Source of the DNA: Primula veris
Lineage: Eukaryota > Streptophyta > Magnoliopsida > Ericales > Primulaceae
Assembly: GCA_963682055.1 (NCBI GenBank)
Contig: OY821742.1
Coordinates: 9,455,752 to 9,519,751, forward strand
Direction of reading: 5' to 3'
DNA: 64,000 nucleotides
Within the stretch, counting starts at the first letter, position 1, and each line of letters starts with the position of its first letter. Below are positions 1-64,000 of this stretch, one piece after another. Below the pieces are notes generated by a model. It was not told the DNA's origin. It searched no databases and saw only the letters and a program-made list of their open reading frames with translations. The translations under genes and the position numbers were made by a program.

Positions 1-1
1 A

Positions 2-46
2 GCTGTTGTGGCTCTAGTTGAACAGCTTAAAAATCCGAGAACGTGA
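2..46 (+). CDS. possible C-terminal end of a gene that starts left of the window
   Basis: An open frame from base 2 ends in TGA at 44-46 and reads AVVALVEQLKNPRT. The composition looks like a real protein tail, but it is only 14 residues and I do not recognise the family. Bases 47-338 are AT-rich and would be its 3' UTR plus the upstream region of the next gene. I see no other gene there. Confidence 0.25.
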   Translation, partial: AVVALVEQLKNPRT

Positions 47-338
47 AGTTGTCAAATGTTTTAAACTCAATGAACTTTAATTTTCTCTCTTTCTCAATTA
101 GACCAGCTGATTTATTTAAAAGTTGCAGACAGTGACACCGTTATTGACAGATTTATTGGCCTCATTATGCCTATCTTATATTTAACTTATTCTCACCTAA
201 CTTTTTGCTCCTCCAACTGATTAGGGAATATTATTAATATTATTTTTTTTTTGCTGAAGGGGATTGGTGTGGGATTAAGTTGGACAAACGACGACGGTGT
301 ATATGGAAGTCATAAGGTAGGATAAAGTAGAGGGTAAG

Positions 339-3300
339 ATGACGAATGGTAAGATATATGGTGTATATAGGTGGTTTAATCATGTCAAGGTTGGCCTGCA
401 AGTTCTTATTGGGATTTTTTTGATTTCCGGTGCATGTGGTGCCACTAATCCTGCTGATGGTGAGTGTGCACATTTTGCAGTATATCCGTGTCCTTTAAGT
501 ATTTAGTTTTGCTTAAATAGGATGAGCTGTTAAGTTATCAAGTATCAACTACTAAAATTTCAAGCTCTTAACTTGGTCAGAAAACTTTAACTAATTATAA
601 ATGTCATATACTGGAGTATCTAATTTACCATCACGTGTAGGCCAGACTTGGTATGAAATGTATGACTGTAGTTAAATTAAAGAACACAACAGGCTCACAT
701 GACGTCTTCTTAATTTAATATAAAATATGGCCTTTACTGGTTTCATGCCATGGAATATATCTAGATCGAAGAATACAGACAGGCTTGCAAGACGGTCTTC
801 TTGATTTATTACTCATCAGTGTGTAGGTTCTTATAGACTTTTATATCAAAATGACTATAATTATCCAAGCTGCTTCTTGTTCCCCTCTTCTTTTGAGCTT
901 GTGGATTTCTTCCTATTATTGTTGTGTATTCACGTCTTTTATCATAATGAGGACTGTGTTTCAGTTGTGACAATTTTGTACGCTATCAACATCTTCTTAC
1001 AATAATTGAGTCATCAAACCGTCTCTTTTCTTCCATTTTATATATTCTATTGGCCATGTGAACGAGGTTGTGCTTATCTTATTTTAAGTTTGATGAAAAA
1101 TAGAAGGGGAATTTGTTTTTGTAGCTTTCAGCAAAATGTCCGTCCTTTCCAAGATTTATTCTTCAACTTGGGTTTTCACTTATTGAACTTTTTAGTGCGA
1201 CATCTGTTCTGTTTTTGTGTTTATCTGTGTTTTTTTTAACATCACTGGATATTTGTTTTCAGTTGCCGCAATTAATAGCTTATACGTTGCACTTGAAAGC
1301 CCTCCGATTCCCGGATGGCAAGCTAGTGGAGGAGATCCATGTTCTGGTCCATGGCAAGGCGTTACATGTAACGATACAAGTATAATCTCTATGTATGTAA
1401 ACCTTTTTTTTCATTCAACTGGGCCTCTTGAGTTTTTTTCTTTTTCTTTTTGAACAATGACAACTTTCAAGCCTCTTATAATTGTTGCTGTTTTGTAGAA
1501 CTCTTGTCACAGCTAATTTGGGAGGAGAACTTGGAAATGATTTAGGCTCATTTTCTTCTCTTGTAAACATGTAAGTGTATCTTTTCCTTACCTCGGTGTA
1601 ACTATCATAGACATGAACAAAAAAGTACTTAATGAACCTGTTTACCATCATCTTACGTTTCATTTCGCGGCAGAGACTTCAGCAACAACCATATTGGGGG
1701 TAGCATTCCGACAAATCTTCCATTGACCTTGCAGAACTTGTCAGTACAACCATTTTAAGATGCTTTGCAATGACTAAAACCTTTATGCATTCATTGACAA
1801 CTATTCTTATTCTTTTTACATTTATTTTATTATTCTCCTTATGATCCTCTTTACCTTTGGCAGAGTTCTCCCAAATAATCAGCTTACGGGAAATCTTCCA
1901 GATTCTCTCTCCTCTCTAACTCAACTATCATCTATGTAAGTTTTTTTTTATCACTTGTCAAATATATAGTCTAACATATTTCCTTTGCGAAATTGCAAGA
2001 TAAGTTTATTTATTATCAGCAGATCCTTGTGTGTTTCAGGTCCCTAGATCAAAACTTATTGAGTGGTGAATTACCGGATGCTTTTCAAGGTCTTGCAGCC
2101 TTGGTTAACCTGTAGGCTTTTGCTTCTCTACAGCCCCTTATTATTATAATTAAACTGGCCTGGTTTCTACTTCTATTTTCATGATAATAATTGATAAGAG
2201 GCATTTTTCTTTTGTAGTGATCTGTCCCAGAACAACTTGAGTGGAGAACTTCCATCCTCTATGCAGGAGTTGTCATCGCTGACCACCCTGTTAGTCATTT
2301 TTCCTTAGTGGCAATAATAGAAATGTTTTATATTACTAGTAGTAAGCTAAAAATAAGAATTGCCAGTCGTTTGCAGAACAATCAGCTCTCTGGGACTCTT
2401 GACGTTTTGCAAGATCTTCCGCTTAGTGACGTGTATGTCTCTACGGTTCATCTTTTATATTACTGATGCTTTTTAATTTCTTTAAGTGTTGCGTTCTTAA
2501 GAAAAGTTAGGGTAAATGGCTTTCGCTTTCCTAACCAAGTATTTCTGTCTCCCTTTTTTCTATATGTAGGAACATCGAGAATAATTTGTTTAATGGACCT
2601 ATACCAGACAAGATGCTGAATATTCCCATCTTCATGTAAGAATCACGAGAATTATAACTTTTAGTGTGTTTAATTGCCTTTTGCTGTAGCCTGGGGCCGT
2701 GCATGTTCAAATCTGTTGGAATTGTCCCACATCGTTTAGGCATTGATAAAGCCAAGGATTAATATATGCCTCTCTCCTTCCTTAATAATAGACCTTTTAG
2801 GGGGGAATGGACGGGCTTCTACATGGTATCAGAGCCAAGGCTAATCCGGTTTGTATGATGAGCCACCTCCACCCAATTTTGATTGCACTTGTTGGGCTTA
2901 TCGGAAATTGGCCAACCCACAAGTGAGGGGGAGTGTTGGAATTGTCCCACATCGTTTAGGCATTGATAAAGCCTGATTAATATATGCCCCTCTCCTTCCT
3001 TACCAATAGGCCTTTTAGGGGGGAATGGACGGGCAATGCATACTTTTAAGTGTGGTTTCAAAAGATTGTTGCCTTTTATCAGTTGATAATTACACAAAAG
3101 AGTCAAATATCTTTTTGTTGTACTGACTAGAAAGAACATGATTAAGAATTAGCAGACCAGTTCGCTAAAACTAAATGGATGTGCTACTCTTTGGCTGGGT
3201 TGACCTTCAGGCTGTCTTTACTTTGATATTGATTTATTAGGCTGATCCTTGTTGTCATGAGCGAAATTTAGACATCTTTTTTCCTTTTTAAGAAAAAATT

Positions 3301-6300
3301 AGCAGTCTTATTATAGTGCCACTGTGTCTTTACTGTGAAGTAGTGGGATTCTGAGACAAATCTGCCAATTTCTATATTCTAACTAATCTTCAATTGTCAG
3401 TGCACATAGTATAGTGTTTCAGCGATTCATATGACACGCGCCATACGGCTCATACCCCTTTCTTTCTTTAGATTTTTGCCATACCCCTTTCTTTCTTTAG
3501 ATTTTTGCTGTAATTCTAATCTCTCATTTACATTTCTCCTAGAACTTAACCATCAAATGTTTGCCACTTTGTGCATCCGTTGGAAAATCAATTCATTATT
3601 TATCTTGTGCTTTTTATGTATTAATTGTAAATCTATGATACATGCGTCTCAGGAAAGATGGGAACCCTTTCAACACCACTGTTACTGCATCACCTCCATC
3701 TGGATCCCCAACGACTCCACCTCCATCTCCTCTTATTACTGGGTCCCCACCCTTTAATATAACCCCTGGGGGGAGACCAACTTCTAAATCACCCCCTGAG
3801 AAAAAACCCGCTAGTGGACCAGAACAAGCAAATCCCAAATCAACCAAGAAGATATCAAAAACCAAAAAAGTCGTATTGGTATCAGTTTTGTCGGTGTTTT
3901 CCTTCATAGTCTTGCTATTAGCCCTTTTACTATTTATTCCAAGATGTCATAGAAGAAGGCGAGCGAGTGACAGAATTGCTAAGCGGCATGAAGTAGCTCC
4001 TTATGTAGGCAGCAGAGACAATCCGGTAGACAGTGGAGCATTAGTTCCGCTAGCTGACAGTCAAATTGAGAAAGGTAAGTAAAGTTTTACAAATCATAAT
4101 TTATTTATGTATTTATTTTGAATTTAAGAGATTGTGTTTGAGGGTCTAATATTAGTAAATAGCTGTATATTTTTATTTTCGATTCAATAGTTGTCGTTCT
4201 TAATGTATGTATCTTTCCGGAAGGGGTGTGTCTCCTTTTGAGTGTTTACATCACATACCATTATATAAATATGACAATTTTGTAATAAAACTTGGATTTG
4301 GTAATAATAATTTTAAAAGAGTTTGGTACTCTTCTTTAGTGGGATTTGCTATCCAATGATTCCCTTTTGGTCGGGGTCAATTTTTTTCCAATCATTTTTT
4401 AAGTTATACAAATTACAAGAACTAGATTTAATAAAGATTTGGTATCCAACTTCATAATACTGCCTCTAACCCTTCCTCGTTCTTAAAAGATCCCAAAGTG
4501 GCAGTTGCAAAGCCGAATGAGGAGAGTCGAACAGAGATAAAAAAGACAGGATGGACCTCAAAGCATAGGAATGAGCAAGAGCAAAATGTGCAAAAACTGA
4601 GCGCGTTACCAAAACAAGACGATCATAAAATAAACTTCAGTAGGTTTGATATAGATTCTTTGATGGCGCCGCCACCTCCCCCGCCGCCTCCACCACCCCC
4701 GCCACCTTCTCATTTTGAGAAGGTGGTTGTAAACCCAATTGTAAGTTCTACCGAAACTGCAGAAGAACCTTCAACCAGCACTCCAATCCCTCCAATTTCT
4801 GTGAAATCTTTTACAATTGCAGCCCTTCAGCAATATACAAACAGCTTTTCTCAAGAAAATCTTATTGGAGCAGGCATGCTGGGAACCGTCTATAGAGCTG
4901 AGCTTCCCAATGGAAAGGTTTGTTTTTCAGTTTATTAACACTTTGAGTTTTTCGGTTGGTCAAAGTGGGCTGTTTTTATTATTTGCTTGCCGGTATACTT
5001 TTTGTGAATGTTATATTGTAGTCAACCAACTAATTTTGACACCCAATCTATTGGTTCTTTCTAGTTTTTACTGTGTTCCTTATATTTATAGTGGCTATTA
5101 GAACATACGTATTTGCCATCACCAATATGGAGAATCATAACTTCATCTATATTTCATGTTATATCTTTTTATAGCTGTAGAAGTAGCGTTGAAGCTGTAA
5201 CTTGGTTCAGCAAGTTAGCGATTCCAATTCAGGCAGCAACTCGTGAACCAGTTAGCCAAACTGCCGAGTCAAAATAAGACAACAAAATCTGTAACTTTAG
5301 TTTGAGCTATCAAAAAGTATCTACGTCTAAAAATTTAATTAGTTCTTGAGCAATGTAATGAGAGATAAAATATAAGTTTATTTCTGTATTCATAGTTTCA
5401 AACTTATTCCAGTAGTTATTCATATACGTTTGTAAAAATAAGATCATTTATGTTGTGTCATTGTCCCATAAAAGATCACAAAATTTCTTTGCTAATTTAG
5501 GATATATCAGAAAACGCGTCTGTACATGTCATTTTTTTTTTATAGTGAAACACTTATGCATCGATATAGCATTCAACTAAAATACTGTACTTTTTGATGC
5601 AGTTACTTGCGGTTAAGAAACTCGACAAGAGAGCTTCAAGTCAACAAAAAGAGGAAGAGTTTCTTGAACTTGTAAACAATATTGACAAAATTCGCCATGC
5701 TAACGTTGTAGAGCTCATGGGTTATTGTTCTGAGCATGGTCAGAGGCTTCTTATTTATGAATATTGCAGCAATGGGACACTGCAGGATGCATTGAACTCT
5801 GATGACGATTTTAAGAAACAGCTTTCTTGGAATTCTCGCATAAGGATGGCCCTTGGAACTGCTAGAGCTTTAGAGTACGCACAGCTTTTAAACTGCAATT
5901 TCTTACCACTTTGTTAAATTTTTCATTATAAACGATCTGCGGTGTTAAAGTACAAAAATAGTCTCTATACTTTGGATCAAATTTCTATTATAGTTTCAAT
6001 TGCATCACTAATGTCCTCATAGTATGAGAATCATTCCTCTTGTAACTGAAACTATTGGGCCCACATGTGTACTTATTCAAACATTGAGGACAACTATCGT
6101 TGCAACTAAAACTATGGGGACCGAACTTGATTATCTTCTCAAGTATGGACTGTTACTGTAATTCCCTTGTTTTTCCTTCTGTTTTGCTGATCAGAATTAG
6201 TTTTAGTCTGAGGCATTTAAAGAATGTCTTCGACCCTGTAAAGTGGTTTGGACAAGGAAAAGTAAAATGTTTAATGTTTATCGTGACATTACAGGAATCT

Positions 6301-8210
6301 CTTGAAAGATAGCTATCCATATTCTTATGTGTTTTCACACTAATATATCTATCTTTTTTCAATAAAGGTATCTGCATGAGATCTGCGAGCCACCAATTAT
6401 ACATAGGAATTTCAAATCTGCCAATGTTCTCCTTGATGATGAGCTTGCTGTTCATATCTCTGATTGTGGTTTGGCAACCTTAATAACCTCGGGCTCTGTT
6501 AGCCAGGTGAGTAGTAACACAGTTTTCTCTTTAAACAATACTCACTAAGCGCAAGTAATAAATAAAGTCAAAGAAATATGTGTATATGCATTTGCAATGT
6601 TGTGCTTATTATCAACGATGTCTGTCCTCGTACAAGCCAAACCAACCAGCTAGGTTACGCGCCGGTCCCTGAGTAGGTGCATTTTTTTATTTTTTTTGCA
6701 GAACGAAGTATTTTTCCCCTTCTTACAATACAAAAGGAACCTATTTTCTTTGATGGTATACTTTGTCTAATGTAAAGGACAATATTATAAATGATGGTTC
6801 GTGGTAATGTTTATGTTCTTATTTATATTTTACGCATAGTATGCGTTTTTTCGGACAAAGTTAAAAAGGCACCCAAAATATTGTATGGCTTAGGTGTAAA
6901 AAGGCACCGGCCAGGCCATTATTATCAAGTCTTGTCTAACCAAAAAGGAAAAGAAAAACGAAAATAATACGTTACTATGTTAGATAGCTTTCCTTCAACT
7001 CATGTCGCATGAAATATAACCTGAACCGTCTCTGACGTTTTTACAATTACAGTTATCAGGACATCTATTAACAGCTTATGGGTATGGAGCTCCAGAATTT
7101 GAGTCCGGTGTTTATACCTCCAAAAGTGATGTTTTTAGCTTTGGAGTGGTCATGCTGGAAATCTTAACAGGAAGAAAATCATATGATAGGTAAGAGTAAC
7201 CATGTTGAGCTATATTTGTTTTTTTATATTGTACCATTTCTTCTCATCTAACAGTTATCTTCTTCTTAACTATCATCAAGGTCGCGAATAAGAGGGGAGC
7301 ATTTTCTGGTTAGGTGGGCAATACCACAACTTCATGACATTGATGCTTTGACAAGCATGGTTGATCCCTCTTTGAATGGAAAATATCCAATCAAAGCTTT
7401 ATCACGCTTTGCGGACGTAATCTCCCGATGTGTTCAGGTGAGTACTTTGTTGGTAGTAAAATTAGCTGTTGAGATTTATTTTTTGCCCCAACTGTATATC
7501 CTCCTGTTCTCCTATCTAAGTTTTTCTTTGCTTGGAGGTTTTAGAGACAATCATGCAGCACTAACCAGCTAAATTGCTATAATTGAATTATTGTACTAAC
7601 AATGCAACCAAATTCTTGAGAAAAACATTCTGAAATACGTGAGCAGACTATAGTAAGTCGTGAGCCACATATTTGCTAGAATCAATTTCAGTTACCGAGC
7701 ATTTAAACAATGTGGACTGTATGATTTTAGAAAAGAGAGCTCTATAAACCCAGGATAACACATTGTAACAAGAATGCATCTCCTAGAATATAACAGAAAA
7801 GAACTTAACGTCACGATTCATCTTTGGAAAGAGAAAAAGAAACTACAAGGGTATTTTGTGATTCACATCAGAACTCGATGCTTCATAAAATTCCAATGCT
7901 AGTTTATAATTATTTTACCATTGCTAATTTGTGGGTTATTTTCTTTTTTAAAAAGTAAAACCTCTAGGCCTAAAATAAATGGAATAAATGTTTACAAATA
8001 TGGAAGGTGGTTGTGCAGATGGGTTTTACCATCTTGACCGCAATTGCTTTTTAGATTTAACTTGCATGTAATGCTCAACTGTTTGTTTCTCTAGTCTGGA
8101 TAGACCTGAAATTGCGGTTTATATTTTGGCAGGCGGAGCCTGAGTTTAGGCCACCAATGTCTGAGGTTGTTCAGGACATCTTGCAAATTATAAGGACGGA
8201 GTCACCCTGA
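339..8210 (+). CDS. SRF: STRUBBELIG-receptor family LRR receptor-like kinase, 16 exons, complete
   Basis: Exons by splice-site reading: 339-459, 1263-1392, 1499-1570, 1674-1739, 1864-1935, 2040-2111, 2218-2289, 2367-2432, 2570-2635, 3653-4074, 4490-4917, 5603-5874, 6368-6506, 7053-7189, 7281-7437, 8133-8210; they join in frame to about 789 aa. The order is signal peptide, SUB-type N-terminal domain ([16 protein letters not shown]), about six LRRs on 66- or 72-nt exons of constant phase, a Pro/Ser-rich extracellular stretch, one membrane segment coded near 3865-3945 followed by a basic stop, a polyproline run near 4667-4706, then a kinase domain. The kinase keeps VAIK-like AVKK but has HRNF for HRD and DCG for DFG, as known SRF proteins do, so it is probably a catalytically weak signalling receptor at the plasma membrane. 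SUB/SRF proteins act in tissue morphogenesis and cell-wall signalling; which member this is I cannot tell (SRF1/SRF3-like guess). Confidence 0.93.
2714..3040 (+). mobile_element. TRIM (terminal-repeat retrotransposon in miniature) in intron 9 of the SRF gene
   Basis: Two direct repeats of about 107-110 bp (2714-2823 and 2934-3040), both starting TGTTGGAATTGTCCCACATC, flank a 110-bp core. The core opens with TGGTATCAGAGCC (2824), the classic primer-binding site complementary to initiator tRNA-Met, and closes with the purine tract AAGTGAGGGGGAG just before the second repeat. No protein is encoded. This is the defining TRIM layout. The last bases of the two LTRs differ and I find no 5-bp target duplication, so one end has decayed. 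Confidence 0.85.
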
Positions 8211-10650
8211 GGATTAATATGGGAGGTTATATATTTCGCTGCAAATTAGTACTTAGTCTTATGAGTAGCTCAACCGCAGATATACTTATTTACCCTGATA
8301 TTGACACAAAAACGTCCAATTTTTGTAAACAAGCTGCATAATGGACCCCTGCCTGCTAACACCACGGACCAAAGTTAAAACAGAAATAGCTAGAATTTCT
8401 ATTGCTTGTAATGCATATGATCCTTGTTGTAGAAGTTACAGAGTATTTGTTTGATACGGGTAGACTGTCCCACAAGTGTACTGATCCCATTTATTTTAAT
8501 AATTATTTGTAGATAATGAATAATGATAAATGAGTTATTCATTTGTTATTGGTGTCTGTAGGTACTTACATGAAGTTGTGTCAGAATTATATAGGAAGTC
8601 CTAGATTCAACAAAAACTGATACGAAAATAATTTGAGTGGTTTTATACTTCCTTTGAGGTATGCCAATATTTGATTTGCATGTAAAATTTGTAGAACAGA
8701 GTTCTTAATGAAACAATACGAGCATTGATTCATAGTCCGCCAAGATCATGCTATTGATTCATGAGTTAAATAGATAAAACACTTGGTTTTTATGGATTTA
8801 AAATTAAAACTTTTTTTTTAATAATAACTAACCCTCACTCTCCAAAGGTAACCCATAGGTTTCATATTTTGTAACCGGTTGTGGGAAGAAACTATGCTTG
8901 TGAAGTGTCTAATTTTCCATGAAAATGCGAAATCCTATTGCAAGTGAAGGTCTTTGATAGAATAAAAGATTTACCCAAGTCCAAAAATATGTAGAAGGTA
9001 TGGACGAACATAATGGCTTGGCCAAATCAATAAATAACCGCTTATAGTGACCGAAAACAAAACAGTGCACTCGGAATAAGAGGGCAACTATTCATGCAAT
9101 CATGTCCTATGCGTCTCTCAAAAGGCTGATTATTTATCGGAATTTTGGGGACCTGGTTTAGTAAAACTATAAGAAAGGATTGGGTTTATACTGCAGAAAA
9201 GGTTTTTATTGCAGACAACTGAATGAAACGTTTTTATCAGCGAAATCAAAATATAATGACCGAAAACGGTATATGACGATTTTTATTTATTTTTTTGGTA
9301 TTTAATTACAGTCCTAGCTGAGCACAAACCCAGTTATTTACGGTACATAATTTAAGTGTTACTGATACTGTCACTTTCTAATACTATATGTAGCTTACGT
9401 GCATGCAAGGATTTATGAGTCTTGCCAGTTAAAAACCAAAAAATTTATGAACCACCAACTCTTAACAGTTCGAGTAGTATACTATATTAAATAGAGGATT
9501 TTACAAAGACATTTTGTTATTGTCCAAAAGTAGGGGGGGAAAAGGCATTAAAGTTTGTTAAATAAAAACAAAATAATTATATAAAGAGTAAAGAAAATGC
9601 CCAAACTAAACATATATATGAAAATGAAATAGAACAGTAAAGAAACTGATCAAACCAATAGCGTTTGATTACTTGCTGGATATTGGGAAAAGGAGAAACA
9701 AATAATTATATATACATCACCAAATCTCTTGTTTGTTTCAAAATTCTAGACAATACATAATAAAAAAAGTTACATATCTATAAATTAAAAAATAATCCCA
9801 CACCAGATTTTAAAGTAGAGTGCGCTTATAATATGAAACTTTGTAAGATAAATGTTACTAAAACTTTAAGAAATCTCAAGATGATATTTTTGTAACAAAG
9901 TAGAAAAATGCACTATAACATGTTGGATTCAAATCACCAAAAGACAATTTTTAGTATCTAAATAAATCATAATTCATATATCTAACCACTCAAATTTTAC
10001 CTATTGTATCTCATAAAACATAACAAATTTGAGTATTCGTTCACATTTTTATTATGGTATTCACAAATTCATGGAAGTTTTATGAAATTTCTTCATTTGT
10101 TTGTGCTCCAAACTTTTAAATACTCCGGCGTTCATATGAAAGACCGGGTTGCGTTTTTCGTTTATGTGTTCCGTAACGACCACTCGCCACAATAAATATC
10201 CCAACACTTAACTACAAAATAACGAGATTTGAGGAACATAATATCAACTAATCCTTATAAGAAAATGTCAGACCAGAATGTCGCTAAATTTAGCAATAAC
10301 TTTTTGTTACTAACTAGCGATACTTAATCTAGCAAGAATGCGTCTAATAGTATCATGACATTCTTTTTTATAATGAATTATGTTCCTAAAATTTAACAAA
10401 CTTAGAGCAACTGTATTAAACAATGGGTTACTACTATAAATTCGTAATTTCCCAAACGTCACCACAATAAATTCATTGTCCTATATTTACAGCAACCGTA
10501 TTAAAAAACAATAGTACTACCAAAAATAAAAATAAAAATATTAAAAGCCCCCTATTAGTTATATATATGTAGGGGGAATAGAAAGAGAGAGATTACTAAA
10601 TAATAATATTTGATTCTGTGACATTATTTTCTGGGTTTTATTTAAATTCA
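8211..10650. other. intergenic region between SRF and SCAMP genes
   Basis: AT-rich DNA with no convincing exon on either strand. The start should hold the SRF 3' UTR and the last few hundred bases the SCAMP promoter and 5' UTR; a GA-rich stretch near 10578-10592 lies shortly before the SCAMP start codon. Nothing else is recognised. Confidence 0.6.
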
Positions 10651-13600
10651 ATGGCTGGTCGTTACGATGCTAATCCTTTTGCGCATGATGACGGTGTCAA
10701 TCCTTTCGCTGTAATTAATATATTATTTATTTAATATAATATATATATATATGCATGCATAATTGCATATACGTGGTTTATAATATACGCAGCATTTCAT
10801 GAAAAGATTAAAAGGGTTTGTTCTAATGTGATTAATATTTTGTGGGTTCTCATTATTTTTCTTTTTTTCTCCCCTTTATTAGACATTTTTTCACTAATTT
10901 TTTTTTTTGACATAGTTGTTTGTTCTATTGTTGAGTTACTTTCTGTTGAGTTTGTTTGGTTTGTTATTAATGGCTACATTTTGGTGTTGTAATATGACAG
11001 TTTTCTGCTGAGAAATTGAAGAAAGGATATTAGGGTTTGTTCCAATGTGGTTAAGATTTTATGGATTCTCATTATTTTTCCTCTTTAACCCCCTTTTTGA
11101 CATTTTTTCACAATTATTTTTGACATAGTTTGTTACTTTGTTCCGATATGTAGAGTTGATTTTTGTTAAGTATGTTTGGTTTTGTATTCCTTTTGCTGAA
11201 TTTTGTTATTAAAGCTTACATTTTGGTATTGTAATGCCAGTTAATTTGTCTGCTGAGAATATGTTGATTCTCAGCTTATTTCCCTGGGTACAATGAGCTC
11301 TAAACAACTACGTACACGTTCATTTATCAGCCATTTTCTTCTTCATTTTTCCATATACACGCAGCATTTCAAGAAAAGATTAAAAGGGTTTAATTTGTTT
11401 CAAACTTCCAATGTGGTTAATATATTCTGGGCTCTGGTTACTTTTCTTTTTTTAACATTTTTTCATCATTTTTTTGACAGAGTTGTTTGTTCCATCGTAG
11501 AGTTGCTTTCTTTTGAGTTTGTTGTTTAAGGCTACATTTTGGCATTGTAATTCCAGTTTGTCTGCTGAGATATTTGAAGAAAGGATATTAGGGTTATTTT
11601 CTAGTTTTTGGAAAATAAACACTGGGTTAATAGGAAATAATTTTGTTAGTTCTCAGGTTTTTTCACAGGGCAGAGTTAAGCTCTAAGCAAGATGCTCATT
11701 TATATTTTCTTTTATTCCCCCTTTTTTTAACATATTTTCACAGTTTTTTTACTTTTTTGACATATATAGTTGTTTGTTCCATTGTTGAGTGGCTTTCTGT
11801 TGAGTTTGTTATTAAAGGCTACAATTTGGTATTGTAATATTGCCAGTTTGTCTGCTCAGATATTTGAAGAAAAGCTATTAGAGTTATTTTCTAGTTTTTG
11901 GAAAATGAACATTGGATAGATAGGAGATAAATTTTGGTTTGTTCCAATGTGGTTAAGATATTCTGGGTTTTCATTATTTTTCCTTTTTGTCATTTTTTCG
12001 CATTTTTTTAACGTAGTTGTTTGTTCCATTGTGGATTGCTCTTTGTTGAGTTTGTTTGGTTTGTTATTAAAGGCTACATTTTGCTTTTGGTATTGTAATG
12101 CCAGTTTGTCTGCTGAGAAATTGAAGAAAAGATATTAGGGTTTTTTTCTAGTTTTTGGAAAATAAACATTGGGTTAATAGGAAAAAAATTGTTAGTTCTT
12201 GGGTTTTTTTGCGGGGTACTGTTAAGCTCTAAGCAACAACATGCTCATTTATATTTCAGGTCGTAAGCTCACCCTTAGTTTGTGTTTAGGCTAATCTTAT
12301 TTTTATTGCAATTTGTGAAGAAGTGGAAGTACCGCCTTTCTCTTGAAATCGATTTTCGGTTACGAAAGGAAATAGTGGAAGGTGATGAGTCTCTTTGTCT
12401 TTGTATGAATTAATTCAAGCAATTAAATACTTAAGGTTGTTTGCTTGCACTTGTGTATTCAGTGCCGTGACGGAATTAGAACAATTTTTTTTTTTAAATG
12501 AAAGTCTAAAATCGTTCTTTTTTTTTTTCAAAATATATGATAAAAGATCATTTTTTTCCTCTCAACATGGGTGCGTTGTAGTCCCTTTTAGCCTAATTCA
12601 AGTTTCTCCACTGTATGTATTTTTTCTTATTGTGAGTTGATGTGCATTTCGTTGTGAACTTAATCCCACGTTTACTCAGTCTCAAATAAGGCAGGTTTTT
12701 GGTTAAAAGATGAAGCCACACACAATCCTTTGGATTATGCACCTGCATGATATATTTAGCATGCTTATATTATATCGCAGGCTAGGGGAGAAATATTAAG
12801 TCTTATGGATGATGTTGATTTTTTCTGTGGTGAAGGTGAAGAGAAGAGTTTGATTGTTATGGAAAGCCATTGATTATTAGCGGTGGAACGTTTTTTTGGA
12901 TACAAATACATTTATTTTCCAGTATGTAATATGTATTGAGAAAATTTACTCTGATTCTGTTAAATTTTGTTGTACTGAATGGGAGAATATCATGCAATTA
13001 CATGACACAGGATTGATGCTAATCCAGCTAAGCTATGGGTTTATTTTACTTGTGTCAACACTATGTACTTTCTGGTCTGTTAGTGCACATAGATAGTCAT
13101 AGTCTCATAGAGCAAGAAGAAATGGAGTTCAAAGTTTCGATACGTATATATCTCGGTTGCTTAGTGTTTTCACTTTCCTTTATGTAACAAGATTGGGGGC
13201 TTTTTACAACCTTATGTAAAGTTTTACGACATACCGACTTTCTAATAAAAAAGAAAATAGAATAATACTCCTCCTGACGTTAAGAAGCTGTCATAAACCT
13301 TGGTCATTATTTTTTCTTTGCTTAATATCCATTATCCACTAATATATGGTTTTGGGGAATATCAGAACCAAGGAAGTGTTCATCCTGCTACAGGCTCAAG
13401 GCTTTCGCCACTTCCTCCTGAACGTGCTGATTATGATCGTGGTGCCACAGTTGATATCCCTCTTGATAGTTCTGAGGTAAATTAAAATTCAAAAGCTCTA
13501 TTAGGGTTCTTTTTATAATATCTGTTGATTTTGTTATCCTCTATAAAATTTTAGGACTTGAAAAAGAAGGAAAAAGAGCTCCAGGCCAAGGAGGCTGAAT

Positions 13601-16600
13601 TGAGGAAAAGGGAACAGGTAATATGATCAACTTGTATGTGTTCATTTTTTTTATTTACTTGTTACTTAGTTGTTTTTAGTATGTTTTCAACATCAAGACC
13701 CACCTTTGTCTTCCTGGAGTGGATTGCGATTTTTCAAGTAAAATAGTAACTGCGATTTCAGTAAAGGCAGTGAGGTGGCCACAAGTATGGAAGCCACGGA
13801 TGTTATACGTTTATTGCTAGTTTAAAGGGAGAAGGAACTCAATAAAGATTGAACCAATTGGTTAAATTTAGTTATCTATTTTAGAGTTTTGAGTATAGTA
13901 GTCTTTCCATGAGTTTTACAATTTTGTGTTTGTCAGCCATCATATGTAAGGCATAAGTTATAAGTATATGAATTTTTACCAGCACTCAGTTTTGATGATT
14001 CCATGCAGAGTCTGAAAAGAAGGGAGGATGCTGCTGCACGAGGTTTTTACTTGTCCCTTATATGAAATTGAGTTGATTACTCTTTCTTATCAGTCACATT
14101 AGTTTTTCCCTTTTCTGTTTGCAGCTGGAATTGTTTTGGAGGAAAAAAATTGGCCTCCATTCCTTCCAATTATTCATCATGATATTGCAAATGAAATTCC
14201 AATCCATCTACAGAGGTTACAGTATGTTGCTTTCACTACATTGTTGGGTATGGCCTCTTCACCTCTCAGGTTCATATGTGTGATGAAAAAAGGGTACTAT
14301 GATGTGATGATTTATGTTCAGTTAAACTGTTTATACATAATGTTGGTTTTTTCGTCAAAATCCTACATTTTGGGTTCTCTAAAGATGTGTATAAAAATGC
14401 TGTATTTTTTTTTCTACCCATTTTTTTTTTATTTCTGTTTACTCAAGTTGGGTTCAAATTTTCTCAAGTTAGTATGGTCATGTTATCGGTTTTTTCATAT
14501 GCATTCGTAATTATTTTTTGATTTTTTTTTAAATCAACGTTTTATTTTATTTCTAAAGTTTTTTTTCAAAAAAATATGTAAAATTTGACCTTATGTATAC
14601 TTCTTATGTTTGATTGTTTGTTTGACAATTTATAAGGTAGTAATATTAATAAATACTAAAAATATATATAAAATATTAAATTTTACAGGTTTTTTGAACA
14701 AAAACTTTAGAAATAAAATAGAACATTGATTTAAAAAAAACAAAAATTAATTAATATGAAAACACCGATAACATGCCCATACTAGAGGAAATTTGAACCC
14801 ACTCAAGTTCCTTACTTTGTTACCTTATCAAAGTCTATGACTCTGTGGTAGTATTTTGTCTCTGCTTCTTAGCCTTATGAGTTATTAATCTAGTCTTCAT
14901 GTTCTCTTTTTGTGCTATGAGGCCAAAGATGGATCTTTGGTTGAGATAAAAGTGTAGTTAGGATAATTCCTTTGGAGCTGGTAAATTTAAAAATATCAAC
15001 ACGGAGACTAATCAATGACATGAACTTCTGTCATTCTTATATGGCAGGGTTGGTAGTGTGTCTGCTTTGGAACTTTATTGCAGTTACCTTGGCATGGATC
15101 AAGGGAGAAGGTTAGTTTTAAAATACATATGTGGGTTTAATTTTTACTTCCATATCTCATCGTTTTCTAATTTTTGATAATCTGCCTTGCTGACATAACA
15201 GGTGTCATAATCTGGTTGGTTGCCATTATCTACATCATCTCAGGGGTACCGGGGGCCTATGTGTTGTGGTATCGCCCTCTGTACCGTGCTATGAGGTAAA
15301 ACCTTACTGTGCATCACTTTTCTGAAGATGTTAGTTATTCTGTGGCATCACTTTTCTAATCAAAGTGTTAGTTAGAGTCCTTCTGAAGATGCTACCTGGC
15401 ATCACTTTTCTAATGTGTTGATTTTATTATTCTCTTGACAAAGAAAGTCACAAGGTGCTGATCCAACAAATTGTTGGGGGTGCCAAGAGAGTAGAATACG
15501 TTTCCAAATTATATTATCATTGAACTGTTTAAAGATAGTATAAAAATGGCACTTTTGAAATTCGGGGCTGTCATACGTCCCATATCAACCTTATATCCCC
15601 ATACATACCGCTTCCTTTGAATGCTGCTAATGAGCTTTGTGTAAATTTGATAAGCTTTGCATTTAGCAGAACAATCCTTTGGCCCAAAGCTTCTCTGCAC
15701 ATGCTAAACATTTTTGTTGACCTCATTTCAGGACTGATAGCGTTTTGAAATTTGGGTGGTTCTTCTTGTGTTACTGTGTAAGACTCTTGTCATAAACCAA
15801 ATTATATTATTTTAAACCCCCTTTTCCAGATTCTCGAGAGCCTTAATACTGTTCATTTGCTTGTATGCAGTTCCACATTGCCTTTTGCGTCTTTTCTGCG
15901 GTTGCTCCTCCATTTATTATCAAGGGAGGTTCTCTCACGTAAGTGTTTTCTATAGAAGATTCAGTACATAGTATCTGTTTCCGTGATTGAATCGGCTTTT
16001 TAATATGTTCATTCTATATTGTTCAAAGTTGACTACAGAAAATCTTATGGTATTCATAATTTCGTTCCTTTTCCTTCTGATTTTTTTGCGAAGTATTGAG
16101 AAGGATTCAGAACAACCTTTTTCACGTTTTTTTTCCTAAACAGAACCGTTTGAAAGTTTACTGAAATTCAACATACACACCCAGAGTATCTGTCACCCTC
16201 GCTATCTCATGTCATATATATATACTGATTCGCAGTTTTAATTATTGCCTACCAAAAATTGCTGCTATAATTACAACCAAATTGGAGAATGAAATTGAAT
16301 AATTTCGCATAACGATTGTTATCTGTTATGCAAGGGTTGCAACGTTAAGAAAATTGTCCTAGTGATAAAGTTTGGAAACAATGTATATTGTCAAGTTAAG
16401 AAATTTATCCAAAATGGCAAATACGTGTGTCTTGCAATGAAAATGAATAATTGCACCAGGATTGTTATGCGCTATGAAAGGGTTGCAATGTTAAGAAAGT
16501 GGTCCTGGTTATTAAGTTCGAAAACCATGTATCTTGTCATGTTAATAAATTTATCCAAAATGGTAACGTTTGGGGCTTTTGCAGTCATATTGAAGAATGG

Positions 16601-16751
16601 CTAGTCTCAAAATTGTACGGAAAGGCAGTCTTGACATGATTAATGAGTTTCTATATAAAATAATTTTTGGGGGAAAAATGACCAAAGACTGTCTAGGTTA
16701 TCCTATCCATACTCAGTCTTGGACTAGTTTTGTAATTATGAATGTTTGTTG

Positions 16752-16791
<40 letters not shown>

Positions 16792-17588
16792 TGAAAACTA
16801 AATTGTGGACTAAATAGTCCAGCCCCTCTCTCATAACTTTTAGTTCAACAGTTGGGGCTGAAACTATTTTCGAAAATATTAGTCCTAAGACTCCTTAACT
16901 CCTAAGCATAGTGCAAAGCATAAAATAGAACATTGGTTGATAAGACACAGTTAAGATTCAGCTTGTTGGGGGTGACAGTGCATTCATTAGTTTTTGGTAG
17001 ACAAGGAAATTCTTTTTGACCTTGGGTGTTAGTTGAAACTTTGTTTATGGCTAATACATGCTTTTATATGTAACAGTGGAATAATTCCGGCGTTAGGTTT
17101 TTTGGGCAACAGCAATGTAGCACTCGGGGTAAGACTTTTAGTTCTTATTTCACGTTGTTTCCATATTAACTCAATGGATATATAGATCTTTAGATCCTAC
17201 ATGTTAAAAAGAATTCTGAAAATCGTATCTCGTAGCAACATTATGATTTTGGCACCAGAATTGGTACTCTGTGGAACATGTGAGGAAGGAGGTGGCAACA
17301 AATAATTTTGGTCCATCCTTTAACACTCTCGTTTGTATTTCAGATTTTCTACTTCATTGGGTTTGGGTTTTTTGCCATTGAGTCAATGGTGAGCATCTGG
17401 GTCATACAGGTTAGTTATTTTACCTTAAATTTCCGCCTCCTGATGTTGTGTTGTGCATTTACGAGTCTTTTTTATAATTTTTTTTTTTTACAAAATTGCA
17501 GCAAGTTTACATGTACTTCAGAGGCAGTGGCAAAGAAGCAGAGATGAAGAGGGAAGCTGCAAGGCGGACTATGATGGGAGTGTTTTAG
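10651..17588 (+). CDS. SCAMP: secretory carrier-associated membrane protein (SCAMP), 12 exons, complete
   Basis: Exons: 10651-10710, 13366-13476, 13555-13617, 14009-14042, 14125-14247, 15048-15110, 15202-15295, 15732-15777, 15871-15938, 17077-17128, 17344-17409, 17502-17588; total 867 nt, 288 aa, the usual plant SCAMP length. The N-terminus ([10 protein letters not shown]) carries two NPF motifs, which in SCAMPs bind EH-domain endocytic proteins. A charged coiled coil follows ([14 protein letters not shown]), then four membrane segments with the family signature between TM2 and TM3 ([16 protein letters not shown]), and the C-terminal YMYFRGSG. SCAMPs cycle between plasma membrane and trans-Golgi/early endosome and act in vesicle traffic. 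The 20-aa first exon is separated by a 2.65-kb intron, which fits the plant family. All junctions are GT/AG and in frame. Confidence 0.95.
10789..12260 (+). repeat. degenerate ~0.25-0.3 kb tandem repeats in SCAMP intron 1
   Basis: A block containing AAGATATTAGGGTTT, a line like CCAATGTGGTTAAGAT, then GTTGTTTGTTCCATTG, GGCTACATTTTGGTATTG and CCAGTTTGTCTGCTGAGA recurs about five times (block starts near 10,795, 11,030, 11,360, 11,580, 11,870 and a last partial near 12,125). Copies differ by indels and substitutions. No coding potential seen. Confidence 0.8.
14443..14807. mobile_element. foldback MITE in SCAMP intron 5
   Basis: Two arms of about 130-160 bp face each other: the left arm has TTGGGTTCAAATTTTCTC and CATGTTATCGG near 14448-14495, and the right arm carries the reverse complements near 14768-14807. 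The middle is AT-rich. It has no ORF. I could not fix a target duplication, so superfamily is open. Confidence 0.7.
16290..16570 (+). repeat. diverged tandem duplication in SCAMP intron 9
   Basis: Two neighbouring copies of about 130-145 bp share GGGTTGCAA.GTTAAGAAA, GTCCT.GT, and AATTTATCCAAAATGG. The copies begin near 16,290 and 16,440. They are non-coding. Confidence 0.65.
16755..16789 (+). repeat. (AC)n microsatellite in SCAMP intron 9
   Basis: Uninterrupted AC dinucleotide run of about 35 bp. Likely polymorphic between individuals. Confidence 0.95.
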
Positions 17589-17689
17589 CATTGCACCTTA
17601 CATTAAGAAGGATAATACACATACATATGAGAAAAACCGAATGAATTCATTAGTGTTAAAGAAAGTGAAAAACTAGCAAAGAAGATTGG

Positions 17690-18440
17690 TCAGGTCATAG
17701 CATTATTAATGTAGTCTGTCTCTTTGGTCGCCAAATTATCCGGTTTCTGGAATTAGCTGACTATATCACCACTATACATTCTCATTTATGGCTATGTTAC
17801 TACTACACCTTTACAGTTTATATGGAAAGTTTTCTTCGAATTTTTAACTGGTTTAATTTCGCAGAAACCGAAGTGTTCTTTTATCACTTTATATTGATGT
17901 GAGCAACTATAATGCGGCTCTCAACTATGATGTTTGGCTTTCGTAAATGTCCTCTTTTTCTAACTAATTTAAGAAAGTGTTTTATACCAAACAGAGTAAT
18001 TAATTTAAATAAATTTCAGATTGACCTTATGTCGCTTGCTAGAACAGAATGGAGATTGGGGTATATTCCCTATGTCTCTATCCGTTCTCTCTTTTAATCT
18101 TTCTTTCTTTTGGGCTTTTCTTTATTTCCTCTTCCTTTTTCCAATCAATTGATATTCCCAATTTCACGTCATTCCCATGTTTATAGTGTATTGGTAATCT
18201 CCAAACGGGTCTTGTGCCGTGTTCCATTATATGCTAGATAATCGTAATCTTTTACGGTTTCATATTCAGCTTTTCGAATTGTGTGTACAACATATTGGTT
18301 TCTGGATCAGATTTAGAAGCAGAACAGTTTTATGATTTCATGTGTCCTGGGAAGTTAAGATTATAATATTTGCACAGTTTAATTCTTTTAAATTGTCCAA
18401 ATTATTGAATATTTTATAGATTAAACGTTCCTAAGTGTTC
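17690..18440 (+). repeat. SCAMP 3' flank, copy 1 of a dispersed segmental duplication
   Basis: Starting at TCAGGTCATAGCATTATT, this stretch recurs in the same order at 21332-22850 on the far side of the P450 pseudogene. Shared landmarks include TTTAGCTGACTAT-like text, ATATTGATGTGAGCAA, TTTTTCTAACTAA and CCAATCAATTGATATTCCCA. Neither copy has a credible ORF. 17589-17690 is probably the SCAMP 3' UTR. Confidence 0.8.
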
Positions 18441-18497
18441 GACATAAACAAAGCTGAATGATTTCTTTTGTTCTTCTTATAATCCATCTGCTAAATA

Positions 18498-18737
18498 CAG
18501 ACGCTGTCTGCTTGATACAGACGGCGGCTGTACTAGTGGGGTGGGCTATAAGTCACGTCACGTAATAAAAACTCAATCAACTAAAAATAAAAATAAAAAA
18601 TTTAATTAATATTAATTAAATTTAGAGTAAACTCAAACTAGGGTTCCAATATATTTATTTGAGTTTTTAATAGGTTGACTTTTTATTACGTGACGTGATT
18701 TGTATCATTACCGTCTGTATTAATCAAAAGCCGTCTG
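18498..18737. mobile_element. MITE-like element with long imperfect inverted ends
   Basis: The left side reads CAGACGC...ATACAGACGG... then TCACGTCACGTAATAAAAA (18555-18573). The right side carries the reverse complement TTTTTATTACGTGACGTGA (18680-18698) and ends CCGTCTG. About 240 bp, AT-rich loop, no ORF. No clear target duplication was found. Confidence 0.6.
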
Positions 18738-18819
18738 CACAAAGCAAAAGCTTCTTATAAAGTAGGATATTAAGGATTTTACTCGTAGGTCGTAGACACG
18801 AGTGGCAGAGCCACATGGG

Positions 18820-18990
18820 GGCGAGGGGAGTCACGTGCCCCCCCTGAATTTCTAATACTAATTATACATTTGAATATAGCTAATAACAAAGAGTAAGCTA
18901 GCCCAGTTGGTAACTTAATTTCCCTTTTAAGTTCTTCTAATTGATTCTGCCTGAGTTTAATTCCCAGTGTCAGCCTTCCTTTAAATACTT
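18820..18990 (+). repeat. possible tRNA-derived SINE remnant
   Basis: TAGCCCAGTTGGTAA near 18,900 resembles a pol III A box and GAGTTTAATTCCCAG near 18,955 a B box, with about 55 bp between them, preceded by a segment ending in a C-rich run near 18,835. This is a weak, decayed match; it could be chance within AT-rich DNA. Confidence 0.25.
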
Positions 18991-19649
18991 TTTTCAGCCT
19001 TTTCCTTTTTGAATAATAAACCTAGTATTTTCACAATAAACTTATAAAAACATTGATAATTTATCAACAAAAAAACTTGATCAACATGTTAAATCTATTA
19101 CCTTTTGTAAAACCTTGGTCAATTGAAAAAGGTGGTATAGCCGTATAGGTAAGTAATTACTATTTAGCATATCGTACAAGTGACCACATTTCACTTTATG
19201 AAAATCGGTTGGTCCTGAATATTGGACTAAATTTGAACCTGAACCGTAGAAGTGAATCATGGCCGAGGTCGCTTCTTATTTGGAACCAAGCTACATCTTT
19301 AAACAATCAACTCTATAGAAAGAAAAATATAGGGCTAATTAGATCATAAGCAAGTAAACTGACTTGTTAAGTCTGCAAAAAAAAAAAATTGATTCGACCC
19401 GCTTTCAACTATTTTAAATTTTAAATTGATAAACAAGAAACTCAGTTTTACACTGACCAATGAAATATAATGCGGTCAGCGGTTATAAAAGGTTGAGCTC
19501 AAAAAATAGGAGTGCAACCAAACAAGCACTTAATATTCAGGTTTTTGTAACATTTTCTATGCTTTTAGATTTTCTCTACAAAAGTTTATAAGAAAAACTA
19601 AATCATATAAAATTGCCAACTGTTGGCTTAAATTCTTCTATCTTTTCAG

Positions 19650-20264
19650 GATGTGTTCGCTGCCGGCATAGAGACTTCTGCTGCGGCCACAGAATGGGCG
19701 ATGGCGGAAATGATAAAAAATCCACGAGTAATGGAGAAACCTCAAGTAGAGGTGAGGAGTATCGCAAAAGGGAAAGATAATGTTGATGAAACAGACATTG
19801 AACAACTGAACTAACTAAAGTTAATCATCAAAGAAATCTTACGATTACATCCGTCCCTTCCTTTGTCATTACCAAGAGAAGCAAGAAAAAGTATCAAAGT
19901 TGACAGTTACGACATTCCCGCCAAACCAATGGTCATAGTTAATGTAAGGGCAATAGGACGAGATCCAAATTATTGGACAAACGCGGAGTGTTTTGAACCG
20001 GAGAGATTTGATGGTTCTCAAATCAGTTTTAAAGGGATTAATTTTGAGTATATACCATTTGGAGCTGGTAGAAGGATATGTCCCGGGATTTCATTTGGGA
20101 TTGCAACTATTGAACTTTTATTAGCTCAATTATTGTTCCACTTCAATTGGAAACTTCGGAACGTAACTAAACCAGAAGAATTTGATATGACAGAAGAAGC
20201 CGGAGCTACCGTGGTTCGAAAAAACTCCCTATGTCTAATTGGCATCCCTTACACTCCTAAATGA
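19650..20264 (+). pseudogene. truncated CYP71-type cytochrome P450 (last exon only, one nonsense codon)
   Basis: This matches the third exon of the intact P450 at 59557-60171 along its whole length, including the I-helix AGIETS, the K-helix E-x-x-R, and the haem loop [10 protein letters not shown]. Codon 55 of the exon (19812-19814) is TAA where the intact gene has TAC. Exons 1 and 2 are absent. The sequence just upstream (about 19,165-19,320) matches the promoter and 5' UTR of the intact gene (about 57,520-57,715) and then jumps directly into its last intron (about 59,230), so an internal deletion removed the first two exons. It cannot make a working P450; the open part after the stop lacks a start context. 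Confidence 0.93.
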
Positions 20265-20413
20265 GTGCTAAATTTTAGATTCTTAATTGTTAGCCAACTG
20301 TTTCTTCAATAATGTATCACTTAGGCTTTGTCACATATGAAATGCAAAATGTGTGACGTTTTTTTCTCAAACAAGTTGCTACTATTTGACAAAGAGTAAC
20401 ACCACACACATCT

Positions 20414-21134
20414 TGTTAGAAATTTAGGGTATGATAATCCTGGATAACTTCGAAGAATCGTGTTCGTACATTTTCCGAACAAAGTATTTCGACCCTATTA
20501 TTGTCTGGGTTCACGAAATCTTTGTGGGGATAATTCTTGAATAACAATCTGTTTCTGGCAAGGAGAATAGATTAGGAAATGTAGAGAGAATTTTCTTATA
20601 TGTTTCTGTATCCAAAACCGAGGTCAAATGACTTCTTATATAGGAGATCAATAATCGAAACTGAAAGCAAGCAACTGTTCGGACAAACCGGTTATGTCGG
20701 TTGGGAAAGGGTCCAACTATTCAAAATTTTCCGGAAAGAAAGCAACTGTTCAAAAAAATTTTCCGGAAAGGCAGCGCCCCGAGCGAAAATTTTTTCGAAC
20801 AGTTGCTTCCTTTCCGGAAAATTTTGAATAGTTGGACCCTTTCCCAACCGACATAACCGGTTTTTCCGAACAGTTGCTTGCTTTCAGTTTCGGTTATTGA
20901 TCTCCTATATAAGAAGTCATTTGACCTCGGTTTTGGATACAGAAACATATAAGAAAATTCTCTCTACATTTTCTAATCTATTCTCCTTGCCAGAAACATA
21001 TTGTTCTTCAAGAATTATCCCCACAAAGATTTCGTGAACACAGGCAATAATAGGGTCGAAATACTTTGTTCGGAAAGTATACGAACACGATTTTTCGAAG
21101 TTATCCAGGATTATCATACACTAAATTTCTAACC
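20414..21134. mobile_element. 721-bp foldback element with 5-bp target duplication CATCT
   Basis: Two arms of about 360 bp are near-perfect inverted copies around a centre at about 20,774; both arms encode the same chance peptide in opposite directions. The element starts TGTTAGAAATTT and ends AAATTTCTAACC, and is flanked by CATCT at 20409-20413 and 21135-21139. The paralogous P450 locus (near 60,310-60,330) has the uninterrupted site, confirming the boundaries. A TG start and a 5-bp duplication are retrotransposon-like, so this may be two LTRs joined head to head. No protein is supported. Confidence 0.88.
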
Positions 21135-21331
21135 CATCTGATTTGCATTCCTCAACTTGATATAAGAAATATTTAAACTTCATGCAAGTCTCAAATATTA
21201 TTCCCCCTTATTGTTATGACGTTGAGCTAGAGCACAACTTTTGCTGACCAATTTATTAGAAAAGTCTGATAACTTTATATTTTTGCTCTTAGAAATCAAG
21301 TTTAGAAAATATTGAACACTATTATTTGTCA

Positions 21332-22850
21332 GGTCATAGCATTATTTGTAGTTTTTGGCTCTTTAGTCGTCAAATTATCAAGGTTGCTGGAATTTAGCTG
21401 ACTATGTTACAACTATTCATTCTCATTTATGGGTATTTAAAATCATTCATGTCCGCTATCTTAACCATTTTCTCAAACCTAACACATTTTATACTTTTTA
21501 ATAAACCGTTTACATTTACACAAAATTACAGCTTTATTATTAATTTCCTTATAATATAACCTACATTGTTTTTTTATTTGTTTATTATCTTTTAATAATC
21601 ATAACAATATTACAACAAAAAAATATGAATCACAGGATAGTTTATTACTATTATACTCCATCGGTCCTTAAACAAATATACCCTACAAAAATACATGCAA
21701 TTTTGACCATCAAAATTTTCATATCAAAATTACCGAAATGAAAAAATTAAAAATTTCATCATATAGTTCTAACCATAAACTACGTGATTAACTTTTTAAA
21801 TAATTTTTTCCGGCAATCTAAATATGAAAAAATTATCGATCAAAATTGTAGTATTTTCTTAGGAGACATTTGTTTAGGGACGGATAGAGTATTAATCTAG
21901 GGAATCATATGCATTACTCGTATATGAGGTGAATTTTGTGTTTTCTTAAATTTATGGAATTTTTAGGGCTCCTGCTATATGTCACTTTTTATACCAAATT
22001 TTTAAAAAAAAATATGTTTTAAAAAAGCAGATGCGGATGCCGCTTGAAGTTTATATGGGAAGTTGTCATCTAATTATTCACTAGTTTAATTTGGCAGAAA
22101 CTTAGTGTTTTCAATGACTTTATATTGATGTGAGCAATCATAATGCTCCTCTCAACTACTCATTATTCCATTTAATTGTTCTTATAAAATTACGTACAAT
22201 TTTAATCGATTTATAATTTATATCAAAATTGTCGAAATAATTTTTTTTTAAATCTAAATATAAAATTTAACATTTAAACTATATGATCAACTTTTAAAAA
22301 TTCCATTTTAACAATTTTAATACAAATTATTAATCAATCACTATTGATAATTAAATAGTAACAGAGCAGAGCACGATATTTGCCTTAGTTGCATAGCCTC
22401 TTTTTTCTAACTAAATTAAGAACAAATTTACGGAAGTTTTATACTAATTTCAAATTGACCCTTGATGTTTCGTGCAATGTTTTTTTTGCAGTAACAGAAT
22501 GGACATTGATGCCTTCCCTGTGTCTCTATCCGTTTTCTCTTTAATCTTTCTTTCTTTCGGCTTTCTTTTTTTCCTCTTCCTTTTTCCAATCAATTGATAT
22601 TCCCAGTTTCACGCCATCCCTATGTTTATGTCTTGCTAATATTCGAACGGGTCTTGTGTCGGTGTTCCTTTATATGTTGGATAATTGCATATTCAAGTTT
22701 TCGAATTGTGTGTACAACGTAATGATTTCTAAATCAGATTTAGAAGCACAACAGTTTTATGATTTCATCTTGTCCTAGGAAGTTAAATCTATAATGTTTG
22801 AACAGTTTAATTCTCTTAAATTGTCGAATCATTTAATTAACATTTCTTTA
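21332..22850 (+). repeat. copy 2 of the SCAMP 3'-flank segmental duplication
   Basis: Same landmarks and order as 17690-18440, but interrupted by about 600 bp (about 21,435-22,045) that includes a Stowaway MITE. Divergence is substantial, so the duplication is old. Confidence 0.78.
21656..21889. mobile_element. Stowaway-like MITE (Tc1/mariner), 234 bp
   Basis: Ends CTCCATCGGTCCTTAAACAA and the reverse complement of TTTGTTTAGGGACGGATAGAG match the Stowaway CTCCCTCCGTCC terminus, and a TA flanks each side. The inside is AT-rich without ORF. Similar but more decayed AT-rich sequence lies at about 22,150-22,340. Confidence 0.85.
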
Positions 22851-23219
22851 CTTTTCATTTTTCCATTAATTGCACTCAAATTGTATTTTTTTGAGGATAA
22901 CAAAATTTTATAAATAAAAAAGTTTTAAATTATAATAAATTCGTATTGTTAGCCAATTTTTCTGTGTCGTTTATAATTTTTGAATTAATGAATAACTCAA
23001 TTGAGCTTTTAAGCTCCGGGTTTCCTTTGTTTTTGTAAGATTGTTTTACTAACAGAAAAAAAAAAAAAAAAAAAACTTTAACAGCCTCCAAAAAAATTAA
23101 TCATGATTCCGCCACGGGAGAGAAATGTAATAAAACCAACATAGTTTTTATCAACTTAGTCATTGATAATCAGTTAGCTAACTTGCTCATTCTATACTCA
23201 GATAGGCGCTAGTGTATTA
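22851..23219. other. AT-rich intergenic spacer
   Basis: No gene seen. It holds a poly-A run near 23,056-23,075 and otherwise featureless AT-rich DNA up to the second foldback element. Confidence 0.6.
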
Positions 23220-23571
23220 TGACGAGCCTATTTTTATTCCTAAGCCCGACTTAAACTTAGATGAGATAGGGGTGACCTCCAAGCTCGTAGTGGGACGGGT
23301 AACCGGTGGATCCGGAGTTTCTTCGTACCCTTCCCTCGTCTTGACTGAATCTGCGTACGAAACAAACAGGGGGTCCGGGTTGAGCCCAAGCTATCCCTCT
23401 CAGACGCTCAACTCGGGCCCGCTGTTTGTTTCGTGCGCAGGTTCAGTCAAGATGAGAGAATGACACAAAGAAACCTCGAATCCACCGGTTACGCATCCCA
23501 CTCCGAGCTTGGAGCTCGTCCCTATCTCATCTAAGTTTAAGTCAAGCCTAGAAATAAAAATAGGCTCGTTA
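23220..23571. mobile_element. 352-bp GC-richer foldback element with 5-bp target duplication TATTA
   Basis: Arms of about 170 bp are inverted copies: TGACGAGCCTATTTTTATT at the left end pairs with AATAAAAATAGGCTCGTTA at the right. TATTA flanks at 23215-23219 and 23572-23576. The hairpin would be long and well paired. It is clearly more GC-rich than its surroundings. No convincing protein. Confidence 0.85.
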
Positions 23572-25739
23572 TATTAACCTGTCAATCTTAACTAATGACG
23601 AACCACATATAGCTAACCTAATTATAGCATTAGCATCTGTCATTAAAGGGTATTTGTTTTCTTTTTGCAAAGAAAGGTCATGTACCAATTTCTCTTTACG
23701 TATCCCTACATTAGTTTTCATCCACTCATTCTCCCAAATACAATGAGACGGCAAGTTCCTTATAAGAATTAAATAACATACTTTATTACTTATGTTGCTT
23801 ATTATGGGTTCCCTTAATCAATACATGTGTCTCCTTTTTTTTTATCTAAATAATAATGTAATAATCTATATAGATAGTAAATGTAGTGATGTTAATATAA
23901 CAAAACTGAAAATGGTATAAATCTAAATGGTTATTTTCAAAGTGTAAAAATGTTTAAAATGAATAAAAGATTTAAAGAGATTCATGGGGCGGCGCTCTTA
24001 AAAGCAGCACAAATTAGCTGTTAATCAACTTTCGTTAAAATTTACTATTTATTCCCTTAAAACAATTCCGGGAACTATTTATTTCCTTGCAACAATTTAC
24101 CATCGCTATTCACTAGCTATATTAGGTGAGCCAAACTCACCGTAGCTATCCTGTGGTTCCGCCATCAATTCTTCTAAAATAATAAAATAAACATAAACAC
24201 TCTTTTAAATTTTAATTCTAGAAATAAACTGTCCACAGTTCATACTTTATCTTCATAGTTGTTTTCTTTTAACCGGCTCACTTAGAAATTCTTTGATGAA
24301 TAATTCATGTGAATTGTGATGCACTAAGTAGGCGGGACTATTGTTTTTAGTTGATATCATGTAGTTAGTTGTTTAATATATACGGCAACAAACAAATTAT
24401 CCTTCATGGTTTACTTATATAAACTAGAAAATAAAAATACTACCAAAAAAAATATTGTAAATCTATGCAATTTAAGTGTGATGACACGTATACGTTCACT
24501 TTCTAACATAATGTGGTTTACACATGTGACAAGTGTATGTGTATGTCTCACCATACAAGTATAAAGTGATAAATACTCGAATTTAGATACACCGAGTATA
24601 GAGTGCTAAGTTTTTAACTTTTTACTTCTTTATAAACTTTGAATTCTCGTGTTTACTAATCGAGATTATCTATAATATGATTTCTATTTTTTTAAGTAGA
24701 AACTATTCTGCCATACCGAACTGTAACTTTATGGAAACTATGGGTTTCTATGTAATTAAAAGAAAGATACGGACGAGCGCTAAAAGGTTTCAAAGAAATT
24801 GCAGTCGTGGTCCTGGTATTTAAAAATGACTGCAGAATCAGTCATGTGTATGATTTTTTCTTTGATCTATTTATGCATTTTAAAGGTTTTTTCTTTCCAT
24901 GCAATAAGTAAATATGTTTATTTAGACATCTAAAAATGCGGAATATCAATCCAGAAGATTGAAACATTTATCTCGAAGTATAAATATGAATTAATTTTAT
25001 TTAGTAGCTACTAAACATTCCTGAAGAATGTCAATTGATTAATTCTCGAAAAATCAATACTAAACATGTTTATTTAAATTTATGGAAGAATTTATTATTG
25101 TCAATATATTAATTATGGAAAATTAATATGTTAATTAATCAATATTGATATAATTATCATGAAGAATAAATATTAACCAATCCTGAAGATTGGTGCTTAA
25201 TTAATTTTTGAAAAATTAATAATAAATTAATCCCGAAGAGTTATGAAGTTTATAGTTCCCAAAGAACATAAAAAGGTAATTCCATAGGAATTATAACTGC
25301 ATAAAGTAGTTAATGTTTATAGAGTATTGAGAATTACTGAAGAATTATGGCTAGCTGAAGTAGTAAACTAATAATTCCTCAAGAATTACGACTATTTAAA
25401 GTAGTCGACGTTGAATTAGTAATTCTAGAAGAATTACGCCTACCCGAAGTAGTTAACATTGAATTAAGAAATCATAAAGAATTGTAGCTAACCGAAACAG
25501 TTAATACCAAATTAATATTGGTAATTCCGGAAGAATTACAGCTACACGAAGTAGTAATCCCTAAAATTAATATTTGCAAATTATGTATAATTACGATTAC
25601 TTGAAGTAGCCAAATATGAAGAGTAATTGTAATTCCTAAATAATCGTATGAATATTATTTGGTTTGTTTATTTATTAACTAGTCATGTTTTATATATTAT
25701 TATTTATTTAATATGAAAATATGGTTGTAAAAGACAACA
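23572..25739. other. AT-rich intergenic region left of the LTR retrotransposon, with degenerate repeats at its right end
   Basis: No gene is supported. From about 24,930 to 25,640 a short module of the kind AATTCCTGAAGAATTA followed by GCTA..CGAAGTAGTTAA recurs roughly every 50-70 bp with heavy drift, which looks like an old minisatellite or the remains of another element. Confidence 0.6.
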
Positions 25740-26237
25740 TGATAGAACATAAAAATTGGACCCGAATATATCTATTCGGGTACGAATCGACCCACCCATC
25801 ATAGAGGATATTACTAAAAGCCCAAGCCCACTTAGCTAGGGACCCATGTCTGAAAAATCCCATGAGATGGAGACATTTGTCAACATCCAAGGGGATATAA
25901 TTGCCTATAAATAGCCAAGTACCCCCCCTAAGAAAGGACCAGAAAATATATCCAAAAAATATAGAGAGAAGTAGAGAAAAGAGAGAAACTCATCAAAGCC
26001 TATCACATCAAGAAACAAACCGAACAGATCAAGAAACGAGCATAGAGATCGAAGAAAGATCAAGATTATAAGAGAAAGTTGTAAAACCGAGCATAAGTAC
26101 GAATAGAAAATTGTATTCCGAGAAGTTGTACCACCGAGCATAATAAGAATAAAGAAGTGTTCATTATTTATCCTATTTTGTATCTCATATTCTTGTTGAA
26201 AAGCCTAACGTCACCGACCAAAGTTATGGCTTTATCA
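25740..26237 (+). repeat. 5' LTR of the Tat-like element
   Basis: 498 bp, TG...CA ends. It matches 43532-44098 throughout, but lacks about 52 bp present in the 3' LTR (around 43,600-43,650) and has a 7-C tract where the 3' copy has about 25 C. Confidence 0.95.
25905..25914 (+). promoter_or_regulatory. TATA box of the 5' LTR
   Basis: CTATAAATAG, identical in the 3' LTR at 43751-43760. It is placed upstream of the C tract and the R-like region, as expected for the genomic RNA promoter. Confidence 0.75.
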
Positions 26238-26239
26238 AA

Positions 26240-26257
26240 TGGCGCCGTCTCCGGGAA
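26240..26257 (+). promoter_or_regulatory. primer-binding site, tRNA-Asp type
   Basis: TGGCGCCGTCTCCGGGAA lies two bases after the LTR and matches, with few mismatches, the complement of a plant tRNA-Asp 3' end commonly used by Ty3/gypsy elements. Confidence 0.85.
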
Positions 26258-26679
26258 TCACCTAGTTCCCAACTAGCTTCGAAACCGAACACCGACATTC
26301 TACAGACGAGCAACAAATAGCAAACATCAACGAAGAAACCTGTCCAGAGGAAGTAGGCACATCGACCAACCACAAAATCCCAGTTCACAAAGACGTATTA
26401 GCGCATCTTCTCAACATCAGAGACCGCTACGAAGCACTTCAGGTCGGATCACGACTAACCATCTCTAACGTCCAAACAGAACAGCAAACCGATCAACCCC
26501 CACAAGTCGACGGTCATATCGACGAAAACCCTACAGACACTGAGGCAGAACTAGCTCCATCCGCGACTAGGCGCGCAGAGACACCTTTAACGAACAACCG
26601 CCGCCTCAACAACGCAGGGCCAAGCTCAATGGCCCATCGGCCAGCAACCTCGGTCAACTGCAATCCCCAACGGGTTCGT

Positions 26680-27683
26680 TTTCAAATGAATGAAGCCCAC
26701 CAATAGGGCATGCCCGATGACCCCATACTAGAACAGATAGTCCCATATCCAACCCTCCCATCGAGGATAATAACACCATATACAGTGGAGATACAAACCC
26801 CTGTTCCCCAAGATAGGACTACGGCCGCACTGGCAAAGGCCGCCGAAAATCGCAATGCCCAGCTACAGGCCCAGCTGGCGGCATGCATATCGGCCATGGC
26901 AGCAACCGGCATCACAGTACCGCCAGTCCAACCGATCAATCCGCACACAAATACCCGACGCGAAGAGGAAGATTCCACTTACCGAGCGGCGATGGCGGTG
27001 ACAGGCCGACCTCATGAAACGGGGATACCCCGACAAGGGGAACCTATCCCAGGGATAACCCCGACGGTCTACGGTCACCAAGGCAGGCCTTCAAACGACG
27101 GTAAATACACCGACCACAGAGTCATAGTCGGATACTATCCACAACACCCCCATGGGGGTACACACCACACTACCCACCACCGGACGACGCGCTCCAACAG
27201 GCTTGGGACGTATGCCAAGAGACTTCATGTACCGAGCAGATAACACGGTACTGAAATCCTGTGGGGTTCGTCATCCCCGAATTCAGGCTCTACGATGGAA
27301 GGAGCTGCCCCATCGATCACCTAAGACACTACAAAATGAGGATGGAGCTGTGGAGTGATGACAGTGCACTTATGTGCAAATTTTTCAAAAACAGCTTGGG
27401 CCAGGAAGCGTCTTCGTGGTATCATAACCTACCACAGGGGTCCATACGAAGCTGGACGGAGCTCCTCCGTGCATACTCCACCCGATACGCCGCTCATAGG
27501 AAGAAGAAGGTCAACATTGAAACCCTTCTGAAAATGGCAATGCAGCCGAATGAGAGGCTTCATGACTACTGCATACGCTTCATTGACGTGGCCAATCAGA
27601 TTCCGCAGTACGCCAATAACATAGCCATTCAAACTTCATCAACTCCATTCCAAGCGGCTATTGGGCAAGAAAGAAGTTCATAG
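26680..27683 (+). pseudogene. gag: gag region, frameshifted and interrupted
   Basis: A first frame begins near ATG 26686 and meets TAG at 26704-26706, then stays open from 26710 to 27243. The conserved capsid-like part lies in another frame, 27261-27683 (YDGRSCPIDHLRHYKMRM, SLGQEASSWYHNLPQ, NERLHDYCIRF), typical of the plant retrotransposon Gag family. A second frameshift near 27,650-27,750 leads into the pol frame. Structural protein of the retrotransposon particle; not functional as read. Confidence 0.85.
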
Positions 27684-27751
27684 GCAAAAGCTTCCCGACC
27701 ACAGACGCTCTGCTAGCCTATTGTACTCACCTCACCGATAAGAACGAGGAA

Positions 27752-30700
27752 ATGCGACTCCTTAACCGAACTCTGCCAAGAAGAGAGACGGTCCGAGAAG
27801 CACAAGTGGGCCGCAAGAGAGCCAAAAACAACCAGGGGGAAGCAATCAGACCGACCAGACGGGACAAAGGTCCCGAGGTCCATGACAGGGTAGAGCAACC
27901 CCGAGAGCCCGAGCGCAAACCCCTCCAGCTCACATACCCGATGCCGAACAACAAGCCTAAACCTCTCCGGATCGCCTACCCCATGCCCCCCAAACCTCAT
28001 CAGCAAGGTCGGTTCCCAGAAAGGGAGCGCCAAAACACCTACGAACCGGTCGAGCTGCGATACACTTTCACCCTATCGGCTGAAGATATCCTTAAGGATA
28101 TATGCAGGGAAAGTTGGTATTCCCGACCACAACCGTTCGCTACTCCCCCCAACCTGAGAGACTCCAAGCTCTTCTGCGCCTATCATGAGGATCACGGCCA
28201 TCTCACCGAGCACTGCCGCAATCTGCGATGGAAGATGAACACGTGGGGTGACGCCGGGTAACTTAACAAGTTCATCAAGGGCGCCAGGGACAAAGGCAAA
28301 CATCTGGCCATCGATGGAGCCGACAACCGACAAGGCAAAACAATTAACGTCGTGCATCTGTCTAGACCCAAGACCACTGGAGGGGAAAGGTCGCAACAGC
28401 GGCAGCTGGCGCATTTTGGGCAGGTAGCCAAGGCATCACAGGCGTCAACTTCCAAGCGGCAGTGCACGCCACAGCGACACCCACCCATTTCTTTCTCAGA
28501 TCTCGATGAAGAAGGGGTGATATACCCCCACGGGGATGCCATTAACCTCCGCGTCCAAATCGGCATTGACACGGTCAGCAGAGTGCTTGTCGATCAAGGA
28601 GCCTCTTGTGATATCATGTACAAAGAGCTCTTTGACAAGATGGAGTTCAAGCTATAAGATCTACGGCCAACCGACGTCACACTGATCGGGTTCATTTCCG
28701 AGACGACTAAACCACTGGGGAAGATCGTCCTGACTGTTACAACAGGATCCGTATCAGTCCCCGTAGAGTTCTTGGTGGTCAATAACAATTCAGGCCACAA
28801 TGCGATTTTGGGCCGACCATGGCTACATGCCATGCGGGCTATACCTTCGACATACCACCAAAAGGTGAAATACCCCAATGCTAGAGGGGAGGTCGAGACG
28901 GCCCGAGGTTGTCAAGAGGATTCGCGACGATGTGAGGACATCACTGCAGCTATGAAGAGGCAACTGGTTGTTGTCGAACAACCCACAAGCACGAGGAAGC
29001 TCCTCAACCAAATAGCCCGATCTGAGAGGGTGGTAGAGGAACAAGTGGGAGAGACGCTCCGGAAGGTGAGCATCCCTGATATGGATGAGGAACATTATTT
29101 CCTCATCGGTGATAGCCTCCCCAAAAGAGAATCCGAGGAGCTGGAAGCGTTCCTCTTCGATAACATCGATAAATTCGCTTGGAATCCCAAAGACATGCCG
29201 GGCCTAGACCCAAAAACGGCATGTCACCACCTGAGTGTTGACGCCAAGTATAGGCCAATAGCTCAAAAGAGCAGGAAAGTATCCGTCCAACACAGGGCGG
29301 CCACAATTGCTAAAGTCCAAAAGCTATTGGAAGTTGGAGCCATCAGGGAAGTCTTCTATCCAAAGTGGTTATCCAATCTGGTCGTCGTCCCAAAGAAGAA
29401 TGGAAAGGAGAGAGTCTGTATAGACTTCACCAATCTTAACAAAGCCTGCCCAAGGGACCACTTTCCCCTTCCACGGATTGATCAACTGGTTGATGCGACA
29501 GCGGGAGCAGAGCGGATGACCTTCCTTGACGCATACTCGGGATATCACCAAATCCCCCTCGCCCACGAAGATCAAGAAAAGATGTCGTTTATATCACTTT
29601 TGGGAAGCTATTGCTATACGGTAATGTCGTTCGGCCTGTGCAACGCGGGAGCGACATACCAAAGAATGATAATGAGGGTATGCCGAGAGCATATAGGGAA
29701 GACAATGAAGGTGTTCATAGACGACATGGTCGTCAAAAGCGAAAGGGCCACATCCCACCTTCAAGACATTAGAGACGTCTTCCAAACATTGGGCGAGCAC
29801 AAACTGAAACTCAACGCAGGCAAGTGTGCCTTCAGCATTAGCAAGGGAAAATTTTTGGGGCATATGGTCAGCCGACGAGGAATAGAGGCTAATCCCGATC
29901 AAATCACAGCTCTACGGAACCTAGCAGCACCCAAGAATAAGAAGCAGGTACAAGAGCTCACCGGAATGATGGTCGCATTGAGCAGGTTCATCAGTCGATC
30001 CGCGGACAAGGGACGGCCATTTTTCGAATCACTCTGGAAGGATAGAAAATTCGTGTGGGATCCGGAGTGTGAAGCTTCATTTAACAACCTCAAAGAGTAT
30101 TTAAGGATGCTGCCACTGCTAGTAAGGCCGAACAAAGGAGATATCCTGGCATGCTACCTAGCAGTTTCCACTACAGCTGTGAGCGCGGTTATCCTAAGAG
30201 AAGAAGGTCGTGAGCAATTCCCAATCTATTTCGTTAGCAAAACTCTGGTCGAAGCCGAAACACGTTACCTACCATTGGAAAAGCTGTGCTTGGCATTGGT
30301 CGTTGCGACCAGAAAGCTGCCATAATATTTCATAGTTCATCAGGTCAAAGTATACACGAAATTCCACATCAAAGAATCGCTTCGACGGACGGACATTAGT
30401 GGCCGAGTGGCCGCATGGGGGGTCGAATTATCCCAATTTCATATCGAGTTCGCACCCCGACATGCCATAAAGGGACAAATCTTGGCCGATTTCGTCGCGG
30501 GGTTCACCGAAGGGTATGACGAACCGTTGGCTATATCTCCACAATCACACTGGCAGATACATGTTGATGGGTCAGCCACCAAGGACGGATCAGGAGCAGG
30601 CATAGTCCTCAAGTCCAGTGAGGGCATAGTCATAGAGAAAAGCATCAAATTGGGCTTCCGAGCTACCAACAATGAGGCAGAATACGAAGCCATGATAAAC

Positions 30701-32281
30701 GGCATGCTCATTGCCCGATCCCTCGGATGCTCCCACTTAACGGCGAGTTCAGACTCCATGCTGATCGTTAATCAAGACATCGGCGAGTACCAAGCCAAAG
30801 ATGACAGAATGATCATCTATCAAGAGAAAGTCCAAAGTTTGATGGCCACTTTTGAACAGTGCGAGTTAATAAGAATCAATCGCACCAAGAACGCACACGC
30901 CGACGCCCTGGCCACCCTAGCCTCGACATTAACGTTAACTAGCACACGGTCAATTACAGTGGAACTTCTGGAAACCCCGAGTATCACCAGAAGAATAGAC
31001 CGAGTAACGTCAATCCAATACGAGATAGGGTGGATGGACGACATGATTCACTATTTAAGAGACGGGACGCTCCCGCTTGACAAGATCAAAGCATTGAAGA
31101 TTACACGAAAAACACCTCGGTTCTGGCTTTCAGACGACGACAAACTCTACAAGTCCAGCTACCGAGGACCCCACCTTTTGTGCGTCCAACCCGAGCTGCA
31201 ACTGCCAGTCTTGGAAGAGATCCACGAAGGATCATGTGGGGCACACATCAAAGGAAGATCCCTTGCTAACAAGGCGATCACCCAAGGATACTGGTTGCCT
31301 TATATCAAACGGGATGCCGACGTTTATGTCCAAAAATGCGACAAGTGCCAACGATTCGCCAAAATACCTCGGCTCCCATCATTTTTGATGGCTCCTGTAT
31401 CGGCTCCATGGCCATTCGCCCAATGGGCAATTGATATAGTCAAAAAACTTCCAAGGGCACCCGGCAGCGTCGAATATCTGATCGTGGGCACGGACTATTT
31501 CACCAAGTGGGTCGAGGCTAAGCCTCTCCGAGAAATTAAAGCCAGCAACGTCAAACAGTTCATTTGGGAGTATATTATCACTAGGTTTGGTATACCGTAC
31601 GCAATTGTCGCCGACAACGGCACCCAGTTCAAGGACGCCAAGCTACAGCTTTGGTACGAGGAACTCGGTATCCGGAAGTTCTATTCGACTCCGACGTACC
31701 CACAGGGTAACAGTCAAGCAGAAGTATCGAACCGAACTGTCCTAGATGGGATAAAGACGACCCTGGAACAAGCAAAGGGGAGATGGCCTGAACGATTGCT
31801 CAACGTCTTATGGTCGTGCCGAACTACGTCGAAAACAGGCACCAAGGAAACCCCTTTCAGCCTCGCGTACGGTGTAGAGGCCGTCATACCAACGGAAATC
31901 AGGCTACCCACCCTCCGAACAACTTTAGCCGAACAGGGAAACAATGAACAAAGAATGAGAGAAGAACTCGACATGCTGGACGAGAAACGAGAGATAGCAA
32001 CCCTTACCCTAGCAAAGTATCAACAAAGCGTTAAGCAAACCTACGACAAGAGGGTGAAAGGAACCAAAGAGTTCAAGATAGGAGAACTGGTATTACGTCG
32101 AGTAACAGTCTATACCAGAAATGAGATACATGGAAAACTGAGCCCCACCTGGGAAGGCCCATACGAAATTGTCAAAAGAACAAGCCCAGTATCCTACAAG
32201 ATCAAGAGCGTTCTGTTCGGAAACAACAAAGGGAAGAAAAATTCTTGGAATGTAGCTAACCTGAAGAAGTACTATGTGTAA
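27752..32281 (+). pseudogene. pol: gag C-terminus and pol polyprotein (PR-RT-RH-aRH-INT), one frame with three nonsense codons
   Basis: One reading frame is open from 27752 to 32281 except for stops at 28259-28261, 28655-28657 and 30323-30325. In order: gag tail with a zinc-knuckle-like CAYHEDHGHLTEHC (about 28,170); aspartic protease VLVDQGASCDIMY (about 28,585); RT with VVPKKNGKERVCIDF, FLDAYSGYHQI and FIDD at the YXDD position (29,387-29,730); RNase H; a second RNase H-like domain from VDGSATKDGSG (30,562) to NAHADALA (about 30,910), a Tat hallmark; integrase with zinc finger HEGSCGAH...CDKCQRF, and catalytic D (AIDIV), D (ADNGTQF), E (SQAEVSNRT) followed by a GPYEIV C-terminal module. The catalytic motifs survive better than the frame, so the loss looks recent. 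Confidence 0.93.
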
Positions 32282-32384
32282 GCTAGCTTACCAGTACAGG
32301 TACTACCTTACCCTTGTTTTGTCATGACATTATCTATCGCTGTTGAATAAATGGAATATTTTGTCATGATGTCTAACAAATCCT

Positions 32385-33195
32385 CCAAGGGGGCATATGA
32401 AATTCCCAAACGGCATGCCCAAGGGTATGCCTAGGAATAATATGAAATTCCCAACATGGCATAAGTGGCTAGGAATACTATGAAATTCCCAAACGGCATC
32501 CCCAAGGGTATGCCTAGGAATACTATGAAATTCCCAACATGGCATAAGGGCCTAGGAATACTATGAAATTCCCAAACGGCATGCCCAAGGGTATGCCTAG
32601 GAATACTATGAAATTCCCAACATGGCATAAGGGCCTAGGAATACTATGAAATTCCCAAACGGCATGCCCAAGGGTATGCCTAGGAATACTATGAAATTCC
32701 CAACATGGCATAAGGGCCTAGGAATACTATGAAATTTCCAAACGGCATGCCCAAGGGTATGCCTAGGAATACTATGAAATTCCCAAATGGCATGCCCAAG
32801 GGTATGCCTAGAAATACTATGAAATTCCCAACATGGCATAAGGGCCTAGGAATACTATGAAATTCCCAAACGGCATGCCCAAGGGTATGCCTAGGAATAA
32901 TATGAAATTTCCAACATGGCATAAGGGCCTAGGAATACTATGAAATTCCCAAACGGCATGCCTAAGGGTATGCCTAGGAATAATATGAAATTCCCAACAT
33001 GGCATAAGTGCCTAGGAATACTATGAAATTCCCAACATGGCATAAGTGCCTAGAAATACTATGAAATTCTCAAACGGCATGCCCAAGGGTATGTCTAGGA
33101 ATACTATGAAATTCCCAAACGACATGCCCAAGGGTATGTCTAGGAATACTGAGAAATTCCCAACATGGCATGTCTAAAAGAATGCCTAGGAATAC
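32385..33195 (+). repeat. tandem repeats with alternating 45-bp and 38-bp units (83-bp higher-order unit) in the retrotransposon 3' region
   Basis: Each unit begins GAAATTCCCAA. One type continues ACGGCATGCCCAAGGGTATG and the other CATGGCATAAGGGCC; both end CTAGGAATACTAT. They mostly alternate, giving an 83-bp period, with some runs of one type at the ends. Non-coding; the open frames seen across it are an artefact of the period. Such 3' tandem repeats are known in Tat elements. Confidence 0.93.
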
Positions 33196-33286
33196 TCAAG
33201 ACCTCCAGCAAGCTGGAGGCATATCTGCAGGTACCAACTGATCCATTACGCAAGGAACGAAGAAAGTAAGGAAACTAATAATAAAT

Positions 33287-33491
33287 CAAGCCCGCATTAC
33301 GGAGGCAATACTATACGACGAATAAATAAAGAGAAGTCAATTAAGAAGAGAAACAATCCAGTCAAAGAAATATCAACAAGACAATGAAAAGATCCAATAC
33401 AGGAATAAAGGAATGAATCGAATAGTCCAAGCCCGCATTACGGAGGCAATAATATACGACGAATAAATAAAGAGAAGTCAATTAAGAAGAG
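33287..33491 (+). repeat. 64-bp direct repeat at the end of the antisense gene
   Basis: 33287-33350 and 33428-33491 are near identical (CAAGCCCGCATTACGGAGGC ... TCAATTAAGAAGAG). The second copy contains the stop codon of the antisense gene's last exon, so the first copy is a duplicate of that gene's 3' end. Confidence 0.88.
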
Positions 33492-36400
33492 CTGCTACAA
33501 GATGAACACGCCGATACAGAACTCAACTTGACCTCCTCGTCATCTGTAGCCGTGTCTTCGTCGGACTCTTGACCCTCGAAACGCTCCTCAGAAACAAGGA
33601 AATCAAAGTTAGTCGTATAAATACCCACATGTTGCCCTACCTCGAGCCGGGCTGCGAATTCTGACCTCCTCGCATTCTCATGGGCAACAGACGCACCTTT
33701 GAGACGAGCTTCGTCCGCAGGGTGCTGACGGGCTTCGTACAGTTCAGCGGAAGCATCATGTCGTCGTGTAGACGCACGAAAGAATTTCATCAAGACATTG
33801 GCATGGGGTATTAATAGCCTCAATTTACCCAACCACTTACCCTTTAAACGCCAATACCGCGCTAGACGACGCTCTTGCACCTCATAAAAATGCTCGGCGC
33901 GTCCTACATAAGCCCTGAATGAAGCAGACTGAGCTCGCAATTTTTTCTTAAGTCGAGCACAGTGGAATTGCAGCTTCTCGATCTTTCCTATCAGGATATG
34001 AGGCAAATGGGCACGAGCTTCTTCTGCTGCATTAGACAAACCCCTGACCCGAGCAGCATCCGTCAGTTCCTGTACCGGGTTAACAGAGGGCGTAGAACCA
34101 GTCTGATGCACCGAAGTAGCAAATGCCTATGAATATAAGAAAAAGAACAAAGACGGAAACATCAATACAAGGAGCCAACAAAGGAAAATCAAAATACATG
34201 GTATTCTTATACAAGCCTGAAGAAAATCTAAATACAAGATACTCTCAAAACTCAATCAGATAGGCCCTCAAGGGAGGCCGAGGATTCTGCTGTTTCAGCA
34301 AAATGAATATCTCGCAGAGAAACTATTTGCGTCCCCAAGCGATCCTTCACGACCGCATCCAATCGGTTCAAGGTCGCCGTGGTCTCTGTTACCCCAGCCG
34401 TAGCATCAACCATACTCTCTGCTCGGGTAACACCACGCATCCCTTTTGCATGCTCATACACCTCTAACGCTCGACCTCGGGCCCAATATGCTTTGGCGAA
34501 GGATAGTAACAGGTCCGCATCTTCGAAAACTGCACCTAACACCAAGTTCAAGCTCGTCACCCGACCTCGGGCTTCATCACGAGATCGACGAAGTGCACCA
34601 AGAAGCTCTTTCGCCTTGCCCTTATTTGCTGTATAGTAGGCAGTTTTCTTGCTGAACTTCTCTCCCAAATCGCGTAACCGAATCGACAAGTTGGAAATAT
34701 GAATATTCAGATCCTCGATTTCACGGCGAGCAGCACTCAATTCCGCAGTTAAGGATGCCTTAGACCTTTCTAGATCACCTATAACAATATCATCTACACT
34801 ACGACTAGGAGCCCAGACCACCATGGCCAAGGGATTAACAGGTACCTGACAAGATTTTTACGTGTCCTTCAAAAGATGACAACAACCAACAGACAACAAA
34901 ATTAACCAAAAAAGCCAAACAGGAAGAAAACGGGGCGCTTATATTATCAACTTCCCAACAAAATGTCCTTATGTATACAAAAAACGGCCCACAATCTAGG
35001 TACCAAAAGACCCTACACTAAGCTACAAAAAAAAAAAAAAAAATACTACAAGCATATTATCAGTGTTCCACCTGAGAGGATGCCAGTGGGGGAGTAACAG
35101 CAGTAGCAGGCCGAGGAGTAGAAGGAGATGACCCGGAATGGGGGCGAAGCGCCGTCGATACCGTATGCCCCGACAGCCGTGGAAGCTCCTCATCCCGAAG
35201 ATTGGCCCAATCTAGAGGTTTAGGCGGTGCACCTTGCGGACAGTGATAAACCAATTCCGACCAGGCTCGGTCCGACAGAGGTACCCGTGCGAAATTCAGA
35301 GCACGAACATGAGCGCAGAAGATGGAAAAATTGGCAATCGCTATAAACTTTGTCCGCTCTTCCGATTGCTCCGCCTTCAAAGAAGCAACCTCGGATTTTT
35401 CAGCCTCCACATCCTCTGCCAGGAGCAAGTTATCGGCTTCTAATAGGTCGTATTTTTCGACCATAAGCTCCTTCTCGGCCTCCACCTTTTTAACCTCCTC
35501 GGTCAAACGCAGATTATCCCATATCGTCTTGTCATAATCGGCAGCTAGCTTCTCCCTCTGGGCTTTCTCCTCAGCCGTTGCCTTACTTTCGGCAATTATC
35601 TTCTCTTTCTCAACCTCGAGCAAATGAGCTATCTCATCGGTCATTCTCTTCTTCTCGACAACTAGCTTCTCGTTCTCAGCCTCGAGCGCCGTCAACTGAT
35701 CCCTCAGAACAACGGAACCCAAGACAATCTGTAACCATAAAACATCAAACACCAGCCAACTAAGGGTATAACAACCTATGTACAAAAAAAAAAAAAAAGT
35801 GCGAAACATACCCGAAGCGCATCGTTGTTGGCATGCTAAATGACCGACGCTAAAGGACGAGCAGCCATCTCCTCGGCATCCTTTAAAACAAGGGGCTTCA
35901 GAGCAGTATACCCCATCCTCAAAGCTCGGGGCTGCTCCAGCAGTTTGCCCCCACACCGACCAATATAACGGGTCATCGCAACCCCGTCCACCACCACTTT
36001 TTCCGAGCTGGGGGGAACTTCTTCCTCCCCTCTCGTCATAGCATCCTCGGCAACCTCTTTTCCAGCTACCACCTCCATTTCCTCAGTCTCAGGGGCCATA
36101 CGCTCACTCACATCCTCAGTTCGGATGGGCGACGTGACAGGCAGGCTCATCGTATCCTCATTCATGTTCACCAAGAGGTTGAGATGTCCGAATATATCAT
36201 CGAACGACCCCTGAAACACAACAATACCCATTGACCGGGCAAGGGCAAGGGTAACCAATGAAGAAGTCAATAGCTGAAACACGATAACAAATAAAGAGAG
36301 GAACAATAGAATTAAACGAAAATTCACAAGACTAATACACGTACATCGGCATTCGCGGAAGCCGCCTCGGCAGAGTCACCTTGAGGAGAGGCAACCGGAA

Positions 36401-37208
36401 CCTCCTCATTCACCGATGTAGCCGACACCCTGGTCCTCTTCGGGGTCCCAGCAACGGGGTCTGCTGCACGGCGCTTAGGACGCGCAGCCTTTTTCCCTCC
36501 CCGAGCAGCACTTCGAGCCTTGACAATTTTTAGGAATTCCTCCCTCGGCTCTGTAGGAATCTCAGGCGCCGGATTACCCTTAGTCACTAGCCCCGCAGGA
36601 TAACCCAACAGCATGGGAACAGTACGGCTGGCTGGATCTTTCATCGGACCAGGTCCCCACCACATCCAGAGGGCTAAGAGAGCCTCGGCATTGGGAGCGC
36701 CGAGGTCTGGCACATCAGGGGCGGTCGTTGCCGGGCCCGGAATCTGGTGTCCAGCGCAACCCCAGTCTCCGGAGGCGATCACAATGCCCAGATTATGCTC
36801 CTTGTTGGTATCCGAAAGCCCAATAACAAGCCGAGAGAAGGCACGCAATGTCTTCAAGTAAGAGCTCCGGTGATCAAAACTCAAACTGTAGACCCCGAAT
36901 ACATCTTTCAATTCGACATTGATCCCTGACAACTCCGACAACCTTCGAATACCATTTAGGGTCCGATATCCATTCAGGGCCAATTGGGCCGGGGCAATCT
37001 GGACAGCCTCAAAGAATGAAGCCATCCATTCAGTGAAAGGAAGTCTAAGACCCCCCGTAAAGAACGCCGAGGAACGCACAGCTACCTCGCCAGCAGGTAC
37101 CACTCCCATGACCTCCTCATCGGAGATAGGAAATCGAATATGAATGCCGTCGGGTATCCCGGCCAACTTCTTAAAATCCTCTTCCACAAATGGGCCCACT
37201 TGAGCCAA
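33482..37208 (-). pseudogene. five-exon antisense gene of the Tat element (gypsy-type transposon domain, then coiled coil)
   Basis: Minus-strand exons by splice reading: 36345-37208, 35812-36210, 35060 or slightly above-35728, 34252-34845, 33482-34126. Exon 1 starts MAQVGPFVEEDF and resembles the plant family called putative gypsy-type transposon or Transposase_28 (IRFPISDEE, LRLPFTEWM, NGYRTLNG). Exons 3 to 5 are rich in long coiled coil (EAENEKLVVEKKRM; HISNLSIRLRDLGEKF). Donor and acceptor sites are good (for example GTACGT after exon 1, TTTCAG before exon 2). A TAG at 35836-35838 breaks exon 2 eight codons before its end. Antisense ORFs are described in Tat elements; their job is not known. 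Whether exons 3/4 and 4/5 join exactly as I propose is uncertain. Confidence 0.72.
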
Positions 37209-38317
37209 GCATTGGGTCAGAATTTCCTATCCAAACGTCATAAAAACTTCATCAATATACTAACCAAAAACAAATCACACGAAGCAGTTTACCTCCCCCC
37301 CCCCCCCAACTACCAGACACCCTAACGTGTTGCCACCAACCCAATAAACAAAAATCCTATATGACAAGACAAACCACCAACCCCCAACTTAGACATATTC
37401 AGGCAAACAAGACCATATATCAACACCACATGCATGACCACAACAACAAATCAAATACATATATTACGAAAACACTTACAGTCATATTCGAGAGCACGAA
37501 GGGGAGAGCACCAGCAAATCTCTCAACAGTCAGGAGAAACCCTAGATAGAGAGGCAGAAAATTTTTTGGCGGGAAGAACAAACCCTAGAGAAAGAAAATA
37601 AGAGATATTTTTTCAGCTAATTATGAGATAAAAACAAAAGGGATTACTTGGCACATTTAAAAGGAATGGAACTACAGAAAGAATAAAATAATAACCGCCT
37701 TTTCGTGTGACAGAGGTTCACCTTTTTTTTTCCAACCACAAAAAAGTCCCCAACTGCTGCTATGTCAGCAAATCAAGGCTCCAGATCTTGCCACGTCAGA
37801 TAGTGTATCCCATTACCCAACGCAGTTCACATCATTACACCTATATAAACGGCCAGTGGACCCCACCACGAAAAGCTTACAGCATACGCTACCCATAATA
37901 ATGCACCGAGGAGGCATCCCGGTCACGTTTCTCGACGCCAAGATGGCAATTATCATAAGACCACCGATCACGATCGACGAAGACCGTCCCTAGCTCGACG
38001 GCTTTTCAGCATTCATCCTAGCAACGCTCTCCGGGGGGATAACCAAGCACTCTGCTCGGTGTGTCTCTGCTCGGTGTGTCTCTGCTCAGTGTGTCCAACA
38101 CAAGCAAAAGTTATATTCATCCACAAAAGGGGATACAAACAAATCGGTACTCTGCTCGGTGTCCATCGTATGTTTTCAACAATATAGACAAAGCAAATAA
38201 AAATAGACAGAATCAAGAATCAAATTGCGAAAGCAGAAATTTTATTCATCCACAAAGGGGGATACAAACAAACACGTACAACGGAAAAAGAAAAGTTTAC
38301 AAGAAAAAACACCCATC
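37209..38317. other. spacer in the retrotransposon between antisense genes
   Basis: Holds a C run near 37,302, probable promoter of the antisense gene (minus-strand TATA-like TTTATATAGG near 37,842-37,851), and short direct repeats (TGCTCGGTGTGTCTC three times at about 38,050-38,095; CATCCACAAAGGGGATAC-like text at about 38,118 and 38,249). A plus-strand TATA (CTATATAAA, 37,842) precedes a 30-codon ORF at 37902-37994; I do not claim it as a gene. Confidence 0.5.
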
Positions 38318-38677
38318 CTATTTATTGGAACTACCCCCCACGTCGGCATCCTTCTTCGCCAAGAGCTCTTCCAGACGTTCTTTTTCCCTAATCAAATGAG
38401 AAATGCCAATCTCCACTTGTTTTAAAGCATGAGATTGAGACTTGCACTTCTGCTCGGCTTCAAAACGAGCAGCGCTCTCCTCCTGCCAGTACTATTTAAA
38501 CCACCTCATTTCGGTCTGAGCACACCTAAGATCGTGTTTCAGCCACGACATCTCGATTTCTTTTAGCTGAAGTGGAGTCAATTCCTCTTCCCCAAAACCA
38601 GGGGGACGGGGTAGCAAGAAGGTAGGCTCTTCAACAAGGGTCTTCTTTTTGGAGGCAGATCTGGTGATGGGAGCCAT
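38318..38677 (-). pseudogene. small antisense coiled-coil gene A, one TAG
   Basis: Starts MAPITRSASKKK at 38677 and runs in one frame to a stop at 38318-38320, broken only by TAG at 38492-38494. The length would be about 119 codons. The sequence is charged and helical (ELTPLQLKEIEMSWLKHDL; IREKERLEELLAKK). A TATA box on the minus strand (TTATAAAT, 38774-38781) lies about 97 bp upstream. No known family recognised. Confidence 0.6.
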
Positions 38678-38943
38678 CTCAGATAAATGCTAATTACAAA
38701 AAAAAAAACAGTAATTGTAAACATGAGAGAGAGAAAGGAAGAATGGATATTGAAGTACAAAACAATAGGGAGCATTTATAAGGAATCAAAGGGCACAAAG
38801 TACGAAAAGGCGCCAAGAACGAGGCGTTGCAAACGGTTCAATATACAGAGGCACGGAATACGAAAAGGCACAACTTACCAAAAACAGAAAAGAGAATACA
38901 AATTACAAAATGGGAAATACATCAGAAAACTAGCCCAATCTAA

Positions 38944-40410
38944 CTAAGGATCAATGGGCGGAAAAACCGAACTACCAGACCGAGAGAAAGCCATCCAAGC
39001 TGTGCAATTTAACCGAGCTTGGTAGGAATCATTCATGACGACCAAGCATTCATTCTCCGAGGAGAGGTCGTTGTTCTCCTTGGTAAGAACCTTGATGCGC
39101 CCCTCAAGTCGAGCATTTCTAACTGTCATGCTAGCTAGGCCTTGAGGGGAGTTATCGAATTTACCCTTAGCATGGTCCCAAATCTCCTCGGCATCATACC
39201 ATGTAGGGGTGGGTAAAAAATCCGCAAACCCGCCCCGTAACCCAATCCGTAGGGATTGGGGCGGATTGGGACGGGTTGGGTGTTAAAAAAAGTTAAATCC
39301 GCCCCGCCCCAATCCGTAAAAAAATTCGTGGGTTGGGTTAGGGTTGGGGTTTCCAAACCGCGGGTTAATCCACCCCAACCCGTTTCAATCCGCATATATA
39401 TATATATATATATATAAATATAAATTTTCTCAAGATCTTTTTTAATAAACTGTCCAACTCTTCGTTTCCCAATGTTCAAAATAAACTCTCCAGTTCCAAA
39501 TAACCTATTCACTTTCCATTCTTCCTCATCTCTTCACTTTCCATTCTTCCTCATCTCTCCAGTTCTGTGCTCCTCTCTCTCTCTGAAAATGGTAAGTTTC
39601 ATTCTTCATATTCTTTGGTTTTCAATGGTTGTGATCAAATCAATTAATTAAAAAATGTAAAACAGTATTTTTTTTAAATAAATATAAAACATTCTCTCCC
39701 TTTCTTTTATCGTCTGACAAACTCATGTTCTGCCTAAATAATCCCGGTTGATGGTCATACTCAGTGAATTATTAATTTTGATTTCAATTGTTATGTAGTT
39801 TTCTGATTTTGATTATGTTGATGAAAAACAATTTGTTTTGTTTTGTTTTAGCTTTGTTACTTGTTCTGAACATTCTAAACGTATTTTGGTTGACTTTTAC
39901 TTTATATTTCTATTTGAAAGATTTATTTTTTTAAAAATATTTAGGTAAATTATGCGAAATAATGAAAAATTAATGACTAAAATGAAAATTCAAGAAACAA
40001 CCCGCACCCAATCCGCCCCGCTTGATAATGGGTTGGGTTGGGGTTTTAATTATAATGGGTTGGGTTGGGTTGGGTTGGGATTTGAATTTTACTAATCCGC
40101 CCCAATCCGTCCCGCCATTTATTTTACGGGGCGGGTTAGGATTGAGACCAATCCTCCTCAATCCGCCCCGTGCCCACCCCTAATACCATGAGTGGGCTAA
40201 ATGATTTCTCTATAGCAGCAACTTATCAAGCTGACGACTCAAGGCCGAGATCTTAGTCCATTTTATTGTTTTCTCGGGATGAGAGACGGTCAGACTCAAG
40301 GCCAAGGTACCATACTCCTTCTCGAGTCTGGTCATTCGATGACGGACCCGAGATACCTCGGCATCTAAGCCCTTCATCTGAGCATGATATCTCACCACGA
40401 GCTCAGACAT
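38944..40410 (-). pseudogene. small antisense coiled-coil gene B, split by a hAT insertion and one TAG
   Basis: The left part (MSELVVRYHAQ, 40410 down to a TAG at 40210-40212) and the right part (to 38944, with RIKVLTKENNDLSSENECL) lie in the same frame if the hAT element 39204-40182 and one 8-bp target duplication are ignored. The result would be about 155 codons of coiled coil. A minus-strand TATA (CTATAAATG, 40504-40512) is 95 bp upstream of the start. Function unknown. Confidence 0.62.
39204..40182. mobile_element. non-autonomous hAT element, 979 bp, nested in the retrotransposon
   Basis: Perfect 10-bp inverted ends TAGGGGTGGG and CCCACCCCTA, flanked by the 8-bp duplication ATACCATG (39196-39203 and 40183-40190). 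Subterminal regions are packed with CGGGTTGGG/CCCAATCCGC-type repeats, as in many plant hAT elements. A (TA)n tract lies at 39,396-39,415. The middle (about 39,520-39,950) has a different look, with ATGGTAAGTTT at 39,589 like a first exon plus donor site, but no transposase. Confidence 0.93.
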
Positions 40411-40799
40411 TCTTGGAAGTTATTATAGTACAAAAGATAATAGAGAGAGGAAGAAGCAAACAATAGGGGTGTGAGAAATGATAATTACTAAAGAAAAGAT
40501 GAGCATTTATAGAACAAAGATAGTATGGCATTGACTGACAATGCTGGGGAACGTGCATGTTCGCCTGACAAATACTTGGGAACATGCACATTATCTGACA
40601 TTGCATGGGAGCCTGCATCCGATACAGGCCTCAAACGTCACTCGGCTGCAGTACAGCAAGGAATAAAGGCAAGATATTCGAAGGTCCACATTCCAAAAAA
40701 GCGACAAACCACAAGTGCAACATAAAAAGAAGTGCAAGATAAAGGGGCAAATATAAAGGGGCAAATATAATTTTCATTAATAAAGATGGAATACATCGC

Positions 40800-41416
40800 T
40801 GCTCATTACATCAGAGGACAACATTAAAAGGAAAAACTTTTACATCAGAGGACATCAAAAAGAAAATCTATTACATCCAAAAAGAAAATCTATTACATCC
40901 GAGAAAAAAGATCTATTACATCCGAGAAAATCTATTACAGAAGATCATACAAAGAAGATCGACTATATCAGCGGGCCAAACGAGCAGGAGGCGTGAAGGG
41001 AAGTAAAAAAAAAAAAAAAAAGATGAAGAGGAACATAAAGAAGAAAAGAGAAAAAGAAAGAAAAAGATGAAGAGGAACATAAAGAAGAAAAGAGAAATAC
41101 GAATAAAAGAAACATAAAAAAAAAAAAAAAGAAGAGTGCAAGAAAACGAAGAAGGAAAGGTGGTAAGACCGAGGATGAAGAAAGAGAAAGGAAAAAAGTA
41201 GAGAGAATAAAATATAAAAGAAAAAGAAAAATGACAAAAACCCTAGAAGTAACAAAAAAACCCGAGGGACTCAGGGTTGATTGTTAGATCATAGTGGTGA
41301 GAAAAGAAGATGAAGAAAAAGAAAGGGGAAGCGCAGAAGAAAAAGAAAAAGAAATGAGAAAAGATGAAGAAATGAAGAAAATTGAAAAAAATAAAAAGAA
41401 AGAAAAAAGGGCGACG
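40800..41416 (+). repeat. purine-rich and short-repeat tract in the retrotransposon
   Basis: 40,800-40,950 repeats CTATTACATCCGAGAAAA-like units; 40,999-41,240 and 41,300-41,416 are almost pure A/G (AAGAAAAAGA type). No credible gene in either strand; the long open frames here are low-complexity. Confidence 0.8.
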
Positions 41417-41710
41417 CTAGGGGGAAGTCGATCGGTATCGATAAGAGGGCCCGGTAGAGACATTCCTGTCTCGAAGTGTCGGGTTCCCCCTCAACACCTC
41501 ATTCTCTTCGATTAGAGCCTGACGAGCACGTCGGCAATAATCCAACTCGGACCTTAGCCAAGTTAATTCCCGAACCATCTCGGTATGGTGATAACGCATC
41601 ACCTTTAACTCCTCTTCAGCATCCTTCAACAGCTTTAGTGCGTGGCCATAGGAGGCTTCGAAAGCCTCCACTTGCAAAACCAGTGTAGATTTGGTGAAAG
41701 AACCAGCCAT
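41417..41710 (-). CDS. small antisense coiled-coil gene C, intact
   Basis: ATG at 41710 gives a 97-aa protein starting MAGSFTKSTLVLQVEAFEAS, with heptad-like helix (HALKLLKDAEEELKVMRYH; ARQALIEENEVL) and a Ser/Arg-rich tail. An upstream in-frame start exists, but the minus-strand TATA box TATAAATA (41795-41802) lies about 85 bp from this ATG, favouring it. Same strand, size and layout as genes A, B, D and E. No known family recognised. Confidence 0.6.
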   Translation of the reverse strand: MAGSFTKSTLVLQVEAFEASYGHALKLLKDAEEELKVMRYHHTEMVRELTWLRSELDYCRRARQALIEENEVLRGNPTLRDRNVSTGPSYRYRSTSP

Positions 41711-42316
41711 TTTAAGGGAGTTATGGAATAAAATTCTATATATGGTAAGGAGAGATAAAGAAGAGATTATGAATAAACCCATATCTTAAGAAGGTATTTA
41801 TAGAAAAATTAAGGATGGTTTAATGTGAGGAATTGCAGCCGTTCGTCAAAAGGCTCTGGAAAACATGTGTGATTAAAAGCTGCGCCTATTGAGAGGAAAT
41901 TAAAAGTGGGGAATTGCAGCCGTTCGTTATTAAAAGATGCGTCTATTAAGAAGAAACACTTGGATTCATGCCAGTATTTAAAGAGGGAAAATTCCAAAAA
42001 AGCTTCTACATGTGTCTCTTTAGGAAAGTGCAACAGTGTTAAGAGATAAATGATAAGATTTGTACACAGGGCTCAAGAAATCCCATTAGTTCCTAGATAC
42101 AAAGATTCAGAAGATTCAGTGGATAAGGTCAAGCACAAGACCCAAGAAAAATCATTAATGAAGCCACAAGCATGTGCCGTCAAAATTAATTATATTTGGA
42201 AAATAAATCATATAAAAACAAGAAAAAGAAGAGTTTTCATTAATCAAGGGGAACTTCATTACAAGATACTTCTCGACAAAAAGACATTCCAACATCACAG
42301 AGTAAGAAAAATAGAA

Positions 42317-42655
42317 TTATTTTGTAGAAGGGCCAGCTTCTTCGTCGGGCCTCTTCTTAGACCGAGCATACACTTCCTTGAGGGCCAATTTATAAGCCCT
42401 CTTGGAAGCAATATGCCTATCTCTGGAGGCCTCGAGCTCTTTGATCCGAGCACGAGCCCATATATTGTCGATCAACGACCTCTGATATTCACCCTCCATG
42501 GCCTCCAAGCGCTCGTCCATCTCGACAGCTCGACGAGCCTCCATGGTTAAAGAGGCAACCCTCCTTTCGAGGATACGGGCTTTCCTCACCTCCTCCTCTA
42601 GGTGAGCAACATATTCAGGAAGGTTGTCACCACTATTTTCACGAGGAGAAGCCAT
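42317..42655 (-). CDS. small antisense coiled-coil gene D, intact, paralogue of gene E
   Basis: 112 aa from ATG 42655: MASPRENSGDNLPEYVAHLE, then charged helix and a conserved stretch SKRAYKLALKEVYARSK. Gene E (42956-43267) shares MASP..xxGDNxPEYxAHLExEVxKA and KRAYKLAxKELxxRSK at the same spacing, so both descend from one gene. A minus-strand TATAAAA box lies at 42714-42720, 59 bp upstream. The conservation of protein between two copies suggests past selection. Confidence 0.68.
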   Translation of the reverse strand: MASPRENSGDNLPEYVAHLEEEVRKARILERRVASLTMEARRAVEMDERLEAMEGEYQRSLIDNIWARARIKELEASRDRHIASKRAYKLALKEVYARSKKRPDEEAGPSTK

Positions 42656-42955
42656 TCAATTCGGTAAATAAAAAGATAAAAAAAAAAAAAAAAAAAAGGC
42701 AGGTACAGCCCCCTTTTATAAGAAGAAACAATTGAGAATATCAAGGGTCATCTCGAAGAAAGACAAACCCTAGTGAACTTCCCAAAGACATTTATGTCCA
42801 ACTAACCACAGTCCCAAGTCCAATTAAAGTCGTCCAATGAGGTATCAAGAAGATAAACAGACAAGAACGAGAATAAAGAAATATTTTATTAATTTCAAAT
42901 AATTCGATTACAACTAGGGAATGATGCCCCATACAAAAGAAATTATAAAAACTAA

Positions 42956-43267
42956 TTATTCCGAAGAAGAGCTTGCTTCAATGCCATCCGACCCTGGTTT
43001 GGACCGATTATGCAGCTCCTTGAAGGCAAGCTTATAGGCTCTTTTTGTCGCCCTTTGCTTAGCGAGAGAAGCCTCAAGACTCTTTATACGCTCAAAGGCC
43101 CAATCCCGATCAGCCATCGTCACATGGTGAGCCGCGTCCATATCAGACAATTTCTTCGCCGTAACGGCCAGCTTCCTTTTCACAGCATGAGCTTTCTTGA
43201 CCTCATTTTCTAAATGAGCAATGTATTCGGGAGAGTTGTCACCAGTAGCACCATTGGGAGAGGCCAT
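42956..43267 (-). CDS. small antisense coiled-coil gene E, intact, paralogue of gene D
   Basis: 103 aa from ATG 43267 (MASPNGATGDNSPEYIAHLE), chosen over a longer upstream frame because the paralogue starts at the same place and a minus-strand TATAAAA (43319-43325) lies 52 bp before it. Coiled coil with a basic end (ATKRAYKLAFKELHNRSK) and an acidic Ser tail. It lies 264 bp before the 3' LTR. Function unknown. Confidence 0.68.
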   Translation of the reverse strand: MASPNGATGDNSPEYIAHLENEVKKAHAVKRKLAVTAKKLSDMDAAHHVTMADRDWAFERIKSLEASLAKQRATKRAYKLAFKELHNRSKPGSDGIEASSSSE

Positions 43268-43531
43268 GACGTTCTTAGTAATGATAAGCAATGGAATATT
43301 TATGAGGGAACAATCCCATTTTATAGGCAAATAGGGAAATAGCAAGGGTCGCATCGAAGTTGGGTAGCAGGTTTGCAAATCCAAGACATTAAATGGGTCC
43401 CAGGGAGCAGTCTTAAAATAGGGACATTTTTCGATGAAGCATTGGGAACAGCAAGACAGAAGTAGCTTCCTCGACAGACCGAGCATGACTCCCTCGACGT
43501 GGAGACCACACCAAGGAAGTCAGGGAGCACT

Positions 43532-44098
43532 TGATAGAACATAAAAATTGGACCCGAATATATCTATTCGGGTACGAATCGACCCACCCATCATAGAGGG
43601 GTATCCAATGCTTAAATGGGTTATCACTTGCCTTTCTTTGAGAATAAGAGTGGATATTACTAAAAGCCCAAACCCACTTAGCTAGGGACCCATGTCTGAA
43701 AAATACCATGAGATGGAGACATTTGTCAACATCCTAGGGGATATAATTGCCTATAAATAGCCAAGTACCCCCCCCCCCCCCCCCCCCCCCCCTAAGAAAG
43801 GAGGAGAAATTCTATTCAAAAAATATAGAGAGAAGGAGAGAAAATAGAAAAGCTTGTCAGAACTCACCCCACCCGGAAGCAGACCGAACAAGATACAAAA
43901 TCGAACACCGAGATCGAAGAAAGTCCCATATTATTAGAGCAAGTTGTAATACCGAGCATAAGTATAAATAGAAAATTGTATTCCGAACAATTATACCACC
44001 GAGCTTAATAAAGATTAAGAGTTCGTTATTCATCCTCTTTTCACACATTATTATTGTTGAAAAGCCTAACGCCACCGATCAAAGTTATGACTTTATCA
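43532..44098 (+). repeat. 3' LTR of the Tat-like element
   Basis: 567 bp with the same TG...CA ends as the 5' LTR. It carries an extra ~52 bp near 43,600-43,650 and a ~25-C tract at 43,768-43,792. A weak purine tract (AAGGAAGTCAGGGAGCAC) precedes it. Confidence 0.95.
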
Positions 44099-44103
44099 CA
44101 ACA

Positions 44104-46031
44104 ATTATGACCATAAAAGCAAGTGTCCCTCATAATAATTCTTATAAACCACCGGAAGTGGGAGTAACTTTTAGGTAGACTCGGTCTACCATATAGGATT
44201 TTTTATGTGGTGTGGCAAATCAATCATATGTATATATCTGTCATTTATACATATCAACAGAATACAACTGAAACATCATATTAAAATCATCTCTCCCATA
44301 TTCCCACTACTTCTCTCTCATCCCTATATTTTTTGGAAAAAAACATCCTTCCTATTTTTTGAAAAGAAAACTCATCATAGATCAAATTCTTTGATCTAAA
44401 TTATCAAGATTCACTTTCTTTTTTAATACATAATAATAATTTAAGTTTTATTAAATAATGTAATCGAAAACTTGTGAAAAATAAAATATAAGAATTAAAA
44501 AAAACTTAAACAAAAATTGTGTAATTATAATTTCGAAAACTAAAACTAAATTTACAACTCAATAAAATCTCAAATATAATATTATAAAACTCTGGTTATA
44601 ATACTATCCTAAATTTAAATATTAATTAAAAAATTAATGATTTTAATATATTAGATTTTATGGAACATTACAACACAATAAAAACTCAAATATAATATTA
44701 CAGAACCCAAGTTGAGACTACCCTAAAGTTGAATATTAATTAAAATTTGATAATTTTAATATATTTTATTTATCGTAACATAATGTTAATTAAAGAAATT
44801 ATATTTAATGCATCATATGTTACAAGATATAATACAATTAATATTAAACCAATTTATTTTTATAATATCATGATATATAAAAATATTGTGTCACAATTAA
44901 TGTCTAACATGTAGCTTTTTACTTATACTAATATTAATATTTGAAAGCCAAAATTGATAAAAATATATCATGTATATGAGATGATAATTACGTAAGTTAG
45001 TTGTTTGGAAAACTTACTCATTTATGTTTTTTTGGTATACTTTTAAATTTTAAGTTACTTGGTACACTTTTTCCAAATGTCATCCAATGGGTTGTTTGCC
45101 ACATCACATAAGAATAAAGTACGCAGAAATAATTTTTTCCTCATTGTAATTTATTACACCTAAACAATATTTTATATTTAGGCATTGTTTTGCTAAAATA
45201 AGTCAACTTATTTTTCTACCAAGCATCATGATGCTAACGAATCAACTCAAAAGCCCTAAAAGCCTCTAATTTGATATATAATTTGACCTATTGGGTCCAA
45301 AATATTATATAAAAAAACATATTTACCAATATACAACACCATAATAATAAAAAACCGAAAATAATAATGAAAAGAGAGAGAAAAGGAGAGATAAAAACAA
45401 GGAAAGAATATGGGAACTCGGAATGAGGAAAGAATAGTGAGGGAGGATAGAGAGATGATAATTGGACGGTATGTTTTTGGGTAATAAATTTTTTTTACAC
45501 GGTATATTTTTGGTAATTTAGTCTTAAAAGTTCTATGTTTTTGTAATTTTTCCTTCAAATAATATGGATTTTTAAATCATATCCTTTTAATTAAAAATTG
45601 ATTTTATAAATTAAGTAAATTTATTAGCAAACAATAGTTTTTAAAAAAACATAAACCCAAATACGGTTCGCTAACGAATGCCGAGAATCGTTTAAGCATT
45701 CAAAACTTTCCATATCAAATTTACAGCCAATACAAATATTGTTGTATTTATTTCATAACATTATTTCATTATAAAACTTATGTCTTTGATTTACTTAAGT
45801 TAGGAAAAATTTATTACTGAATTACTATAAAAAAAACTAATTGCAACAAATACCGTACATAAACTTTTAAAGCCTAAAAAAACTATCAAACTTATGTAAG
45901 TATATAACCTTTCAAAAACTAAAATAATATAGGTCAATCGGAGATCAAATAAATCGAAACAAATGAATCGAATAAGAGGTTGAAATAAAACATATATATT
46001 TATCGGAAATATCAAATATTAATATGTGTAG
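44104..46031. other. AT-rich intergenic region between retrotransposon and MULE
   Basis: No gene on either strand. Several long open frames are low-complexity A/T. A purine-rich stretch lies at about 45,365-45,450. Confidence 0.6.
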
Positions 46032-46040
46032 ATTGGTTTT

Positions 46041-46107
46041 GAGGTTGGATTAATTAACATCAAAATTTCTGAAAATACTCTCAGACCGTAGATTAAATCT
46101 ACGGTCT
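46041..46107 (+). repeat. left terminal inverted repeat of the MULE
   Basis: Pairs with 55564-55631; the inner part (ATTTCTGAAAA...AGACCGTAGATT.AATCTACGGTCT) is the best conserved. Likely transposase binding region. Confidence 0.88.
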
Positions 46108-46246
46108 GTATTGATTCAATACAGACCGTAGATTTAATCTACGGTTTACAGACATTTGCTGCAAACCGTAGATTAAATCTACGGTTTGCATTGAATCAAT
46201 GCAGACCGTAGATTTAATCTACGGTTTGCAGCAAATGTCTGTAAAT
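46082..46246. repeat. four clustered palindromes forming nested hairpins, left end of MULE
   Basis: ACCGTAGATT(A/T)AATCTACGGT occurs at 46085, 46124, 46164 and 46204. Flanks also pair: 46144-46246 is one inverted repeat (ACAGACATTTGCTGCAAACC at the left and its complement at the right). Three TTACACAG(T/A)CAGTCCCTG direct repeats follow at 46,246-46,317. Confidence 0.93.
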
Positions 46247-46544
46247 TACACAGTCAGTCCCTGCTTTTCAAAATTACACAGTCAGTCCCTGCGCGAAAAT
46301 TACACAGACAGTCCCTGAAAAAACAGAATGTTACGTTTTTTTTAAAAAAAATAACATTTTATTCTACACTCTCTCTCTTTCTCTCAAAAACCCCCAATTT
46401 TCAACCCAAAAAATCACCCAAATCAATCAACCACAATTAACTATCAACTTTCTTAACAAAAAACCCCAAATCATCAATCAAATTTATCCATAATTCAAGG
46501 GTATATCTTTTATTCTCTAATTTATTATGTATTTTGTGTAATTT

Positions 46545-46850
46545 AAATTTGTAAAATAGGAAAAAATATATAAAATATGCAAATCCATAATTCACTTAGC
46601 TATATATAATTGTTTGTTGTTTGTTTATATTAATTATAGAAATTTTAATAATTGTTGATATTTGTCCCATTTTTGCATGTTTTTTTATTTTTTGTAATTT
46701 TAATTTGTAAAATAGGAAAAAATATATAAAATATGCAAAACCATAATTCACTTAGATATATATAATTGTTTGTTGTTTGTTTATATTAATTATAGAAATT
46801 TTAATAATTGTTGATATTTGTCCCATTTTTGCATGTTTTTTTATTTTGTT
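46545..46850 (+). repeat. ~155-bp direct duplication upstream of the PMD gene
   Basis: Two copies share AAATAGGAAAAAATATATAA, GCAAA.CCATAATTCACTTAG and TTGATATTTGTCCCATTTTT in order. Non-coding, AT-rich. Confidence 0.85.
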
Positions 46851-46859
46851 TGGTTAATT

Positions 46860-47895
46860 TGAATTGTTGATAATGTGTTTGGTTATGATTAAAAAATTGA
46901 ATTATTATTGTTTGGTTTATGAAAAAATGTGTGTTTGGTTATGATTAAAAAATTGAATTATTATTGTTTGGTTTATGATTAAATGATTGTTTGGTTATGA
47001 TTAAAAAATTGAATTATTATTGTTTGGTTTATGATTAAATGATTGTTTGGTTATGATTAAAAAATTGAATTATTATTGTTTTTGTTTATGAAAAAATGTG
47101 TGTTTGGTTATGATTAAAAAATTGAATTATTATTGTTTGGTTTATGATTAAATGTGTGTTTGGTTATGATTAAAAAATTGAATTATTATTGTTTGGTTTA
47201 TGAAAAAATGTGTGTTTGGTTATGATTAAAAAATTGAATTATTATTGTTTGGTTTATGATTAAATGTGTGTTTGGTTATGATTAAAAAATTGAATTATTA
47301 TTGTTTGGTTTATGATTAAATGTGTGTTTGGTTATGATTAAAAAATTGAATTATTATTGTTTGGTTTATGATTAAATGATTGTTTGGTTATGATTAAAAA
47401 ATTGAATTATTATTGTTTTTGTTTATGAAAAAATGTGTGTTTGGTTATGATTAAAAAATTGAATTATTATTGTTTGGTTTAGGATTAAATGTGTGTTTGG
47501 TTATGATTAAAAAATTGAATTATTATTGTTTGGTTTATGAAAAAATGTGTGTTTGGTTATGATTAAAAAATTGAATTATTATTGTTTATTTATGATTAAA
47601 TGTGTGTTTGGTTATGATTAAAAAATTGAATTATTATTGTTTTTGTTTATGATTAAATGATTGTTTGGTTATGATTAAAAAATTGAATTATTATTGTTTT
47701 TGTTTATGAAAAAATGTGTGTTTGGTTATGATTAAAAAATTGAATTATTATTGTTTGGTTTATGATTAAATGTGTGTTTGGTTATGATTAAAAAATTGAA
47801 TTATTATTGTTTGGTTTATGATTAAATGTGTGTTTGGTTATGATTAAAAAATTGAATTATTATTGTTTGGTTTATGATTAAATGATTGTTTGGTT
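46860..47895 (+). repeat. 56-bp minisatellite, about 18 units, directly upstream of the PMD gene
   Basis: The core GGTTATGATTAAAAAATTG followed by AATTATTATTGTTTGGTTTATG recurs every 54-59 bp with few substitutions, so the array is young. It decays at its right end into TGGTTATCATTAATTGGTTA units that reach the PMD start codon at 48058. Confidence 0.95.
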
Positions 47896-48057
47896 ATCAT
47901 TGTTTTGTTATCATTAATTGGTTATAATTGAGTTATCATTGTTTGGTTATCATTAATTGGTTATCATTGAGTTATCATTGTTTGGTTATCATTAATTGGT
48001 TATGTTATCATTTTTTGGTTATCATTAATTGAGTTATATTTGGTTATCATAGTTAGG

Positions 48058-50432
48058 ATGGCAGACCCAGGTCCACATATTAAAGGGAGGTTGGGTATTT
48101 TACGACAGACTGGTCACATTTCTAATCAGACTTGGGATGCTGGCAGAGAAGCGGGTAGAGGAGATGCCAATAAGATTAGGGTTTATAATTATAGTTGGCA
48201 GATACCGACGCCTGAAAGGGTAGTTCAAAATATCATTAGGGCTGGTTTTTACGGTATTTACAGTATAGGTAATTATACCGTAGACCGAGGGTTGATTACA
48301 GCCTTAGTTGATAGGTGGCGTGATGAGTCGCACACGTTCCATTTTGTCGGGGGAGAGTTGGGGATATCTTTACAGGATGTAGAGATTATGCTTGGTCTGA
48401 GGGTGGATGGTCTTGCTGTGACCCGGTCGGAGCGGAATGACACGAAGGCGAGCAGGTTGGCTATGATGGAGAGTTTGTTGGGTGTTAGGCCGGCTGACAA
48501 TCAAGTCGATCAAAACTGTCTGACAGTTAGACTTGATTGGATGTTACAGACCTTCGGTGAATTACCCCCCAACCCTAGTGAGGAGCGTTTACTATATCAG
48601 TCTAGGGCTGCCATGCTATTATTACTGGCTGCACATGTGTTTTCGGATAAGAGCAGTGATCAGATTCCACTCTGGCCTCTGCCATTTCTGGAGGATTTTG
48701 ACACATGTGCTGAGTATAGTTGGGGATCAGCTCTTCTGGCCTGGTTAGAGGCTAATCTATGCAGGGTGGTACGTTGTAAGACAACCGGAGTAAGCGGGGC
48801 GGTGATGTTTCTGGATATGTGGGCGATTACCAGACTACTGCCGGTTAGACCGTGTGAAGAGCTGCCGGAAGATGTCGAGCCATCGGAGGGCTTGCCTAGG
48901 TTCCCCCTCGGTTACAGGTATGATATTTATTTAGTTTTTGAATTGGATTTGCTTTTTTATATTATTGTGTCATCTATCATTTACTTAGCTGCCGGTTATA
49001 TTTATTGTTTATCGGTTTTTATTTGTATATTACAGATGGAAGATGTGGAGGCAAACTAACCTTACGCCATATGTCTACGGACATAATGTGGTCCACATAC
49101 GTGACCAGTTTGACAATATGTCGCCTGAACAGGTAAATTTTAATTTTCGTATTATATGTAACTTACGTATTATATGTTGTATATGTTTGCATTTGTCTTA
49201 TGTGCGCAGAATTTATTACTCGTCTATTTTTAAACCATTGTTTATATATTCTACTTTTGCTGATAACAGATAGTGTGGCAACCTTACGGGGATCTCAATC
49301 AGTATCCGGAATACTGCACGCGGGGCCGTTATATGTGGCATTGTTCTGTGCCTCTCATTTGTAATGAGAAGATTGAGTACCACCCCGCGGACAGGTTCAT
49401 GAGACAGTTCGGTTTTGTGCAGCGGGTCCCTACATATATTTGGAAACCCAGACATGGTCACGGCAAGGATAGAAGATATGGGATTGGGCAAAAACACGAC
49501 TGGCCTTTACTAACCAGAGAATTTATAGCCGTGTGGAATGACCGCCACACCCGTCTTATTAACGGCGAATATGGCACGGGGACGTCACCGGGTTACATGA
49601 AATGGTATAGAGAGCGGACCCGCATCTTCATAAACCCACCTGAACTTGCCCCGCCATCTCACGGTTTCCGGGAGCATACAGGGTTGTTCAGTAAAATGGT
49701 AACAACTAATTAAAGTTCATTAATATTTGATTGTTATTTTTCTGTTTGTATATTTCAATACTTATAAAATCGTTTTTGATTGGTTTTTTTTTTCAGAAAG
49801 CGGTATTGCGCCGAAATTTCAAATCATTCAAACAGCATAAATTGAAAACGGAAGTGGACTTACTACGAAAGGACTTCGCTGAAATGGGATTGAATCCGTA
49901 CGGGTCAGCTGATGAACAGTCGGATGGGGAGGATGACGATGACGACGACGACGACGACGATGGTGATGACGACCTACGTTACGACCCAAGAAATTACACT
50001 AGGTCGGCAAGTTGTCGGCGTCCCGACGAAAGAGGCAGAGGGGAAGGCGAATCTAGTAGCGGCGGTAGAAGAACCAGTGGAGGTCGACCCCCGACTACAG
50101 ATCAGGGTCCGGGTCCGAGTTCAAGCGGTCATGGTCGTCGTGCTTCTTTTGCTGGGTCGGGCTACGTTCAGGATGATGTCCCGTTCGAGCATCATCCTAG
50201 TCATCAGTCAACCGACAGTTGGAGTCGAGGGTTGACAGTTACATCCCACGAGCGTGCGCCGCATCCAGAATCGCAGCAGCGACAAAGACGGCGTACGGAG
50301 CTAAACGAAATCGAAGAGTCTGCTGAGCCGTCATCCGATAGATTAACATCGGCGGGAAAGATGCTCCCTATGTCCAACTTTAAAACATTTAGTCGTTACA
50401 AAAAAAAAAAAATGCACTGTTTTTGTATTTGA
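48058..50432 (+). CDS. plant mobile domain (PMD) protein of the MULE, four exons, intact
   Basis: Exons 48058-48917, 49036-49132, 49270-49698, 49797-50432 join in frame to about 673 aa. Start chosen at MADPGPHIKGRLGIL. Exon 1 has typical PMD features: TFHFVGGELGISLQDVEIML, LGLRVDG, then RAAMLLLLAAHVFSD and SGAVMFLDMWAITRL; exons 2 and 3 continue with RWRQ-like KMWRQTN, IVWQPYG and FVQRVPTYIWKP. The C-terminal exon is a basic segment, then an Asp run (about 50 bp of GAC/GAT near 49,932-49,970), then a disordered Ser/Gly/Arg-rich tail. PMD proteins include the Arabidopsis silencing factors MAIN and MAIL1 and many transposon-carried relatives; a nuclear role is likely. It precedes the transposase gene on the same strand. 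The last codons run through a poly-A stretch, so the very end is less sure. Confidence 0.9.
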
Positions 50433-50628
50433 TTTCTATGTTTGATTTGTCAGTTTTATTATTAGCTAGGGTTGGAATATTATAAATTCGTAGGTTTAAT
50501 TTGATTTCTATGTTTGATTTGTACGTTATAATTTCGTAAGTTTAATTTGATTCGTATGTTTGATTTGTATGTTTTAGGGTAAAAAATATTCTGTATTTTA
50601 ATTGATATGACCAATATTGAGTTTTTAC

Positions 50629-51246
50629 AAACCCTAAACCCTAAACCCTAAACCCTAAACCCTAAACCCTAAACCCTAAACCCTAAATTCTAAACCCTAA
50701 ACCCTAAATTACAAACCCTAACCCCTAAACCTTGAACACTAAACCCTAAATTACAAACCCTAAACCCTAAATTCTAAACCCTGAAACCTAAACCCTAAAT
50801 TACAAACCCTAACCCCTAAACCCTAAACCCTAAATTACAAACCACAAACCCTAAACCATAAACCCTAAAATCTAAACCCTAAACCCTAAACCCTAATTTA
50901 CAAACCCTAACCCTTAACCCTAAACCCTAAATTACAAACCATAAACCCTAAACCCTAAACCCTAAAATCTAAACCCTAAACCCTAAACCCTAATTTTACA
51001 AACCCTAACCCCTAAACCCTAAACCCTAAATTACAAACCCTAAACCCTAAACCCTAAACCCTAAAATCTAAACCCTAAACCCTAATTTACAAACCCTAAC
51101 CCCTAAACCCTAAACCCTAAATTACAAACCATAAACCCTAAACCCTAAACCCTAAACCCTAAAATCTAAACCCTAAGGGAATTTACAAACCCTAACCCTT
51201 AACCCCTAAATTACAAACCCTAAACCCTAAACCCTAAACCCCTAAA
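50629..51246 (+). repeat. telomere-like (CCCTAAA)n array inside the MULE
   Basis: About 620 bp of CCCTAAA units (Arabidopsis-type telomere repeat, C strand), with interspersed variants such as CCCTAAATTACAAA, CCCTAACCC and CCCTAAAATCTAAA that themselves recur and give a loose higher-order period. It lies between the PMD stop and the transposase promoter. Confidence 0.95.
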
Positions 51247-51271
51247 AACTAAATATTCTGAAATATACATA

Positions 51272-51380
51272 CAAACCGTACATTTAATGTACGGTTTGTA
51301 CAAATTTCATGCAAACCGTACATTAAATGTACGGTTTGCTTGTTTTATGTGCAAACCGTAAAAGTAATGTACGGTTTGCA
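51272..51380. repeat. three palindromes upstream of the transposase gene
   Basis: CAAACCGTACATT(T/A)AATGTACGGTTTG-type sites at 51272-51299 and 51311-51339, and a changed third at 51351-51379. The text just before them (AATATTCTGAAATATAC at 51,253) resembles the inner part of the terminal repeat. Confidence 0.9.
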
Positions 51381-51458
51381 CCCCTGATTTGAGCAGCGAC
51401 GTTTTACGAATGTACTTTTTACACGGAATCACCGTTAATAACGTAAAAAAAAAATAAA

Positions 51459-51846
51459 CTACAAACCGTAAAAGTAATATACGGTTTGTAGTGTAAATTA
51501 CATTGGATACCATATCTATCAAAATAATTCCGACAACACATTATCACTTTTGAATTATTATGACTTGACAACCCTATCCGAAAATGACTACTCAATGCAT
51601 TATTAAAGTTTCGAAATGACTACTCCAAAAAAAACACTACAACCCGTAAAAGTAATATACGGTTTGTAGTGTAAATTACATTGGATACCATATCTATCAA
51701 AATAATTCCGACAACACCTTATCACTTTTGAATTATTATGATTTGACAACCCTATCCGAAAATGACTACTCAATGCATTATTAAAGTTTCGAAATGACTA
51801 CACCAAAAATTCACTACAAACCGTAAAAGTAATCTACGGTTTGTAG
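51459..51846 (+). repeat. ~178-bp tandem duplication with a palindrome at each boundary, transposase promoter
   Basis: Palindromes CTACAAACCGTAAAAGTAAT...ACGGTTTGTAG at 51459-51491, 51637-51669 and 51814-51846 are separated by near-identical 145-bp segments (CCATATCTATCAAAATAATT; CCGAAAATGACTACTCAATG). Confidence 0.93.
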
Positions 51847-51858
51847 TGTAAACTTACC

Positions 51859-51867
51859 CTATAAATA
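51859..51867 (+). promoter_or_regulatory. probable TATA box of the transposase gene
   Basis: CTATAAATA lies just after the last palindrome and 118 bp before the start codon, a fitting distance for a plant core promoter. Confidence 0.65.
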
Positions 51868-51984
51868 TGACTCAATTTTGCCAATTCTAACAAACCATAA
51901 AATCAAACACAAACACATTTCGGAAATATCTAAAAAAATCCTCATTTCTCCCCAATAAAATATACAAACAAACACTTTTCGAAA

Positions 51985-54681
51985 ATGAATTACAACTATG
52001 GTTATGACAACAACCAATGGAATAACAACAACAATGCGAATTCATCCAGTGGCTCAAACGATGAGCTAACTGATTATTCGGAGCACTTTGAAGTTGATGA
52101 ATTGACTTGGGAAACAAGGGATGAAATGCTTGCTGATCTTGCTGATGTGGCTGGAAATTGGGGTTTCATCCTTACGATTTGTAGGTCTGGAGGGGGTGAT
52201 GGGAGCAGAACACCGTATGTTGATATTGTGTGTGATAAATCGGGGGTTTACGAAAAAAAGAAACCATCTTCCGTAAAATCAGGTACAAAGAAAAAAGACT
52301 GTCCATTTTTCATTAAAGGTTACGTAGTTAATGGTGAATGGATGTGTCACGTAGAAAATGGACAACATAACCACCCACCTCCAACTTACCTCCAAGATCA
52401 AGCACGACGTGCTCGTTTAACCCAAGATGAAAAAGAAATTGTTAAAACTTTAATGCAAAGTAGTTTTAAAGTTGGTGCAATATTAGAGGCCATTAAAAAT
52501 AGAAATCCTGACAATGTATCAAACACTAAAACGATACATAATTTTTTGGCCGGACTGAAATTTAAAGAACGAGATGGTAGAAACCCGACACAGGAACTTT
52601 TTAATTTGTTGGATAGACATCGCTACACATTCTACTATAATATGAACCCATCAACCCATTGCCTTGAGAACTTGTTTTTTGCACACCCCGATTCTATAAG
52701 GATGTTCAAAGCTTTTCCTGATGTCTTGTTAATGGATTGTACATATAGGACAAACCGTTTTAATATGTCATTTCTAGAAGTCGTAGGAATGACATCAACG
52801 AACCAAACATATTGTTTAGGTTTTGTTTTCATGAGTGACGAGACACAAGAAAGTTATATATGGGCATTGGAAAAATTTAAAGTTACATTGGAGGGGTGTA
52901 TACTACCTAGGGTGTTTGTAACCGACAGGGAAATGGCCTTATCAAATGCTTTATCCGTTGTTTTTCCCGACTCTCATCATATTTTGTGCACTTTTCATAT
53001 TGCAAAAAATGTTTTGAAAAACTGCCGTAAAAAGATCCCTGACGAGGAGTGGCAAACGTTTCTAGATGATTGGGGTTTATTGGTTGATTCTGAGTCGATA
53101 GAGGAGTACAATTATAACCGAACTAATTTCAATACCTCTTACAAATCGTACCCTGCTGTGATTAAGTATGTAGACAAGCTTTTAAATGATTATGCTGAAA
53201 AGTTTGTTGCATGCTATACCAACCACACAACACATCTAGGTAACAGAACTAGCAATCGAGCCGAACAACAACATGCTAAGCTGAAAAGATCCCTTTCCAC
53301 AAATACTGGCACGCTTGAAACTGTTTGGGTAGAGGTGAATAGAATTCTAGAAAAACAGTTTGAGGATATTACGACGAAGTTGGATAAATGCAAGTCTTAT
53401 TTTCCACATTCTGAAAAAATGCCTCTATTTATAAATCTTAGGTCGTATATCACACACTATGCCTTTGATTTATTATTCCAAGAACACAAAAAATGTAGTG
53501 GCCAGGCTGATGAGAATTGTTCTTGCGGTTTTAAATTGTCTCACGGTTTACCTTGTCATCATATTATGAGTGAACATATTTTATTCGGGAAGCCTCTTCC
53601 TCTAGAATATATTCATCCATTCTGGAAAAAATTAGACGTAATTGATGATAATGGGAACACCGATGATTATGGGGTAGAGGGTGATCTAGAAGAGTTTAAA
53701 AGTGTTTATGCTAGCAAAACGAATGTTGAAAAATGGCGTATGAAAACACAACTCCGAGAGATAACCGTACCAGCCAGAACATCCGTCAGTGACCCCGAAG
53801 TGAGAGCAAATAGGGGGAGACCTAGAAAAGGCGACAAATCTAGTAAGAGGGATAAGTCGGGATGGGAGTATGTGGAGGAACAGAGTGCTGGTGCTAGTAG
53901 GGACAAGGGTAAAGGCAAGGCGGATGAAACACCGGAGGTAAGGGTAAACCCAACTAGGAGGCCGCGAAACCAGAACCCTAAACCCACCCCCAATAGGCCA
54001 ACCTTCCTGTACAGTGACCAAATATGGGTCATGTTACATAGTTACATCGAAACAGTTTATGATGTGCGTGGGGATGGTAACTGTGGGTTCCGGGTACTTG
54101 CAAATGCGACGGGTAAACAGAATGGGGAAGATGATTGGTACGCGATAAGATGTGAGTTGTTTCAAGAGCTGCAGCAAATGAAAGGTGTTTATTATGAGCT
54201 GTTTGAGAATTTTGACTTTGAAGCTTACCGGTATGATTACATTTTATCAAGTTTAAATTTTTATCATCCTACAGATCCCGCACCTATTGACAAATGGATG
54301 AGATTTCCGTCTTATGGGTTTTTAATTGCTTCTCATTACAATATGCCAATTGTATTGTTGTCCTTATGGGAAAATCAAAATGGAGGGGTAAACGTGTGGA
54401 ACAGTACTTTTTTACCGCTTTATACTGGTCCGCCTCAGGGAACGACATATTACATCCCGACTGTAATGGTGTTCGTCAACAGTTGTCACTATGCTCAGGT
54501 TATTCCTAAAGAAGGGATCTTCCCAATGCCAGGAATTATAGCACGGTGGGAACAAACACGCACTGAGGCAGCTGCGCCATGGAAGGAACTTTTTCGACCA
54601 AATTTCAAATTATATCTGGCGCTGAAAAAGCAATCGGGAAAGAAAAAAGCAAATGAAGAACCTATAGACCTAAGTCCATAA
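51985..54681 (+). CDS. MULE transposase fused to a C-terminal OTU-type cysteine protease, 898 aa, intronless, intact
   Basis: Order: N-terminal Asn-rich leader; FAR1/WRKY-GCM1-type zinc-binding DNA-binding region (about residues 55-130, with VCDKSG, KKDCPFFIKG, GQHNHP); MULE transposase domain with the DDE triad at D251 (LLMDCTYRTNRF), D314 (VTDREMALSNA) and E427 (NRAEQQHAK); SWIM zinc finger from C512 (CSCGFKLSHGLPCHHI); a basic linker with AT-hook-like NRGRPRKGD; then an OTU domain with DGNCGFR (D697, C700) and the late His (CHYAQV, H835). OTU enzymes cleave ubiquitin chains; whether this one does is inference. All catalytic residues I can check are present. Expected action: nuclear cut-and-paste at the element's termini. 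The single long frame of nearly 2.7 kb without stop argues that it is under recent selection. Confidence 0.95.
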   Translation: MNYNYGYDNNQWNNNNNANSSSGSNDELTDYSEHFEVDELTWETRDEMLADLADVAGNWGFILTICRSGGGDGSRTPYVDIVCDKSGVYEKKKPSSVKSGTKKKDCPFFIKGYVVNGEWMCHVENGQHNHPPPTYLQDQARRARLTQDEKEIVKTLMQSSFKVGAILEAIKNRNPDNVSNTKTIHNFLAGLKFKERDGRNPTQELFNLLDRHRYTFYYNMNPSTHCLENLFFAHPDSIRMFKAFPDVLLMDCTYRTNRFNMSFLEVVGMTSTNQTYCLGFVFMSDETQESYIWALEKFKVTLEGCILPRVFVTDREMALSNALSVVFPDSHHILCTFHIAKNVLKNCRKKIPDEEWQTFLDDWGLLVDSESIEEYNYNRTNFNTSYKSYPAVIKYVDKLLNDYAEKFVACYTNHTTHLGNRTSNRAEQQHAKLKRSLSTNTGTLETVWVEVNRILEKQFEDITTKLDKCKSYFPHSEKMPLFINLRSYITHYAFDLLFQEHKKCSGQADENCSCGFKLSHGLPCHHIMSEHILFGKPLPLEYIHPFWKKLDVIDDNGNTDDYGVEGDLEEFKSVYASKTNVEKWRMKTQLREITVPARTSVSDPEVRANRGRPRKGDKSSKRDKSGWEYVEEQSAGASRDKGKGKADETPEVRVNPTRRPRNQNPKPTPNRPTFLYSDQIWVMLHSYIETVYDVRGDGNCGFRVLANATGKQNGEDDWYAIRCELFQELQQMKGVYYELFENFDFEAYRYDYILSSLNFYHPTDPAPIDKWMRFPSYGFLIASHYNMPIVLLSLWENQNGGVNVWNSTFLPLYTGPPQGTTYYIPTVMVFVNSCHYAQVIPKEGIFPMPGIIARWEQTRTEAAAPWKELFRPNFKLYLALKKQSGKKKANEEPIDLSP

Positions 54682-54689
54682 TCGTTTTT

Positions 54690-55515
54690 TTATTTTTAAT
54701 TTTATGTAAATTACTATTTTTTCCAATTTGTTGTAAATTTATATGATGTAAACAAATGTTTAATAAATTTGTTTTATGAAATTTAGTTCTATGAAATTTT
54801 GTTGTAAATTTTGTTTAATTTTGTTGTAAATTTTGTTGTAAATTTTGTTTAATAAATTTGTTTTATGAAATTTATAAGTTGATATTCATGTTTGCATATT
54901 GAGTTAATTTATTTTATGAAATTTATATAATTTATGATTGTTTCATTCAATAAAATTGACGATTGACACCAAATTGACGACTTAGTTAATGTTTCATATT
55001 GCGTTACACAAGTGTTAAAAACAAACCAAATGTACTTCACAAAAATTGAGAGATTGTTAGAATATTAGTAATTTATTTTATGTATAATTTAAAAAAAAAG
55101 GTATTTAGTTTTTTTATTAAAAAACAAATCATGTTTAATTTGAAACAAATATTCAGTATTTTAATTTTAATTAGTAGAATTTTAATTTATGTAAAAAGAG
55201 TAATTTACATAAAATTAAAAATAAAAAACTGATTATTGACACCAAAACTTCTCAAAAATTGACAATTTAGTTAATCATTCAATAAATATCAACTTATACA
55301 ATTGACAAAAATATAACATGACCCAAAAATATAAAATTTATCAAATCAACTTTTTTTGTGTAAATTTGTGTAAATTTTGTGTTTATTTTGAGAATTTGTT
55401 AGAATATTGGTACTTTATTTTATGTAAAATTTTAAAAATAAGGCATTTAGTTTTTTTATTAAAAAAAAAATCATATTTAATTTGAAAAAATTATTCAGTA
55501 TTTTAATTTAAATTA
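54690..55515. repeat. AT-rich repeats at the right end of the MULE
   Basis: TTGTTGTAAATTTTGTTTAA and TTTGTTTTATGAAATTTA recur at 54,730-54,880. A ~115-bp segment at about 55,050-55,165 repeats at about 55,398-55,512 (GGCATTTAGTTTTTTTATTAA). TTTTAATTTTATGTAAATTAC near 54,695 also has an inverted copy near 55,199. No gene. Confidence 0.8.
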
Positions 55516-55563
55516 TTTCATTTTTTTTTTAATTTTTAAAGCAATTTTTCTGAAAAACACACA

Positions 55564-55631
55564 GAGACCGTAGATTAAATCTACGGTCTCAGCGTTTTTT
55601 CAGAAATATTGTAGTGTTTTAAGCTCACCTC
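55564..55631 (-). repeat. right terminal inverted repeat of the MULE, with one palindrome
   Basis: Reverse complement of the left terminus. Contains GAGACCGTAGATTAAATC...GGTCTC at 55564-55590, the same palindrome family as the left end. Confidence 0.88.
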
Positions 55632-55877
55632 ATTGGTTTTATGGTCAGTTTAGCTTAATATATCATTCACTAAAACTAATACCACGTATAGATGGTATTG
55701 CGAATGATGTATTTTGATGAGATTTGATGTCCAATAATACCCACATGCTTCACCAATGCTAATTAGGAGGCACACGCTACACTAAAAAATTCATTTACCA
55801 ATATTTTATTTTTTGAAAACTGATTGTAAAGTGAGTGTCGTTAAATTTAAGCAATAGAATATCAATTAGAGAAATGA

Positions 55878-56921
55878 TATAGCTATCCAAAAAACTTATA
55901 CAAAAACCTTACCCGCTGATGTGGCTGGTTAAATGTACCAATCATTTTTGTTTCGATATTGAAATCATATTTTCATGGGTAAATTTTGGATTGGACCATG
56001 AAAACAAAAGTATTTAAGGATTTGTCCATGAAACTGAAACTAATTAAGAATTGGTCAATTTCTCCTAACTAACCAATAAAAATGTAAAAAATCAGAAAAA
56101 ATAAAAAAATTCCAGAAAATAAAATTGCAAAAATGAAAAATTCCAAAAAAAAATGAAAAAATTCAAAAAAAATAAAAGAGTCAAAACCCCGAAAAAACAC
56201 GATTTTTTTAAAAAAAAATCCCAAATAATCAACAAAAATCCAAAAACGCAAAAAAAAAACAGTCTGAATCATTTTGGATTATTTTAAAAACAGTCTGAAC
56301 CATTTTAAGTCATTTTTAAAAACAGTATGAACCATTTTAAGTTATTTTTAAAAACAGTCTGAACAAAAAATAGTCTGAACTATTTTAAGTCATTTATAAA
56401 ACAGTCTGAACCAAAAACAGTTGAACCAAAACAGTCTGAAAACTAAACAGTCTGAAAACTAAACAGTCTGAAAACTAAACAGTCTGAAAAATAAAATTGA
56501 CTCTATTCTTCTCTCTCCTCCCATTGGAGAAAGAGATATGTATGTATGTATGTATATATATATATCTGTGTATACAGTAAATATAAATTATAATACCAAA
56601 GATCTAATCTAATGGATGCTGGTATATCGGCTCCTACGAGTGATTGAGAACTTGGAAGTCAATTTATGATGCTTCATAGAGATATTCGAACTTGGAACTG
56701 TGTATATATATATAGATATAGATATCTATATCTGTGTGTATATATATATATATATACAAAAATATAGATATAGATATACATATATATACACATAGATATA
56801 TACAAATGTACACAGGTGGAGGTGGAGCAGCAGGCCGCTGGCAACGACGAGAGGGATGAGGAGCGAACCTCCGACGGCAGCAGCGGAGGTGGAGGGAACG
56901 GTGGAGGAGCGGCAGCAAAAT

Positions 56922-56965
<44 letters not shown>

Positions 56966-57261
56966 TATATACGGAGGTTTTTTATTAGGAGGTTTTTTAG
57001 AGAGAGAGAGTGATAAATTAGATAAATAAAAAGAATTGATAGAGATTTTATATTTAATTATTAATGGACCAATACTTAATTAGTTTTAGAAATAATGGAT
57101 CAATCATTAATTAAATTTTATAGCCGGACCAATCATTAAATAGTTTTGTTTTCATGGTTCAATCATTAATTTTCTCTATTTTCATTTAATCCATAATTGA
57201 TCCACCTAGTCCGTCACGTCAGCGGGTAAGATTTTTGGGTAAATTTTTTAGATGGCTATAG
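55878..57261. mobile_element. non-autonomous element with ~55-bp inverted termini and an internal GC-rich segment
   Basis: Left end TATAGCTATCCAAAAAAC ... CCTTACCCGCTGATGTGGC pairs with the right end GTCAGCGGGTAAGATTTTTG ... AGATGGCTATA. Inside: repeats of AAAACAGTCTGAACCATTTT and CTAAACAGTCTGAAAA (56,255-56,495), several (TA)n tracts, and a 110-bp GC-rich block at about 56,808-56,920. No transposase. I could not find a clear target duplication, so the superfamily is open. Confidence 0.72.
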
Positions 57262-57743
57262 TAATACTCTGGTAATTAATCTTGTTACTAAATTATAATT
57301 AAAATTTAACGATACTTAGTTTACCAACAAAATGGAGTTTTTGGATCATGAAGTCTGATCTCATGCTTTTTATCCAACAAACAAAAGTGCTTTGTAGTAT
57401 AGTAGGATAGAGATATTAACGAAGAGCAATGAACTCTGCATAATGTAGGATATATTAGGGTATAGTAGCATAATTTTTTATTTAATTTTGCTAATAGTAG
57501 GATATAGTAGGATATGGTAGCATACTGTACAAGTCACTCTTTGGAAATCGGTTGGTCTAAATGGAGTAAATTCGAACCTGAAAACTGCATGTAGAAGTGA
57601 ATATAGGCCTGTGTGTTCTTATATATTTAAACCAAGCCACATCTTTATAAATGAACGAAATCCATCTTGTACCACTATCAGGAAGACCATAATTTAAACA
57701 ATCAACTCTATAGAAGAAAAAAACATTGCCAACTTCAAACTTG
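57262..57743 (+). promoter_or_regulatory. upstream region of the intact P450
   Basis: Contains TAGTAGGATATAGTAGGATA-type short repeats at 57,395-57,520. From about 57,515 to 57,718 it is homologous to 19,165-19,325 in front of the pseudogene, so it marks the duplicated promoter/5' UTR. Confidence 0.55.
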
Positions 57744-60171
57744 ATGGAGCTTTTGCCATCTTATTATTCTCTTCCACTCTTTTTATCTTTTATTTTGTTC
57801 TTATTCATGATCAGAAAATACAAAAATAATTCTCGAAAATGTCCCCCGGGACCATGGAGACTTCCTATTATAGGGAATTTGCACCAATTAGCCAGTGGTC
57901 CGCTCCATCATACCATGAGTGACCTGGCCAAGAAACATGGGCCTGTCATGCACCTACAGTTGGGCGAGATTTCGGCTGTAGTGATTTCATCTCCCGAAGC
58001 AGCCAAAGAAGTTTTCAATACACATGACACAACGTTCGCTGATAGGCCTTGTATGATATTCGCTCAAATATTCTCCTTCAATTATATCAACGTGGTGTTT
58101 TCTCCGTATGGAGACTACTGGAAGGAACTCCGCAAAATTTGCATGTTGGCACTCTTAAACACAAAACGAGTTCGGTCCTACAGGTTGATATTTTGGTGTT
58201 ATAATTGACGAACATGCACTTAAATAAACTAAATTTGGATAGATATATTGTTCAATAAACTAGTTTCAATTCTAACGACTATGCAAATCACTAAACTGTT
58301 TCGTTGGCATTTTTACAATGAATTGATTCCAAGTTTGATACAACAAAATAGGGACGAATATGCATGCTAAATTGCGAATTTGGTAAAAAGTGCATGTTAT
58401 TTATTGGACATTGGTCTTCTATTACCTTGATCTGAAAAGATACTTTTATACTTATCTCATATAAGCCTTGAATGAAGTATTTTGACAGCAAGTAATTATT
58501 ATTATACGTGCTCTCCCACAGCTAACCCATTTTCTAGTCCTACGTACAGGTCGATTAGAGAAGATGAGGCCAATAACGTCATTAAGTCGATCTTGTTGTC
58601 TCCAGGAGTCCCTGTCAATCTCACAGAGAAAATAACGTCGATGATAGCTGACGTAACAAGTAGGACAGCTTTTGGTTCCAAATGCAAAGTTAAAGATGAG
58701 TTTATATCGCTTGTTAAGCAAAGTGGAAAGTTGGGAACCAAATTCTATATGCCTGATGTATTTCCTACTTTTAAGTTTTTGCACTCAATTAGTAAGGAAG
58801 ATATTGCGGTTCTGGATAAAATAAAACGCCGTATTAATAAGGTTCTTAACAATATCGTTGATGACCATATAGCAAAAAGGGAAAAACGGTTGCTTCGCCT
58901 TGATGAATCTCATGAAAAAGAAGAAGAAGAAAAAGATCTAGTAGATGTACTTTTGGATGTACAACAAAGTTCACAACATCAATTCTTTGACAGAGATAAT
59001 ATCAAAGCTGTTGTTCTGGTATGTATCGATCACATCAATGAGAATAGTACCTCTTGAATGTGCTTAATTAAGCGTTTGATTATTAAAACACTAACATATA
59101 TAGGATTACTTCTTGCAGATCTTTACATTAACAAATACTATGACCTTACCCCTTACATCATTGATGTTGTAAATCAAATGTTCCAGATTTGTTCATGCAG
59201 TGATTTAAGTAACAAGAAGAACACCTTGGAAATATAGGGCTAATTAGTTGGCTGCAGATCATAAGCAAGTAAACTAACTTGTTAAGCCTGCAAAAAAAAT
59301 CTGATTCAACCCGCTTTCAACTATTTTTAGTTGATAAACAAGAAACTCAGTTTTACACTGACCAATGTAATATAATGCGGTCAGCAGTTATACAAGGTTG
59401 AGCTCAAAAAATAGGAGTTCAACCAAACAAGCACTTAATATTCAGGGTTTTTTTTAACATTTTCTATGCTTTTAGATTTTCTCTACAAAAGTTTATAAGA
59501 AAAACTAAACCATATAAAATCACTCATTGTTGGCTTAAATTCTTCTGTCTTTTCAGGATGTGTTCGCGGCCGGGATAGAGACTTCTGCTGCGGCCACAGA
59601 ATGGGCGATGGCGGAAATGATAAAAAATCCACGAGTAATGAAGAAAGCACAAGCAGAGGTGAGGAATATCGCCAAAGGGAAGGATAATGTTGATGAAACA
59701 AACATTGAACAATTGAACTACCTCAAGTTAGTCATCAAAGAAACCTTACGATTACATCCATCACTTCCTTTGTCATTACCAAGAGAAGCAAGGGAAAGTA
59801 TTAAAGTTAGCGGTTACGACATTCCTGCCAAAACAATGGTCATAGCTAATGTGAGGGCAATAGGACGAGATCCAAATTATTGGAGAAACGCCGAGTGTTT
59901 TGAGCCGGAGAGATTTGATGGTTCTCAAACCAGTTTTAGAGGGATTAATTTTGAGTATATACCATTTGGAGCTGGTAGAAGGATATGTCCCGGGATTTCA
60001 TTTGGGATTGCAACTATTGAACTTTTACTAGCTCAGTTATTGTTCCACTTCGATTGGAAACTCCTGAACGGAACTAAACCAGAAGAATTTGACATGACAG
60101 AAGAGGCCGGAGCTAATGTGGTTCGAAAAAATGCCCTATATCTAATCGGCATCCCTTACACTTCTAAATGA
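57744..60171 (+). CDS. cytochrome P450, CYP71 clade (CYP71D-like), three exons, intact
   Basis: Exons 57744-58183, 58550-59018, 59557-60171 give 507 aa. Start at MELLPSYYSLPLF; the frame is open a little upstream but without ATG. Features in order: hydrophobic ER anchor, proline hinge KCPPGPWRLPIIGNLHQL, C-helix WKELRKIC, I-helix [12 protein letters not shown] (usual AGTDTS with two changes but the acidic-Thr pair kept), K-helix KETLRLHP, PERF (FEPERFDG), haem loop [11 protein letters not shown] microsomal mono-oxygenase of specialised metabolism; substrate cannot be told from sequence. The family usually has one phase-0 or two introns; here two. The broken copy at 19650-20264 is its paralogue. 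Confidence 0.94.
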
Positions 60172-61960
60172 GTGCTATAATTTAGTTCCTTAATTGTTTA
60201 CCAAATGTTTCTTTAGTAATGTACTATCATTTACGCATGTTACGTAAGAGATGCAAAATGTATGACGTTTTTCTCTCAAATAAGTGGTTGTTATTCCCAC
60301 AGAGAGTAACACCACACACCTGATTTGTATTCCCCTACTTCAAGAAATAAATGTTCACTCCCTTAATGTTACGACGCTGTGATGTGGAGTAACAATACCA
60401 TAGACCCGGTACATTAGAAGTTAGATCGTGACATCTACTAAAAACTCAATATGTATTAATTAACTCCAAAATAATTATTTTAAAAATAATTCAAAATTAA
60501 AATTAAAAAATTATATAGGTTGTTACATCCTTATTTATAGTATAGCGGATTCATACAAGTGTTTCTTCTATCCTAGAGTACAACTTTAATTTGTTGACAT
60601 TACAAAAGTCTGATAACTTTAATAGACTCCATTTGTTTTCTTAATCTGTACATAATACAAACAAGATCCAATAATTGATTTTAATTTCTTGATCAGAAGA
60701 CAAACACCAACACCTGTGGTGACAGTCGACAACGAGGAGGGAGGGGTTACGGCATGTGCGGAGGCGTAGTGTGGTGTCGTGTGCAGGGATTATTAAGTCA
60801 AAGGCAGGCGCGGCCCAGACCCAAACCGAGTAAAGTTTGGGCCTTGAGCAATTGATTAGAAAAAAAAATTACAGGCAACATCCGACTATATTTTTAGTAT
60901 ATTTGGTAGTTAAAATAAAAATATTAAACACCAATTTGTTTACAATGTTTTGCAATAACTTAAATGATAAAGTAGTTTAATATACATAAAAGATCATGAG
61001 TTCGAAACTCTTTATTTACAATTAATTTTGTTTTCATTTTGATTTGTATTTATCAAGCAACAAACAAAATTCGAGTTTTACGTATTTCGAGAAACCGGAC
61101 CCGCACCGGTCAAAGGGGGCAATGACAAAAATTAGTTTGAATTAAGGAAAAAATATATATATATATCAAACTAAGTATTCCCAAAAACTAATATTGCATA
61201 AAATACTAAAAAAAACTCCAAATTCTCTCTTAGCAATGGATTTTTTTAGCTAGGAAAAGTAATTCCCAAACTATGGTTCTTTTGAAACTATTTACCAATC
61301 ACGGTTATTTATTATAAAAAGATCATGCTATTCTAACTCTATTCTTAAATAACTCTCCAACTATCATCATATACATATTATCATATACATTTTTAAACGA
61401 TTCCTAAATAACTTCACATCTTTAATTGTATTTAATCAAAAAAAAATATCATAGAAGGGATCAAATAGATAGATTGCAAATTTACACGGCCTTTGTATTA
61501 TACTTCCTCCGTTTTCAATTAATTGTTTTCTACGAAATTACATATAATTTTGATTGGTTTATTACATGTATCAAAATTTTCACTCCGATAATTTTGATAT
61601 AAGTTATTGACCGATTAAATTAGACGTAGTTTCATAATGAAGAAAATTAATTTGGAACAGAGTTAGTAATTTTTTTCTCCATTTTTATTTGTGCATTTCA
61701 TTGGACCAAAAGTTGACCCGACCCGGATATATAACAAATATTACTATTATATTTATCAAATTTCCCTTAAACCCTACAAACCTGTTTTTAGGGTTTCAAG
61801 GAAAAAAAATTCCAACTTCAGCCTCTGTCAATACAACAATCAATAGATACATATACATATAAATAAATAAATATATATATTCAGAATACCCAAGCCATGA
61901 GTTTTACCATTAGCTCCAAAACCAAAAATAAAACCAAAACCCTAATCTCACTTATCAGAG
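60172..61960. other. intergenic region between P450 and NAF1
   Basis: 60,172-60,630 still matches 20,265-21,290 in patches (P450 3' flank). A Stowaway MITE lies at 61503-61666. GAGTTCGAAACTC near 60,998 looks like a pol III B box without a clear partner. Start of NAF1 5' UTR with a uORF near the right end. No other gene. Confidence 0.6.
61503..61666. mobile_element. Stowaway-like MITE, 164 bp
   Basis: CTTCCTCCGTTTTCAATTAA at the left and the imperfect complement (ATTAATTTGGAACAGAGTTAG) at the right, flanked by TA. AT-rich, no ORF. Confidence 0.8.
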
Positions 61961-61983
61961 ATGTTACCAAATCTCACAATTGA
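61897..61983 (+). promoter_or_regulatory. upstream ORF overlapping the NAF1 start codon
   Basis: ATG at 61897 (CAAGCCATGAG) opens a 28-codon frame that ends at TGA 61981-61983, after the NAF1 ATG at 61961 and in another frame. If the transcript starts upstream, ribosomes that use it cannot simply resume at NAF1. Confidence 0.5.
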
Positions 61984-62875
61984 AGAACCAAACAACAAAT
62001 CTGAGCAAAACCCACTTCAATTAGATCCTTCAATTACTGATCTTGAGGATTTTTGTTCTTCTTTTCTCGATTTTGATTCTATTAAGGATTGGCAAGAACA
62101 GGGTTTACCTATGGATGACGTGGCAATTTCAAACCTTAATTTAGAAAAGGATGGTACCTTTGAGAAATTTGGGGATTTGGGTACTTTAATTGGTGAAAAT
62201 ATGGAGAAGGTTAAGCTTGAAGATAATAAAAGTTTTAATTTGGAAAAAGATGATACCTTTGAGAAATTTGGAGATTTGGGTACTCTAATTGGTGAAAATA
62301 TGGAGAAGGTTAAGCTTGAAGATAATAAAAGTTTTAATTTGGAAAAAGATGATACCTTTGAGAAATTTGGAGATTTGGGTACTCTAATTGGTGAAAATAT
62401 GGAGAAGGTTAAGCTTGAAGATAATAAAAGTTTTAATTTGGAAAAAGATGATACCTTTGAGAAATTTGGAGATTTGGGTACTTTAATTGATGAAAATATG
62501 AATAGTGTTAAGCTTGTGGAGTTGAATAATAATAAAGGTTTGGATTCTAAATTGGAAAAGGGTGATACTATTGGGAAATTTGAGGGTTTGGGTACTTTAA
62601 TTGATGAAAATATGGGGAAGGTTAGTGTAAAGAGTGAGGAAGTTGAGAGTGATGATAGTTCTTCGGATAGTGAGAGTGAGAGTGAGAGTGAGTCGTCGGA
62701 TTCTTCTTCGAGTAGTGAAGAGGATGTGGAGCGTGTGAAGGAGAAGGTTGAAATGGAGGATGGTGAAATACACGATTCAGATGTGGAGAAGATGGTGGGT
62801 TGGAGTGAAGATGAGTTTGGTGACGAGGATGGCGGGATTCCGAAAGGGCCTATTAAGTCTAGAAATGAGATTAAG
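61961..62875 (+). CDS. NAF1: NAF1 (H/ACA snoRNP assembly factor), first exon; rest lies beyond the window
   Basis: 305 codons from MLPNLTIEEPNNK to a splice donor (AAG then GTATTG at 62876). The end of the exon, GEIHDSD, then a W-SEDE acidic stretch and GPIKSRNEIKVL, is the run-in to the NAF1 core domain of plant proteins, and a Ser/Asp/Glu-rich stretch precedes it. NAF1 brings dyskerin (NAP57/CBF5) to nascent H/ACA RNAs in the nucleus before GAR1 replaces it. A 33-aa repeat is present four times, plus a diverged fifth, at about residues 60-220. The core domain is not in the window, so identity rests on the linker region. Confidence 0.78.
62140..62515 (+). repeat. 99-bp in-frame tandem repeat in NAF1 exon 1
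   Basis: Four near-identical 99-bp units (LEKDDTFEKFGDLGTLIGEN, then MEKVKLEDNKSFN) and a diverged fifth unit to about 62,620. The nucleotide identity between units is very high, so the expansion is recent. Confidence 0.95.
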
Positions 62876-64000
62876 GTATTGAGCTCTATCTTCTTCTTTA
62901 ATCTGTTTAAGTATCAATGTTTTTTTTGGGGGTAAGTTTCAGTGCTTGCTTGGTTGTGTCTATTAAGCAATAGTTTTTTTTAGACAAGAGAAATATTTTG
63001 GTGAATCCAGGTTAAGGCTTTATCTTACACCACAGAAGGAAAAAGAAAGCCGGCGTAATAGCTGTACAACCAAATGCACTGATCACTTTAGAAGCAAAGC
63101 AAATTGTCAAATAGAGATGTTGTTTTAAAGTCATTTATCAGTTTCATGTTTCATACTCGTTTTGTATGTAAACATATGGATATTGAGGAAGCTTACATGA
63201 AAATATTTTGGCAATAGCTGTGACTTAGCAAACCAGTACTGGAATGAGGGAGATATTCTAAGCACTAGTTGTATTTAATTATAAAAATAATTTATTTGGA
63301 GACACTGAGCATTCGTAGTTTGAAACCATAGGTATTTCTTTTTACTAGTTAAAGAAACCAGTACTAGAGCACTGTTCAATACAAGGATGAAACAAAAGCC
63401 AAATTCTTTTTTGCAGTTTTTTTCTTTCCGGCACAAATTAATGTAAAATACTATGTGCGATCTCTACTCTAAGCAGAATCCCGACTTAACGGAACAAGGC
63501 AAGAGCATCACGACAGATTTGATATCTTTTGGGGAATTTCTGGGCAATTTTTAGGCCTTTTTTTTTTTAACGTTTGAATTTAGTTCGTAGTCTGACAATA
63601 GACTGGGTAAACAATGACAAGGATATACCTATAGTTTTGCAATTTTGTTTATAGTGCCTTGTATAGTTTTGTTGTGCGTGTCGGTTTACTACAGAAAACA
63701 ACACGAACTCAGAACTCTACTAAGGTGATTGAACCTATTTTGAAATAGTGACATGGCAGAGTTGAGGTTTCATGAACCAAAATTTAAAATCTTTTTAACC
63801 ATTTTGACAAATGTTGTCTCTCATACTTCAAAAAGCATAGTATTTGCTATTTTCTTAACGAGATTCTATTTATTTGTTTTGATGCCCATGGGACTTCAGT
63901 ATCTCTAAGCTTTTATTGTGTGTGTGTGTGTCGGTCTGCGTGTGTCACTGTGTTCGTTTCTATTTATATCCATTATGAAGAACAATTTGCACAATAGCTA
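62876..64000 (+). other. NAF1 intron 1 (open at window end)
   Basis: AT-rich with no exon that I recognise as the NAF1 core. A (TG)n tract lies near 63,918-63,931. Confidence 0.5.

Follow-up and report, generated by a model that had tools for sequence, protein, structure and literature searches.

A complete Mutator-like element of Primula veris with a plant mobile domain gene and a transposase bearing an OTU-like tail

Introduction

Why should a transposon carry a relative of host proteins that promote silencing? The host plant mobile domain (PMD) proteins MAIN and MAIL1 do so (PMC5418596, PMC7156037), and host PMDs are needed for silencing while many plant Mutator-like elements (MULEs) carry one. 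The function of the domain is described as unknown (PMC5418596, PMC8616336). PMD-C fused to MULE transposases occurs in grasses and Amborella, and an anti-silencing use has been suggested for PMDs captured by MULEs (Ikeda et al. 2017, PMC5418596). In Arabidopsis, the VANC21 protein binds short motifs amassed in the noncoding tandem repeats of its element VANDAL21, and methylation is lost there (PMC5735166).

Here we analyse a MULE in a 64-kb stretch of Primula veris DNA (the window) that joins a separate PMD gene to a transposase with an OTU-like tail, and ask what the PMD protein might do for the element.

Results

A complete element with matched ends

The element is 9,591 bp long (46041–55631), with inverted ends and perfect flanking duplications. 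MULEs make target-site duplications of about 9 bp, and most members have terminal inverted repeats. Its boundaries are as follows.

46032–46040: left target-site duplication ATTGGTTTT, from end comparison
46041–46107, plus strand: left terminal inverted repeat, 54/67 positions identical to the right repeat
55565–55631, minus strand: right terminal inverted repeat; a single palindrome lies at 55568
55632–55640: right target-site duplication ATTGGTTTT, from end comparison

The duplications agree at nine of nine positions (chance approximately 7e-6 from base composition), and the 54 identities between the inverted ends compare with a maximum of 35 among 20,000 random 67-mer pairs drawn from the flanks. 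Transposase type, the ~9-bp duplication and terminal inverted repeats all place the element in the MULE superfamily. Two genes are open, both on the plus strand: a PMD gene (673 aa over four exons), then a transposase gene (898 aa in one exon). The element is thus a complete MULE with matched ends, a target duplication and two open genes, bearing out the termini, the perfect 9-bp duplication and the two open genes of a preliminary description made from the DNA letters alone. That description had named termini belonging to two different elements as one finding that would undo it; such a composite is ruled out because the ends match each other and share one duplication.

No second copy lies within the 64-kb window, where a single 40-bp match is the only trace. 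CpG observed/expected ratios are 0.90 for the element, 0.67 for PMD exon 1, 0.75 for the transposase, and 0.78 and 0.73 for the flanks; these values allow no conclusion, and a reading of age or methylation from CpG depletion was dropped.

A long LTR retrotransposon adjoins the MULE: LTR-like direct repeats at 25737–26237 and 43529–44098, ~17.8 kb apart (98.6% identity over 71 bp and 81% over 455 bp), enclose ORFs for a Gypsy-type reverse transcriptase, RNase H and integrase (28658–32281). An 83-bp minisatellite (32300–33201) lies downstream of the integrase ORF, and several ORFs of 179–340 aa run antisense to the retrotransposon genes on the minus strand (33482–37226), three of which were searched against Pfam and returned nothing at E ≤ 0.01. 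Farther left are an inverted repeat at 20415–20763/20785–21133 (349-nt arms, 96% complementary, 21 nt apart), possibly a foldback element or MITE, and a second at 23215–23385/23406–23576 (171-nt arms, 85% complementary). To the right of the element lie a cytochrome P450 gene (57714–60171; first ORF p450 E 9.4e-20, later ORFs assigned by eye) and an ORF at 61946–62935 made of repeated ~32-residue units of the NLEKDDTFEKFGDLGTLIGENMEKVKLEDNKS type.

The PMD gene

The gene spans 48058–50432, and its three GT-AG introns measure 118, 137 and 98 bp.

48058–48917, plus strand: PMD exon 1, start codon at 48058, Pfam PMD match
49036–49132, plus strand: PMD exon 2, splice model, GT-AG
49270–49698, plus strand: PMD exon 3, splice model, GT-AG
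49797–50432, plus strand: PMD exon 4, with a tail first acidic and then basic, and the stop codon

The spliced product matches the Pfam plant mobile domain (PF10536) over the whole profile (E 7.6e-66; 223.1 bits against a cut-off of 34.9), as the preliminary description had proposed, and the completeness of this match supports the splice model.

Could such a gene simply be a passenger—a host gene captured by Pack-MULE-like transduplication, without function for the element? Capture of host genes by MULEs is documented (PMC5418596, PMC2528002). Our PMD tree (38 rows: the window protein and 37 of 41 matches, with P0012, P0016, P0035 and P0043 dropped as short) also places the window PMD on a long branch (1.81) without well-supported relatives, as a decaying or fast-evolving copy might be; its partner there, P0039, is flagged as a long-branch join. 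Against this, the four exons are open over their full 673 aa and the domain is complete, and mere passengers would hardly be expected to recur as PMDs do, in many plant MULE groups (table in PMC6446971). In Vitis, unrelated MULE transposases carry the domain too: three proteins (P0031, P0038 and P0040) fuse PMD to transposase, two of them (P0031 and P0038) with a DBD_Tnp_Mut domain. On the question of a shared origin with the window PMD, the tree groups these three together and places the window PMD elsewhere, the separating branch being unstarred. Because PMDs occur with other transposases as well, the domain and the transposase type described here are separable in evolution. Overall, we consider a passenger improbable.

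A modelled PMD resembles DNA-bound VANC21

The predicted fold of a PMD homologue (P0015, modelled in place of the window protein) matches VANC21 in Foldseek, modestly: TM-scores of 0.36/0.44, rmsd 6.0 and 10% identity. The matched structure is that of a DNA-bound protein, VANC21 solved on its target DNA (9LNJ). Through this homologue model, a VANC-like fold is predicted for the PMD.

Sequence comparisons give a weak signal. PMD exon 1 alone reaches DUF1985 at E 0.0026 (18.2 bits, below the Pfam cut-off of 35.1), and weak DUF1985 matches recur in 12/39 PMDs at E ≤ 1, all below the Pfam cut-off. The PMD consensus did not match DUF1985, a PMD profile search of PDB sequences did not find VANC21 and a viral-library fold search with the PMD model returned nothing significant. 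Weak matches to DUF7745 appear in 8/39 PMDs of alignment A1 (best E 0.0007), hinting at a wider superfamily; A1 holds the window PMD and 38 homologues, and neither A1 nor A3 includes the three Vitis fusions. We found no report joining PMD to VANC by fold in a literature search that covered few subscription journals and preprints; texts containing both terms treat the two apart in their available portions.

The fold does not give the sign of the effect: in the host, MAIN and MAIL1 work in favour of silencing, so carrying a PMD does not by itself make a protein an anti-silencer. It might be a dominant-negative decoy, imitating MAIN/MAIL1 and poisoning the PP7L silencing complex without binding element DNA. 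MAIN, MAIL1 and PP7L act together in silencing (PMC7156037), and a relative could compete. We think this quite improbable: the fold match points to a DNA-bound protein, and a decoy would leave the element-specific repeats described below unexplained.

Transposase and OTU-like tail

The second gene contains the following parts.

51985–54681, plus strand: transposase gene, 898 aa, single exon
52723–53010, plus strand: MULE transposase domain, residues 247–342
54040–54540, plus strand: OTU-like segment, with C700 (codon 54082) in GDGNC and H835 (codon 54487) in CHYAQ

The protein matches the Pfam MULE domain PF10551 (E 3.1e-28, cut-off passed) and has a related ZSWIM1-3 RNaseH-like match (E 5.2e-16); it matches PF21056 and lacks PF03108 (DBD_Tnp_Mut), and N-terminal FAR1 and SWIM zinc finger matches fall below cut-off. 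By likeness to DDE transposases, the catalytic residues are presumably D251, D314 and, further on, E427—columns invariant across the four aligned sequences.

A 3,573-bp ENA contig encodes a close relative (P0001, 898 aa, 18 residues different); an open transposase gene of this kind thus occurs at least once more in the databases. The contig is too short to reveal the presence or absence of a PMD gene beside it. More distantly, P0002 of Malus has a related MULE transposase and shares 31% identity with the query across 80% of its length. Viral and bacterial/archaeal collections yielded no relative of the transposase and none of the OTU-like segment, as expected of a plant element.

From about residue 686, the transposase continues into a tail bearing GDGNC (696–700) and CHYAQ (834–838), which we take to be the motifs around the catalytic cysteine and histidine in OTU proteases. 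A phmmer search of PDB sequences with this tail returned the deubiquitinase VCPIP1 only (three sequences, best E 0.0065, a weak match). Pfam gave no OTU match up to E 1, NCBIfam and PHROGs searches found nothing, and P0001 was the sole match among 351 candidates scored in an OTU-region database search, which gives no indication of a widely distributed tail. An AlphaFold model from two sequences was rejected (mean pLDDT 30.3).

We therefore regard the OTU as likely rather than proven: the motifs and the VCPIP1 match stand beside the missing Pfam match and the unusable model. Judged from sequence, the tail is probably OTU, possibly inactive. Of the transposase–OTU fusion first described, the transposase with an attached OTU-like segment holds up through the motifs and VCPIP1, and the OTU assignment goes unmatched in Pfam. 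A degenerate or unrelated segment with no working deubiquitinase is a substantial possibility, somewhat short of even: it would agree with the same Pfam, VCPIP1 and pLDDT results, and 11 of the 18 P0001 differences fall in residues 655–898, which make up 27% of the protein (hypergeometric p 0.0024), a pattern that relaxed constraint or rapid evolution could leave. GDGNC and CHYAQ are nonetheless both kept in the window copy and P0001, and in Malus P0002 the transposase is likewise followed by the GDGNC start (DVLGDGNCGYRV, after which the protein ends, ~30 residues in all).

Repeats and palindromes in the noncoding DNA

The DNA outside the genes carries the following repeats.

46082–46230: four 40-bp units, each with palindrome CCGTAGATTWAATCTACGG
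46530–46849: two 156-bp direct repeats
46874–47901: 56-bp tandem array, ~18 copies, upstream of the PMD gene
50629–51246: degenerate telomere-like AAACCCT array between the genes
51268–51380: three 40-bp units with palindromes CCGTA-N9-TACGG
51449–51857: 178-bp direct repeats, 2.3 copies, a variant palindrome in each

Across the window, 11 instances of the palindrome CCGTA-N9-TACGG are present, every one of them within the element (mean 0.02 in 100 window shuffles): four at the left end, six between the genes and ahead of the transposase, and one at the right end. Its half-site AAACCGTA occurs 15 times in the noncoding DNA of the element, is absent from the coding DNA there and has a single further occurrence in the rest of the window. 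A 17-mer of the 56-bp unit is found 18 times in the element and nowhere else in the window (plus strand). The 178-bp repeats stop ~130 bp before the transposase start codon, and the telomere-like array comprises ~87 degenerate 7-bp units (73% matches). Both the shared palindromes and the telomere-like array had been noted in the preliminary description, and both are real.

Whose sites might the palindromes be? Being present in both ends, they may equally be sites of the transposase. They are unlike VANC sites, which are described as tandem motifs in one orientation, and neither strand of the element contains the established VANC21 or VANC6 motifs—expected if the protein has diverged, yet no help to a VANC-like reading.

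The PMD protein might alternatively be a transposition accessory (an end-binding or integration helper), with the palindromes as its sites or those of the transposase, and silencing uninvolved. Maize mudrB, a second required gene, offers a parallel. Such a helper would fit the placement of one palindrome at the two ends and before the transposase gene, and a DNA-binding fold would suit it. We judge it unlikely, given that the VANC fold is known for its role in anti-silencing (PMC5735166).

Discussion

A possible two-gene kit

We favour, with some reservation, a complete and probably autonomous MULE with a two-gene kit, in which a VANC-like PMD protein relieves silencing and an OTU-tailed transposase moves the element. 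The layout appears to follow the logic of VANDAL21: a second gene predicted to have the same fold, alongside dense repeats restricted to the noncoding parts of the element itself. The PMD protein would bind repeated motifs there, as VANC21 does in VANDAL21, and locally relieve silencing, allowing expression of the transposase, which would bind the ends and cut and paste the element. The palindromes are candidate sites for either protein. The OTU-like tail may remove ubiquitin from the transposase itself or from a partner at the ends, or it may stabilise the transposase.

The preliminary description had also read the element as an anti-silencing package. For the PMD part, this gains from the VANC21 fold match and the weak DUF1985 matches; as a new idea it does not stand, having already appeared in PMC5418596. 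With a VANC21-like fold, that older guess on MULE PMD genes becomes testable: it gives the PMD a concrete hypothesis—DNA recognition, with a candidate target set in the element. The fold link would also tie MAIN/MAIL1, which serve silencing in the host, to a protein with which a transposon counters it. The companion idea, an OTU domain that shields the transposase from ubiquitin, is tentative, its family assignment itself being weak.

More speculatively, and rather doubtfully, PMD, DUF1985/VANC and perhaps DUF7745 could form one superfamily of transposon-borne, sequence-specific DNA-binding modulators of silencing. Transposon PMDs would be an anti-silencing branch recognising their own repeats (here perhaps the ACCGTA/TACGGT palindromes), host MAIN/MAIL proteins would be relatives turned to silencing, and the present element would join such a factor to a deubiquitinase-tailed transposase.

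Comparison with known systems

The closest parallel is VANDAL21 (Hiun) of Arabidopsis with its VANC21 protein: also a MULE with 9-bp duplications, a transposase, a second gene of VANC/PMD fold (here as predicted) and noncoding tandem repeats. The accessory protein here is, in contrast, a full PMD (matching DUF1985 weakly); no VANB-like gene was seen in the window element, its inverted ends are clear, its transposase has the OTU-like tail and its repeats lack the established VANC motifs. According to Dupeyron et al. (2019, PMC6446971), PMD and/or a DUF is present in half of the VANDAL members.

PMD is listed there for MULE groups 42 and 45–50, which, like the Vitis fusions, pair the domain with a MULE transposase. 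In the window element the PMD is instead a separate gene in the same orientation as the transposase; the window transposase also matches PF21056 and lacks the PF03108 that P0031 and P0038 carry. The table lists no OTU in groups 42 and 45–50.

An OTU gene is listed for MuDR-6_HM of Hydra (group 14; PMC6446971), a MULE likened here by description; it is an animal element with no PMD listed in the table. Ubiquitin/SUMO-type cysteine proteases also travel aboard Kaonashi (KIU) and other Ulp1 MULEs (PMC13317346) and Ginger1: Bao et al. (2010, PMC2836005) describe OTU or Ulp1 tails for Ginger1 and, for Mutator elements, Ulp1. As described in those sources, the protease of Kaonashi and its kin is Ulp1, not OTU, and Ginger1 belongs to another transposase superfamily.

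The preliminary description could match the layout to no named family. In respect of its parts this is partly outdated, with PMD ORFs in many plant MULE groups and an OTU in MuDR-6_HM (PMC6446971). Earlier publications already contain PMD genes carried by plant MULEs, a Hydra MULE with an OTU and the proposal that MULE PMDs counter silencing; new in this element are a separate PMD gene, an OTU-like transposase tail and this set of repeats, together.
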